Made by a program: the position numbers and the translations under genes
Shown here: positions 1-64,000 of the stretch, in pieces
How the letters are laid out: each line of letters starts with the position of its first letter
Position numbering within the stretch: the stretch's first letter is position 1
DNA from: Membranipora membranacea
Lineage: Eukaryota; Bryozoa; Gymnolaemata; Cheilostomatida; Membraniporidae
NCBI GenBank assembly: GCA_914767715.1
Contig: OU612066.1
Span: forward strand, 26,758,283 to 26,822,282
Length of the DNA stretch: 64,000 nt
Direction: 5' to 3'
The notes under the pieces: model-generated
Database searches by the model: none
Told to the model about the DNA's origin: nothing
Seen by the model: only the letters and a program-made list of their open reading frames with translations

Positions 1-138
1 ATTAAATATTGTGGTTTTCTATTCTAAAGACATGATTTTATAATCCACCAAATTCGTGTTTTAGTTGGGCTCTGGAAGATGACAGCAGACACTTTTTTAA
101 CTCTTTTAATTCATCTCATATTCTTGTTTTTTGTACAG

Positions 139-3100
139 GAGGAAGTGAAGGAGTCTAGAATCAGAGCTTATCTAGATAAATATCTGGTGAAGCATACAGA
201 GTTAGCGGCAGAAGAAAGAATCAGAGAATATGTACTACAGATGCTGATAGTGCCTGATACTGTGACTAAATCAGCCTGTATCACTGACCCTCACAGGTAA
301 GCTTTTGGTTCACTGATATCACATACCCTTACAGGTACGCTGATGTTCCCCACTTATCTAAATTGAACACAGAGTAGATGGACATTGACCGTTTGCTCTT
401 CACCACAATTGACATCTTATATGTAGTTGGAGCCTGATGCTTCTATTTGGAAAGCTGTCATTCAAGAGAAATTTGAAATCATTAGTCTTTACTCTTTTTT
501 GTTTCCCCGATGGCTGGTTATTTTTATGTGCTTATAGTGAATGTTTACCCAACTCATTTAAGATAGAGTAGTTGGTTTTGATAACCTCCAGGGGGACACC
601 CAATCATGATAGGATTCCGTTGCCCTAAAAGGAAAGCTGCAAGTGCGTATCTGAATTCCGTGGTTTCGTTTTTAGATCGAATGCCAGACTGATTCGCTCT
701 CAGAGAGCCGGTGTAGGCAAGTCACTGCAGAGAGACAATCTCGTCCAGAACCTGAGAGATCATCTCAATATTCGTACTGGTGAAGATCTCACAATACCTG
801 TGTACAAATCTATCAATACCGACACAATCATCGACATACTCTCTATGAGGCTAGGTGAGTGTGCTTGCACGCAGTATAAAGATCCCCCAGTGCCTCTTCA
901 AAGAAAGAATAGCCGGGAACAGCGGGCAAGGGTATATGGTCACTACCCTACACAAGCCACCTGCGCTTAAGGAGGCCTGTTAAATAGGGCGGTCAAATAA
1001 GACCTAGTGTAAAGAAAGGGAGAAAAAACCTGATCAATTGAGTGCTAGTTTTTTGTGCTGTAGTTTACCTATGCTCTAAAAGTTTCCTGTAAAATCTTTG
1101 GTATTGCTGTATAAATTTGTGCAATTGATATTGTTTTTAACTTCGAGTTATCCTTCGATTTTACATGAGGGCTCAACCCGGACAATTGAGTAGATAACTC
1201 TAAAATAAACTCCATTATAGCTGATTATTTTTACATACATAATAACAAAATAGCAGTTTGTTACGCATTGAATGCAATATAACTAGTTAAACATGGAACA
1301 ACCCATTTGATAGGCAATGGTTACTCAGATGAACGAGCCCATCATACCATACATCTTGATATCGCCCATGAAGTGGACCAGGGAGTAGACAACTTTCTGT
1401 TCAACCTGATCATACTAGGGAGTATAGTGAACTCTGAGGGTGCTGTATGGCAGGCTCAACAAACACAGTATTACGTCATCGAGTGTATGCCTTTCTCAAG
1501 GAGAAAGGTAAGTGTGATAACAAGAACCTTATTTGTGAAATTATCTCTTAGGATCAGTCAACTGATCATTGGAAACTATATTACACTTTGGCCTACATAC
1601 TCTGTATACAAAATTTGGTTGAGATCAAGGGAATCACCAGCTGATTAGATTCAAATACTCTAACCTCTACTTGCCCTCAGTTCTCACAAGCTCCTGGGAT
1701 AAATGGCTTCACGTCCTTTCAATTCGAAAATGTTGTATGTAACAACTAGCCACTGATGGAGAGTTCTTTTCAGTGCTACTAAAAAACGGCATGTTTAGCG
1801 CAGCGTAAAAATTGCAGACTATTTCAAGCATCAACAACTTTGACCTAGTTACATTTATACGAATTTATGGATCAGTGGTAAAATGCACAACATGGCTGCT
1901 TGTGGAGATATTTCAACAGTATATAAATATGTGTCAGTAACATAGATATAAAAACAGTATAAATAGGACATTGTTTCCAACCGTTTAAACCCTTCAGCTG
2001 TGGAATCAGCTATGTTATACTTTGTAATTTTGTGTTTCATTGTTTTAGAAAATATGACCTGAGTTGCAAAGTTTGAGCAGTGTAAGATGTGGACATGGTT
2101 GATTGGCCGTCCTTGTCAGAAAATTATTCAATTAAAGTTGCACATGTTCAGAGAACCACTCATTTCATCTTGTTGTTGTTGCTTACAGGATAGAAGCAGC
2201 GCCCATGAAGTACTGGACTTCCTACCCACAATCCCCTGTATAACTCCTGAAGACGCGCTCCAGAACTACAAACAGAGGGTTCCTGAGGGTTTGTTTTTTC
2301 TCACTCTATTTTTTTCGTCTCATAGAAATATAGCTTGAATCCCCTGTATCAAAGGAAATTTTTTAATATTGTGTCTAGCCATATTAAAAAACAAAATACC
2401 GTGATCAAAATTACTCACAGATTTAATTGAGCAAACTCTGCGCACAACAGAGCCAAAAAATAGATAGCTGAATTCCATTTTTGTATTTCTCAAAGTTGTA
2501 TTTTTCCAATTTGTAGATCAGTTTATTGGATTTGATCTACGCGTACTCCATGCATTGGAGTTTCAGGTCGCCCTTAAGTTCCTCCAGAATAAAGATAATA
2601 ACACTCTTGAGTATCCAACCAGACACGGCTGTTTCATGGAGGAAAATGGTGAACGGAAGCCAAACTGGGAAGAGCCAGACTTTGACAATCCAGAACAAGC
2701 CCTAATCCTGCTGATCAAGTAAGATATGGTTACTTCTGTGGGGAAGTGACCCTGTCTATAGCCTACACGTTTTGGTACTTTCTTTTACACCTCCAGTAGT
2801 TCAAGAATCATACATGTGCGAAATGGTAGGAATTGAGTTTTCCCAGTGGAATACCCTTCCCCCCCCCCCTTATAACACTTAAAGCCAACCGATAAAAATA
2901 TATAATCTGTTAAGAGACTTTTCAGAATCAACATCAAACTCGAATTTCTAACCTGATTCAGTACTGTTATTCCTGCTACATAGTGCTAAAATACCTATAT
3001 ATGACAAACTTTCTAGTTTGAACAATCTATATTCCTAACAGTCACTGTGGATTGACGAGACCCTCTTGGAGCGAGTTGAGACATTATGTATACTTCCTGA

Positions 3101-4993
3101 GTAACCAGCTAATTAAGATACAGAACTCACCATACACATGGCCTGATAGTGCTGATGATCTGCCAGGATTCAGGAAATTTGTCACTACATTCATGTTCAG
3201 GATGGCTGGGGTATGTCCATAGATATAACATAAGACTAGCCTCAGGTTTACAGCTCTCAGATGCATAGTGTTCAGTACTAGGTTTCGTGTGCTTGAAATT
3301 ATTAGAGTGATTGTGAGGGAATCAGGTTTTTGATATCATTCTAGAGTTCTCAGTCTAATATAGAAAACTGCTATAAGGTTTATTATCAGCAAGTGCCCAA
3401 GTTTCACCTAATTTTGGAAGGTAATAAAAAGGTTCTATTTTGTATAATATACTATCATTAAAATAGTACCTATTTGGTACCTTCACATCTCAACTTTAAG
3501 TGAAAAAGAGTTGAAACTGGGCCATACTTTGTTAATGAACCTTATAGCAGCTTTCTAAATTAGACTGAGACCTCCAGAATGCTAACAAAAACCTGATTCC
3601 TTCACAATCACGTTAAAGTTTAAGTTGGGATTTTATTAAATCCAAACAGCTCTTAGTGCCGTACTCAGCTATATAAAAGACTCACTGATATGAAAATGAC
3701 TACAGAAGTGAATATACAGTATTATCCTTTGATTCTCAAACATTGACATGAAAGTTTTTTCCTGTTGTACTTATAGGATTTTGCAACCCGATCACTGAAA
3801 ATAGCTGAAGAGACACCAGGAGCTAACCTAGAGGTAGGTTTGGTTAAGTACTACCTGCTTAGCTCCTCTGCTGGAATGCTACCAGCGAGAAATGTATGCA
3901 CAATCTGATATTATCAATACCATGAAGAGGCTGAAAAGATTAATATTTGGCAGTGTCAATGTCCATCTCAAAAGTTGGTTTACAATACTGTCTCCCTTTA
4001 AATTGTGCAAGAGGACAACTTAACAACGTATTGAAATTTTCTAGGCGCAGTTGCGAATATTCTGACATATTGTCCAAATATTCTGACTCAATTTTGACAT
4101 ACGACAGTGGAACTCTTTCTTCTTTATTATAGTCTGAGACAGGGGAGGACAATGATCTATTAGCTCAACTCGAGATGAAGAGGACATGGGAAAGTGTCAA
4201 CAATCCTTACCTATTCTTTAATGAAGACGGAGCTACCATCACCCCACTAGGATTCTCTATCAAGATTGAGTCCTGTATGTAATATGTACAAGACTGTCTG
4301 ATGCTGAACTCTGTTGAGGTCTTCAAAATTAGGTCCTGCGCTTGAACTCCATGAAAAGTCATAGGAGATGGTTGAATTATAGTGAAAAAAGTTATGGAGA
4401 AGTATCACTAAAACGAAGCTAATCTGGTGGAATTTGAAAAAATCTTTTAACCAGCTGTTGCGCTGAATCATTCAACCTGACTCCCCTACGTATTGTTAAG
4501 TATTGTCACCCAGTGTATGTATCTCAAAGACTAGGCAAGTACTTATCTGTGTTATTTTGTTTGTAGTGGCTAAGCCATGTGACCTGGTGGATTGTAATAC
4601 TGGCGAAGTTCTAATGCCAAAAGCCATCAGCAGAGAACTAAAGAGAGCGCTGGATCAGACTGAAATCAAACTCTCTGAGAATTTTGATAAGCTTGGACGG
4701 TGAGTTTATTCTATCAAGGTCCGTGTGCTATGAGTTTTGTAGAGATGAGATAATTCTTTACTGAAAGACTGATGATGACCTGTAATTTATGACACCTGAT
4801 TATTTTGTAGACAAGCACAGCTACAGAAGTTGCGCAGTATAGTAGTGAGGGATATACAGTTGTATACCTCATCATCTCGAGGTGGATATAAGACTAAAGT
4901 ACAAATGTTCGCTCAGGGAGATGATCCGGATCCTAACTATGTACTCACAATGGATAACGCTAAGAAACTACTAGCTATACACCAAAGACTCAG
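139..4993 (+). other. RNF213-like gene: N-terminal part of the AAA+ block (exons 1-11 of the window)
   Basis: About 523 residues before the first complete Walker A. A P-loop-like RAGVGKSL motif sits in exon 676-854; it lacks the leading Gly of a full Walker A and fits the degenerate AAA units known in this family. Other family-like stretches are LDIAHEVDQGVD (exon 1314-1507), LPTIPCITPEDAL (exon 2189-2288) and CGLTRPSWSELRHYVYFL (exon 3042-3210). The first in-window codon follows a TTTTTTGTACAG acceptor ending at 138, so the protein starts further left. The acceptor at 1312-1313 has a poor pyrimidine tract and was chosen because it is the only one that keeps frame and family similarity. Confidence 0.85.
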
Positions 4994-7900
4994 GTAAACT
5001 TCTAGCAATTTGTACTATTTGAACCTGCCAATGCTGCTCGGTACCCTAACTTGATAAGCCATAACATCTGAACATGAAATGACTGCCCATGAGGGAAGGT
5101 TCTGGAAGACAAAAGCTGTGTTAACTAGGCCTGCATCAATCAGCGATCCATTGCTTTCAATTCACAGGGTGAATATTCCCGTTATAATTATGGGAGAGAC
5201 AGGCTGTGGTAAAACAAAGCTGATAGAGTTCATGTCTAAACTACAAACACCTACAGATCTCAGAGTGGAACTCACTACTATGATTATTGTAAAGGTATGT
5301 CTTTATCATAGGTATCATTGTTACCCTTTCCCTAGAATCAAACGAAAAATAGGATACCAATATCACTGATATGGGTAGTTTGTAAAATCAAGTTAGCATC
5401 CAAGCTGCTGAAATCTTCTCTCCTCTGGTATTTTTGTCTTGTTATCGGAGAATTTTATTCGCAGTATCCATCCCTTGGTGATCTTCTTGTTAAGTAGTGA
5501 GTTACACTTGGCACCAAAATGTCTGGCTTTGGCAAAATTCTCAACCGATCATGATGTTTGACAACTAGTCAATTATTCCCATTGGAAACCATGAATGTCT
5601 GGTTGTCATGTCTTTCACCATTGATCTAACTCAAGTAGGCACAACCTGAAATAGCCCTCGTCCCTACTGGAGTGAAATGCATATATTTGAGTATTTTGGC
5701 TGTAATCTGTGTTGTTTGTTCGACAGATCCATGGTGGCACGACAGAGGACGATATAATAGGAAAAGTACGAGAGGCACAGAGACAGTCTGTCTTAAACAA
5801 AACTGCCTGTCAGGCATGGGCTGAAAAGCATGGATCAATGTTGGTGAGTACTGAAGTGCTGTAGGGATGTTCAAGTTTAGTTTCACCTAGGGTGTTTGTC
5901 CGTATAATCTGAATGCACCTCATTGGTGCAGGTTTTGTTCAGCATATGTAGGTATTCCTCCGCTTATGCCAGTATTCTGGACTCCGGAGCCAATCCCCGC
6001 CTCATTGTTGAATAACACTGGTAAGCCTATCTACACTGCTTAAAATTTCAGTCCATTGTTATCATCTCTTATATTCCCCCAAATGCAAGTGACAATTGTT
6101 AGGGTACCTAATGGTCAAAACTCACTTAGCGGTTTTAACCTCAGGCGCTTGCAAAACGTCACCATTGCTCACATATTTGCTGACAGCAACCTCAGCTGAT
6201 CCTCAGAGGATTGACCAGCGGTTGCAACCTCAGAGTGCAGAATTGTTTGCATGACGTCACAGAACTGACATATTTGCCTCAGCTGACCCTCAGAGGATTA
6301 ATGAGTATATAAAAACTCATTTAGGATCCGCTGAGGTTGTAACCTCCCTTAGTGTGTTCAGACCATAAGACGCACAGGACTGCAAACAAATAATACGATC
6401 CCATTACATTGATCCCTGCATTGGAATTGTTTTTTTTTCCAGGAGCCATCTGTATACACTCTCCTATTCTTGGATGAGGCAAACACAACAGAAGCTATCG
6501 GATTAGTGAAGGAGATTCTCTGTGATGGTAGGATGAGAGGGGAGCCACTGGATCCAGAATCTGGAGTAAAAATCATTGCTGCATGTAATCCATACAGAAG
6601 GTAGAACATAATAGTTGAACAGTTATTTTTCTTGCACTCAATACATTATGGTACCGCAAGTCCCACATAAAAATTGTGGAAGTATCTGGCCATAGTACTA
6701 ATGCTATCAGGGGTTTGATCTCCAGACAAATTCCTTCAACATCTGATGATACCTCTTAAGAGGACTCGCTGGGGCATATCATTTATGTGTAATTGGTAGA
6801 ACCTTTCTGGAATGCCATCGATTCAATTTTAAATATCGCACTGTTAAAATAATATTGCCTGGAATTTAGTTAGTAAATCGATGTTGGATTGCAATGTTAT
6901 ATATGGATAATGAGTCTTTTAACTGTTGCAGCCACACTCCTGCTATGATCGAGAAACTGAAGAAAGCGGGACTTGGTTATAATGTCAGCGAGAAAGACAC
7001 CAAAGATAAATTTGGTATGTTAATAGTGTACAAAGGTTATTAGATGTGAAGGTCGTATATCTCTGACACATACCAGTATGGTAATATATACAACATTGTG
7101 ACGGACTCAAAATGGACACACTTGGCTACACATAATCATAGAATAATTGTGATATTGCTATGCTAGGCATATACCTATATTCCATATACCTTACTACCCC
7201 CGTCTCTAGGACAAATCCCAATGAGACACCTGGTGTACCGTGTACAGCCTCTACCTCAGAGCTTACTGCCTCTGGTCTGGGATTTCGGTACTCTGAAGAC
7301 ACTTGACATGAAGATAGAGAACAACATCCACAAATCAGGAGGAGGAGAAAGTGACTACATTAAACAGATGCTGATCAAATCTGTAAGTTCTTCCCGCAAA
7401 TTCTCTCAACTCTGCTGGTGTTGATTTTAATTGAACTTCCTGTATATACTTAACCACACCTCCTTGTAGTGTTAGGGTGTTTCACTTTAGTAATAACTGA
7501 AAGGCCCACTTTCAAAGGACTTGATAATTGATGAAAATTTTTATTTACACATATTTACTTTATTCACAGAACCGTAACAACCGACAGTCAAACGGATTAA
7601 ATTTCGCTCATCACACAGCTACAGTAGCTGAAACTCTGGCTCTGACTCAAAGCTTCATGAGACAACAAAAGGTAATCACTAATACTCATCATACCCTTAA
7701 TATGACCTAGAATTACAAAAATGTTTTCAAAAACTAGCCTATCTGAAAACTGGATATGAATGTAATGGCTGAAAGATCATCTGATCAAACATTACAACAT
7801 TAATAAGCAGAGTATATCAATGCCACTCTAAACGGAGCTTGCAAAAAGACTTAATGAATAAGGTTTAACTCTTAGATATTTCTGCAATTTCTATATCATT

Positions 7901-10900
7901 TTACAAACTTTCGGGCTCAACACATTCTGGATCTAAAACATAACCATTGAACTCTGTTTCGCTATTGGTGGGTGATTGAGGCTCCTCATACTCATGGTTC
8001 TGTACTTGTTCAATCATTTCTTGCTCATTATTTTGTGAAGTAGAAGCTCTCCCCTCAAGTTCAACAAGGTCTACTGGCCGACTGTAATAATGGCCTGCAT
8101 CATCATCGACCACTACCTTGTAATACGTATCATCTTCGTCTTCTATGCTTGGAGGCTTTGGCAACTGTCTGTTCATCTGTATTGATTGATGTCTGTGTTG
8201 GTCCGATGCCATCTTATGTTGTTTCATTCCCCTTAGCCAGAGCATTACAATCATAATAATTGCACCGCTTACAAGCAATGCAGAGATGCCTGAAATTATC
8301 CCCACCTGCCTATCTTGGATGTCAGTTGTGTTAGGCTGTAAAGTTTGGGGATTGGCAGCAGTACTGGTGATAAGTTCTAGGGACGCATTTGTTGAAGGGA
8401 CTGTCTGTTGGGAAGTTGAACTGGCCAAATTTAAAGTTGTTTGTCCAATGATGCCAAAACTGGTAAAAATTCCATCGTCAAATGTGGCGCTAATACCGGA
8501 AGTGCTTATGGCAGTGTGATCTGTGCCTTGTGTGGTACTCTTTGTAACAGAAGATGTAGTTGTCTGCTCAGTTATTATTATGTGATCAGTAATTGTTTCT
8601 ATACTTCTGCTGCTGCTGCTGCTGTTGCTGGAGGTTACATCTGTACAAATACAGATACAATACACCATCAGTAGGCTAACTCAGAGAGCAAATGTACTGA
8701 TCGCATCATTTAGTTGGTGAACAAAGTAACTTATCTGGGGTACTTTCAGAGTTGGAGTAATTACATTTGGTTTCCCCAGGTTATTGCTGCCTATATTAAG
8801 CTACACCTGGTTTGCACAATTAACAAACTGAAGAGCACACCAATATTGTATGGAGCTACAGCATTTGATACCGGGCACCATGACTAGGGTTAGATCAAGT
8901 TTGATCCCTTTTGCCCGTACTAGAATTGCCAATTGGCAAAGAATATGAATACATACCTTCAAGTCTGACTTGTATGATAGATGGGCAGGAGTAGAGCGTT
9001 GGTACAGGATCTCCACTGTAGATAAGGTGATTATTTGTCCATGAAATATAGTTTACGGCTTTCAAGCTACCTTTGAGGATCTCCCTCACTGGTGAAATTT
9101 TATCTAATATAAAACTGAGTTCAGGATTGTTGGTAATGTAAATTAAAGTCTGTGGATCACTACTGTACCATCCTAAGTCTTTTCTAAATGTTAGAAGAAT
9201 TATTCCTGGTGAATAGGAATACACATGCTCAGCGTTCACGGAGGCTCGAATTGTAGCGCTAAAGCTCCAGTCCCTGTTTAGTACAAGCAAACCACCGCTT
9301 TTTGTTGTCACATAAATACTTGTATCTGAAAATGCAATCCAGCGTAATTGAATGTCATTTTGTGGGACTGATTTGCCCATTGTGTTCTGAATATAGTTGT
9401 CTGAGGAAAGCTGATGCATTATGGTCACATATTTCGTGTCTATGGTTATGTGTCTGATGGCATTCTTGTCAGTCAGATACACCTCAGTTGAGTTCAATGG
9501 GTCAGCCACGATGTGATAAGGGAAGATATACTTTATTCTTGTCCCTTCATCCGTTGGGTCCTCTCCATCATAATGGCGATTCTCTCTACAGAATCCACTA
9601 AATGTATGTACGGATTTTATAGCCAAGTCAATCGATCTAATGCAGTGGTTCCCAGAGTCCACCACAAGAATGAAAGTGGAATTGACCTGGAGATAGGAAG
9701 AGATTGATCCAAATCTTGCCTCCTTCAGTGCACCATTGACCATACCAGATGATATGAACCTTTCTCCGGTGATGAATTCAATTGTATTGTTCTCTGTTAT
9801 TCGACCCAATGTATGGCCGTTCAACACCCCGTACATCTCCTCAGAATTATTGATGCACTCATGGAGATTGCTGATTTTCGGTAACGTCCCAATTGTTGAA
9901 TGGTCTAGACAGCGTTCATACACTTTGGATATCAAATTATCCTGAAGGTTTTGTGCTAAACAGTAGCTGAAATAAAGACAATACAAATTAAAACCAATAA
10001 ATTAACCACATCAAATACATAAATCTGCCCTTAAATCGTCAATGTGATGTCATATCATAATATATATCTGATGTGATGAATTGACTGCGATAATTGTGAC
10101 GATAAATAACAAGGGTTTGTTGATAGCAGATCATGAGATTTATGGCGCCATTGTTTCTCAATGTGTTTGGTTTCAACCATTATTGTAACACTGTGTCTGT
10201 ACTGAATATCTATGAAATGGAAAGTAACATGCATACTCATATAGATTCCAAAAATGACATACAAATAAGTATTTTTATCTTTACGTGATAACATATACCT
10301 GATATTCAAAGTTGAAAGCCATACCACTAAAGACACGCTGAGTACTCTCATTGTTTGCATCACTGTGCTCTCTGCATCTGAACAACTTGCTTCACTTGAA
10401 GTGAATACTGCAGCATTTGAAACATCTGGACAACCCTATCATTGAATACATATTGTCATTGATATGAATTCATGTAGTTCCTTATTTGTTTTTCGTCATG
10501 TTGAATCTTATCATTGCGTTCTAAGTCCTCCAACACCTTTACGGTTATAAAATGATTTGTTTCCTTGTACTTCTGCCCTACATTGTTTGTACAGTACAGG
10601 CGCCAATACTACTTTTGTAAATGTGCATACTTCTTGATCCTTACTCAGCATTATCAAATTATGAGAAAAAGGCCCTATGACTCGTTAGAGAACTTGATTG
10701 GGTTTAACCAAGCCAGAATGAAAGGTAGACTACAAATATTTGAGAAAGCACTTAATTATTTATGTATAGGATATCAGTTCGCAAAAATCCAAAGCTTCAC
10801 GAAACCACAAAAATGAATCACTTATAATCGATGTAATCTTACTAGTTCTTGGGACATGAATTACTAGGAAATTACCAAAATATCATGCAGTAGTCCATTT

Positions 10901-13900
10901 GTGTATGAGTTTATTGGTTGATTGAGGGTCATAGTCAGAGCCAATGAATATCAATCCAAGCTGTCCTTACTAAAAGGAGAAGTGATTGAGGATTATATAA
11001 CATACATGACAAGTTGCCCGATTTGGTTGGGTGCACCCCACTTTTCAGGTCAACAACAGAAAGTTAAGACCTTAACCATATAGTGAATGGAACAGATATT
11101 GCAAAAACGTCTGAAAACACTATTTAGTGCAACAAAAACAAATACTTACTATTATATAGTAAGTAATAGTAAGTATTTGTTTTTGTTGCACTAAATAGTG
11201 TTTTCAGACGTTTTTGCAATATCTGTTCCATTCACTATATGGTTAAGGTCTTAACTTTCTGGCTCTGCACAATCTGGATCTACAACATAACCATTGAACT
11301 CTGTTTCTCTCTCGGTTGGTGATTCGGGCTCCTCATACTGGTGGATGCTGATTTGTTCAATTATGCATTGGTCATTGATCTGTGACAGTTGTGTCTCTAC
11401 CGTGCTGTGTGAAGTTGAAGCTCTCCCCTCAACAGACTCCACTAGGTCTATTGACTTGCTGTAATAATGGCCTTCATCATCATCGACCAGCACTGGCTTG
11501 TAATAAGTATCATCTTCGTCTTCTATGCTTGGAGGATGTGGCAAATCTCTATTTGGTTGGTGTCTATGTTGGTCCAATGCCAGTTTTCTTTGTTTCCTTC
11601 GCCTTATCCAGATGATTACAGTGATGAACACAATGGTTACAAGCAGTAAAGATGTGATTGAAATTATCCCCACATAGAGTATGTTGGGATAATTTTGAGC
11701 ACGGCGGCTATCTGTTGTGAAGGGTGATAAATCTTCTGGTCTGTCAGAACTGGTTTTTAGATCAGCTTTAGATAGCTTTTGATCAGGCGACTGCCTGTGG
11801 GGAGTTTGTAGTCGTAAAATTTAAATTTGATTCTCTAGTGTTACCTTCGCCAGAGAGACTGCCATTGTCAAGCCTGCTGCTACTACTAGGAATGTTGATG
11901 GAAGTATGATCTGTCCCTTGGTCAGTACTCTTCTCTCCTGAACTAGAAGTTATCTGCATAATGATGACCGAGTTATCAGTACTTGTTTGCAAGCCTCCGC
12001 TGCTGCTGCTGCCTGAACTTGAATCGGGACAAAAAGGAGGACAGTTGATGCATGGTTCATACAGTTTGAGAATATGTTCATATTTAGCTGGTAACAATAG
12101 ATTTCAAGCGTTTTGGAAAGTTGGTAAAATTTATTTATTATATTATTCGAGTTGTTGTTGCATCGATCGTCATCTGAACACTTGAATAACATAATTTACA
12201 GACACAATGACGCGCAATTATCATCAGAAATGGCAATTTTAGGATTTATGGCATGGTTGATACAGTTTTATCAATATTGAGAAGTGTTTTGGGAACTCAC
12301 AGATTGGCAAATATAAAGTATTGTTACCTTCAAGTCTGACCTCTACGATAGAAGGGCACGAGTGTAATGTTGATATAGATTGCCCACTGTAGATAAGTTG
12401 ATTATTTGTCCATGAAATGTAAGTAACAGGTTTCAAGCTTCCTTTGAGAATCTCTTTCAAAGGTGAAATATTTTCCATTATAAAACTCTCTACTGAATTG
12501 TTCAGATTGTAAACTAAAGTCTGTGGTGGGGTTCTGAACCACCCAGTGTCTGATGTGAATGTTAGAAGCATTATTTCTGTTGAATAGGCAAATACCCGCT
12601 CCACCATTGAAGATGATAGCATAAGTGCACCCAACTTTTCGAATTGAATGATATTACTTAAGCTCCAGTCCCTGTTTAGTACGAGGAGACCATTGTATCT
12701 AGATGTCACATAAATGCATGTATCTGAAAATGCAATCCAGCGTAATTGACTGTCCCCCATAGCGCTGTCAGGAACTGAATGTCCTATTATTGTGTTCTGA
12801 ATATAATCATACGAGGTGAGCTGGTACATTATGGTTACATTTTTAGTGTCCGTGTCAATACGTCTGACGGCATTTTTGTCAGTCAAGAATACTTCAATCG
12901 AGTTTGATGGGTCAGCCATAATGTGATAAGGCATAATGTATTCATTACTCATCCCTTCATCGGTTGGGTATTTTCCCCGTGGCTGACGTTTAGCTGAACA
13001 GAAGCCGCTAAATGTCTGTACGAATCTAGTTGCCAGGTCAACAGACCGAATGCATTGGTTGCCAGAATCCACCACGAGAATGAATGTAGAATTAACCTGA
13101 AGATAGGATGATATCGATTTGAATCTTGCTTTTTCTAGTGCTCCGTTGACCATGCCAGATGATCTGAACTTTTCTCCAGTGACATATTCGATCGTATTGT
13201 TTTCCGTTATTCGACCCAATGTATGTCCATTCAAAACCACATACAACACCTCAGAGTTATTGATGACCTGTTGGAGGTTGGTGATTTTAGGAAATAATAC
13301 GGATGTATAGTTCAGACAGCGTTCATCCGCAATGGATATAAGGCTTTTTTGAGGCTTTTTTGCTGAGCAGTAGCTGAAAACAAGACAATGAGCACATATG
13401 ATACATGTTATTTGGCAGAATATGCTTAATGCTACTCAATATGTATACATCTGTACACAATCACTATGATCCCATGGTTCGAATGGGGCCATCGGGTGAG
13501 ATGTCCACTCCAGAATCAAAAGGATACTTACAATTTCCATGATAATGGAACTTAAAAAAGAATGGCCACAGGTGGGATTTGAACCCGGGCCTCCCGCGTC
13601 ACAGTATAAGAGATGCCATAGGGCCGCATTGAAGCACATTAGTTCCCTAAGGTGAATGAACATGAACCAACACAAACAAAAGTTAAACCAATGCTATTCT
13701 CATTATTCGATAACTCCTAAAATCAACGTGACATCCAACCATGGGACCTCCTTCAGTTTCTTTGCTGTCATTGTAAATGAAGAGAATAAAGGTTTGAATG
13801 TAGTTCAATTTATCTGTATAAATGGCAGTCGAACGAATAATAAACAAAGCTGAAGAAAGATTTTTAGTTTAGAGAATAAAATGGATTGAGTGTGGGACAA

Positions 13901-16900
13901 AAGTTTGTATCAGTCTAGAGTTTCTTGGGAGAATTGCGAATATTGATAATAGAGTTTCTTAAATCTGCATAACATACCTGATTATCAGAATTGCAGCACA
14001 TGCAATGGTTATTAAGTTGAGTCGTTTTACTATTTTCATCCCTATGACCAGCAATGCTCTCATATTATGCCCCTGTGCTTCCTTTAGGAACTACTTGTTT
14101 CATTTGAAATAAATACAGCGGTTGTGACACCTGTTACCATTTCGCTGTTACCATGTACCACATAAGTTCCCTGTTTGTTTTGCGTCATGTCTCAAATTCT
14201 AATTTGGTATCTTATCACTGATTTCGAAACCATGCAGACATCCCTCATCATCGATAAGGCAATTAAATTAAAGACATCTTTTCTCATAGATTTGGCCACA
14301 GTGTTTGTACAGCACTGCTACAAACAAAAACAGATTCCACATGAGTTATTTGAATTAATTATTAGATAAATTGAGATACTTACTTACTTGATACTTGCCG
14401 GAGTAATCTCCACTTCTTAGTGTAGAAGGTTCTGGAAATGTGGCAGCTCATGGTCCGATAACGTTCCGAGGTTCAATTGCCAGAAAACCAGGGGAGGGAC
14501 GGGATGTGGGCTAACCAGGGGGGCAGAGATGTCTGCTTTGGGGATCCAGTTGGTTCCAAGAGCGGCTCGTGTTGATGTAGAACGAGTTCATGTGGGACTT
14601 GGTGTTGTGATGGTCCACTCGGTACTGTTGGTTGTGGCGGCGTGCGCTGGTTAGTCTATCAGTCATACAGACATAGTTGTTGATGTCAGTGCTCACCTCC
14701 TTGAAGTGCATGGCTCTAAACAGGCAGAGACGCCTGTGGCTTCGTCGGTCCTCGAGCTTCTCCCAGTCCAGTTTCAGAAGGATGCTGGTAGTTGAGGCAT
14801 GGCTGGTTCGGGATATGTTGAACACAGCACGGGCTGATCTTCTCTGTACTGCTTCAACTTTGATGGGAAGTGTCTTTGGGAGAGGATCCCAGGCACTAGA
14901 TGCATATTCGAGGACTGGACGCACTAGTTGTTTGTAGGCTCTCACACGAAGGTTGGTGGACTGTGGCGGTATGGTTCTCTTTATGAAGCCTAGTGTTGTA
15001 GAGGCTTTGCTGGTAATGTACTCAATATGAGAGTTCCATTTGAGATCTTCTTGTACTTTTACTCCTAGGTATTTGATGGTGTCAACCTTGGGGATGACTT
15101 CCTGCTGTAGTTGGTAGGAGGGGGGCTCTGTCTTTGTGCGTTTTCTACTGAAACGGACAAACTCGCATTTGGAGGGGTGGAACTCCATGTTCCAGTCGAG
15201 TTCCCATTTATCTAGCTTGCGCAGATCTTCCTTGAGCTGGTGTGACTTATCAGTCGTGGCATATATGATTGTATCATCTGCGAAGAGTCTCACGTGGGAT
15301 GTAACTGAGCTAGGAAGGTCGTTTATGTAAAGCAGGAAGAGGGATGGGCCAATGACAGAGCCCTGTGGTACACCAGAGGTCACAGCACATAGATCAGATG
15401 AGACTCCTTGCAATGTGACAGCTTGAGTTCGGTTTCTGAGGAAGGATGCAGTCCAGTTAGTGATTTGGTCGCTTATACCAGCTGATTTCATCTTCTGGAG
15501 GAGTTTTGGATGGTTTACCTTATAGAAGGCTTTGCTGAAGTCGAGCGGACAAGCATCAACTTCCTTTCCTGCATCGGAAGTTGATGCGTGTCTGCTCGAC
15601 TTCAGCAAAGCCTTCGATAAGGTAAACCATCCAAAACTCCTCCAGAAGATGAAATCAGCTGGTATAAGCGACCAAATCACTAACTGGACTGCATCCTTCC
15701 TCAGAAACCGAACCCAAGCTGTCACAGATTGTATAACGGGTTTTACTTTGCATCTCATTGTTGGAATAAAATGGTGACAAGGTAATGCAATGCATACTGT
15801 CTCTCGTGATCTTGACTAGGCTTATAGATTACTGATAAACTAGGCTATCATTACCACAAAGGAGATGTCGTAATCCTAAGTATGCAACCTGCGTGACTTT
15901 CATTTGCACATGTGAAATAACAATGAGTTTCGTTTTGGTCCTGATAGCAGTATTGGTCAGGGAGAATGCGACTGCCCCTGTATGAATTTATAATCAATAT
16001 TAGCTAAGATTGACAACAGAACATAACTCTTGCTATCAGTTCATCACGGATTGGAAAGAGTAGCCACCAGAGCAGGCGACCAATCAACTGGCTTCCGAAA
16101 CTCAATTTTGCAGAGATCAGCTTATGCCTCAACGCTGCACATGCGCCGAATGAGCGCAATGGCTAATTATAGTTAACCTTATGTTTATTCAAACGATGCT
16201 TCCTAGGTCCTGCTGTACGGCTGGTATGCCCAAGATCTATACATTGATATCTTACAAGAGAAAATAAAGTTTAACTATAGTACTATGGCACAAGTTCAAG
16301 GAGCTTTATTTATATGCTTCATAGCTTGGTCCATAATCCGCAATAATTCTACTATTTGAATTCAAATAGAAGCTTAACAATTCTGTGTTCTGAGATAACA
16401 TCTTAATTCAACTTATTTGTAGGATGAGTGTAGTTTTGTGAGCCTCCGAGATATTCATAGACTGCTGGATGTAGCTAACTGGTTCTACATGCAGAGGGAT
16501 CACCTGTTCCCTGCTATGGATGAGCTAAAGATGAGGAAGGAAAATCCAAGTATGCATCTAGAGTCATTACAGTCCTCAGCTGTATTTGAGGATGAATCTA
16601 TGTCTACATTGATGGACGGCAGACCACAGACCGATTATAAGGTATGTCTTCATAATAAGTGATCACAATGCATTTCTAACTATGTGTCACCTCCAATCTA
16701 GCACCTTTCCCACGTTTTTTCAACCAAAAAGTATACAAGAAGGGTATTATCATTTTGTAAAGTTAAGTAATTCACTGTATTCTCCATATCTGAAATAGCA
16801 TAATTGGTTTCATTTATCAAACAAAGAATAGCCAGTCTCTAGAAGCATTCAAGAAATGCCCGAATCATCGATGTTGGCATTTTGTTACTGTTTGCAGTTT

Positions 16901-19900
16901 TGTAAAACACCATTTCCCAGACTATACTTTTCATGCTAGTAGGGACAGCCAATCAGATCAAAGGTTGTATTGATATTTCCGTTCCATGAAAAGAGTTTAT
17001 TTTAGTGACTGTATATTATTTGGGTACAACAAGCCCAGTGATAAATACTATCCGGTAACTACAAACTTCATCACTCAACGCCTTAATATATCCACTCACC
17101 AGCTCAATCAACTTTATCAACTTGAAAACAACATCCTCATTCGTTTCTAGAAAGAATTTTGTGCGCGGTGCTTGGCGCTTGCTTTGGGAGTCTGCTACCT
17201 AGCTAGACTAGAAGATCAGACCAGAGAGGATTTCCTGACATTTGTTGGGGGAAAATTAGAGAGGATGATATTTGCCACCCAGTACGGAAGAGATGGCAAG
17301 AAATTCCTCACTGATCAACTTGAGTTGTAAGTGATAAATAGAAATAACCCAATGTGTCTCGTTTTGGAAACTTTTGAAACATGAACACTGATTTTAATCA
17401 GCTTGTTGAAAGAGTCATAACCAAACATAAGAATATGACAAATAAATATAGTTATAGTTAATATTGTTGATAATAATATATCAGCTGTGTACTATTTATA
17501 TGGATATGCCCTCTGGTTGTGTTGATCAATTTGTGTGCTAAATAAAAGGCAACATCATAACACAAAAATAAAGTGACCAAACCATGAGTGTTGTTGAAGG
17601 TTTTGAAGTTTTTACAACAGGATAATAAGTTGGGGTTGGAGGATATTTGAACCAATTGGAGCAAGTGGAAGTGTACGCTTTTATAGCTTCAATGCTCAAA
17701 GTTGTGGGTGAAATCTATCTTCTGCCCGTACTGTATTTTGCAGCTGCCAGGACTTGTTTGTGAGGGAAGTAATTGATGAAGAGATGCATAAGAACATAGC
17801 TAAAAACAGAGCTCTGAAAGAGAACGTATTCATGATGATCGTCTGCATTGAGAATAGGATTCCCCTCTTCCTTGTGGGAAAACCAGGCAGCTCAAAATCT
17901 CTCTCTAAAGCCATGATTATGGACTCTATGAAAGGAACGGCTTCAAAGAGTGATTTCTTCAAGAGAATGAAACAAGTTAGTTTTAATCTCTGCCTCTCTG
18001 TCTTCTTTTATCTCCACCTGTATATTGGTTTAATACAAATCTGAATTGACTCCTAATTACGTAATACCACAAATTAATAGAGAGTCTTGCACAGTTTGGA
18101 TATTTTCAGTTGTTCTAGCTCAGACAAATTATAATATTTTTTCTCTTCCAGACATACATGCTGTCCTTCCAGTGTAGTAGACACGCTACACCAGCAGGTA
18201 TTGTAGGCGTGTTCAACCAGTGCGCCAACTTCCAAAAAGAGCTAGACCTGGACACCTTTGTCTCTGTCGTAGTTCTTGATGAAGTCGGATTAGCTGAAGA
18301 CTCTGAGAACATGCCCCTCAAGGTTTGTGCCATATTATCATGTCTATTTCAATGAGATTTTGACTTCTTTAATCAGAATCTTGAATTAAATCTATGGCTA
18401 CGCCGCTAGCCTATTCAACACACTGGGAATACATGTAATGAAGGTAGTCAATCAATTTTGCAAAATGATCAGTATCCACATGATGGTTTGTTTTTTAGAC
18501 ACTGCATCCTCTTCTAGAAGATGGTTGCGAGGGAAACACAAAACCAGAGCCATGGATGAAATGTGCCTTCATCGGAATCTCTAACTGGGCCCTGGATCCA
18601 GCTAAGATGAACCGTGGTATCTTTGTACAGAGAGGAACACCTAAAGACGATGAGCTACAACAGATCGCTAAGTATGCGCACAATTCATTTTTGATTATAG
18701 AAAGGTTGTAAAAAGTACCGCTTCTTTTTGTTCATTTCTTAATAGATAGGGCCTGCCTTAGCCTTGACTCACGGCCACGATTTTTTGGAATTCCAAAAAA
18801 TAAACTAAAAAACAGGGCCGCGTGACAAGGCTATGCCTGCATAGTTCAAATCAAGGCATACATATCCTTTGGTTTTATATGACTGATATTTATGTTACAG
18901 TGAGATATGTAAGAATTCCTCAGCAACAGTGAAAGACTTTATCAGTCCGTTGGCTCGAGGATATCTAGAGATATGTACAGAGCATAAACCAGAGGAGAGA
19001 GATCTTACTGAGTTCTTTGGTCTCCGTGATTTCTACAGGTAGGCACACTGCTTGGTTTGTCCTGTTGTTGCCCACAAAAAAGATGTTTTCTGTAGTGTTG
19101 TGCTACCAGTTCCAGTTCCAGTTCCAGTTCCAGTTCCAGTTCCAGTTCCAGTTCCAGTTTCAGTTCCAGTAATTAATATTTTTTGTGAGGAAAACTTATT
19201 GAGGGTGTGATCAGCTTTTTGGCAGTGATTTGCCCGATGCATGGTGTGTTAATGCCTTGATATGATCAATCCATTACCATAATCTGATGACAATGTACAA
19301 TATGTTTCGTACTTATTACATCTGTGTCATAGTGGGTTCATTGTAATATGTGAACATTTGTTTTCTTCTAGCTTGATGAAGATGGTTGTGAACTTTGCTG
19401 ACACATCAGAACACGGTTTGAATCGTAATCACTTGGAGCACTCTATCAAGCGTAACTTTGGAGGCTTCGATCCTGATAAGTTCGACCCGATGAATGTTTT
19501 CACACGCCACTGTAGAGATAAGTTTGAGCGTTTAGCTCCTAGTCTCAACAATCTACCACTCACTGATTCTATGGGTCTGATTAAGACGAGTCTTACCGGG
19601 GATGCTATGGGTAAGCTGGATGATGTCCCTGATCATCTGAAAATATCTGAGCTGATGTCTGAAACAATGGACCAGGAGATGATGGATACTGCAGATGGGG
19701 GCGAGATGACTGATGGATCGCCGAAGACTGCTGGCACAGGGTAAGATTGACTAGGTTCTAATCCCAACCTCTTTTTGTGTGAATCGATGTTCAACATATG
19801 TGCATTAGTTTCTCAAAGTCTCACATATACCAACTGTTAAACGAGCATGATCTGAGCTTAGACTAACTTCCCAGTAGACTCGTATATGTTGCCTGCGACT

Positions 19901-22900
19901 TCTTCAATGTGTGATTTCCAAGCTCAATTACAATTGATGATCTTAATATATAGTCATATCTTTAAGATGACAAGGACAGTTGAGTCAGGTTGAAAATGTT
20001 GGCTTCAAGAAAAGACTTCTGTGTTTCTCTGTGATGGTCCCAGTTGGCACCACCTAGAACTCACCCACAATCACAATGGTCCCACAATTACAATGGTCCC
20101 ACAATAACAAAGGTCCCACAATTACATTGGTCCCACAATTACAATGGTCCCTCAATTACAACGCTTGACAATTTTTTTTTCGCACAGAATTGAGAGCAGA
20201 TACTTGTTGATTCTGGTGGAAAGTCTAAGTGTACTCAGTATAATATTAGATGAATTTGGCAGAAAACAGACACACAAACCGATGGTTGTGTTCGGAAGTC
20301 GATTCAAAGATGACGTCTCCTACACCCAGGTAAATACACACATTATTGACTCTGTTACTGTAACTATGATGGAAGGGGTGAAACAGAATCGCCCGTTGGT
20401 TGTCATTGAATAGAATAAACAAGGAAATTTGAGCCAAATCCTCAATTTTACTAAGCCCAAAACCTTAAATCATAATTCAGCGGATTTGTTCCCAAATTGT
20501 TCAATGACATATCCAGTATGGCTAAATGTACAATGTTGTTTCACATCAATCCTTGTGATCTTTGGACTACTGGCTAGATAAACCATAAACCAAATTCATT
20601 CAAATGGTATTGAAACCACAATTATCAGCTTTACAACAATTAATCTTTTAGCGAAGATATAATTAATATTAATCAAAACACTTAATGCCTCTGTAGGTGT
20701 GCCACAACATCTACAGAATAAAGACATGTATGGACATGGGACGCCCTGTGATTCTACTGAACCTGGATGATCTCTACGAAAGTTTGTACGATGCCCTGAA
20801 TCAATACTTCTCTACCTGGGGTGACAAAAAGTTTGTGGATCTCGGTCTAGGTACCCACAGAGTGAAAGCATTTGTTGATGACAGATTCAGGTATGTAGGA
20901 AGTGATATGATGAAGAATTTTCAAAAACAGCCGGTCTTTATATACATATCACTATCAGTGACCTGAGCTTTAACTGGACATTATGTCCTGCAACTGTAAT
21001 GTTGCTTTTTGTTTTGACGCTTTTACGGTATGCTTTGACTTTGCGCTGTAGCTTTTCACATATTCATACTGACTTCATCCATCATTAGATTATAATGTAA
21101 TCGCATGATGTTCCTCTAGCTTTTTCAAACTTGTGAGTTACTTATATCAACGAGTGAGAGAACTCTTTGCTCATACAAAGCCAATCTCAATTGATCAACA
21201 AATTTTCAGCGTGTAAACAAGCAGAAATCAAACAACTTGTCTAGAGTAGGAGGAGGTACAGTAAGTTGATAAGAGCATTGGTCCTACAGCATGTAAAGTC
21301 AAAGGTTTGAATCCTTCTACAGTTTGGCGCCCAAATCATATCCTTATGGCAGCACTTAGTCTCACTCATTGAACCGAGGCAACATTCTGCTATTTTGACC
21401 AGATCATTAACTGTTGTTTAATTCTATTTTGTCAGACTGGTAGTGATAGCAGATAAGAACAAAGTACATTCACAGTTCCCCATACCGCTGATAAACAGAT
21501 TGGAGAAACATTACATATCAGCTACTTCGCTTCTGGATCCAGACCAGAAAGGCATCAAACAGAAGCTGGAAGCATGGGCGGAGAAATTTGTCAAACCTCA
21601 GATGATGTTCAAGTAAGTAACTAAGCACTTTTGCCAGTAGATGATGACATGGTTGACTCAGTTGAAAATTATTTGAATAAACCCTTGTCATGATAGATCT
21701 GCTTTTAATATAGGATAGAAATAATTTCAGTTTCGTAATCATCTATTTACTATAGTCGTATCTTACCACTTGATATTAGATGAGCCCTGCTGTTGTGTTC
21801 ACATATATTTTGTGTTATCAGGAAGGTTTGCCCATCCGAATGTCATGGATGTGGACTGAGTCTTGACCAGCCATACCAACTGCCGTGCCTGATGCACTTT
21901 ATCGGACCATGCTGCCGAGAGGATATGTTTAGAGGTGATATACCCAGGCGCTGTCCTGTAGCAGGCTGTAGTACTGACGAAATACCAGAGGAGCATGAAT
22001 GGGAGGTGGCTAAAAATGCGCTCGAAAACAGGTAACTTCTGCCTAAACTGATGGTTGCTTCACTGTAAAATAGTACACTACATTTGAGGACTTGACCTGT
22101 TTCAAACATGATGCTTGTAGCTTTAGATAACCTACATGAAGATTTGTCAACCCCTGATCCAAACGTTCACACAATGTTTTCTGGATATATTACAGACAGT
22201 ATTTCGAGAACTCTCGAGTAGAGACAGCATTTATAGGATACAGTAGTGAGACAACAGCGCTGACAGTCAGACAGGCTACTGAAGACATGATGGAGAACAT
22301 ATATGATGAGGACTTCTTGGATAAGGTAAAATAATTATAACTTTTCTTCCTCTTCGTAAACGAGACCTTGAACCTGGTGTTTATCTGTATCCTGTCCGAT
22401 TATATGTAGATAGTCAAAATAGTTCAAGCTAAGGTCATATTAGTCTTGATGAGTTTATTAATGAGATGTGACTCACACCGACCTGCCCACCAATGATGAA
22501 GAAAAGAAACTATCTACTCCTTGCTTGTATGGTTTTATCAACGAACTTCATTGGTTTTATCTACTCTATGTACCAGCTGTAAAGTGTATTGCTGCATGAC
22601 ATGTGCTCTGTGTTTTTGTTACTGGTCTGGCTGTCATTGGCTGTTTGTTCTTTTTTTCTTGGATTTGATTGGCTGTTGATTCGCTCTAATGCGAAAGGTG
22701 ATCAGGTACATGCTTACAATGAGAAGGTACCAAACTCTCATGTCTACTCTATATTGTCGCAGGTATTTGAGCAAGCTAAGTTCTTGTTACTACAATGCGC
22801 CACAGGAGAAGCTGTCCTCCGCCTGGACAAGACTGAACTCCAGCGTGAAGCAGTGAAGATACAGGATATATACATGAGGAGACAGAAACATGAGAATCTC

Positions 22901-25900
22901 CATGAGTATCTACATCACGCTCTCAGTGATACAAAACAACCTCTCTATATCCAGGTAAATAAAACATTCACAGCAGCAGTGCATTCCGGAAATGGTGAGA
23001 ACAACTGGTTTTTTTTCTGATTTTCAATCCTGCCGATGATGACCCAACTTGAAAATAAACAGCAATGATACCCCGCCTAGTGCTGCCTACTTACCTACCT
23101 AGCTTACAAACAATGAAAATTAAAAATAAATAACACACTGAGAAATGTTATCTACTATCCAACAGGTAACAACTTTTGCTGAGCTGATGACAGAACACGA
23201 TAAACACAAACTTGAGGACATGATGGGACAGACAGGTGGACAGAGAGTTCAGATTCAGAACCTTTATCTCAAAGAGTTCCTTAAAGAGGCTCAGTTCACT
23301 GAGAAAATCAGGTAGATAATGGACTCAATATAACAATGGTGGAAGTGATATGATGATGATAATATTGATTTCAATGTTGTGTCAGATTCAGTACTCTGAG
23401 CCATATTCTGTTAAATTTCCAGGAGTTGTTATGATGAGCAGACAGATGTCACACGTATAATACTGTTACAATGTGAGCTGGCTCATGAGAATACTGAACT
23501 GTTAGACTCAGTCAGATATATAATAGAGCACCAGAGTGATGAAGCTAAAACAAACGCTCATACAGTACTACTACTCAACTTACCCAGAGGTCACAAATTC
23601 ACTGGATATCAAGGTTAGTGGTATACTTCATCTTCATAACGTTGTGTCATGATAAGTCATGTGACTTGGGAAGATCCAGCAAAGCAAGGCAACAAATCAA
23701 ATGTGGATGGAGATTTTTTATCTGGATATATCTCATCAAGTTATCTTCATCCATCCCTAAAACTCCACCGTGAATAATGTCAACCATTGATTGATATAAT
23801 GTGAAAGTTTGAAGATGGTGGGACAAGTTGCCGTGCTTTTTTTCAGTGGAACACCAGATGTAGTAAATTTATTTCACAGGTTAATAACCTAACACAATGC
23901 CCTACAGACGCATCTAACTGCCACTATCACGAATCCAAATGGACATGTATTCATGCACCGAAGTATTGATATTGTTATTTGTAGGTGGTAAGTGGCGCTG
24001 TATGCATATAGACGATCCTCGTACACCAGAGATCCGCCTGCCTTCACTCAGCTCATGTATGAAATTGAAACCACATGAAATCATAAATAAGCTCATATCC
24101 CGATTGGACGGCGCTGCTGGTGGACCTGAAGCTGCTGCGGCAGCACCTATGGAGACTGGAGATGACAATGGCAGTGAATTTGATGGACTCAAGCAGTTCA
24201 TAATCAAATGTGTGCCAACTGCAGTTTCAATTATCACAACTGATCAACACTATGATAGAGTGGATCTTCTAAAGAAACTTCTTACAGAAAATAAAGGTTT
24301 GTATTCATTAAGGCAGTCAAATGCAATCATCTTAGGTCTTCTCTTTCAACAAGAGACCATCATTACCAGTAACTTCTCTGGTTGCTCTTACCTGGGTGCA
24401 TTAATAAAATAAATTTTAATCGTTCAAATTTGAGTTTCAAATCATTTTTGCATCCCATATCATGGTGTTGATAAAAGTGAATGCTTACAATGTTTAGTGA
24501 AAAGGACTAACAGTGGAGATTATTAAAATGAGACATGAGCTGCAGGAAGAAGGCTTTGGCACAGTTTTTTTATTTATTATTGGATCTAAAGTGCAGAGAG
24601 CGTCAAGAGAGATCAAAGAGAGCAGATACCACTGCAATTTCACTGTTGATTGCTTATTTTTATAAAATTGTAGAATTCCTGAAGTTGTTCCTTGCTCATG
24701 TGAGAGATCTGCTTGAGAAGCAGTATGAGTTTGCCTTAGGATCGTGGGTTAAAACTGATGCAGCTAAAGCCAGTAACATGAAGCAGTCAGAAACACTCAG
24801 GTAATTATGGAACACAAAGACAGCCCATGACCGGATTTTGTTTGTTACATCATTTCCTTACACATGGACTTTTCGTCTCAACTGACCATATCCAATATTA
24901 TCAGGTACACACTGTATGATGTCTCTGGTGCAACTCAAATTTGATATTCTAGCAAAAATCTTTAAATCATGCCAGTGAAAATTTGCCTCTACCAATGTAT
25001 CCTCTAGTTGACCTAAAGGTGTGATGCACAGAGAAATGAAATGTTCCTCCCAGCTACTGAGTGTCATATCGAAACTTTTGTAAAATTTGTACTACAGACA
25101 TGCCCTAGAGGACTCACTGGAGAGAGCCTTTGTACCCGGCCTGGCAGCTGTCATATCCTTTATTGATGTACGAGGTAACATACAGATGATCAAATCTCCT
25201 GGAGTATTAAATAGACTCTGGTTACAGCTGTTTAGTGAATGTGATAAACTTGGCCTTACATACAGTAAGCTCACTGCTGGACAACAAGGCGCAGTAAGTG
25301 AACCTCTAACATTATTCAAGACGAACCACGATGAGTGACAATTATATAAACAATATAAATGTAAATTTGTAAATCACTTTTTATTAGCTGCTCTCTAGCA
25401 ATCTTTACAGGAATATAACATAGAGACATATTCATATTCAACTAAGCGCACTCCTGTACAAGGTAGAAGTGGGCAAGCTAGGCTATTGCCCGGAGAGCTC
25501 CCCTCCTTCAGCAGCATGTGTAGTGACTGGGATTTGAACCAGCAACCCTCAGATAAACCACCATGCCATACTGCCATTGGTGTAACTTCAGTCTGCCAAC
25601 AGATGGAATACATATTGACAGAAATCTCACAGCTTCAAACAATGTGGTTCCTCAGTCGTAAATGCCCATAAATGGCTGTTGGAAATGTTGAAATGTTCAA
25701 AACGTTGGCTGATAGTATTTGAAAATGATACAGACTTGTAACTAAGTCACCATTGTAGTAGCCTGTATTACTGTTGATTGTTGATTGTGTTGATCGGTTG
25801 TTTTGACATTAAAGTATCATTCATGTATTGTAGAAGCTACCAAACAGATACAGGGTTCAGGAGTTTGGCACTGGAAGGCAGATGTTTGAGACACAGTTCC

Positions 25901-28900
25901 CATTTTCATGGATTGTCAAACAGACTATAGATAAATTTATAGCGGCCAATGACCCTCAACAGGAGCTCAACATAGGTAATTTGCCAAATAATGTGTGTTG
26001 ATAGAGCATAGACTTTCAGCCCTCAATTGGTTTGTATCTTCTTAAGAGGTATTTGTTTATATTATCGCCACAAGGGACCCATAAGATGAGAGTTTATTGA
26101 TGCACGGGAAAGGATTTTTCTGACACATATCCTACCTGATAGTGGCTGTCACTGGCTATGTTCCTAGTTGGTACTTATTTGAGAACAACTCTGTCTTCAA
26201 GCACCTTTGGTTTAATATGACGATTGATTTCCCCCGGCTAGTATGGTTATATTTGGCTGTGATATATTCCTATTTTGTTATTGCAGACAATCTGGTAGAA
26301 CAGTTTAAATCATCCCCTATCGGTATGGTTATATATCATCCCGATTACAACAGACTAAAACCTCAGATGTTAGACCCTTACCTCGTAGACTTTATCTATA
26401 TGTCTCATCCCTGCTCCAACAAGATAGAACATCAGGTATAAACTAGAAATTCTTCTGATCTGAAAAGTATGCATGATACACTCCACTTAATTCAGACCAC
26501 CGCTTAATAAATTTTTTAATAAGAAATTGACTGAGTGGAGACAAATCAACTTCATATTATGTAGCAGCTGCTGATCTCTGCTTTTCACGTGTTCATTACT
26601 CCCCTTCTCAATGACGCATCTCAATTTACTTGCGAATTTGTGATAGACTGTAAACATCCCAAGGTATTGTAAGAAAACCAACTTCTTTGTGGACAAAACA
26701 CAAAAAGTTTTCGTTTGTCCATTCAAATATCAGTGCCATTGTTTATCATCTACTCTTGCTCATAGATGGTTGGTATGAACATAATGATATACATACAAAA
26801 TGAGATGCACATCAGAGACCCATCCATGGTACACATACACATAGCCTATGAGAAGCAGAGAGAAATGATGCAAAGGCTCTCTGCAGCTTATAATCTAACC
26901 TCTGAAGCTCCTGGTGAAGGAATCGCTGAGAGGATCAGGAAACAGGTTGAGAAATCTGAAGAGGTCAGTCAGAATGTTATCCTTCCTTTATGTTTGAGAT
27001 GAATATTAACAGTTTTACTGCAAGTTAATTCGCTTTCATTTACTTCCTTTGTTTTCATTGCTGGTGACCCCTTATTGTGGTAGGTGTTTGGTGCTGCTTC
27101 TGCAACTGTTTTTTATCTAGCCATTGTGTTAACTCTGATTGGTTGGGTGGATTGGATTAAATCAATCAGAAATTGCCTCTAGCTGCAATTTTCTTCCCTT
27201 CGGTTACAAGAATCATAATTTTAGGACCCTATATATTATGTCTACAGCTTTATTCATTGGCATATTACAGAGATCAGATGTGGTAGTGTTAGACATCTTA
27301 TTGACTCTAGTAAAGGAGATAAAGATTCCTGATGTTATGAAGGATTCTGCAAGATGGGTCAATCTCGTAGAGAGATGTAAAACTGTGTATGATATGATCA
27401 TAAATCTTCTTGATACGGATTTTGACTCTGGTATCATTGGGAACTGTCGGTGAGTAATGCACGTGCTTGCTGCGTTATTGTGGTCACAGCACTGTTCTAG
27501 GCAGACAAGTTTGACTCTTCAAATTGAAGAATATACACATGAATTCATCTCTAGCACAGTCAGATATGCATTTAGGTCATGTCACTATTAATTTAAGATG
27601 GGCTGTGCCAGCTAGTTGAGCGCCTGAATCAAATTTTGTGGTTTGATGCCATGTCACTTAACTGTCAAACCCTTATGACTAAAGTCACTAGTAGAATGCA
27701 AAATTACTAACAGTGCATCTTTCATAGTGTGTTTCTTCTAATCTCTGTGCGATATCATTTTCCCAGTAATATGTGGGCACAGCTAGAAGTGAAGAAGCTG
27801 TATGTGGAACATGTGATCATACCAGTAAACCAGGAGAGACAAACTAAACAGAACTTCAACCTCAAATCTCTTATAACAGTAAGTACAATGAAAGTCTTAT
27901 GCTTTAATAACATGACAGGGTTGAACCAGACAAATTTAAATAAACCAACTTCTATGGATAGAGCCGCAAGTAGTGGCGGGTTCTGCATGTCCTATAAGTC
28001 AGCTTGTATAGAAAGTTCAACCAGATATTCATTACTGACATCATACCTGGGTAAATAAGAAGTTGCATTCCCTAGAGCAGATGATTCCTTCTCCCTTCGA
28101 TAAATCTCACCAAAAACAGCCTCAACTACAGCAAGTCTGCCGTGCTGTATAATTTGTTGCACTTTTTTAAATGAAATCTTGGAAAACAAGCCTTATTCTA
28201 CATGTTTGCAATTTTTCTATAGGAGGTGACAGAGACAGATTTCAGCACACATGAAGCATTTGAACAGATTGTCAAGTTTCTACGTAAGACAGTGTCTGAT
28301 GAGCTGAGGGCTCTATATCCGTAAGTTTTTTTTTCTCACAATTCAAGGCTTATTTTTAGGCCAATTGGTGTAGAGAGAAAGCACTATTCCATTGTCAGCA
28401 TTTAGAGAATTCTTAATACCGAACCTACTTTGGAATGCTATAAACAAGACCAACTTCATTTCGATCATCTGTTCAGGAAGGTCATTACCCAAACCTTCTA
28501 TAGACAGTTTTCTGAGCTCTGATTTAGGCCTCAATTCCGAGTTGTCCTCTCTCCAGTTTGGTACTTTTAACCCACGCCGCATAGGAAAAACGTGCTGAAA
28601 AGAGGGTTATCTTGTAAACCGCTTATAAGACGATAAAAATTATTTTTGTTTCAGAATCTACAACATTGAAAACTCATATAGACATAGTTTGGGAAATAAT
28701 TTTTGTATTTGGATAGTCAATTATAGCATTTTCTGCCTGTTTTGGGGACAATTTGGCAGAATTTTTCACGAGTTTCGTCACTAAAATTAAGATTTATCAA
28801 CATTCAAGCCTCCAATGATTTGGAAACCCTGTCTCACAGGGTTTTCAATGGTGCAGACTCTGAATCTAAAATCATTTTTATCCTAACATAAGCGGTTTTC

Positions 28901-31900
28901 AAGATAACCCTCTTTCAGCAGGTTTTTCCTATGCGGCGAGGGTTAAAAGTACCAAACTGGAGAGAGGACAACTCAGAATTGAGGCAAAAATAAGAGCTCA
29001 AAAAACTGTCTATTAATTTACATTCTTTGATAATCTGTTAGTTTCTATTGATTTAGTTTTGTGAATGTGTTTGTAGGAAATGTCCAAAGAAGTGCTTTTA
29101 TTGTAATGAGGTGATCGACTCCCCAGTCAGATTGAAGTGTAATCACATCATGTGTTACAACTGCGTGCAGGAGGTAAAGTTATGTGCACAAGAGAACTGC
29201 GGTAAAGAGATCAACGAGGAATCTATAATAGAACTCGCATCTGACAATATCGAGTAAGCTTTCATCATATCCCTATCAACCATACCAATCTTGGTGTACG
29301 TCTGAATAGTCTAGTAATAAATACACAGCCCAGAGAACTAGAGCCTTTGTAAGCCACCCTTGAGTGAAGTCATTTAGAGCCAATTTAAGTCAGTTTACAT
29401 GTGACTAGAACACATTTAGATGAATATGGAAATATACTCCAGCTCAATGAAATTTGTGATTGACTCAGCTGAAAGCAAAACAGCCATGATCTCAGTTGAC
29501 CTAGCAAGATCTATCTTGATTAGTATGTTAGGCACTTTGATGAACTGATCTGGGTTAAAGAAAAAAGAAATTAGGATTAGTTTAGAGTATTTGGTAATTT
29601 CCCAGTACAATTCACAAATCAATATTAGATTGCCATTACTCTATGTTTTAGGAAACAAAAACTAGATTCATTTAAGAGTTTCAGAGCTCGTATGAATGCC
29701 TTCTTCATGCACTTCATCTCGGAGGTAGTATTTACTGCAGAGTCACGACCAGCTGATGAGATAATGCACTGGTTACTCCAGTGTATAACCTCAGATAAAA
29801 CTACAAGACAGCTCAGTCTGTTCAACTCACAAGAAGTTGTCGATCCCAGCCCTGTTCTCAGGTATGTTTTTTGTATTAATCTAGTCATCTGTTATGTATA
29901 CTTCATCCAATGGTCATAGAAAGGACAGACACTCGTATGGCTTGTTAGATAATAAGTTGTTCATTTCCCCTTAGTTGGATATGCTCAAATGTATGCGCTG
30001 TACTAAGGGTTTCAAAATATAAAACAATGAGATAAAACTTAAACGATTGCTGCCACAGCTGGGCTTTGCCAAGCAGAGCCACCAGTAAAGATTTTAAAAA
30101 GAGAGTTGTGGCATCAAAACATCTAGCCAGTAGATTTGCGTGGAGTTATATGAGCTCTCAAAACGTAGGGAGTATCTTTTTCCCTTAGGCCACACCAAAT
30201 TGATGTCTTGATCTAGATTTACCTCCCTCCTCTAAAATATTATCTGGATCATAGAAATAAACTAAAATTACCTCCAGCCTCCAGCTGATCATTCTCTAAA
30301 TTATTGTAAAAATAACACAAAATGTGTGATAAAATGAATTTCCCTCCAGCATCCTCTCCATAATTGCCAAAAATAAAACAATAAAATGGAATTCCCTCCA
30401 GCCTCCTCTAGTATTTTGGCATAAAATGAAAAATAATATACCTCCTCCCTCATCCAAAATTCCTTCTTGCTCGTCATCTAGATCAAGACATTAATTTGGT
30501 GTGGCCTTAAACTGTCGACCACTTTGTAATGTGTACATCTGTTTCACAGATTATGAAATGTCTCATTGTTACGGATTTTTACAGGTCATTCCTACTGAAG
30601 CTGTTACTAAGATGTGAACAGAGTGAGACTGTCATTGAAAGTCTCAATGATATGCTTGCCTCATGGAGAGACCAACCTAAACTACAGGTTCAAACCATGG
30701 TACTCTTCATGAACTGTCACAAGGTATGTTAGCAATAAGACATGCTAGCTTCGTTGCACCTGAGCTGTCCCATCCTGGTAACAATGTGTGTGACTAGAAA
30801 ACAGTGTCAATAGAAGGATCTTGTCTCATGGAAGTGCATCGTAGTTGTTTGCTGGTCAGTAGATCGTTCATCGCTGTCATAATCATCATCGACAAGCGGA
30901 AAGACCATCTATCATCCTTCAAATATTATCTGGGTTTTCACTAAGTTTCAAGGTAATTGATTGTATCGTTTCAGGACTTACATCCACCATCGCCGACCGC
31001 TGGTCAGCTGCAGAATGTGATATCAGATCCAAACACATTACAGCTCATTACTGAAGAAGTTACTGAACTACCTGTTATGCTTCTCACCCAGTTAGCTGAT
31101 GTACAGGTAATTATCACATCACAATGATTCAGGAAGTTTTGAATAGTTACTTTGTTATGAAAGTTTCATACTGAAAACTAAAAAGTTCCATAGACTTATT
31201 GTTCACTGTCTCCAAATTGGATGGAGCTTTTGCATTCAACTAACTCCATCCTGATTGGAGTTCTCAGCCGTTGAGCTTGGAGTGAATATTTTCCACTCAT
31301 TCATTTGAGACCCCACAAATCTGTTAGTGATTATCTCCACATCTTTGACTTACAATCTCTATCGAACTCACTGATTATTGCTTTTCTCTAGGCTGTTGTT
31401 ATTTATCCACAGAAGTCATCCATACAATGAAGGTTACGAGTTTTACTTACCTTGTGCTATTTCAATTACTTATGTTTAACAGGTCTTCATCAACAACATC
31501 ACTGAAATAGTACTCGACAGTAAGAAGACTTCCCAAAGGCTGGAACAGGAATTTCAAAATTTCTTACTTGCGGCCAACCAATCTGGAAACTTTCAAATCA
31601 AGTATGTATTGTGATATAAATTTGAATGTGGATTATCTCAATTCCTTGCTCTATCAGTCATTAAACCAAGCCACATCCTTCTCAAAACATTCTCTAAGAA
31701 GTATTCTCATCATGCATTGAGTGTTTTCAGAAATTGAACTCAAGTAAGTCCCATCATACTTGCCAAGTAATCTAAATACAAAATAGGGAGATTCCATTTT
31801 ACGGCGATACTGCACCACAACGTGGTGCTTCGAGGGTGCGAAGCACCCGAATCACCCACCTGGGGGTTTGGGGGCGGTGTGAGCCCCCCAACGGGGTACG

Positions 31901-34900
31901 GGGCGGAGCCCTGTCTGCAGAAGCTCTGAGAGCGTTTCCAGCCACTAGGAAGGGCTAAAAAGGTATATTTGACCCCAAATAATTTCATGTTTGTACTAGT
32001 ACTAAAATATCAAACTGAGGTGAAATACACTTTAAACAATTACAATCAATCCATGGGCCCCTGGGACTCTTACATACATGCCTTTACATTGTCAATGTCC
32101 AGTATCAAACACCCCATTGGCAAAGTAGAGGCATGTATGTCCCAGGGGCCCTTGCCTGTCAAGACAGGATACAAGTGCCCATGCATCATCAAGATCTGAA
32201 AATGTGCTCAGTCACAGACAATGAGAATCCAGATAAGGTACTATATTCCTGTTTGACTAACATTAAATAAGTTTCAAAGTCTTTGGTCCGAGCTTTGTTA
32301 AATTGTAGTGGACATACCTTTGGAATTGTTAGGTTTCTATTTCCCTTCACTTAAATTTAACTAGTGTAGACAGTATAAAAAATTAATACTAAAAAATGTG
32401 TGATCTGAAAGGAAATGAAGACTAAATGTATGCACTTGACTAGCTACTTTCTATTGTGACCAATGACAGTCAGTGTTGTGGGTTATGAGAGGATGCTATT
32501 GGTCATTTACAATAATAGGCTGAATCTTAACAAAACAGGTAAATTTGTTCATACTGACTCTCGTGATCTGACTGGGCATGTAGATCACTGATAAACTAGG
32601 CTATCATTACCACAAAGCAGGTGTCGTAAGGCTAAGTATGCATCATGCGTGACTTGATTATGTGCATGTGCAAGAACAATGAGTTTAGTTTGGGTTCTGA
32701 TTGCAACTTTGGAAAGGGGAAATGGGACATCCCCTGCGTAAACTGTCAATCAAAATCAGCTAATCATGACAAGAGAGGATAACTATTAATAAAAAATCCG
32801 CACGCTTTGGGGAGTATGTCGCCAGAGCAGGTAGCCAATCAGATGGCTTCGGAATTCCGAGACTCAATTTTGCAGAGATCAGCTCATGCCCAGAGCTGAG
32901 CATGCGCAGAATGAAATTTGTTAGGATTGTTTAATTTGATAATTCCTTTCAATTTTGTGTGCAAAGACCTTAACAGTAACTAGTCAACAACAACATGTGC
33001 TTGGATAACTATCAAAAAATTGCGATTGGACTTTTTTCTCTAAAATCTGGAGGAAATAGTGAGATTTACAAAAAGTGGGAGGTGAGTGTAAAAATCTGGA
33101 GGGTCACGCCTAAATCGGGAGAATTGGCAAGTATGAGTCCAATTCCGCTCATTCTGAAATGATCAATGGCCAATTGCCAGCAAGATTTTTAAAAGATGGT
33201 TCAAGTCCATGAAGCTATGAGTTCCTTTGTAAAATTTGTTTTAGTTTCCTTGTGGTGAGACAGTTGCTCTCTGAAGGAGGTGAGAGTTACGTTAATGATC
33301 TTATCAACTCTCCCTATAACTATCTAATACCAATGAACATTAAGAGAGCTCTTGAGGACTTCACTGTAGCAGATACACTGTCCATATTTGGAGGTGATTC
33401 ATATAAGAAGGTCAAACAATCATTAGAGAATAGCTTCGTACACTTCACAAAGAGGGACAGGTTCTCGGAAGCCCTGGAAGAGATCAAGGGACAGGTATGT
33501 CCACTAGAATACTGATTGAAGAGAATTGAACACAATGGACTGCATGTCAGGGGTGTCTAAGTCTATATTGTAGACAGATGTTTCAACATCACAGATATAT
33601 TTTTTTTTAAATAACCAATCAAAAGAGAGTCAACTAACACACTGTCATTTGGTGAATTGCATGGCTTTAGTTTGGTCTTACTCATTCTATATTATTATTT
33701 AGGCTGTTGCTTTTAAATTTTGCTGCATCAGGGTAGTGCTCAAAAAAAAATTTCTTGGCTGTACAGTGCAGTATTGAATTATTATAATGGCAGCACTGCT
33801 TGCCTTCTCTATTGCTTATTTCGGTTTCTGAAAACCTCTCATTCCTACTGATGCTTTACAAATATTACAGACTAAAGATCATATACTACTGTGGGGTGTC
33901 TTCACTAGAATTACTCGTACTATGGTGTCTAAATCTCCAGTGCCAAAAGAAATCAGAGATGCAATCAAGAGCAACCTCAGGCGGAACATGAACCCCAAGA
34001 ATATTGTAGGTTTTTATTTTTGAATATATCTTTGTAACATTTGTGAGATATTTTACACCAGATGTTGTCTGTTTTTCAGCAATCACCATCAGGACTGCTT
34101 ATGAATGAAAGGAGATTTATGAGTAAAGTTTTGTTTATAAAAACCTTCCACCAATACTACTGATAAGTTATTGAAACGTTTTTGAACAATCACTGTCCGA
34201 AAAGAAACCCTCTGGCCATTACCATTGCTAACTCAGCAATTTTTTTATCAGGATATGCTCGAGTTTCTGTTGAGAGACACACTAAATGAGGAGATGGATT
34301 TAGTACAATCACGAGGGGTGAACCTGTCTATGCTAGTTCTTCACATGTACAAATGTCTGTCAGGGGATGAGACAAAAGGAGATCTGTATCCACTCGCTGA
34401 GATCATCAACGACCCTCAGAATTCTGCTGTAAGTTGTTATTTGACATAATTTATATGCCACTGATTATTTCTTCTGGAGAACATGCCAATATCAATCATG
34501 CGTTAGCTTCCACAACCAGCTGGTTGGCCTTATGACAATGTTAACTATTTTAGGTTGTCGGAAGTCTCACTAAATTCCTTTTTTTATCTTCCTTACACAT
34601 GGTTGTTACTCAATCTGCTGTTTCTGCTGAGTAGAATTTTATCATTCTCTCTAGACTCATCCGGCATAGACTGTTATCAAGTTTTAAGTTTCTATTCTTC
34701 TTTATTGCAGACTCATTTCTTCCCAACAATGCCTGACAATCAGTATGAGCTTATTGGTGCTAGTGGTATTAACGTAGGAAAATCATACAGTAAGTACAAT
34801 GCCTTTTACTGATATTATTTTCAATTTATAGGCTTGTGAACATCGGGTAACTGTAAATTGCTGAACAGGCTGAACAGACTGAACAGCTGAACAGAATTTC

Positions 34901-37900
34901 TCAGACTACTATTTGTTTGATTCTTAACATGATTGGCTAATTTTGCCAAAGCATGGACAATTCTTTATATTCTTCTCATTAAATTATTTATTTTAAGTTT
35001 GCATTCACCTTGGTTTCTTTCAATTTTATGCACAGCAAATTTTTTGGCATTACACGACTAGTGAATGGATGGAAAATAGCCCCCCCCCCCCCCTATAAAC
35101 AAAGCTTGTTAAGACTGGCTAGATGGAAGGTTGAGCTGGATAATGTTTCTGGTATCCAATTTCCAGAACACCATCAGATTTTGTCATAATTGGCACATTG
35201 ATTGCTTCATTTGCTTGCCCTAAATTGGTTATATTAGGTGCCAACAGGAACTTAGTGACTCATCAAATCATTGGTTAGGAGGAATGTGTCTGACAAGTGA
35301 TAGTCAGCCAGGGAAATGATAACAATAATAATAATTTTAGTCTGAGAAATTCTGTTCAGCTGTTCAGTCCGTTCAGCCTGTTCAGGGGTTGTATAGCTTT
35401 TTGTAAGAGTATATGTAAAGTGCACAGTCTTTTGAAACTGTAGAGATGTGAAGTGAATATTTATCTTTCAGTAGCTCTTGCAACAGGGGACAACTGTTAG
35501 CTAGATTTGATGACCTGTTTTATCATTATCAATTGAAATCGCCTATCCTAGTTGTCTGATTGTCATCCAAGTTTTCAATTCTGTTCAAGCGGGCCAACAT
35601 GGTGTTTATGTGATATATGTTACATAAAGTCGCAAAAGATGGACATCTATCATCATTAATTTCATTTAATTAATTTTTCAGAGTGTCCAAATGGTCATCC
35701 CTACTTCATCGGTGATGTAAGTGTCTACTATATAATGATAATCTTAAACTACTGCTGCCACACAGCGAAATGGGTGCTTACTGAATTCTGTATAGCTCCC
35801 AACTAATAAGGCTGCAATCTCAGTATCGTCACCAAATGAGCAAATAATTTCACAAACGGATAGACAAAATCAGCGTATGATATTAATTATCTACCAGTAT
35901 CATGTGATGTAGTTATTGTCTTACTAGTGGAAATTAATTACTGGCATCAGCTAGTGCTAAATTTCATGCTCTGGTTTGGAAGATAGGTTTGTGCAAATTA
36001 TTTGCCTATTAGGTGCAATTCTGAGATTAAAGTCTCATTTAGTTATCTTGGAGCTATACAGAATTCAATGAGCACAAATTTGCCTGAGTGGCAGCAGTAG
36101 TTTAAGGTCCAATGTCTTTAAAACCATAACAAGGCCCTCATTTGTGTAACCTTTCATGATGTTTTTTCTATGGGTGATGCTGATAGCATATGTTTATGGT
36201 TGTGTTGTCGCTGGCCCAAGATAATTGACAATGACTTTTTTGCAAGCTGATGCACTGAATCTCAATGACGGACACCATAACTTTGTTTGTTGTTAGTGTG
36301 GAAGGCCTGTACAGCGTACACAATGTCCTATTCCAAACTGTGGCCTATTTATCGGCAGCACAGGACAGTATGGCCAGTCAGCACAGGGGAATACTCAAGT
36401 AGCTACAGGTGACAGGTCAGTATCAAGCTGTCTTCTTTTTTGCTACATGCTTCATTGTTATGTTTACAGTGCGGTAGACCGTGGGTGGAGGATAACTGTC
36501 GCACATGCGGAGCCATTATTGGCGGTAAAGGTCATAAAGAGGCCACAGGAAACCAAGCAATCCAAGCCAATGATAGGTAAAATAATTTGATTGTATTATG
36601 AATGACTCCCTTACCTAATCAATCGTACCTTATGCTATCTAAACCGGGCCTCAAAAACTCAATCCTCATTTCAATCTCAATCAAGTTTTCTGAACATTTC
36701 ATCAGATTCAATGATGTTAGTTACTACCACTTACTACTTAGTTGACTGAGGCGCGTGGATCATTTTCATGAATACAACCAACCTAATTTATCCATTTTTG
36801 TTCAAATTCGGTACCTGCTATGAAACTCTGTCCTACTAGTTTCGAGCAAATTTAGCTTTTACTAATACTGATTACATGTATAATACAGAGCGTTATCAAG
36901 GTTTTCAGCTACGATTGACACAAAAATGGCAATCTTCAGCTATTCATTACTCATTCAAAACCTTTTTACCTGTAGTGCAATGAAGAGTAAGCCAGCACAC
37001 ATACTGGGCGCTCACTCCACAAGAGAAGGACCTCTACCTGAAAGAGAACTAAGCTCACTCTCGTGTGCAATACTGAGACTACTCACACACCTGGCCATGT
37101 ATACATCATTCCTTGTCAACAAGCGCGCAGTGAGTAAAACCACTAATGCTGTAATATTGTTTGACTAAGATCCCATAATGTTGTGTTGTCGGGAATCATA
37201 CATCTCTGAATAAAATAACTTGCTACACTTGAGGTTATGTTATCCTCTGGCGTTTGAGCCGCCGAAATGTTACTTAGACAAAAGAATCGGCTGTGGCTAC
37301 ACTCTTGGTATTTCACATCATAAATGAATCATTGCAAAATTACAATCAATTCTGCTTCCCTGAAGGTTCATTTGCATTGTTGACAGGTTCTGCAAATGAT
37401 ACAGCCGACCCAGCCAGGAGATAATGTGGTCGGATCGTTTATCGACAAACACATACAGATGGACTTGAAGCACATCGCTCAGTGCTGCAGTGAGAATGCT
37501 GATGATTGTCTTCTACTTATACATGATATCATCAACAACATGGCTAAAAGTGAGTAAATATAATACAACGCATACAGCTTTAAAGGTGGTCATAGATTGT
37601 CTTTTCATTGCATCCCATCTGTAAGGTTCTGTCATGAAGGTTTTATTAGGTGAGCTGTGTTTATATTTCGACATTATGGTGAAAAAAATCTATCCCTCAT
37701 TTGGGAATTCTTTTTTCTATATATCATCATATTTGCTAGCCTCAATAGGTCTATGAATTGTCTTTGACTTATCTTAATGGGTATCATTGATATTTCGTTT
37801 TGTAGGTGTAGGGAATCGTGGGGCTGACAAAATTCTAGACACCATCAACATCCGTCAACAATGGGAAAAGAACTTTGATCAGAAATACATCAGGCCTACC

Positions 37901-40900
37901 CTAGATCAAAAGGTAACTAACCTAAGTAATGCTATTCCATGAATGTCATTTGCAAAACCCTGAACAGTAATGAGAACATAGATAGTTGTAGTCCTCAGAC
38001 TCATGTTTTCTCAATAACCTTGTTCCTCTACAACTTCCACAACATCCGGAAGAATATAAGTTGACATAATATTTTGAAGAAACACAATGTAATGAATCTC
38101 ACCTAATTGTTTTATAGGCGGATAATATCGAGAGAATGAGTAAAGTCCTGAGAGTGGCTGATAAGGTTGATATTAAGAGTATACTTGATACTAAAGAGAA
38201 TCCGATAAACGCTGATAATATGATGTCATCACCTGGTCTGTGGGAGTACAGCAGACCGCTGACTCTACCTAGAGTACAGAACAGGCAGCAGGCCGAGGTA
38301 AATATACTGATAGTTTAGTGACTATATTGCGCTGTCTTCTCAGTCTCAGCTGGGTTCTAGGTTAACACAACTGATCCCTTATCAGAGACTTATGTCAGAG
38401 GTTTTGGAAACAAAGTCTTGTCAGCGTATCCCATTTTGGAAAACAAAGGTCAGGAAGCAATGTTATGTAGCTAAATTAACCCAATTTAGGCACCACTAAA
38501 ATTTCACAAGAGACCTGAATTTCAAATCAAGAGAATGGTGTCAAACCAAACTGTTCAATCTGTGATTGTCTTCAATCTGTCATGTGTTAACAGAGAGAAC
38601 CGTGTCTAAAGAGGGTTGCTGAGCAGTGTGACAAGTTAGTGACAGTACGATATCTACCAGATATAATACAGCTGAATAACCTACTCAATGACAGGTTCCA
38701 CAGTAAATACACTAGGGAGGAGGCTCAACACGTACCTATCTCTGAGTTCTGTAGAATGCATGGAACTGAGCTAACGAACATAAGAAAACTAGTGGACAGC
38801 TTCATACAAGCCTGGAACATGGCTACCACCTTCAGTATGTAAACCTAACAGAACAGATAATAACAGGGGTTCTCAGAACAAAATAAACGGATGGATTTAT
38901 AGTTATGTTGGAGTTTGATATGTTGATAGTTAGGCTGCTCTTATTCACAGAGCCTATTGAAGTCATGCACTTTCATGAGTAGCTAGAATAAAGAACAATG
39001 TCCAATAGTTGAGACGTAGTACAGCTGTGGTAGAACAGCAATGATGTGTGTACTACACCCTGAATTGCATCTTACAGGTCGGTAAGTAGTGAGTGTGACA
39101 GGCTTGGGGTAGAAAAGTTTGTCTTGGGAATATCCAGTTAGTGATTGACCAGAACTACTGATATTTGCATTGTAGCTAACCTGAAGTTAATGTCAGATCA
39201 GTCACCACTGTTTGATTTCCTGTATGACCAGCATGCCGCCGCTGATGCAGACCTCGGCAGGAAACCTTATCTACTAGCAGAGTGCCTCGTAACCATACAA
39301 AACTCTATGATACCAGAAGAAGATAGGTATGCGTCTTTCGTTCGAGAACAAATGCACTAGTCTGTGATGGAATTGAGGTTGAAGTGTATCCAGAAAGAGA
39401 AAAAGAGCGGCATTTCATTGTTCCAGTTTCAATTAATTTATTCGATGATCACCACTGTTGTCCATGATTTATGAGTTGAGAAAGGCTGTCAGTAGATTAA
39501 TTTTCATGTCTTTGATTCTTCTCCAGTGAGAGAGTTGCCCTATCGGCTGTGAGATCCGCTAACGTAATCAACCTCTCAGGAGAAGATGAGCTACTTAACC
39601 TGATAACTTCTCACTCTGAATATGAACTGAGTGGTGAGACAAGTAAAGACTATGACTGGCCTTCTATAGAGAGACAAGTCATACTCAGATATATCAACAA
39701 TAAGCCCAGGATTACATTCAATAGAGAAGAGATGGCTCACTATGTGTACCAAGAAGATTTCAACCTGCACAACCAGATTCAGGCTATAGAAGAGTCTCAG
39801 GTTTGTTTAGTTTATCCATTAAGGATGTCACGCTTGGTATTATTTTGAGGAATGCTACGTTATGTGCAATTGTGCATGCGTTTGGTCCTAAAATCTTGAA
39901 TTATTATTCAGGTAAACTAAATGGATTGGCTGCGCTAAGGTTATTAACAGCTTAGTACTTTGTCAATTTTATAGGAAAGATTGTCTGACAGGCAACAGAA
40001 AGCAATCACAAGCTCACTTGTGAATGCCCCTATAGCTACCCTGACAGACTATCTGAAGAGCTTGACTGTCACTATCAACTTTCTGTCAACTCTGCCACAC
40101 ATAGAGCGTGAAGTGTCACTGTATCAGTATATGAGGACCACCCTGGGGCACTCACCTACCTACCTGTCAGATGACATGACGCTCAAACATGTCCGAGATG
40201 TGTGGCTTGTCATCAAGTATACTCAAGTGGAGCAACTCATCAAACGTCAAGAGGTGGGTGGTCTTTACATTGTAAGGGGATACGGTGGGTGGTCTTCGTA
40301 TCTTTTTATTGTTGGCGGAAGAAGTGGGTGGTCTCCTCAAAGTAAGGAAATGAGGTTGGTGGTCTCATCGTCATTAAAAATAGCGATGGATGTCATCCTC
40401 ATGATAACTAGCTTTCCAAAAAAAAACTTCCTTGAAAGTTTAATGCCAATATGATTGTCTGCCAGAACATTAACAAATCAGTTTGAGCAATGCATTACTA
40501 AAGCAAATTATTGCTATCACATTGCTCAAAGTTATTGTCTCTCAATTAGACCATTTTGTTCCCAAATCCCTCATTCAGAATGTATATAGTGACATCGATG
40601 AGTGAGTGATGTTTGAACAAGACCGCTGGGTGAACAATCAGATAGCGATTTTGGCTGTTTTAATTTAAGACTCACTCATCTTACTTCTTGACTTGTAGGA
40701 GGCGTTTGATGACATAGTACCTGAGTGTCGGGAGCCCATTACCAAAGAACTCATCACTAGTCTCGACTCTGCAATTATGTTAAATAGCCCGAGTACCAAA
40801 CTTCTACTGCATGAGCTCTTCAAGTATATCATCCTGAGGCTTAACAAGGCAGCTATCAAGCAGGACCCCGAAGAAAAAGCCATCAGGTAACCAAATTGAT

Positions 40901-41675
40901 ACGTTCAATGGAATAAAATCAATATTTTGGAAGAATTTTTTTTTTTCTGGTTGAGACATTTTGTATGAATTGTCTTCCAAACCGAAATTGCTGCCTCTAG
41001 TATAGCGGAATTATCTTTCTTTTCGGTATGGGAGATAACTTCAATAACATGTAGTCAGTCTGTGACCTTGTTTGATTACTCAGTATAAGCTGATTTCCAT
41101 AAAGCCTTGAAAGCTATAAAATAATGGTCCTGGCCATAATTATTGACTAGATACTTGTCAGTGTCTTATTTACTGGCAACAAAAAACCATGTAGATCGTA
41201 AATGGGTGGCTTTAGGTCTCGGTAATCATGGAGTGATAGAGAGCATACCATGGGTATGTGTCTTTGTTGTTAGTTATTTCACTCAAGAGGCTCAATTGAT
41301 AAGGATAGAATTGTCAGCATTATAAGACAAAATGGAGGAGTAGAAATATTTCCTGATAGATACCACGTTGATGAACATATCCCTGGTCCATCAGTCAAGA
41401 CCACAAACAAAATCAGAACAATCGATATTATTATACTGTTTGTTACAAGACAAGACTGTGAAGTTTTTAATATAACTTCTTGGCGTTTGGTTTTCAGTTT
41501 GAGAGATGCTCTGAATGGTTTTATATACGAAAGAGCCAATGAACATGATGAAGACAGAGCTATGGAGATAACTATGGAGCTACCAAAACTACCAGAAGAG
41601 ATACAAGTACAGCATGCTGCCAAAACCTGGTCTCATATATGGCAGCGATGTAACTTCTGGTTACAAGATCAGTAA
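139..41675 (+). CDS. RNF213-like: RNF213-like giant AAA+ ATPase / E3 ubiquitin ligase, C-terminal ~3,392 residues (5' end outside window)
   Basis: Cytosolic ubiquitin ligase of the RNF213 (mysterin) family, which couples a dynein-like AAA+ motor to RING and RZ-finger ligase modules. Exons: 139-296, 676-854, 1314-1507, 1681-1734, 2189-2288, 2517-2718, 3042-3210, 3777-3833, 4133-4274, 4567-4699, 4811-4993, 5168-5294, 5727-5843, 6443-6600, 6932-7014, 7210-7382, 7570-7671, 16423-16641, 17151-17326, 17744-17975, 18152-18322, 18499-18671, 18901-19038, 19372-19740, 20188-20329, 20697-20890, 21436-21612, 21822-22031, 22196-22325, 22763-22954, 23166-23311, 23423-23613, 23985-24296, 24674-24800, 25098-25293, 25834-25975, 26287-26435, 26766-26963, 27271-27449, 27767-27878, 28223-28320, 29077-29253, 29652-29861, 30585-30723, 30975-31106, 31483-31601, 33245-33494, 33871-34005, 34252-34428, 34711-34789, 35682-35716, 36297-36415 or 36470-36576, 36976-37129, 37387-37549, 37806-37912, 38118-38297, 38594-38834, 39176-39326, 39527-39800, 39975-40253, 40699-40886, 41498-41675. 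Phases are compatible throughout and the stop is TAA. Exons 1314-1507 and 1681-1734 have the weakest borders. Confidence 0.95.
5168..7671 (+). other. First catalytic AAA+ unit of the RNF213-like protein (Walker A and B)
   Basis: Exon 5168-5294 carries a perfect Walker A, GETGCGKT, at about residues 533-540 of the in-window protein. Exon 6443-6600 carries the Walker B LLFLDEAN near residues 611-618, followed by TTEAIGLVKEIL and then IIAACNPYRR (sensor 1 region). Exon 7210-7382 has MRHLVYRVQPLPQS, also a family hallmark. The Walker B acidic pair (Asp-Glu) is intact, so nucleotide binding and hydrolysis are expected. The unit is cut by six introns, the last being the 8.75-kb intron that houses other genes. 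Confidence 0.93.
6126..6305. repeat. Tandem dimer of an ~88-bp intronic unit with a CRE-like palindrome
   Basis: Two head-to-tail units each start GCGGTT..AACCTCAG and share CATATTTGC, CCTCAGCTGA and CCTCAGAGGATT. The second holds a perfect TGACGTCA. An inverted GCTGAGGTT..AACC follows at about 6330. Lies in the intron between the Walker A and Walker B exons. Confidence 0.75.
7901..10360 (-). CDS. NHL-propeller single-pass receptor, copy 1 (603 aa, 3 exons)
   Basis: Exons on the minus strand: 10360-10299, 9966-8957, 8640-7901; phases close and the stop is TAA. The start ATG at 10360 opens a hydrophobic signal peptide (MQTMRVLSVSLVVWLSTL). The ectodomain (about 21-357) holds NHL/beta-propeller signatures: a Gly-rich NGALKEARFGSI turn followed by ILVVDSGNHCIRSIDL, then a second-blade YLTDKNAIRHI, with several N-x-S/T sites. 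A Ser/Thr-rich stalk (about 358-468) includes a Ser run encoded by an AGC repeat. One membrane helix lies at about 470-494, after it basic residues, then a 109-residue tail with PKPPS and tyrosine motifs DDTYYKVV, GHYYSRPV, HEYEEPQSP and NGYVLDP. A cell-surface receptor or adhesion protein is inferred; the ligand is unknown. It lies antisense inside an RNF213-like intron. Confidence 0.85.
10361..11056. other. Spacer between the two receptor genes
   Basis: Lies upstream of receptor copy 1 and downstream of copy 2, so it should contain the copy 1 promoter. The sequence is AT-rich with no open frame I would trust, no clear TATA box at a fixed place and no family-like coding. The short plus-strand open frame near 10565-10816 has no recognisable content. 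Confidence 0.5.
11057..11261. repeat. ~205-bp near-perfect palindrome over the 3' end of receptor copy 2
   Basis: The sequence starting CAGAAAGTTAAGACCTTAAC at 11057 returns as its reverse complement ending at 11261, with arms of about 98 bp that look identical and only a few central bases (around 11155-11163) unpaired. The right arm contains the last codons and the TAA stop of receptor copy 2, so any transcript of that gene that runs through would fold into a long duplex. No target-site duplication was seen, and the outer sequence differs on the two sides. It could be an inverted duplication or a foldback element that captured the gene end. Confidence 0.92.
11251..14063 (-). CDS. NHL-propeller single-pass receptor, copy 2 (about 611 aa, 4 exons in my model)
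   Basis: Tandem paralogue of the gene at 7901-10360. Exons: 14063-13978, 13373-12328, 12087-11845, 11711-11251; phases close exactly. The first exon encodes a signal peptide (MRALLVIGMKIVKRLNLITI...), and both copies join exon 1 to exon 2 at a split AGC codon. The propeller exon is clearly homologous (NGHTLGRITENNTIE, LVVDSGNQCIRSVDLA, VFLTDKNAVRRI). The stalk is Ser-rich; the helix is at VGIISITSLLLVTIVFITVIIW; the tail repeats DDTYYKPV, GHYYSKS, HQYEEPESP and NGYVVDP. Two oddities: the acceptor used by copy 1 has become CG here, so an acceptor further upstream (12088) is needed and adds about 20 residues; and 133 nt that are coding in copy 1 must be removed as an intron (11844-11712), otherwise the frame stops before the helix. 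A pseudogene is the alternative. Confidence 0.72.
13555..13645 (-). repeat. tRNA-derived SINE-like fragment
   Basis: Read on the minus strand, a pol III B box GGGTTCAAATCCC lies at about 13574-13586, preceded by a TGGCATCTCTTATACTGTGA stretch in the place of the D-arm and anticodon region. The A box is weak and no cloverleaf closes, so this is a SINE or tRNA relic, not a working tRNA gene. It sits in intron 1 of receptor copy 2. Confidence 0.45.
14380..15564 (-). mobile_element. 5'-truncated non-LTR retrotransposon (jockey/CR1-like), reverse transcriptase C-terminal part
   Basis: Minus-strand open frame from about 15564 to a stop at 14511. It encodes reverse-transcriptase blocks: LDFSKAFYKVNHPKLL (normally FSKAFDKVNH; the Asp is Tyr here), [21 protein letters not shown], then RLFADDTIIY with the catalytic FADD intact, followed by YLGVKVQEDLKW and a basic thumb region ending in RSWNQLDPQSRHLC. 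The first half of the polymerase and the endonuclease are missing. Beyond the stop, the tail ends in AAGT-type short repeats near 14380-14392, as at the 3' end of many LINEs. The fragment is dead by truncation. It lies in the RNF213-like host intron. Confidence 0.88.
15414..15727. repeat. Foldback at the 5' end of the LINE fragment (two ~150-bp inverted arms, ~11-nt spacer)
   Basis: Arm 15414-15564 is repeated as its reverse complement at 15576-15727, differing at only a handful of positions. The right arm encodes the same reverse-transcriptase block on the plus strand and keeps the FSKAFDKVNH aspartate that the left arm has lost. This resembles the 5' inversions left by LINE integration (twin priming or template snap-back), but with the block duplicated as well as flipped. 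Confidence 0.9.
15797..16172. repeat. Dispersed ~370-bp repeat, copy A
   Basis: Shares long blocks with 32563-32920: CTCTCGTGATC, then ACTGATAAACTAGGCTATCATTACCACAAAG, AACAATGAGTTT, CAGAGCAGG..CCAATCA..TGGCTTC and CTCAATTTTGCAGAGATCAGCT, all in the same order and orientation. No coding potential and no clear terminal repeats were seen. Both copies lie in introns of the RNF213-like gene. Confidence 0.85.
18749..18842. repeat. Small inverted-repeat element in an intron
   Basis: GGCCTGCCTTAGCCTTGACTCACGGCC is answered by GGGCCGCGTGACAAGGCTATGCCTGC about 40 bp on, an imperfect hairpin of about 90 bp with an A/T-rich centre. It is probably a short MITE. No target-site duplication could be assigned. 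Confidence 0.55.
19106..19170. repeat. (TTCCAG)n hexanucleotide microsatellite
   Basis: About ten tandem copies of CCAGTT/TTCCAG with one TTTCAG variant, in the intron between exons 18901-19038 and 19372-19740, about 70 nt after the donor. Every unit reads as a short pyrimidine stretch plus AG, so it mimics a splice acceptor many times over. Confidence 0.95.
20060..20165. repeat. ~17-bp tandem repeat (ACAATGGTCCCACAATT unit)
   Basis: Six or so degenerate copies of a 17-bp unit run up to about 25 nt before the acceptor of exon 20188-20329, so they occupy the branch-point region of that intron. It is a minisatellite; copy number may vary between individuals. Confidence 0.9.
21248..21345 (+). 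repeat. tRNA-derived SINE-like fragment
   Basis: On the plus strand an A-box-like AAGTTGATAAGAGCATTGG is followed about 35 nt later by a B box GGTTTGAATCC. The order and spacing are those of a tRNA, but the acceptor stem does not close, so a SINE head is more likely than a gene. It sits in the intron before exon 21436-21612. Confidence 0.5.
21822..22031 (+). other. Extra cysteine-rich (RING-like) exon inside the RNF213-like AAA region
   Basis: This 210-nt exon encodes about 70 residues with the pattern C-x3-C-x2-C, PC-x2-H-x4-CC and RRC-x4-C, which looks like a degenerate RING or other zinc finger. It lies between FVKPQMMFK and FENSRVETAFIGYSS. In vertebrate RNF213 as I know it, the matching segments are linked by a short spacer without such cysteines. 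The exon has the same splice phase at both ends and a length divisible by three, so it can be skipped without changing the frame. It is separate from the main RING at 29077. Confidence 0.8.
22196..28320 (+). other. RNF213-like gene: helical linker between AAA core and RING (exons 29-41 of the window)
   Basis: Thirteen exons encode about 725 residues, mostly helical and without catalytic motifs. Alignable landmarks include TAFIGYSSETTALTV, LLLQCATGEAVLRL, GGKWRCMHIDDPR, FVPGLAAVISFIDVRGN and QFPFSWIVKQTIDKF, which appear in this order in RNF213 proteins. Exon 23985-24296 contains a low-complexity Ala/Gly run (GAAGGPEAAAAAP) followed by acidic residues, a likely loop. Confidence 0.88.
25400..25610 (-). 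repeat. tRNA-derived SINE
   Basis: On the minus strand, an A-box-like TGGCATGGTGGTTTATC is followed by a good B box GGTTCAAATCCC (about 25531-25542), then a non-tRNA body with GGGGAGCTCTCCGGGCAATAGC toward 25475. The tRNA-like head plus unrelated tail is the usual SINE structure. It lies in the intron between exons 25098-25293 and 25834-25975. Confidence 0.65.
28498..29014. mobile_element. MITE with ~130-bp inverted ends (family T1, copy 1)
   Basis: The left end GACAGTTTTCTGAGCTCTGA is repeated inverted at the right end, with long arms that include GTTGTCCTCTCTCCAGTTTG and the CATAGGAAAAACGTGCTGAA block. Both ends are flanked by TA. The centre (about 28630-28880) is unrelated AT-rich filler with no coding. 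It fits a Tc1/mariner-type or similar TA-inserting non-autonomous element. It lies in the intron directly before the RING exon. Confidence 0.85.
29077..29253 (+). other. RING finger exon of the RNF213-like ligase
   Basis: A single exon encodes the whole finger: CFYC, then 11 residues to C-N-H, C-x2-C (CYNC) and C-x5-C (CAQENC), at about residues 2235-2294 of the in-window protein. The pattern is C3HC4-like. The final cysteine pair has a longer spacing than the usual C-x2-C, and the residues after it (GKEINEE) replace the common proline. This is the E2-docking type module of the family, although in RNF213 the RZ finger is thought to do much of the ligase work. Confidence 0.92.
30184..30509. 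mobile_element. MITE with ~33-bp inverted ends and internal tandem units
   Basis: TTAGGCCACACCAAATTGAT at the left is repeated inverted at the right as AATTTGGTGTGGCCTTAA, with a further match through TCTTGATCTAGA. The interior holds about five degenerate units each starting CCTCCAGCCTCC or similar, followed by A-rich DNA. TTA(A) occurs at both borders, which would suit a TTAA-inserting group (piggyBac- or Kolobok-like); the superfamily is not proven. Confidence 0.82.
32052..32152. mobile_element. ~100-bp foldback MITE (family T2, copy 1)
   Basis: An imperfect hairpin beginning CATGGGCCCCTGGGACT and ending CCCAGGGGCCC, with GTCAATGTCCAGTATC before the turn. A second copy with the same ends and centre lies at 53109-53237, which shows that this is a mobile family and not a chance palindrome. 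Confidence 0.85.
32563..32920. repeat. Dispersed ~360-bp repeat, copy B
   Basis: Second copy of the repeat at 15797-16172, in the same orientation and clearly diverged, with conserved blocks such as ACTAGGCTATCATTACCAC and CTCAATTTTGCAGAGATCAG. No open frame. Confidence 0.85.
34861..35385. mobile_element. MITE with 48-bp inverted ends built of CTGAACAG units
   Basis: The left end holds four spaced CTGAACAG motifs and then AATTTCTCAGACTA; the right end is its inverted copy with a single visible mismatch. The interior (about 430 bp) is non-coding and includes a 14-C tract at about 35081-35094. It lies in the intron before the RZ finger exons. No target-site duplication was assigned. Confidence 0.88.
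35682..35716 (+). other. RZ finger, first half (35-nt constant exon)
   Basis: A micro-exon encoding the start of the RZ-type zinc finger, KCPNGHPYFIGD; its Lys codon is split with the previous exon. It supplies the first Cys and His ligands, and the remaining two cysteines come from whichever of the next two exons is used. It ends at phase 0, as both alternative exons require. Confidence 0.92.
35744..36105. mobile_element. MITE with ~55-bp inverted ends, TTAA borders, between RZ exons
   Basis: TTAAACTACTGCTGCCAC at the left and GTGGCAGCAGTAGTTTAA at the right are inverted copies; the match goes on more loosely through GAATTCTGTATAGCTCC. TTAA at both outer ends suits a TTAA-inserting group. 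The element fills most of the intron between the constant RZ exon and alternative exon A. Confidence 0.87.
36297..36415 (+). other. RZ finger second half, alternative exon A
   Basis: Encodes CGRPVQRTQCPIPNCGLFIGS and a Gln-rich end. It starts at phase 0 and ends with two bases left over, exactly like exon B. The zinc-ligand cysteines are spaced C-x4-C instead of the usual C-x2-C, and the His that follows the IGG turn in exon B is absent. If used, the protein gains four residues compared with exon B. Confidence 0.88.
36470..36576 (+). other. RZ finger second half, alternative exon B (canonical type)
   Basis: Encodes CGRPWVEDNCRTCGAIIGG then KGHKEATG. The C-x2-C spacing, the IGG turn and the following His match the usual RZ finger, so this looks like the ancestral version. 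Only 54 nt separate it from exon A. Including both exons, or neither, shifts the frame into an early stop in the next exon (36976). Confidence 0.9.
36976..41675 (+). other. RNF213-like gene: C-terminal domain and natural stop (exons 53-62 of the window)
   Basis: Ten exons encode the C-terminal helical region: KPAHILGAHS right after the RZ finger, LLTHLAMYTS, then long helical exons to the final SLRDALNGFIYE..LPKLPEEIQ..WSHIW, which parallels the C-terminus of RNF213 proteins. The stop TAA is at 41673-41675. An AATAAA at 42167-42172 is a candidate polyadenylation signal about 490 nt downstream. Confidence 0.9.
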
Positions 41676-44501
41676 TATCACATCAATTGATGTGGAATAA
41701 CGCCAGGAATGACTCTCATTGATATGGATTGTTATTATTATTTAAAGACAACACGTTGGAAAAATTGTTCCTTTTTCTATTGAAAATATTACCAAACATG
41801 GTCAGCTAGAGAACTGTTGTATATATTTTTGTATCGCGCAGCTCATGCTCTTATCCGCCGAAATTGCAAACCCCTACACTGCTCAAACGTGACTACTCAT
41901 TATCTGTTCAAAAAATATCATTATGCAATACACCAATTGTGCCATAGTCGGTTCCTTTGTTATAAGTTTGTGCTCACTATTTTTTTATTGGTATAGATTG
42001 CAGCACCGAGGATTTGAACCCCTTGGACACGAAGCGACATGTTTTCCCACTGGATATTTAGATTTGTAGAACATACCTGTATGTCAAAATTTATCCTGCA
42101 TTTTACCAGTCAAACATAAAATATTATTTTCTACAGTATTTTCATTTTCCAGTACTGCATTATTATAATAAATATTATTATGGACAACTTGCGATGTTGT
42201 ATTCTCCTGTTCAGATGGGAATGTGTGAGAGATGCTAGACATTTAAGATATCCAATCCCCAACCGGGATTTACATGATCCATGATCAAGCCTCAATCAAA
42301 TCATTTAATCTAATTCTAATTCTAAGTTACAGATCACAAGGATAGGTATCGAATGTCACACATTTGGACAAAGAAATCATACCAAAATCATCAATTGTTA
42401 TAATGGACTTGTTATTAAACTAAGGGAGAGGAAATATTGCTATTTTACACTAATCTTAATGACTGTATTATTATATCCTATCTCAGCGCTGTTAACTGCC
42501 TTATACTATCTTCATAAAATACTGTGATCAGCAATGTTACACCTGGTCGGGTATCATAGTGTCTGCAGCTTTGATAACATAGACCACACAAGTCGCCTGG
42601 TGTCACCTGAGCAGACAAGCCATGTGTTAGATTTCTCGATCATGTGGGAAAACTATGAAAGTGAGATGCATTTCTGTTTTCCTGTACAGATAGGTACAGT
42701 TGAGTGAGGCAAGGCATCTTATATGTGAAATAATACAGAATTGTATTCGGACCACTTTTTCAAGAGCTAGAGCAACCTTCCACACATCAATTCATTGCAC
42801 CCATCCGCCCCAAAAATTCGGTATTTAGGCTCTGCACCACATCTGGTGTGGTGGTGGGATACACTGCTCTTTAGGTATACCTCCGCTTTTACTTGATTAA
42901 CCAACTCAGTTCCTTTGAGTCCAGCTAAAATTCAGTAACAAAGAGTATCTCAAATCACTGTGCATATGGGTTGTGCCCTCATAATATGATAGTCTAAACT
43001 GTGGACAACTTCTATAATAATTAGTGGAGTTGTCCTGCTTTCCAATAAAAGAAAACAACTCCAGAAATAAATATTCAGCTTTCAGAGGTAGAATGATAAA
43101 GCCCGGAATGTCTATCAGGAGTGATACATTCAGACTAGGTGAAGGACCAGCTTGCCTTTAAATATGTTAAGCAATAGTGACTTTTTAAGGTGATTAGGGC
43201 ACGGGCCATTGTTTTCATTGCTCCTCAGAAAACCCCATAATAAAATGTGTGTTATGCTTAAATCTACCTTCTAGACTGATCTCAAGATAGCAAGCATAAC
43301 CATGTGAAGTCAATAGTCAATCCAAATATGCTATAATTATATACAGACTTATTAAAATTGAGATCGATCAAGAAAATTTGGCGATTTATGTAAAAATATT
43401 AGCCATGTCTTGGTTTGAAGATCTGAAGATTACCATTATTATAAAGTCTAAGGATTTGAAACATTGTCTCCTATGGTTGGAAATCCCAACTTTTTTTATT
43501 CTTATCCTGCACCTCGAATTCTTATCTATTCATCACATGCAGTAGAGGCAGACAGTCAAATAATCATACTCGATATAGCCAATATAATATCTGCTAAAAT
43601 TACTACTCATTGACTTCTCAGTGATAATATAATCATCGTATTCAGAAGTCGTGCAAAATCGTTTAGGTACGCATCACACCAACATGCGCCAACTGCTTGT
43701 AGTGCAAGTGTTCAAAAGTTGCCAAAGATGCCGGTGGTTGCATTCCTTTATCATTGAGGTGTAGTTAAACACATATAAATATTGGGGTGATGATAATATT
43801 TGATTACATCATGCAGATGGAGATGACAAGCCCTATCATTAGACCAAGATAGAGTAAGTTTGCCTGAATTTTGAGTTGTTCCCCTCCACTAAAAAGCTGC
43901 CGACAAAAAAACGGAGAGGACAGTTACCGCTAAATATTGATCTGAATGCAGGTAAACTGGATCAATCCTGATCGACTCTATGATGGAGTGAAAACTCAGC
44001 AGACAAATGGATGCGTGGACAACGGAAAACCGTCAAATAAAGCTGATATAACAGGAATATGTATTACACAACAAAAACTAAAGATATCAGAAAATTTATT
44101 TCACTCATTTTATTAGCCAAAATAAAATGAAATACAAATTTAAAGAAGACCAAAAAAACATTAGAGTTGACGTATAGCATAAAATAGAGTAAAATAAAAA
44201 AAAGGCTGTTGGATAAGCAAGAAGTATTTCTGTCAATAAAGACATTCCAAAATCAGAGCCAAAGCCTAGACCTCTGAGCCATGGTTAGGTGAAAGTAACA
44301 TAATGAAAATTAAGCAAGTCATAAAGATTTAAGGATTTTTATATACATTATGATAATCTGAAGTTGAGTGCAGTATGAATGCAAGAGAGTTCTCCTAACA
44401 ATTTATTTGAGTGATTTTGTTCCTAGAATTCGAGTTTCACCTGTCACTGTAATTAGGATAGCACGCAACTTTCCTCGATGCAATCACTTATCAGCCGATC
44501 T
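41676..44501. other. Intergenic region between the RNF213-like 3' end and the GPCR
   Basis: Contains the RNF213-like 3' UTR and, from the other side, the GPCR 3' UTR. Near 42000-42040 a minus-strand B-box-like GGTTCAAATCC is a probable tRNA/SINE scrap. I see no coding sequence; the rest is AT-rich and unremarkable. Confidence 0.6.
42167..42172 (+). promoter_or_regulatory. Candidate polyadenylation signal of the RNF213-like gene
   Basis: AATAAA in an AT-rich context downstream of the stop at 41675. It was chosen as a full hexamer in a plausible 3' UTR; other AT-rich variants nearby could serve instead. Confidence 0.4.
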
Positions 44502-45392
44502 CTATCGGTTCAGCAATACTGACTTGAAACCAGGGAGCAGCTTGTAGTATATGACAAAGCTGAGGCAACTATTTAGAGCGAGCATTTGTACGCTGACAAA
44601 CTTTAGCCATCGTGGCGGATATCCAGATACAAAGCCTGTGCTCCAGATAACCCAAATTCCACCCGGTACGAAACAAATGTAAAAAGCCAAGATGGTCGCG
44701 CAAACAGTGCGGAAGGACTTTATAACCTTGGATCTTGTGGACTTCAGACTGACTACCGTTTTCATTGTGATCACTCCTGTGATAATTTGAAGCAGGGACA
44801 ACCCCGACAACAAAATAACACTCATCAATCCTAATATACTGTTTGCATGATTCACAGGAGCAGTGCAATCTGGAATATCCGGCTCAAATGTCCACATGTC
44901 AACCTTTCCGAAATATCTAACTGCGAGCAACACTAAAACCGGAGTCACATAGCAACCCAGCGCTATGAATACTATTATGAAGCAATGGCATCGTCGGTCC
45001 ATTATCCAATCTTTGTAGTTCATAGGTAAACGTACTCGAGCTATTCGATCAAGGCACATACCGCAGTGAATACAAGTAGTTATTGCGGTTAAGGAGGTTG
45101 AAGTAATTCCTAATGCATCACAATGTTGCTTATTTAGCTGCAGATTTCCATGAGATAACATCACGGCTCCAATGGTGTTGAGTACAAATACGGCAATGTC
45201 TGTCCCTGCTAGTCCTATTAGGAACAAGTGTTGAAGTCTCAGTTGACCACGACGGCATATTTTACAGAACGCCACAACTACAAGAACATTGCTGACGATT
45301 ATCAATATATTGATCGGAATATATACAGCCAAAAGCTCCTTTGGTAGAGTTGTATTGATGTTAGGTTGCAAATTCGTTTGGTTGATCTCCAT
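44502..45392 (-). CDS. Class A (rhodopsin-like) G-protein-coupled receptor, single exon, 296 aa
   Basis: Seven hydrophobic segments are visible in order. TM1 has IVSNVLVVVAF with the conserved Asn; TM2 has LIGLAGTDIAVFV with the LAxxD aspartate; TM3 begins after QHC and ends in LDRIARV, a DRY-type motif with Ile for Tyr; extracellular loop 2 has DIPDC, the likely disulfide partner. TM6 has AFYICFVPGGIWVIW, with no CWxP. TM7 ends NSCLSFVIYY, where the NPxxY motif is degenerate. The N-terminus after the chosen ATG (45392, MEINQTNLQPNINTT) has glycosylation sites and no signal peptide; an in-frame ATG at 45527 would add 45 residues with a hydrophobic start, but MEINQ is the simpler start for this class. 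Ligand unknown. The lack of introns contrasts with every neighbour. Confidence 0.88.
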   Translation of the reverse strand: MEINQTNLQPNINTTLPKELLAVYIPINILIIVSNVLVVVAFCKICRRGQLRLQHLFLIGLAGTDIAVFVLNTIGAVMLSHGNLQLNKQHCDALGITSTSLTAITTCIHCGMCLDRIARVRLPMNYKDWIMDRRCHCFIIVFIALGCYVTPVLVLLAVRYFGKVDMWTFEPDIPDCTAPVNHANSILGLMSVILLSGLSLLQIITGVITMKTVVSLKSTRSKVIKSFRTVCATILAFYICFVPGGIWVIWSTGFVSGYPPRWLKFVSVQMLALNSCLSFVIYYKLLPGFKSVLLNR

Positions 45393-45794
45393 TGTTGAAA
45401 TATATATCGGCACACTCGAAAGACTGAACCAACAGAAGTTAGCATGGTTTGAGTTATGACCGAAGAAATTGAAATGGAGAAAAAGAGGGAAGTAAAATGT
45501 TAATAAAAAACAGTTATTGGCTTTCATTTATCAATATCATCTGAAGTTCTCTGCATGAGTAAGGCAAGAGAGAAGTTTATTTATACAACCAATCCTAACC
45601 TATCCCATCATATGCAGATTGCGGCCATGTAAATGAATCCAGTGGACGCAGAGAGCTGCACTGTACAAAATTTAGCACAGTACGAGTAGTAGGTATATAT
45701 ATTTCTTGCAAAGTTTCATTACAAATGGAACCTTAGAGTTACTAGTTTCTATTGGATAAACTCTAACTCTACCCAGTTGAGTGAAAGGAACAAC

Positions 45795-45860
45795 ACATCT
45801 GCTGGAACAGACTCAGTCACAGGTCAAGCGCTTTAATTAACTGAGCTATCTCTTAACAAT
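45795..45860 (-). repeat. tRNA-like fragment (5' half well preserved)
   Basis: On the minus strand GATAGCTCAGTTAATTAAAG, then CGCTTGACC, reads as a tRNA D-arm and anticodon stem, followed by a degraded B box TGACTGAGTCTGTTCC. It is probably a tRNA pseudogene or SINE head. Confidence 0.5.
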
Positions 45861-46424
45861 TAAAGTAACAACATAGATTCAAACATAATCATGTTCCGTT
45901 ATGAAATTATGTTGTAAATGAATCCCAGAATATTGGAGTTGCAAAACAATGAGATGAAATTCAGATCGGATAACTTCTTTCTCAAAAAAAGTGGATTCTC
46001 AGCATATCAAGTAATGAGGGCATGTCCCAGTCTCCCTGGGAATTGAAACAACAAGCATTTAGTTTGTGACGTGAGCAAAAAATTACATCCAGGCAGCTTA
46101 AAAAGATAAAGTTAAGAAGAGCAGTTGCACGTGAATCCTTCTTTTGTAAGCACTGCTTTGTAGCCTTAATACAGCGGCCAATTTTTATGTCGTTTTTGTT
46201 ACAACTGCGCTGTGAATAAAGAACTTAAACCTAGAAAATATATGGTTTATTCAAACCAGATGCAAATTTCAACAAATTTTGTTGAGCTGTGTGCTGCAAC
46301 TAAAGATATGATGGAAATGAAAAGTGACAACAGGAAAAGTGATTATGCAGGCATATCAGCTTTGCCTGACGAATGGCCATGTTCAAATTCTGAGGAGATA
46401 TTTTAGGCGAGGAATAAAAAGCTA

Positions 46425-46546
46425 GTTTGCAGCACAGCCAGCCCTTAAAAGCGTTAGGGATGGCGATCGCGGCCGTAGGCGGTCGTTAAGGGCTACGGCC
46501 GCGATCGCCATCCCGAATGTTTTTAATGGCTGGCTGTGGTTTGCAG
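46425..46546. mobile_element. 106-bp foldback MITE with an exact 8-bp target-site duplication (hAT-like)
   Basis: Element 46433-46538 begins CACAGCCAGCC and ends GGCTGGCTGTG. The arms pair through GGGATGGCGATCGCGGCCGT nearly to the centre, leaving a short loop. The direct repeat GTTTGCAG flanks it on both sides (46425-46432 and 46539-46546). An 8-bp duplication is the hallmark of hAT insertion. The core is strikingly GC-rich for this region. Confidence 0.9.
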
Positions 46547-46599
46547 CTGCAATTGCAAACCACGCATTTATGGTAACTGAAAGATACGACTTACTAGCA

Positions 46600-47073
46600 A
46601 TAGACAATTTTTTGGGTTTGATTCGAGGCTTTTTTCGGAGTTGTTCTCTCTCTGGTTTAGGTACTTTTTACAACGCACAGCACAGGGAAAGGGAGCTGAA
46701 ATGGGGCATTTTTGAGTTGACCCCTCTCTACTGGTCACGCCGCAGCGGTAGTGACCAGTAGAGGGGGGCAACTCAAAAACGCAGGCAAATGGATCAAACT
46801 TGATCTAGTTTATTTCCTATAGCAGATCATAATAAATTCACGTTAGTTGAGTAATGACAACCGTCCCCAGACCTGCCATATGCTCTATCAGCACAGTTGC
46901 AAGCTCTCAAAATAAAAATGGAAATAAATCAGCCTTATAATCCTCAAGCGGATTGCAAGGTAATCCCCATTTTGGGTCCGTTTTCCTATGCTGCTTGTGT
47001 TAAAAAGTACCTAACCAGAGAGAGGGCTACTCCAAAATAGGCTCACATTCGAACTCCGAAAACTGTCTATTAT
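46600..47073. mobile_element. T1 family MITE, copy 2 (diverged), with a nested hairpin
   Basis: The left end GACAATTTTTTGGG and right end CGGAGTTC..inverted..CTGTC follow the pattern of the 28498 element, including TTGTTCTCTCTCTGG, GGTACTTTTTAACAC and CATAGGAAAACGG blocks, and TA flanks both sides. Inside, 46707-46779 is a separate tight hairpin (TTTTTGAGTTGACCCCTCTC and its inverse around GCCGCAGCG) that the 28498 copy lacks. Confidence 0.78.
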
Positions 47074-48012
47074 GCTGTGAGATTATAGAGTTTTGATCAT
47101 CAGATATTCGCTTGCAGAGCTCAGATCAGTTTACTATTACATTAATGAATGTTGTTTGTTGGCAGTTAGATCTTGCTTATTGCTGAACTACTCCTGGGGC
47201 TTATGCCCCAGGCATCACTTACACTATTTTGGATGACCTCAGATGGTAGTTGGGGCGGTAACTAGTAACTGATGATACTAAGAAAACACCACTGTTCTTC
47301 ATAGAAATAGACACAGGATCAGATGATACATATTTGATAGCCAGACCAATAAATGTTTAAGAGAAACCTCACATTTAGTTAAGACGGTAATTAAATTGGC
47401 AGAAAATGGTAGTAAAAGCCGAGGAGTATAACAAATAATCAGATTAGGACCATGGCAACCACGATCATGCAATGTCTTACACCCAAGTTCATGCCCCAAG
47501 CGTATGCGACAATGCTGGGTGAAGTGTTTCATAACCATCTTAACAACTGGTAGCAGACGTCATCAACATATATCCTTAAGTTTGTGTTTTAGATCAATGA
47601 GCAGAATAAATACGGAGACTATAGTTGTTTCATCTCATTCTAGGGAAAACTTGTTTCTTTTGCCAATTCGATACTTTCATTGAATGAGAACTTGATTAAT
47701 ATCCGGATCGGATATAATTCAATAACTAGGGTATTAGGTACACCATATCTTTTGTCTTTGTGAATTCCATTTCAGTTCACCTTAGAAGTTATTAGCAATA
47801 ACCAATCAATGTAATATCAATACAATGTGTATTACTCATTCAAATTACTAGCCCATTCAAATGCTGCTCATTATCCTAAGAATAGCATGAATATGGTCAC
47901 TTTTTATGCAACATTTAACTCAAACAAAAACTTCAGGTTCGAACTTTGGTCATAATTAGCCGTATGACTGGCAAGTTCTGCCATTTAGGAGGAGTTCTTG
48001 TCGCTGACCAGT

Positions 48013-49832
48013 ATGTTAAATCTTGCGATATTAACGCTGCCGGTTCTTATTATCCTGCTGGACAGGACTCAGTTAGAGGCAGCATCAGTTGACTGTAGCG
48101 GATTCTGTAAGTAGACTTATATTCTATCCTAGCCAGCTCTCTATGTTTAAAGGGCAACCAAGGTTTCGCAAAAATTCTGGCTTTATAATCATCCGAATTA
48201 GATTTTGTCTTTTTCCCTTTGCAGAAGGTGCAATCTGCTATTAATCAATGAGAAGTTGTTTGACACGCTGGTTGCCCCTTAAGTGTTGAACTCATTTCAC
48301 AAATATATGATTATTGAGCTAGTTCTCCTGTGTAAATGGAATGATTGGTCTGCAACTATTATTTATTCTCCATTTCGAGAACTATGCTGGATTGCTTCGT
48401 ATGAACCTGTTAAATGCATTTTTAAAGAGCGTAATCATGTGTATCCCACAATGCAATTTTCAAGAATACCCAATGAATCAAGGTGGAGTATGCATTTTGG
48501 ATGTTTTGGTAACTTGCCCCGTTTCTGTTACCAAATTGGAACACTGACTTTGATATTATCTCAGGCATAAAAATATATGTTTATTACACACTTTTTGTTA
48601 TCGTATTAATTTTACCTGTTTTGCAGCGACCAATGGCTGTTCAATACCAGGTGACCTGTCGTTCTTTTACAAGGAGTTGTTTACCCCAGCCTGTACCAGA
48701 CATGACGTGTGCTACCACTGTGTAAGTTTGTTGTGAATCAATCATATCCATTAACATTACCTCATTGCCAGAGTTAAGTTAGGATGTTTAGAGTGACAAA
48801 ATTTGAGCTAACGAAACTTTTATTTGAGCTAAGGTGGGAGGTTCTATAAAAAAATGAAGTTAGCCAAGCTAGCCATAAATCTCAAAACCATTCCTCTGAC
48901 TAATACTTTACACCTATAGCGACATATATATATAATATATATATCTCACAATCCTCACCTTATATCATATGTTATGGTTGATCGAAATCGCTAGCATTAA
49001 GTTACGCGCTTTCTCTTGGTGAACTGCTCATGATGTAGGGAGAGCAATTAAAAATGGAGGCAAGTTGGATCATACTTATTTCTCGGTACTCATTGTCTTT
49101 TGGTGTGATTTACTGCAGGCTTCATACATACAGGCTCATGAGCTTGCAGACTGCAAGCCCATGAGTATTGTCTAACATCTAAAAAAAAATGTAACATCCA
49201 AATTCTACTTTAATTTTCCAGGACCAGGGTAGAATAGTCTATATTTTGTTTGAAGTTATTGGCGAAAAGGTGAATGCAATCCATAATGTAATGTCACAAA
49301 ATACATACTGCATGTGATGCCATGGTTCAAGGATAGTTTGATTTTATTTTGAAGGGTATCCATGAAGCACATAGGTTCACCAGAAAGAAATGTGACAACA
49401 GGTTTAAGAGACAGATGAACAAAGCGTGTAAGAAACAGCCTTGGTGGAGCCGTTATGCATGTTATGTGAGTTTATTAGGTTTTAAAACACAATCGTGTGA
49501 TGTCATTGGTTCAGTCTTGTCACATGGTCAGTCACATTCTGAGATAAAACTATCTGAAGTCACTTTTTTCAAACCCTCTTTGCTCCAGCCCTTATAAATT
49601 GCATAACCAAATATACCATAATATAAGTTTCAGTTCAATGACTTGCAATTTCTGTGAGCTTATGCATTGTCAATAATCAAGGTGATGTCAGGTTTTTATT
49701 TTAATGTTCCAGGTGGCTAAAAACACATATTACCGTGGTGTGAGGCTGTTTGGCGAGAGCTATTTCAACAAAAATGTAACAGGGTTAGATCAATGTGAAG
49801 ACAGATGGGTCAGGAAGTGTATGAGGAAATAA
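48013..49832 (+). CDS. Secreted phospholipase A2-like protein, 139 aa, 4 exons
   Basis: Exons 48013-48106, 48627-48721, 49355-49465, 49713-49832; phases close and the stop is TAA. A signal peptide covers about residues 1-23 (MLNLAILTLPVLIILL...). Exon 2 has the diagnostic PLA2 active-site segment CTRHDVCYHC, with the catalytic His-Asp pair at about residues 57-58. Exon 3 adds KKCDNRFKRQM and NKACKK, as in small secreted PLA2 relatives where a C-D-x2-F segment follows. Ten cysteines lie after the signal peptide, enough for five disulfides, and the C-terminus is basic. The classical calcium loop YGCxCG is not obvious, so the nearest group may be the conodipine-like or other divergent PLA2s. Ester-bond cleavage of extracellular phospholipids is inferred. 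A TTAA MITE sits in intron 1. Confidence 0.75.
48147..48282. mobile_element. TTAA-flanked MITE in intron 1 of the phospholipase-like gene
   Basis: TTAAAGGGCAACCA at the left and TGGTTGCCCCTTAA at the right are inverted ends with TTAA borders. A related single end, GCGAAACCCTGGTTGCCCTTTAA, lies inverted at 50768-50791 and looks like a fragment of another copy. Confidence 0.75.
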
Positions 49833-51949
49833 TAACACCAACCACATCAACATCGACATCGACATCGACATCGTGACAACCTCATCGTTATCGTCAACCA
49901 TCGGAAACATAATCGTTACCATATTAACCAGGATTATTTTAAGATAACGTATCTCTGACTTTGTAGTTTATTATTTCTGTTCAGGCTAAATAGAAAATGC
50001 TGTGGTAATATTTGGCACAGGTTTTGATCCACACCTCATTGATACAATATATGATATCAGGCTATAAACAGGGCATGTTGATATGCAACCCATAATGCAA
50101 CTTCCAGGAATTTCCAATAAGATCATTTTGATGATCAGAGATGATATCGATCTGACCTGTATTTGGATTTTTAGATAAATGCTACATTGTGGAAATAGCG
50201 TGATCATGACTCACTGATATTATGATGGTTTTTACTAGATTTTTCTTTAGTGTGAACATAAACATTCAAATCAAAGCTTTTATCCTAAAGAATGAAAAAA
50301 TAAGGTGTTGATTAGTCATGTGTTATCAGTTCAGGAAAACTACCGTTTGCTGAGTCGTTGTGGCTCTAAAACTTACTAGTTCGATATATTTCTGCCAGCA
50401 GATCAGAGGCAACATGTTTGTATCGATCCCTTCTTCTCAGGATCTATGTGCATAATAGCCTAGTAACTGACTTAGTTGATGACAAGCGGCTGGATGAACC
50501 ATTCTGATGATTATTCAGCCAGAATTCTTCTGAAACATTTCATCCATCAGGTACTCAAACTCAGCTAAAACAGAATACCACAGAGCAGTTTCCTGTTCCT
50601 GTTATTATTTAGCCTGTGCTCTATCATCATTACAGCAATGTCTTGGAACCTCCCCTAAATCGAAGTGTTACCCAGCTTAGAGTCAGCAACTAGTTTGAGT
50701 TTTGTATCGCGTAATGCACAAAGCTGATACTGCCTAGCACATTATTTACTACCCATAAATGCATTGCTGCGAAACCCTGGTTGCCCTTTAATTAATACGT
50801 TCCAGCTCTACAATATAGCCTAAGTGAGAATTGGCAACTTTTTGATCGGAATGATCCACAGATAAATCTTCATCTTTGTCGAGATCATACATGCTATTGA
50901 TATTATACAATACATAATTCATTATTATTACACACATGGCCAAGGCATTGATATGGATTAAATTATATATACCTCAGTGGGCCAAGGAGAAGAATTACAC
51001 CTAATCAATTAATCCTTGATAAGGATATGGACTTAAAATATAGCCAATGTACTACATTTGACTTTTGTTGCGGGTGTGATGCACTTCAGAGATTTTGGTG
51101 ATGATATGGATTTGTATACATGTTTTTCCTTTATTTAGTACCTTTCTAGTCCGATATTATCCGTTATAGCTATAAAAAATAGTAACAAATTAGATACGAA
51201 ACAAACATAGAGTTTCATGGGAGACATAGTCATGAGGAGAAAACTCTGTGTACATAAAATGCAGATGTAAGGATTTTCTAACAATACAATAATACAACAT
51301 GAAAAAATAAGAAAGCAAAACCAACCTTGCTGGCTCTCCGTATCACAGCTACCAAATACACAATTTTAAATCCACAGATAACGGCTCTATACTGAAACCC
51401 ACAAAATACCATTGGTTCAAAAGCCGAATTAAAAAAGATGATAATTGGATGACGTGTAAAATATTAATGCTTCACATACATTGTATACAAAGAATAATGA
51501 AAATACAACATCGACATCGCATATGAAAATAACAAGATAAGTATGATGCAGTAAAACAGTAATGAATTTTAATACACCTCCGAGTCATTACTGACTGCGA
51601 CAATATGTAGATTTGCTGTACACTGAATTAAACACTGAATCAGAAACGCCTCTGAAAAATGAGAGTATTACACTATACTACGCTGTTCTAGGATACCAGT
51701 AGCACAACATTACTTGTCTTGTCTTGTCTTATGTGGGGGGAGGGTAGTGGTATGAGACCGTACTCTCCAGAGAACAGGTGATTGACACCCATAGTGCTCA
51801 AAGACCCCGGGACAATTTTGATAATTACTGATAGAACACATCCTTGATGTTAGAAGGATGAGTAGTTCCATCAGTTGGTTTTGTGATTACAAGAGTTAAC
51901 TGAGTCTGAAAAGTATGTGATTTGTGAGAGTTGTGGGTGATTTGTGGGT

Positions 51950-52045
51950 AGGGAGAAGCCAGGGTAAATCCCTCGAGGCGAGAGCGGGAATTGCACCCGG
52001 GACCTCTCGCTTGATAGCAAAGGATGTGATCATTTGAGCTATCAA
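51950..52045 (-). repeat. tRNA-derived SINE-like fragment
   Basis: On the minus strand TGATAGCTCAAATGATCACATCC provides an A-box-like D-arm, and GGTCCCGGGTGCAATTCCCG a B-box-like T-arm at tRNA spacing, followed by a GCGAGAGC-containing body toward 51960. The B box differs from GGTTCGANTCC, so it should be inactive. Confidence 0.55.
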
Positions 52046-53108
52046 AGCTTCAACAACATTACTTGCACAACATTACATATACATAGGTAATAGTTTGAGT
52101 GCAACGAGACACACACAAGATAGACGACTATGTATAAATGTACAAAATCACCAAAAGAAACATTGTAAATATAATGTTGATAATGCACAAGGCAAAGCTA
52201 GTAATTCTAATAGCTGCTGAGTTACATTACATTCTTTGATGTATAGATAGAGCAGCGAACTTAGAAACAGTTGCGTTTTTCTAATAATGTTTTACATTAC
52301 CAGTACCCAAATTATCAACTGGTGTGTCTGGAAATTGATATGACACTGAAACCAGTTATTCACTGTGAGGTCTGAATACAATAAGGAATAAACAAAGCGC
52401 TAGCAAGCTTGGTGAGAGCTCTCGACTACAACTGGGAATTTGTGCAAATAGCCGAGCCCAAAAACCAAGGGCACACTGCCAATCCAATTGCTGGGACGTG
52501 CCAGCACAAATTTGGTTGGTTGTTTTTTCTGGAACACCCTATTAAAACATAGCCTACTAAATAAAACCTTAGGTTTTATTATTGGAAATTGAAAGAAACC
52601 ATTACAATGTGAAGTAGTTGTCTCCTTAGATGACAGTGAAGGACAACTCTTAAGAAATAATATATTTATCTTATTTCCGGTCAGTGACATAAGCCCGCCC
52701 ACAGTTGTTATGACTGTAATTTGGGTCAGTGTTCTTGCTTAGATTTTGCAGTGAAGAAAGAAAATTAATACGTAATGAACAATTAAGGTAAGAAGATGGA
52801 GTCTAGATACATAATCGCAATACAATTCAACATTTTTAGTTAGAGTGTCTGAGTACTAACAGTAATGCTCACTACAGGCTCACATTTACAATCAATTCAT
52901 TTCATAAATTGACTCCCTCTAGTCTCTCATAGTAGTAGTCATACACACATATAGACTCTGACTAAGACTTATTATTACCATGGTGATGGTAAGTTAGGAT
53001 CCCATTATTCTCTGTTATCTTAGTTCTAGTGATGAGTGATATGGAATCTTGATCGTTTCCAGCAGGGAGAATTCTCCATGTTTCCAGTAACTGCAAGTGC
53101 ATGTACAT

Positions 53109-53237
53109 CCATGCAGACATGGGCCCCTGGGACTTACATGTCTTTACTTTCCCAATGTCCAGTAACAGTATGGGTGATTGATACTGGACATTAGCAAAGT
53201 AAAGACATGTAGGTCCCAGGAGCCCATGCATGCAGAC
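53109..53237. mobile_element. Foldback MITE (family T2, copy 2)
   Basis: Arms from CATGCAGACATGGGCCCCTG to CAGGAGCCCATGCATGCAGAC fold on each other through GTCTTTACTTT and AATGTCCAGTA. It shares its ends and centre with 32052-32152. Confidence 0.88.
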
Positions 53238-53973
53238 CCAACTTAACTAGTGAATACTGGCCCTATCAGGTCCTAGTCTCCTACTACTAGTACTAGCATT
53301 TTTGTTGGGCTAGATTTACTGTGATCGTGACGCTCCGCCCTAGGACCCAGCATACCTATGCTTAGGCTATGGTAAGGGAAGAAAGGCTGGAATCTCACCT
53401 TCATTATAGAAAAATTCCAGTTCTGTATGGGCAGCAGCCAATATTATGAGATAATCATTGTAGAGGGTTCGCTGTTGCAGCCCATGTTGCATGCTAAGAC
53501 ATATTTTAGGTACTTAGTCCAATCCAACACTTAGGTTTTGTGAGACATGTGCTGCATGCTACATGTACTGCAGCACTCAAGCTGCCCCTCAGCAGGAACA
53601 ACAGTGCTTTATGGGCCTTGAGGGCTGTAAGACATGTCCCATTCAACACCTGCCACATGTCTTACAACACCCATTGTCAGTGACGGTGTTTAGTGCCCAT
53701 GTGGGCCAGCCTAAAATTTCGGCTCTTTGGTTAATATAGCTTAGTATTTCTAGTTACTCCTAGGTTTTTGTATTTATAGACTGTGGAACTAGTCTTGTTA
53801 CATGTACAAATAGCAGTCAAAGCTTCCATTGTATACATAAATAGTTCATAAATTAGGTCGCAACACCCGTCTAGTCATCATAGGAAGCTTTCTCTAGTGC
53901 AAATATAGGAGCTTAAACATGCTGACTATTTTCGTTTTTTAGCAGGTTGAGTGCTCTGGTTAGAGTGAGAGAC

Positions 53974-56900
53974 ATGGAGAACCTTATAAAGCAGGCTGAT
54001 AATTTGGAGGCTGCTCTCAGCACAATACCCAGTAGTAGTGCAGTTAATGCAGACCAGCTCAGGTCTCTACTCAATCAGTTCAAACAAGTTATCAATAGAA
54101 ACCAAAAATCAGCAGGTATGTCGAGTTGCAATGCAATTAAAATTGGCTAATCCTGGGATGATTTCAATTAGAACTGTCGCTGGCATAGTTGTAAGAAGAT
54201 ATCTGCATGTTAGATATGGTTTTTGTGCCCTGTTTATCTGCAATCATTTACGGCACGACTTGTCTTTTGTTACTATATTTACATAATTAGTAGTATACTT
54301 ATGTAGTTAATACAGACTGAACTTGTTGGTTGGATCAAAACACTGTCTGCTCTTCAGAAACCGTGGCCAATGGCCATGGTCAATAGAATATATATATACA
54401 CATATATATGTATATACTTTTATTGGCACGAATATCATTTGTTCAAAATGTTTTTCAGAATAAGCCGAAAAAAAAACAAAACAATAAATATACAAACAGA
54501 AGTGAAGCTAAACAATTTAGACTGTGTTTTAAAATATTAAACATTCAATGATGAACGAGTGAGTGTAAGCCTATATCATTGCCCAAGTCTACAAAATGAA
54601 AACTATATATTCTTATTTCAGATATTGATAATGAATCAAAGAAGAGTACTACTGTGACCAACATCACCACTGATACCAAGACAGAGACTGAGGTGAGACA
54701 TGGTCTTCATTTTCAGGTAGATCCTTGAAAACCGAGAGGAATATGATGATATGCAATGTGTCTTGAAAAAGGCCAAAATAGATTACTGTATATAGGTTTG
54801 AATAAAGTACAATACACAATGATTCTTTATATATAGTCCATGTGTCGAGTTAATCATGATGATAGTGAGGTTGGTGAGATGAGAATGATGTATTTGATTC
54901 CTACAGGTTGCAGTAAAAGTAGAGATACCTGAACCAAACACTCCCAAAACACCAAACCTACGCCGCTCCAAACGGAAGAGAGATTCAGGTAGGTTGTTGA
55001 TTATCGGGCATATAGCTAAGGTCTATTGCTGTCCTTCTATTTTCCAGGATACCCTGATATACCACATAGTTTCCCTCAAAAGAGAGTTACCTGAAAACAA
55101 TTAAGTTTTACACACATGTAGATAGTTCCAACCACTGAGGTCTTAATAAATGTTATTCCATATCAGTGGTTTTTAACATTTCGATCGATTTTGATAGTGA
55201 TTTGTTCTCTTGTTGTGTGTGAACTATCCTGCATGGCATGCCTAGAAAAATACATTTTGCAGGGGGTCATTCAATTGAAAACAGGAACAGTAACCATTGC
55301 TCACTCAGATAGTCAGCAAGACCTGCTAGGGGTCTCGCTCCTAATTTGCTCACTCATTGATGGAACTATATACATAGAATAATACAGCGAACAATTTGGG
55401 TCCAAATTTGGCAAATTGAAAGACCAAATGAGCGAAAATTTGAGCAAGTGATCGTAATATTTTTCTCTTAAAAGCAATCCTCATCCTAATTAAATCACCA
55501 CGCTGATTATTTCCTCATACAACTAGTAACTACATATTTTTAGATAAATTTTCCAGTTTTTTCCAGTTTCCATTTCCACTGTACCACCACCAAAAGAAGT
55601 ACTATAAAGTATAAGTTCTCTTTTAGAGAAAACTGAATCAGGCCTCACAGATGCTGACACTGAAGACTATAAACCATTGACCCCTGGTATAGATCTGTCC
55701 TATGAACATGGTACTGACTCAGAGGGGAGCTGTGACCCACCTGATTATGAGGAATTATCTCCCAGAATGAGTGATGATGAACAAACTGAAGGTGAGCAGA
55801 GTTCTAACATAAAACTGATCCATGAAAAAAGCTACTGTTCTTGCCCCACAGAAGTGTGTATTTATTACGCTAGTACTGTGGGTTTTAACGGGCAAGTTTA
55901 CTCATCCATGAAAACTATTGTACACACAAGCAGGTTAAGCTAGAGTTTAGTTTAACTAGTTTGAGGGTGACATTATGTTTGCTAGTACAAACGTTGGCTG
56001 GATGGATGGAGGATGTGTGAATTTTAGCTAGTCATAAAAAGGAAAATTTCCTCCTGCAAGTGCTCTTTGTATGTAGGGGAGTTTCATTCAAGTTATAGTT
56101 ATTGTCTGATTGCTGTCTGCTGCCTACACCTAGTTGAAGTAACTTATTCTAATTGTTTTATATGGGCAGCTAGTATCAGTCATATGCCTGTATATCAATA
56201 TAAACGTTTCAGCTATTGAACTTCTTACTGTTAGGTTGTTGAAAACCCAGAACTGGATGCTTAATATGTCTGCATATGACCAAAACAGTGTCTTACCCTA
56301 CCCTGATAGGTCCCAGAGAGCCATTAGACTTTCCTGAAAGTGAAAGTACCTATTCATATTATAGTGAATGTGAAAGTAATTCAGTTTCACTTTCACTATA
56401 TCTCAGTAGATGTTTTAGTTTAGAGCTAACACATCGCTAACCCTTGTAGAAAGTCCCTTGCCTTGACCACAAAGGCGATGACTCCTAGCTCTCTTATTAT
56501 AAATACCACGAACAGTTATAGATAGCCAAATTTGTGATCTCAATTAAATTGAAGTTGATTTTATGATTTGTCATTTGTATATGTAATATAGATTCAATCT
56601 GTTGCATATTTGTGGTTACAATCAGGTGAAAATGTAGCAGAGACTGAAGACTATTGGCCGATCAAATGTCAGATATGCGAGATGGGAATGCTCATGTCAA
56701 GGTCAAATGATGGTGTAGTTGATGATTATGCTGCTCAGCTCAATAATGGTGAGTTGTGATGTAAATAGGAAATCAATTTGTGCAATTACTGGATGGTATT
56801 ATCAAGGTAGTATACTGACATTGTAATGATAGTATAATTATTATGGTACTATGTAAAGGATATTATTATGGCTAAGCTTTTTTTTATACCCAATCAACAT

Positions 56901-59900
56901 ACTTCTGCCATCATGTTGGTTCTTATTTGCCTGCACTCGAGTGTCTACAATGCAATGTTAAAATAAAACACTTCCTAAAACATGATGTCTTTCAAGATGA
57001 GAAATCTCTCTGTATCACTTTCCACCATAACAGCTGCTCATGCATTTATATTTGACAGAAGCACATACAAGCTCATCTCTGGCGAATACTAAATCAGTAT
57101 TATTGAACACATCTAGTGATTTTTCTACCGGTGCAGACGTACCAGAGTTTTATAATTGGTCTGACCTCTGTGATCATGTCCGGGTAAGATTAAGAAAAAT
57201 TGGTAATCTACCCATCAGTTCAGTGGGTTTCTTTTGCATATTATTTTTGGACTCTGCATATACGATACAGAAAGTAAATTGGTATACAAGTGAATTCTGC
57301 CGGTTAAAGTTGCAGTTTACAGATCCATTATGCTGACCGTGTGACATCATTGCGTGTCAGGATTCCCATATTTCCACCACCCTGCATTTCTCAATTCTGA
57401 TTTTTGGCTCGTGGTATTGGACTGTTTTTACAATCCAGTGAGGCAATCAGTGTTTTGCTGTAAAATGGGAAAGGGCATTGGAACATATACCAGCATTGCT
57501 GGTAGAATTACCAAAGTTCCATACACTAGTAGCAAGCTCTAATAATGACAAAGTATATGCATCCTTTTTTCCCAGCAACATTTAATGTTTGTGACAGCTA
57601 ATAAATAAATCAATCAATCAATGTTATCTATGTAACTTTGGATATTTGGCATGCTTTGTTAATCACAATAAACAAGTCATTTAAGTTGTAGAGGATCCAG
57701 TCACACCTTTTCATTTCAAATATTTATATAGTAAACAAATAAAAAGTCAATAGCTGTTTTGTTCTAACTTCGTTACAGGATTCTCACTGTGTGTTTGATG
57801 GTTCATGTAGAAAAGATGGTATGAAAATCAGAGACGGAAAATTACACAACAAACAGGGCAAGGAGGTCAAGTCTAAAACTACTATTATGAAGGTCAGTAT
57901 TACTGTTCGGCCCAAAAATATGTAGTTTCCAACCATTGAAATACCTTACACTTACAGCACACAGTTACACACTTTGGCATAGTTGCATATTTGGCAAAGA
58001 GTGATGTAGACCATCAAGCGTATTGATGAACTGTTCGATGAATCTATTGATGAACCGCCCCGAACTATGCGATACTACAAGCTTACTGCTTTTTTTCACC
58101 TAATATAAGACAGCAATCACATATCTTTAGGATGTCCACAGGCTAAGTGTGACATACACCTTTGTAAATGTTACAGAGTATAGTCTGTATAATTTAAGAA
58201 TGACGAAAAACATCACTTTTGCTTACGATGTTTTGTAGTATTCTAGTTTGGCCTGTCCTCGCTGCTCCTGGGTTCGTAAGGTCGGCTCAGCTTACTATAA
58301 GGGAAGTTATCTGAAGCTTTGTTTTCACCTGCACAGTCAGCATAGAGTCGAGTTACCAGAGTATATAACTGTGTATAAATGTGATAACTGTGACTATAAG
58401 ACTAACATGTAAGTATGATAGACCAATAAACCGATTACTTATCATCAGCAAAAGGGGCGTACTTACAAGAAAACTTGCGGAGACTCCAAAGGAAGTAATG
58501 AAACTTCAGGTCATTTTTTGTGTACTACACTGCTCTGAGATATCATAAACCCTCAGTTAGTGAGGAGGATCAATCTTCTCAAATGGCAGCTAGAAAAGGT
58601 CACTGAAACAATCAACTATTTAATTCATTTAAGCAGGGATTTCAAAGCATTGATATAAGGTTTGTCCCCTCTCTGGGAATGGGGACATAACTCTTGATTT
58701 AAATTTGTCAAACAACTCTGAAAGTCGACAGTTTACAGTTTTTGCTACCTAAACCTTACTCATTATATATGAAATATGGTTTATTGCCTGGGGGTCATGT
58801 GCATGCATACTGTTGCATACATGCATTACAGGAGTTTATAGAAATGACTCTAAATTCAAGGCATAATATCTTTGTAAGCATGACCTGGATTAATCGTTAA
58901 GCCAAAGGTTCTTAGCCAGTAAAACTAACTGATGCCTAATGCAGCTAATCCTGATATTTCAAATGTAGCTTACTGAATCCCTTGAGCAAAAAAAAAGAGT
59001 TAAAGGCTGGTTTTCCAAACATCGTGTTACAATGAGCGATAAAGAGATGAGCATGTACTGTACAATCCCTATTTTATAATACAGAGAGAGATATCTAGAT
59101 GAGCATGTCCTGTATAATCCCTATATCATGTTACAGTGAGAGATATCTAGATGAGCATATACTGTACAATCACTCAGGTGTTAAAACTAAGAAGAATCAG
59201 AGAGTCTCGTGTACAGAGTGTGGTAAATCACTACTACAGAGATTCCTCGCTACTCATATGTATAAAACTCATCATATCGGACAGCCTCAGCTTCAAAGTA
59301 CCAAACTGAAGGTAAATAAACTTTGTAGTGGAGAAGTTAACTAGTTAAAAAATTAATTTGTTTCCCACATGGTGTTTCCCTAACTTTTCCTGCTGAAACA
59401 GAGTTGTGTGTCAGAAAAACTAATTTCCAAAATGATATATTGAGAACAATTTGTTTCTGCTTGACCCCAATTTTAATGCTGTAGCTTCATTCTGAGCTGC
59501 GGGTGCGCCAATCAATGTCGATAGTAAATCCTAGTTGATGCTGTAGATAGGTCTTTTTATTCAATAGTATTCAACTTTCTTTATAAACAAAACCATTTGA
59601 ATTGATTTTCTTCAGGCAAAAATTGATAGATGGAGTTGTCCTCAGTGTGAGAAAACCTTCTCAGCAACAAATCTCGTACAAAGACACATAAATAGAGTAC
59701 ACAATCAAGTAAGACTACATTATGTCTATCTTAGTCTGAGCCCCCCAGACTTTTGCCTGATGAACTGACCCACTGACTGTTCTCCCGCCCTCCCGCCTGT
59801 CTTGAACACAAATCAGATTCTTGATTACTGAGCATTATATCGACGTTGACAAGAATAAGAATGTATATGCATGCCTTTCAAAGTTGGCTTTATGTTAGTT

Positions 59901-61827
59901 GTGAGGGAACAGCTTCAACTTGTTGTTTATAGAACTACTACAAGCAATGGTACTATGCACTCATGATATTTCTCTGCATCAGCAATGAAATTGTCATCTA
60001 GACCTACTCGATTCAGGCTGATATGACCAGTGAACCCATGTTTCTTGCCAATGATCGTAAGTGCCATTCACATATCCCTGTAAGATTCTGACCTGTGTTT
60101 GTATTTACAGATAAAGGAAAACCTGTGTCATGTATGCAGCACACCGTTCTTTGCTTATGGAGATCTTATCGTTCATCTGTATGAGAAACATAGACTCAAC
60201 CTGCAGGAGAAACCTGTCTTCAAATGTTCTGTAAGTCTTCTGAAAGTTGAGCAGTCAATTGAAATTGGGTGTTTGACCTTATATATTTGGATAGTTCAAA
60301 TAAAAGATTCATTATGGGAAAATTGGAATCATATATTTCTTTGGCCTGTGTCTTCTTGGTTCCAAACAAAAATTATACCTAAGAACCTGTTGATGGATAA
60401 ATGGTTGTAATATATTAATAACAATATTCCAGTTGCATCAACTAACAAGCATCGACAACAGGCACATTCTCGAAACAGAGGTTTGAACAGTGGTTTACTG
60501 TTGAGTTTTTCTCAGCTCAACAATTTGAAGTCTTAATTCAGTATTCTAAACGAGGTTCCAGGGTAGATTATGACCATGATATGATGACATCAATAAGATC
60601 TTTATCTGGGATAATGGTGCATTGTGGGACTGCTGTTAAAGCGTTTGATTATGGCGTTTCCTGATATTATTTTCAGTTCGAAGGATGTGATTACTCTAGT
60701 CTGAGTAAAGATCTTCTGGCTCGACACAACATATCAGCCCACGGGGAGAGGCTGTTTATCTGCGTACATTGTGTGAAGACATTCAAAACACTGAATAATC
60801 TCAAACAGCATGAGAACGTCATCCATCCAAGTGGAGAGAAGCTGTACAAATGTGATCGGTGTGACTTCTCCAGCCACGTTGAGCAGTATCTCAAGCGACA
60901 TATGAAAATACACTCAGATGTGAAACAATTCAAGTGAGCATCTCCGTCTAATCTAGTTTGAGCCCCCAAGACTCTTGCCTGTCCCCCCCCCTCCTCCGTA
61001 TAATCATAAGACTTAGTTTTGGGCATTTAAAAATGATTAATGGGTCTTTTTTGTAATACTGCGAGTTGTGACAGTGATTATAACTTGCAAAGAGTCCTGG
61101 CTATAATGATATAAGTATTGAGACATGCTGAGGTTCCTATTCTGCTGCTCCTCACAACTTAAATTCATTGTACTGACCTTTACACTTCATCAGGTCGTAG
61201 TTGAACATCTCATAGTCTTGGAGACATAGTGTCAGTCCCTCAGCTGTCATTTTAGTACCAAACTTGAAGTGTTTGACAATTTTACGTATTTTTTCCAGAT
61301 GCAAGCATCTGGGATGTAACTATGAGACGCACTTCTCAGAGAATCTAACTAAACATAAGAAAATTCATCTTAATAGTAATGCCACCTCCAAGCGTAAATC
61401 TACTACGATGTCTGTAACTCCGGTACAGAGTAAGAGGCGTAAGAGTTTAAAACCATCTCAGGCTATTCCCAACACAAGTCAGGGACTGTTAGATGAAGGG
61501 AGTCCTTTTGTTAATGACTTAACTACTGCTTCTATAGACAGTGAGGATGCGGGCGCCGTGAAACCGCCCGCCAATATACAACAGATACTAAATCAGGCAT
61601 ATAGCCTAAGTTCAGGATCGAACACTGCCACACAGTTTGAGTCTGTGCTTGTGCTACCCTTCGATCAGAGGGCACCTGCTTCTGAGCAGCATAAACAGGT
61701 GATGTCATTGGATCATTTGACTAACACAACGCCACTTAACCAGCAGACAGTGTATCAGTGTAATCAACAGCAGTTTGATACCTCAGATATAAATAACGGT
61801 GCGTCTCGACAATATCTCTCGTTGTAA
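53974..61827 (+). CDS. C2H2 zinc-finger protein, 721 aa, 13 exons
   Basis: Exons 53974-54115, 54622-54692, 54907-54988, 55627-55791, 56626-56748, 57059-57183, 57779-57892, 58239-58408, 59137-59311, 59616-59708, 60111-60230, 60677-60933, 61299-61827; total 2,166 nt including the stop. The N-terminus (MENLIKQADNLEAAL...) is helical and possibly a coiled coil; then come an NLS-like LRRSKRKRD and acidic low-complexity text. At least eight C2H2-type fingers follow, for example YKCDNCDYKTN, VSCTECGKSLL, WSCPQCEKTFS, FICVHCVKTF and YKCDRCDFSS, two of them with a C-x4-C spacing (CSFEGC, CKHLGC). Linkers GERLF and GEKLYKC resemble the TGEKP type. A basic patch (SKRKS, SKRRKS) and a Gln/Ser-rich tail end the protein. 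A nuclear DNA-binding regulator is likely. The start is the first ATG in frame after an acceptor-like site, so upstream exons may exist. I do not recognise a specific orthologue. Confidence 0.85.
59034..59180 (+). repeat. Triplicated ~52-bp segment containing a splice acceptor
   Basis: Three tandem copies of a unit with GAGATATCTAGATGAGCATG, TACTGTACAATC and, in the first two, a TTACAG/ATACAG end. Acceptors therefore occur at 59084 and 59136. Only the second keeps the finger in frame; the first leads to a TGA at the very end of the middle copy. Confidence 0.9.
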
Positions 61828-62514
61828 TCTCATCATGATTTGGATTAGCCTAATCAGGAGGTTTCTTTTTTGTTTTGGTGGGAACCCGCAAACAAAAAAA
61901 GTAGCCCAACATGGCTAGATTTGGATCTTTTATCAAAAATATTTTGAATTTATTTATTTTTTGTTATTAGTGTAAATAATGGACATCATGAGTTGATGTT
62001 GTTGGTGCCATTTCCTGAACAAAGTAAAAAAGACTAGTGTGACTGCTGGCACTCTTTGACACAAGTTTATATCAAGCTAGTCTAAGTGCTCAGACTCCAA
62101 GGCGCAGGAGTTACTTGACACGCTATCAAATTTTGATAGCGTGCACAAGTAACTCCCTGCGCCTTGGAGTCTGAGCACTTAGACTAATATCAAGCAAGCA
62201 CTGCCTTGTTTGTTTGAATATATATTATACTCATGATTCATTAATAATACTAAAGCAACATTCAGTTCACAATTAAATGATACTAATATTTCAACTTTGA
62301 ATCATAAATAGTTTATTATAAACAGGGCTATATTCTTCTCTAAAAGTAAATGAGCATTCTGTGCTGCCACATATTATAAAAATATCCGCAGAAAGACAGC
62401 GATGTGTAATCACTCAATATACTCGCATCTGTTCAGTTATTTATCAACCAGCATTTTGTTGTGTTGGCTTGATAGCTTTCATCTGATATCCAGGCATAAA
62501 AGTTAAAAAATTTA
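61828..62514. other. Convergent intergenic region between zinc-finger and unknown minus-strand gene
   Basis: About 690 bp holding the 3' ends of both genes and the palindromic MITE at 62078-62186. No coding sequence; no canonical AATAAA was seen close to the zinc-finger stop. Confidence 0.55.
62069..62195. mobile_element. 109-bp near-perfect palindrome with an exact 9-bp target-site duplication (MULE-like)
   Basis: Element 62078-62186 begins TAGTCTAAGTGCTCAGACTC and ends in its inverse; the arms pair to within a base or two of the centre (CTATCAAATTTTGATAG). The direct repeat ATATCAAGC flanks it at 62069-62077 and 62187-62195. A 9-bp duplication is typical of Mutator-like elements. Confidence 0.93.
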
Positions 62515-63710
62515 TTACGGAATGCGCTCCAACAAGCTTATGTAGTCGCCTCTGCTTATGATTCCTTTAAGGAAATTAGCTAGATTCTCCAAGTCCTCGT
62601 TGTCCTCGTACCAGCTGAGGTAATTATATTCAACACCAGGCTCATGAAAGTACACCATCAGCGTCCTATCCCTCACTGCATCATATATTTTGTCGATCAT
62701 GTTCTTATACCTATGGAGACGTGAGAAGTCAGGAGTTAGAAGGTGGAATTGATATTGAATAAGTATATATATATGTATACTATATATGTGTATATGTACC
62801 TCGGTGGTAGGTTGGAATGAATGCAAGTCAACCAGCCTGCAATTGCTTTCTCATTTTAGTGAGGTTAATAAGACAAAGTGGAATTACCGCAATCCCAGCT
62901 TAGGGTTGGTTTTCTGCATGTCAGAGCCTAGACTGGTTTGAAGTGCTCTGGCATGCTTTTCTCAACTCAAAATTTTATTTTTTTAAAGCGCTAGAAGCAA
63001 GATGGCATTTTACCTCTGAGTAAGCTGTTTTGTGTTTCTCCAGTAGCTGGCGTCACTGTACTCAGCTTGCAGGTGAAACAGTACATTCTTGTAGAAGAAG
63101 CTACTTAGCTGCTTTAGCTGGGGGACATAGGCTTTGATTGTCTTTATCACCTTATAAAGTCTTAATGTTCTCCTGCAAAAAAAGAAACGAGTGAATACTA
63201 TTTGTGAGGATTGTCATAAATTATGATCACCTGTAAAATGCAGATTTGACTGCTAATAATATTCTCAAGGTTATGATATATCAATGGCCACCCTCCAGCT
63301 GTATGGCACCCAGGATGGCTGGTCTATAACTCTTGAATATTGAATAGTAAGTCCGATGAACTGGTTTTGAGAAAACATAAAAAAGTGTCATACTTTTAGC
63401 CTTCTTTATGAAGTCACTGAGTTGTAGGGATGAACTAGAGGGTTGTGTTTCAGCCAAATATTTTTGCAGTTTTACATAACTTGTTTTTATTATATCATCA
63501 ACATTTCTGGAGAAACATGAAAACATGTCTTATGTTACCACAAACCACACTTAATAGCTGAAGAACACTATTGTAGAATTAAAACTGAGTATAGAAGATG
63601 CTTCATACCTGCCTCCTGAAGTGCACTGAAATCTTTCCATCAGGTCTGTTTCCTTCTCTGAGTAACTCTTTATCCATGCTGCATTTTTGGCAATCAAGTT
63701 TTCTCTGTTT
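62515..63710 (-). CDS. Unknown gene, 3' portion (at least 4 exons)
   Basis: Minus-strand exons 63710-63609, about 63506-63285, 63172-63014 and 62710-62515 (stop TAA). The three joins I can judge use the same phase, with two bases carried over. Reading gives NRENLIAKNAAWIK.., NVDDIIKTSYVKLQKYL.., RTLRLYKVIKTIKAYVPQL.. and YKNMIDKIYDAVRDRTLM.., ending ISLLERIP. The content is helical, charged, with many Lys and Tyr; I see no catalytic motif, signal peptide or membrane helix and do not recognise the family. The donor of the second exon is unresolved: no GT in the required phase was found before its in-frame stop, so there may be a non-canonical donor, a missing micro-exon or a sequence error. 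The 5' part probably lies beyond the window. Confidence 0.55.
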
Positions 63711-63868
63711 CTGAAGAGAATGATAATACCCAGTATATAGGATTTGCCAGCTAGCCTGATCATTAGGGATTGTACTCTATCGTATAACTGGAGTTATTTT
63801 CATTGACCATAATTGCCTTTCTACTATGATGATCAATGAACAGTATGAGACGACAAAAATCCCCTCTT

Positions 63869-64000
63869 ATAGACAGTTTTCTGAGCTCTGATTTAGGCCT
63901 TAATTCGGAGTTGTCCTCTCTCCAGTTTGGTAATTTTAACCCACGCCGTATAGGAAAAACGTGCTGAAAAGAGGGTTATCTTGAAAACCACTTATTAAAG
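63869..64000. mobile_element. T1 family MITE, copy 3, cut by the window end
   Basis: GACAGTTTTCTGAGCTCTGATTTAGGCC onward matches the left arm of the 28498 element almost base for base through GTGCTGAAAAGAGGGTTATC, preceded by TA. Close identity with copy 1 suggests recent activity of the family. Confidence 0.85.

Follow-up and report, generated by a model that had tools for sequence, protein, structure and literature searches.

An RNF213-like gene of the bryozoan Membranipora membranacea with a candidate pair of mutually exclusive exons across the RZ-finger active site

The closest described counterparts of the gene considered here are the vertebrate RNF213 ligases, for which the residues of the RZ finger have been assigned. 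According to the account of mouse RNF213 given in PMC12075652, the zinc ligands are C4451, H4455, C4471 and C4474, C4462 is the nucleophile that takes up ubiquitin, H4483 has been proposed as general base and its replacement by alanine (H4483A) reduced autoubiquitination, and the C-terminal domain serves for E2 docking. The human counterparts of the zinc ligands are C4505, H4509, C4525 and C4528, with C4516 as predicted nucleophile and H4537 as predicted base (PMC11549300). As to splicing, a human atlas of mutually exclusive exons treats a donor and a branch point lying <50 bp apart as a possible case of steric interference (PMC5740500). In Bugulina stolonifera, RNF213 is listed as up-regulated in autozooids compared with avicularia (PMC7534450), thus indicating that the RNF213 family is expressed in bryozoans, and for M. 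membranacea RNA-seq data are public (ERR6464929; PMC10290214).

The 64,000-nucleotide stretch of M. membranacea chromosome 2 analysed here, referred to as the window, holds most of an RNF213-like gene (Table 1). The gene was modelled by dynamic programming, using codon conservation against two paralogues, P8 and P9, together with splice signals, and its individual exon borders are predicted. The product of the model has 3,277 residues when exon A (see below) is included, the 5' end of the gene lying outside the window, and the 61 introns have a minimum length of 87 nt. Comparison with P8 over 3203 aligned codons (one set aside) gave a dN/dS of 0.07, and that with P9 over 1669 codons a dN/dS of 0.13. 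A 1172-residue piece of the model showed a collinear match to solved RNF213 chains over about 1000 aa (E ~1e-60), in which query residues 169-1169 correspond to residues 3642-4689 of the human chain, covering the RING and RZ region and part of the C-terminal region. The dynein-like AAA core profile AAA_5 scored 29.3 bits against a cut-off of 22 in the first 722 model residues, which were the part scanned; seven RING families matched with E 0.002-0.04, every one below cut-off, and the RZ finger profile PF20173 was above its cut-off of 27 with either of the exons described below. One model intron (7672-16590, 8.9 kb) is far longer than all the others and contains several internal repeats. A palindromic, MITE-like repeat of about 514 bp occurs at 28500-29013 and 63868-63995, with more copies in the window and in the region of the paralogues.

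The RNF213-like family is strongly expanded in M. membranacea. Two near-identical gene copies lie at 26.59 and 27.01 Mb (98.3% over ~9.0 kb and 97.7% over ~8.3 kb), the paralogues P9 (~26.34 Mb) and P8 (~26.41 Mb) lie on the strand opposite to the window gene, and nine more RNF213-like loci were observed at C2:7.14-7.63 Mb (five), C2:36.40 and 36.47 Mb, C8:8.65 Mb and C7:16.01 Mb.

Table 1. Predicted features of the RNF213-like gene around the RZ finger (window positions)
Feature	Position	Strand	Basis
RNF213-like gene, 62-exon model, 5' end beyond the window	139..41675	+	conservation in two paralogues and splice signals
Exon preceding the RZ finger	34711..34789	+	gene model; homologue in P9 fused in frame to the exon A tail
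Common upstream RZ exon, 35 nt, with zinc ligands 1 and 2 (C-x3-H), phase-0 donor	35682..35716	+	gene model, profile match
MITE-like palindrome within the intron that precedes exon A, predicted single long hairpin	35743..36106	+	self-alignment, fold
Exon A, second half of RZ finger, first codon the putative catalytic Cys, C-x4-C, no His, donor CAG|GTCAGT	36297..36415	+	gene model, frame test, profile
A-B intron, 54 nt, shorter than every model intron	36416..36469	+	gene model
Exon B, second half of RZ finger, first codon the putative catalytic Cys, C-x2-C, IGG, His, donor TAG|GTAAAA	36470..36576	+	gene model, frame test, profile
Common downstream exon, frame kept when A or B, but not both, precedes it	36976..37129	+	gene model, frame test

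An earlier note on this DNA had described two adjacent exons, A and B, with matching phases, each encoding a second half of the RZ finger, and had claimed that the use of exactly one keeps the reading frame while both or neither lead to a stop. The gene model and the frame test bear out the coordinates, the phases and the frame logic. Exon A (119 nt) and exon B (107 nt) both enter in phase 0 and leave in phase 2, and their products agree at 15 of 36 aligned positions. When just one of the two is used, the spliced model reads through to the terminal stop; joint inclusion leads to a stop at model position 2672, joint skipping at 2599, and retention of the A-B intron at 2690. The two are thus adjoining homologous exons of similar length and same phases, whose joint use or joint skipping is non-productive, as in mutually exclusive exons; in the predicted gene structure, A and B have the tandemly duplicated anatomy of a frame-enforced mutually exclusive pair within the RZ finger.

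The same note had seen in the 54-nt gap a hindrance to A-to-B splicing, and the intron lengths of the window gene (61 introns) and of both paralogues speak for a steric effect: with the homologue of the A-B gap left out, the shortest of 60 introns measured in P8 has 84 nt, and the shortest of 27 in P9 has 135 nt. Such an intron would probably fall within the donor-to-branch distance of <50 bp considered in the human atlas. As scored with an ad hoc matrix, the A donor is the stronger one (5.1 vs 0.7 for B) and the B acceptor is the stronger acceptor (2.3 vs 0.8 for A). The sequence of the A-B intron is identical to that of P8 at 52 of 54 positions, a value equalled by 138 of 1775 ungapped 54-nt intron windows, so its conservation was rejected as proof of regulation. 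Upstream of exon A, the region 35700-36320 gave a predicted fold with a z of -11.2 against 20 shuffles, and the intron there measures 580 nt in the window gene and 297 nt in its P8 homologue; a role of the hairpin in splicing is speculation.

Both exons yield a recognisable RZ finger. Joined to the common upstream exon, form B scored 68.4 bits and form A 54.1 bits against PF20173. As controls, a direct fusion of the upstream and downstream pieces, lacking both A and B, gave 25.8 bits, and three hand-made scrambles of A in place gave 23.4, 29.9 and 25.1 bits, the one value over the cut-off being ascribed to the common piece plus chance. Taken as single exons, A scored 19.1 bits (E 0.001) and B 33.3 bits; when matched by sequence to RNF213 structures, using query peptides with two wrong residues, A gave a weak match (E 0.03) and B one of 1e-5. 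That exon A is a chance pseudo-exon was rejected, since A alone matches the RZ profile at E 0.001 and restores the frame.

The residue content reported earlier for the two versions was also confirmed. The putative catalytic Cys is codon 1 of both exons, and the first two zinc ligands are encoded in the common upstream exon. Form B, with its C-x2-C, IGG and His, has the Cys-His dyad, and all its zinc-binding and catalytic positions line up with those of mouse RNF213. Form A keeps the Cys, its cysteine pair is spaced C-x4-C and His is absent from its 39 residues, so that neither the Cys-His dyad nor the C-x2-C spacing is found; the place aligned to the His of B is occupied by Gln in the ungapped alignment and by Gly in one gapped alignment. 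Zinc pairs spaced C-x4-C are known from other zinc domains, such as IBR. As both exons start at the Cys that would accept ubiquitin, and the His missing from A corresponds to the proposed general base, the A/B difference is predicted to affect catalytic competence first and substrate second.

The distribution of exon A was followed by a whole-genome search with the PF20173 profile, in which 33 candidates were scored at E up to 10, giving 32 matches, 13 of them above cut-off. These 13 are the three window-type genes, P8 and the nine other loci. Exon A of the three window-type genes scored 18.5 bits, below the cut-off, and that of P8 was absent from the match list, so weak A-like exons can escape a genome profile search of this kind. 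At the nine other loci, tblastn and a pattern search between the flanking exons found no A-like exon, and the idea of a second RZ exon in RNF213-like copies outside the cluster was dropped. Each of these loci has a single second-half exon, with the His kept and an AG immediately before the putative catalytic Cys codon, the cysteine spacing being C-x2-C in eight and C-x-C in one (L037, C7:16.01 Mb). A-like exons were seen in the local cluster only, where three near-identical genes keep A and B. The nine loci share the intron position and showed no A-like exon, which suggests that the intron at the catalytic Cys is old in the RNF213 family and that exon A was gained in one cluster. Exon A predates the split of the cluster genes, a recognisable A being present in P8 and an A tail in P9.

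In searches of other proteins, a form-B query, which favours form-B-like matches, retrieved 164 homologues; among the 120 listed that were scanned, 118 fit the RZ pattern and two did not, and the 118 listed homologues fitting the pattern had C-x2-C in all cases (118/118), with His in 117 and Tyr in one. A form-A query (residues 2562-2690) gave no match among 53 candidates, and a form-A query of 1,100 aa gave three among 1628 candidates (P0123, P0124 and P0125), P0123 and P0124 having a canonical RZ. No A-like RZ was found in the deposited Bugula neritina protein. Trees built from the short exons had poor support.

The restriction of exon A to one cluster agrees with the best-surviving alternative, which we consider unlikely, namely that A is a decaying duplicate of B, rarely or never spliced in and open by chance, youth or gene conversion. 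The fate of the exon in P8 points in the same direction. In P8 (L008, C2:26402500-26412000, reverse strand), a 2,011-bp transposon (reverse-complement ~3086-5096) has inserted at the exon A donor; its ends are imperfect inverted repeats of about 34 bp, and the target duplication measures 8 bp. The GT is changed to GC (CAG|GCATAT, followed by element sequence), the frame of A is intact, 2,073 nt now separate A from an intact B, and yet P8 is under constraint. Exon A of P8 may be spliced via this weak GC donor. The evidence from P9 (L009, C2:26334000-26343500, reverse strand), a gene likewise under constraint, is on the opposite side. Here the RZ finger was deleted in frame (reverse-complement 4936-5033), the exon before the finger is fused to the exon A tail, which has a further in-frame gap, and exon B has lost its acceptor AG and its three cysteines; from the A tail, by way of the A donor, the frame continues into the downstream exon, so that P9 appears to use both tail and donor. 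Decay also accounts poorly for the open frame, the acceptor, the good donor, the matching phases and the RZ cysteines, which are intact in three genes.

Substitutions in exon A bear on both sides of the same question. Its nucleotide conservation is not above that of introns, 108 of 119 positions being identical to P8, a level reached by 90 of 187 windows of 119 nt, and alignment scores with Bugula (72 for A, 109 for B) show A as the more diverged exon, as expected of a decaying copy. On the contrary, no indel separates A from its P8 homologue in 119 nt, where the rate in aligned noncoding sequence predicts 2.7 (P 0.07), and synonymous changes were in excess when P8 and P9 were pooled (10.5 of 21, expected fraction 0.23, P 0.003-0.01, for comparisons that share a branch). 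With P8 only, the excess had a P of 0.03-0.09; 5.5 synonymous and 5.5 nonsynonymous changes give a dN/dS of about 0.28, compared with 0.07-0.09 in other exons. The signs of purifying selection on exon A are thus no more than suggestive. The near-identical copies show zero differences from the window across the 280-nt A-B span, and in their C-terminal exons (817 codons compared in each) nearly all change is synonymous: 33 codons are altered in one copy and 22 in the other, three of them nonsynonymously in each case. The unchanged span lies in a patch with few changes and can be explained by gene conversion, and the identity of the copies was rejected as proof of selection, as change is patchy along them.

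A second alternative, which we hold to be improbable, is that A and B would act mainly as a regulated poison switch, in which joint inclusion or joint skipping leads to decay or to a protein without the E2-docking domain and so tunes the level of RNF213, the A product being secondary. It would agree with the stops that the both, neither and retained-intron forms meet long before the C terminus of the model, and with the docking of the E2 by the C-terminal domain of mouse RNF213 (PMC12075652); a switch of this kind has, however, no need to keep an RZ-like sequence recognised in A alone at 19.1 bits, zinc cysteines and frame-restoring phases. That A is the main exon and B a minor one, or that each is fixed in different tissues, leaving the usual RZ finger without its general base, is very improbable, as the higher score of the A donor is set against the better acceptor of B, its greater conservation and canonical residues, and against the ad hoc nature of the matrices.

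The reading we favour, and regard as moderately likely, is that A and B form a mutually exclusive pair, specific to this lineage, that would switch the RZ active site of an RNF213-like giant ligase. As to the interpretation put forward at first, the anatomy of an exclusive pair stands and the steric argument is strengthened; its generality is doubtful, since A was seen in a single cluster and is damaged in P8, and purifying selection on A is weakly supported. From the genomic sequence we infer that both junctions are used and that the two forms differ biochemically. Splicing would then pick which second half completes the common first half of the finger, and both forms would provide a zinc pair and the Cys onto which the E2 transfers ubiquitin, provided that A folds and binds zinc as proposed. 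Form B would add the His that deprotonates the substrate and work as a normal ligase. Form A could be charged with ubiquitin, and its discharge, by analogy with H4483A, is expected to be slower, or might be directed onto different acceptors; within RNF213 coats it could serve as a scaffold, a dominant modifier or a form of low activity. The 54-nt intron would keep the two exons exclusive sterically and, where this fails, frameshift and decay would do so, the products of both or neither being non-productive and without the domain that docks the E2 in mouse RNF213.

A wider version, which we put forward tentatively, is that cells of M. membranacea could alternate, through splicing, between two chemistries of an antimicrobial giant E3. 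Form B, with its Cys-His dyad, would ubiquitylate pathogen surfaces, the Cys-only form A would be charged and act slowly or on other acceptors, and their ratio would set the growth or the targets of the coat; the paralogues would then have moved to single states, mainly B in P8 and no finger in P9.

If the favoured exclusive pairing is correct, the charging Cys and the general base of a transthiolating E3 would be uncoupled by splicing, not by mutation, and the gene would offer a natural test of what the RZ His contributes to lipid versus protein ubiquitylation, with sister genes as mainly-B and RZ-less versions. In the titles and abstract openings retrieved from the open-licence PMC literature, alternative RZ exons were not indicated. 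With vertebrate RNF213 (mouse 6tay and 7oik, human 8s24 and 9g08), the bryozoan gene shares about 1000 collinear residues that take in the RING and RZ region, a dynein-related AAA region upstream and the residues of form B; it differs in that the second half of its RZ finger comes in two alternatives, one of which, form A, has C-x4-C and no His. The nearest protein found, EB796_009578 of Bugula neritina (P0123), is 48% identical over 88% of the part searched and has an RZ like form B, with His, and differs in that its deposited model has one canonical RZ. The animal clusters of mutually exclusive exons, as presented in the human atlas (PMC5740500), are alike in their adjoining similar exons, length, phase, frameshift on joint use and short donor-to-branch distance. 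Here, unlike in those clusters, the exon border falls on the catalytic Cys, the exons differ in the second catalytic residue, and the arrangement is predicted from genomic sequence; exclusive exons placed across the catalytic dyad of a ligase would be a new form of a known exon arrangement.
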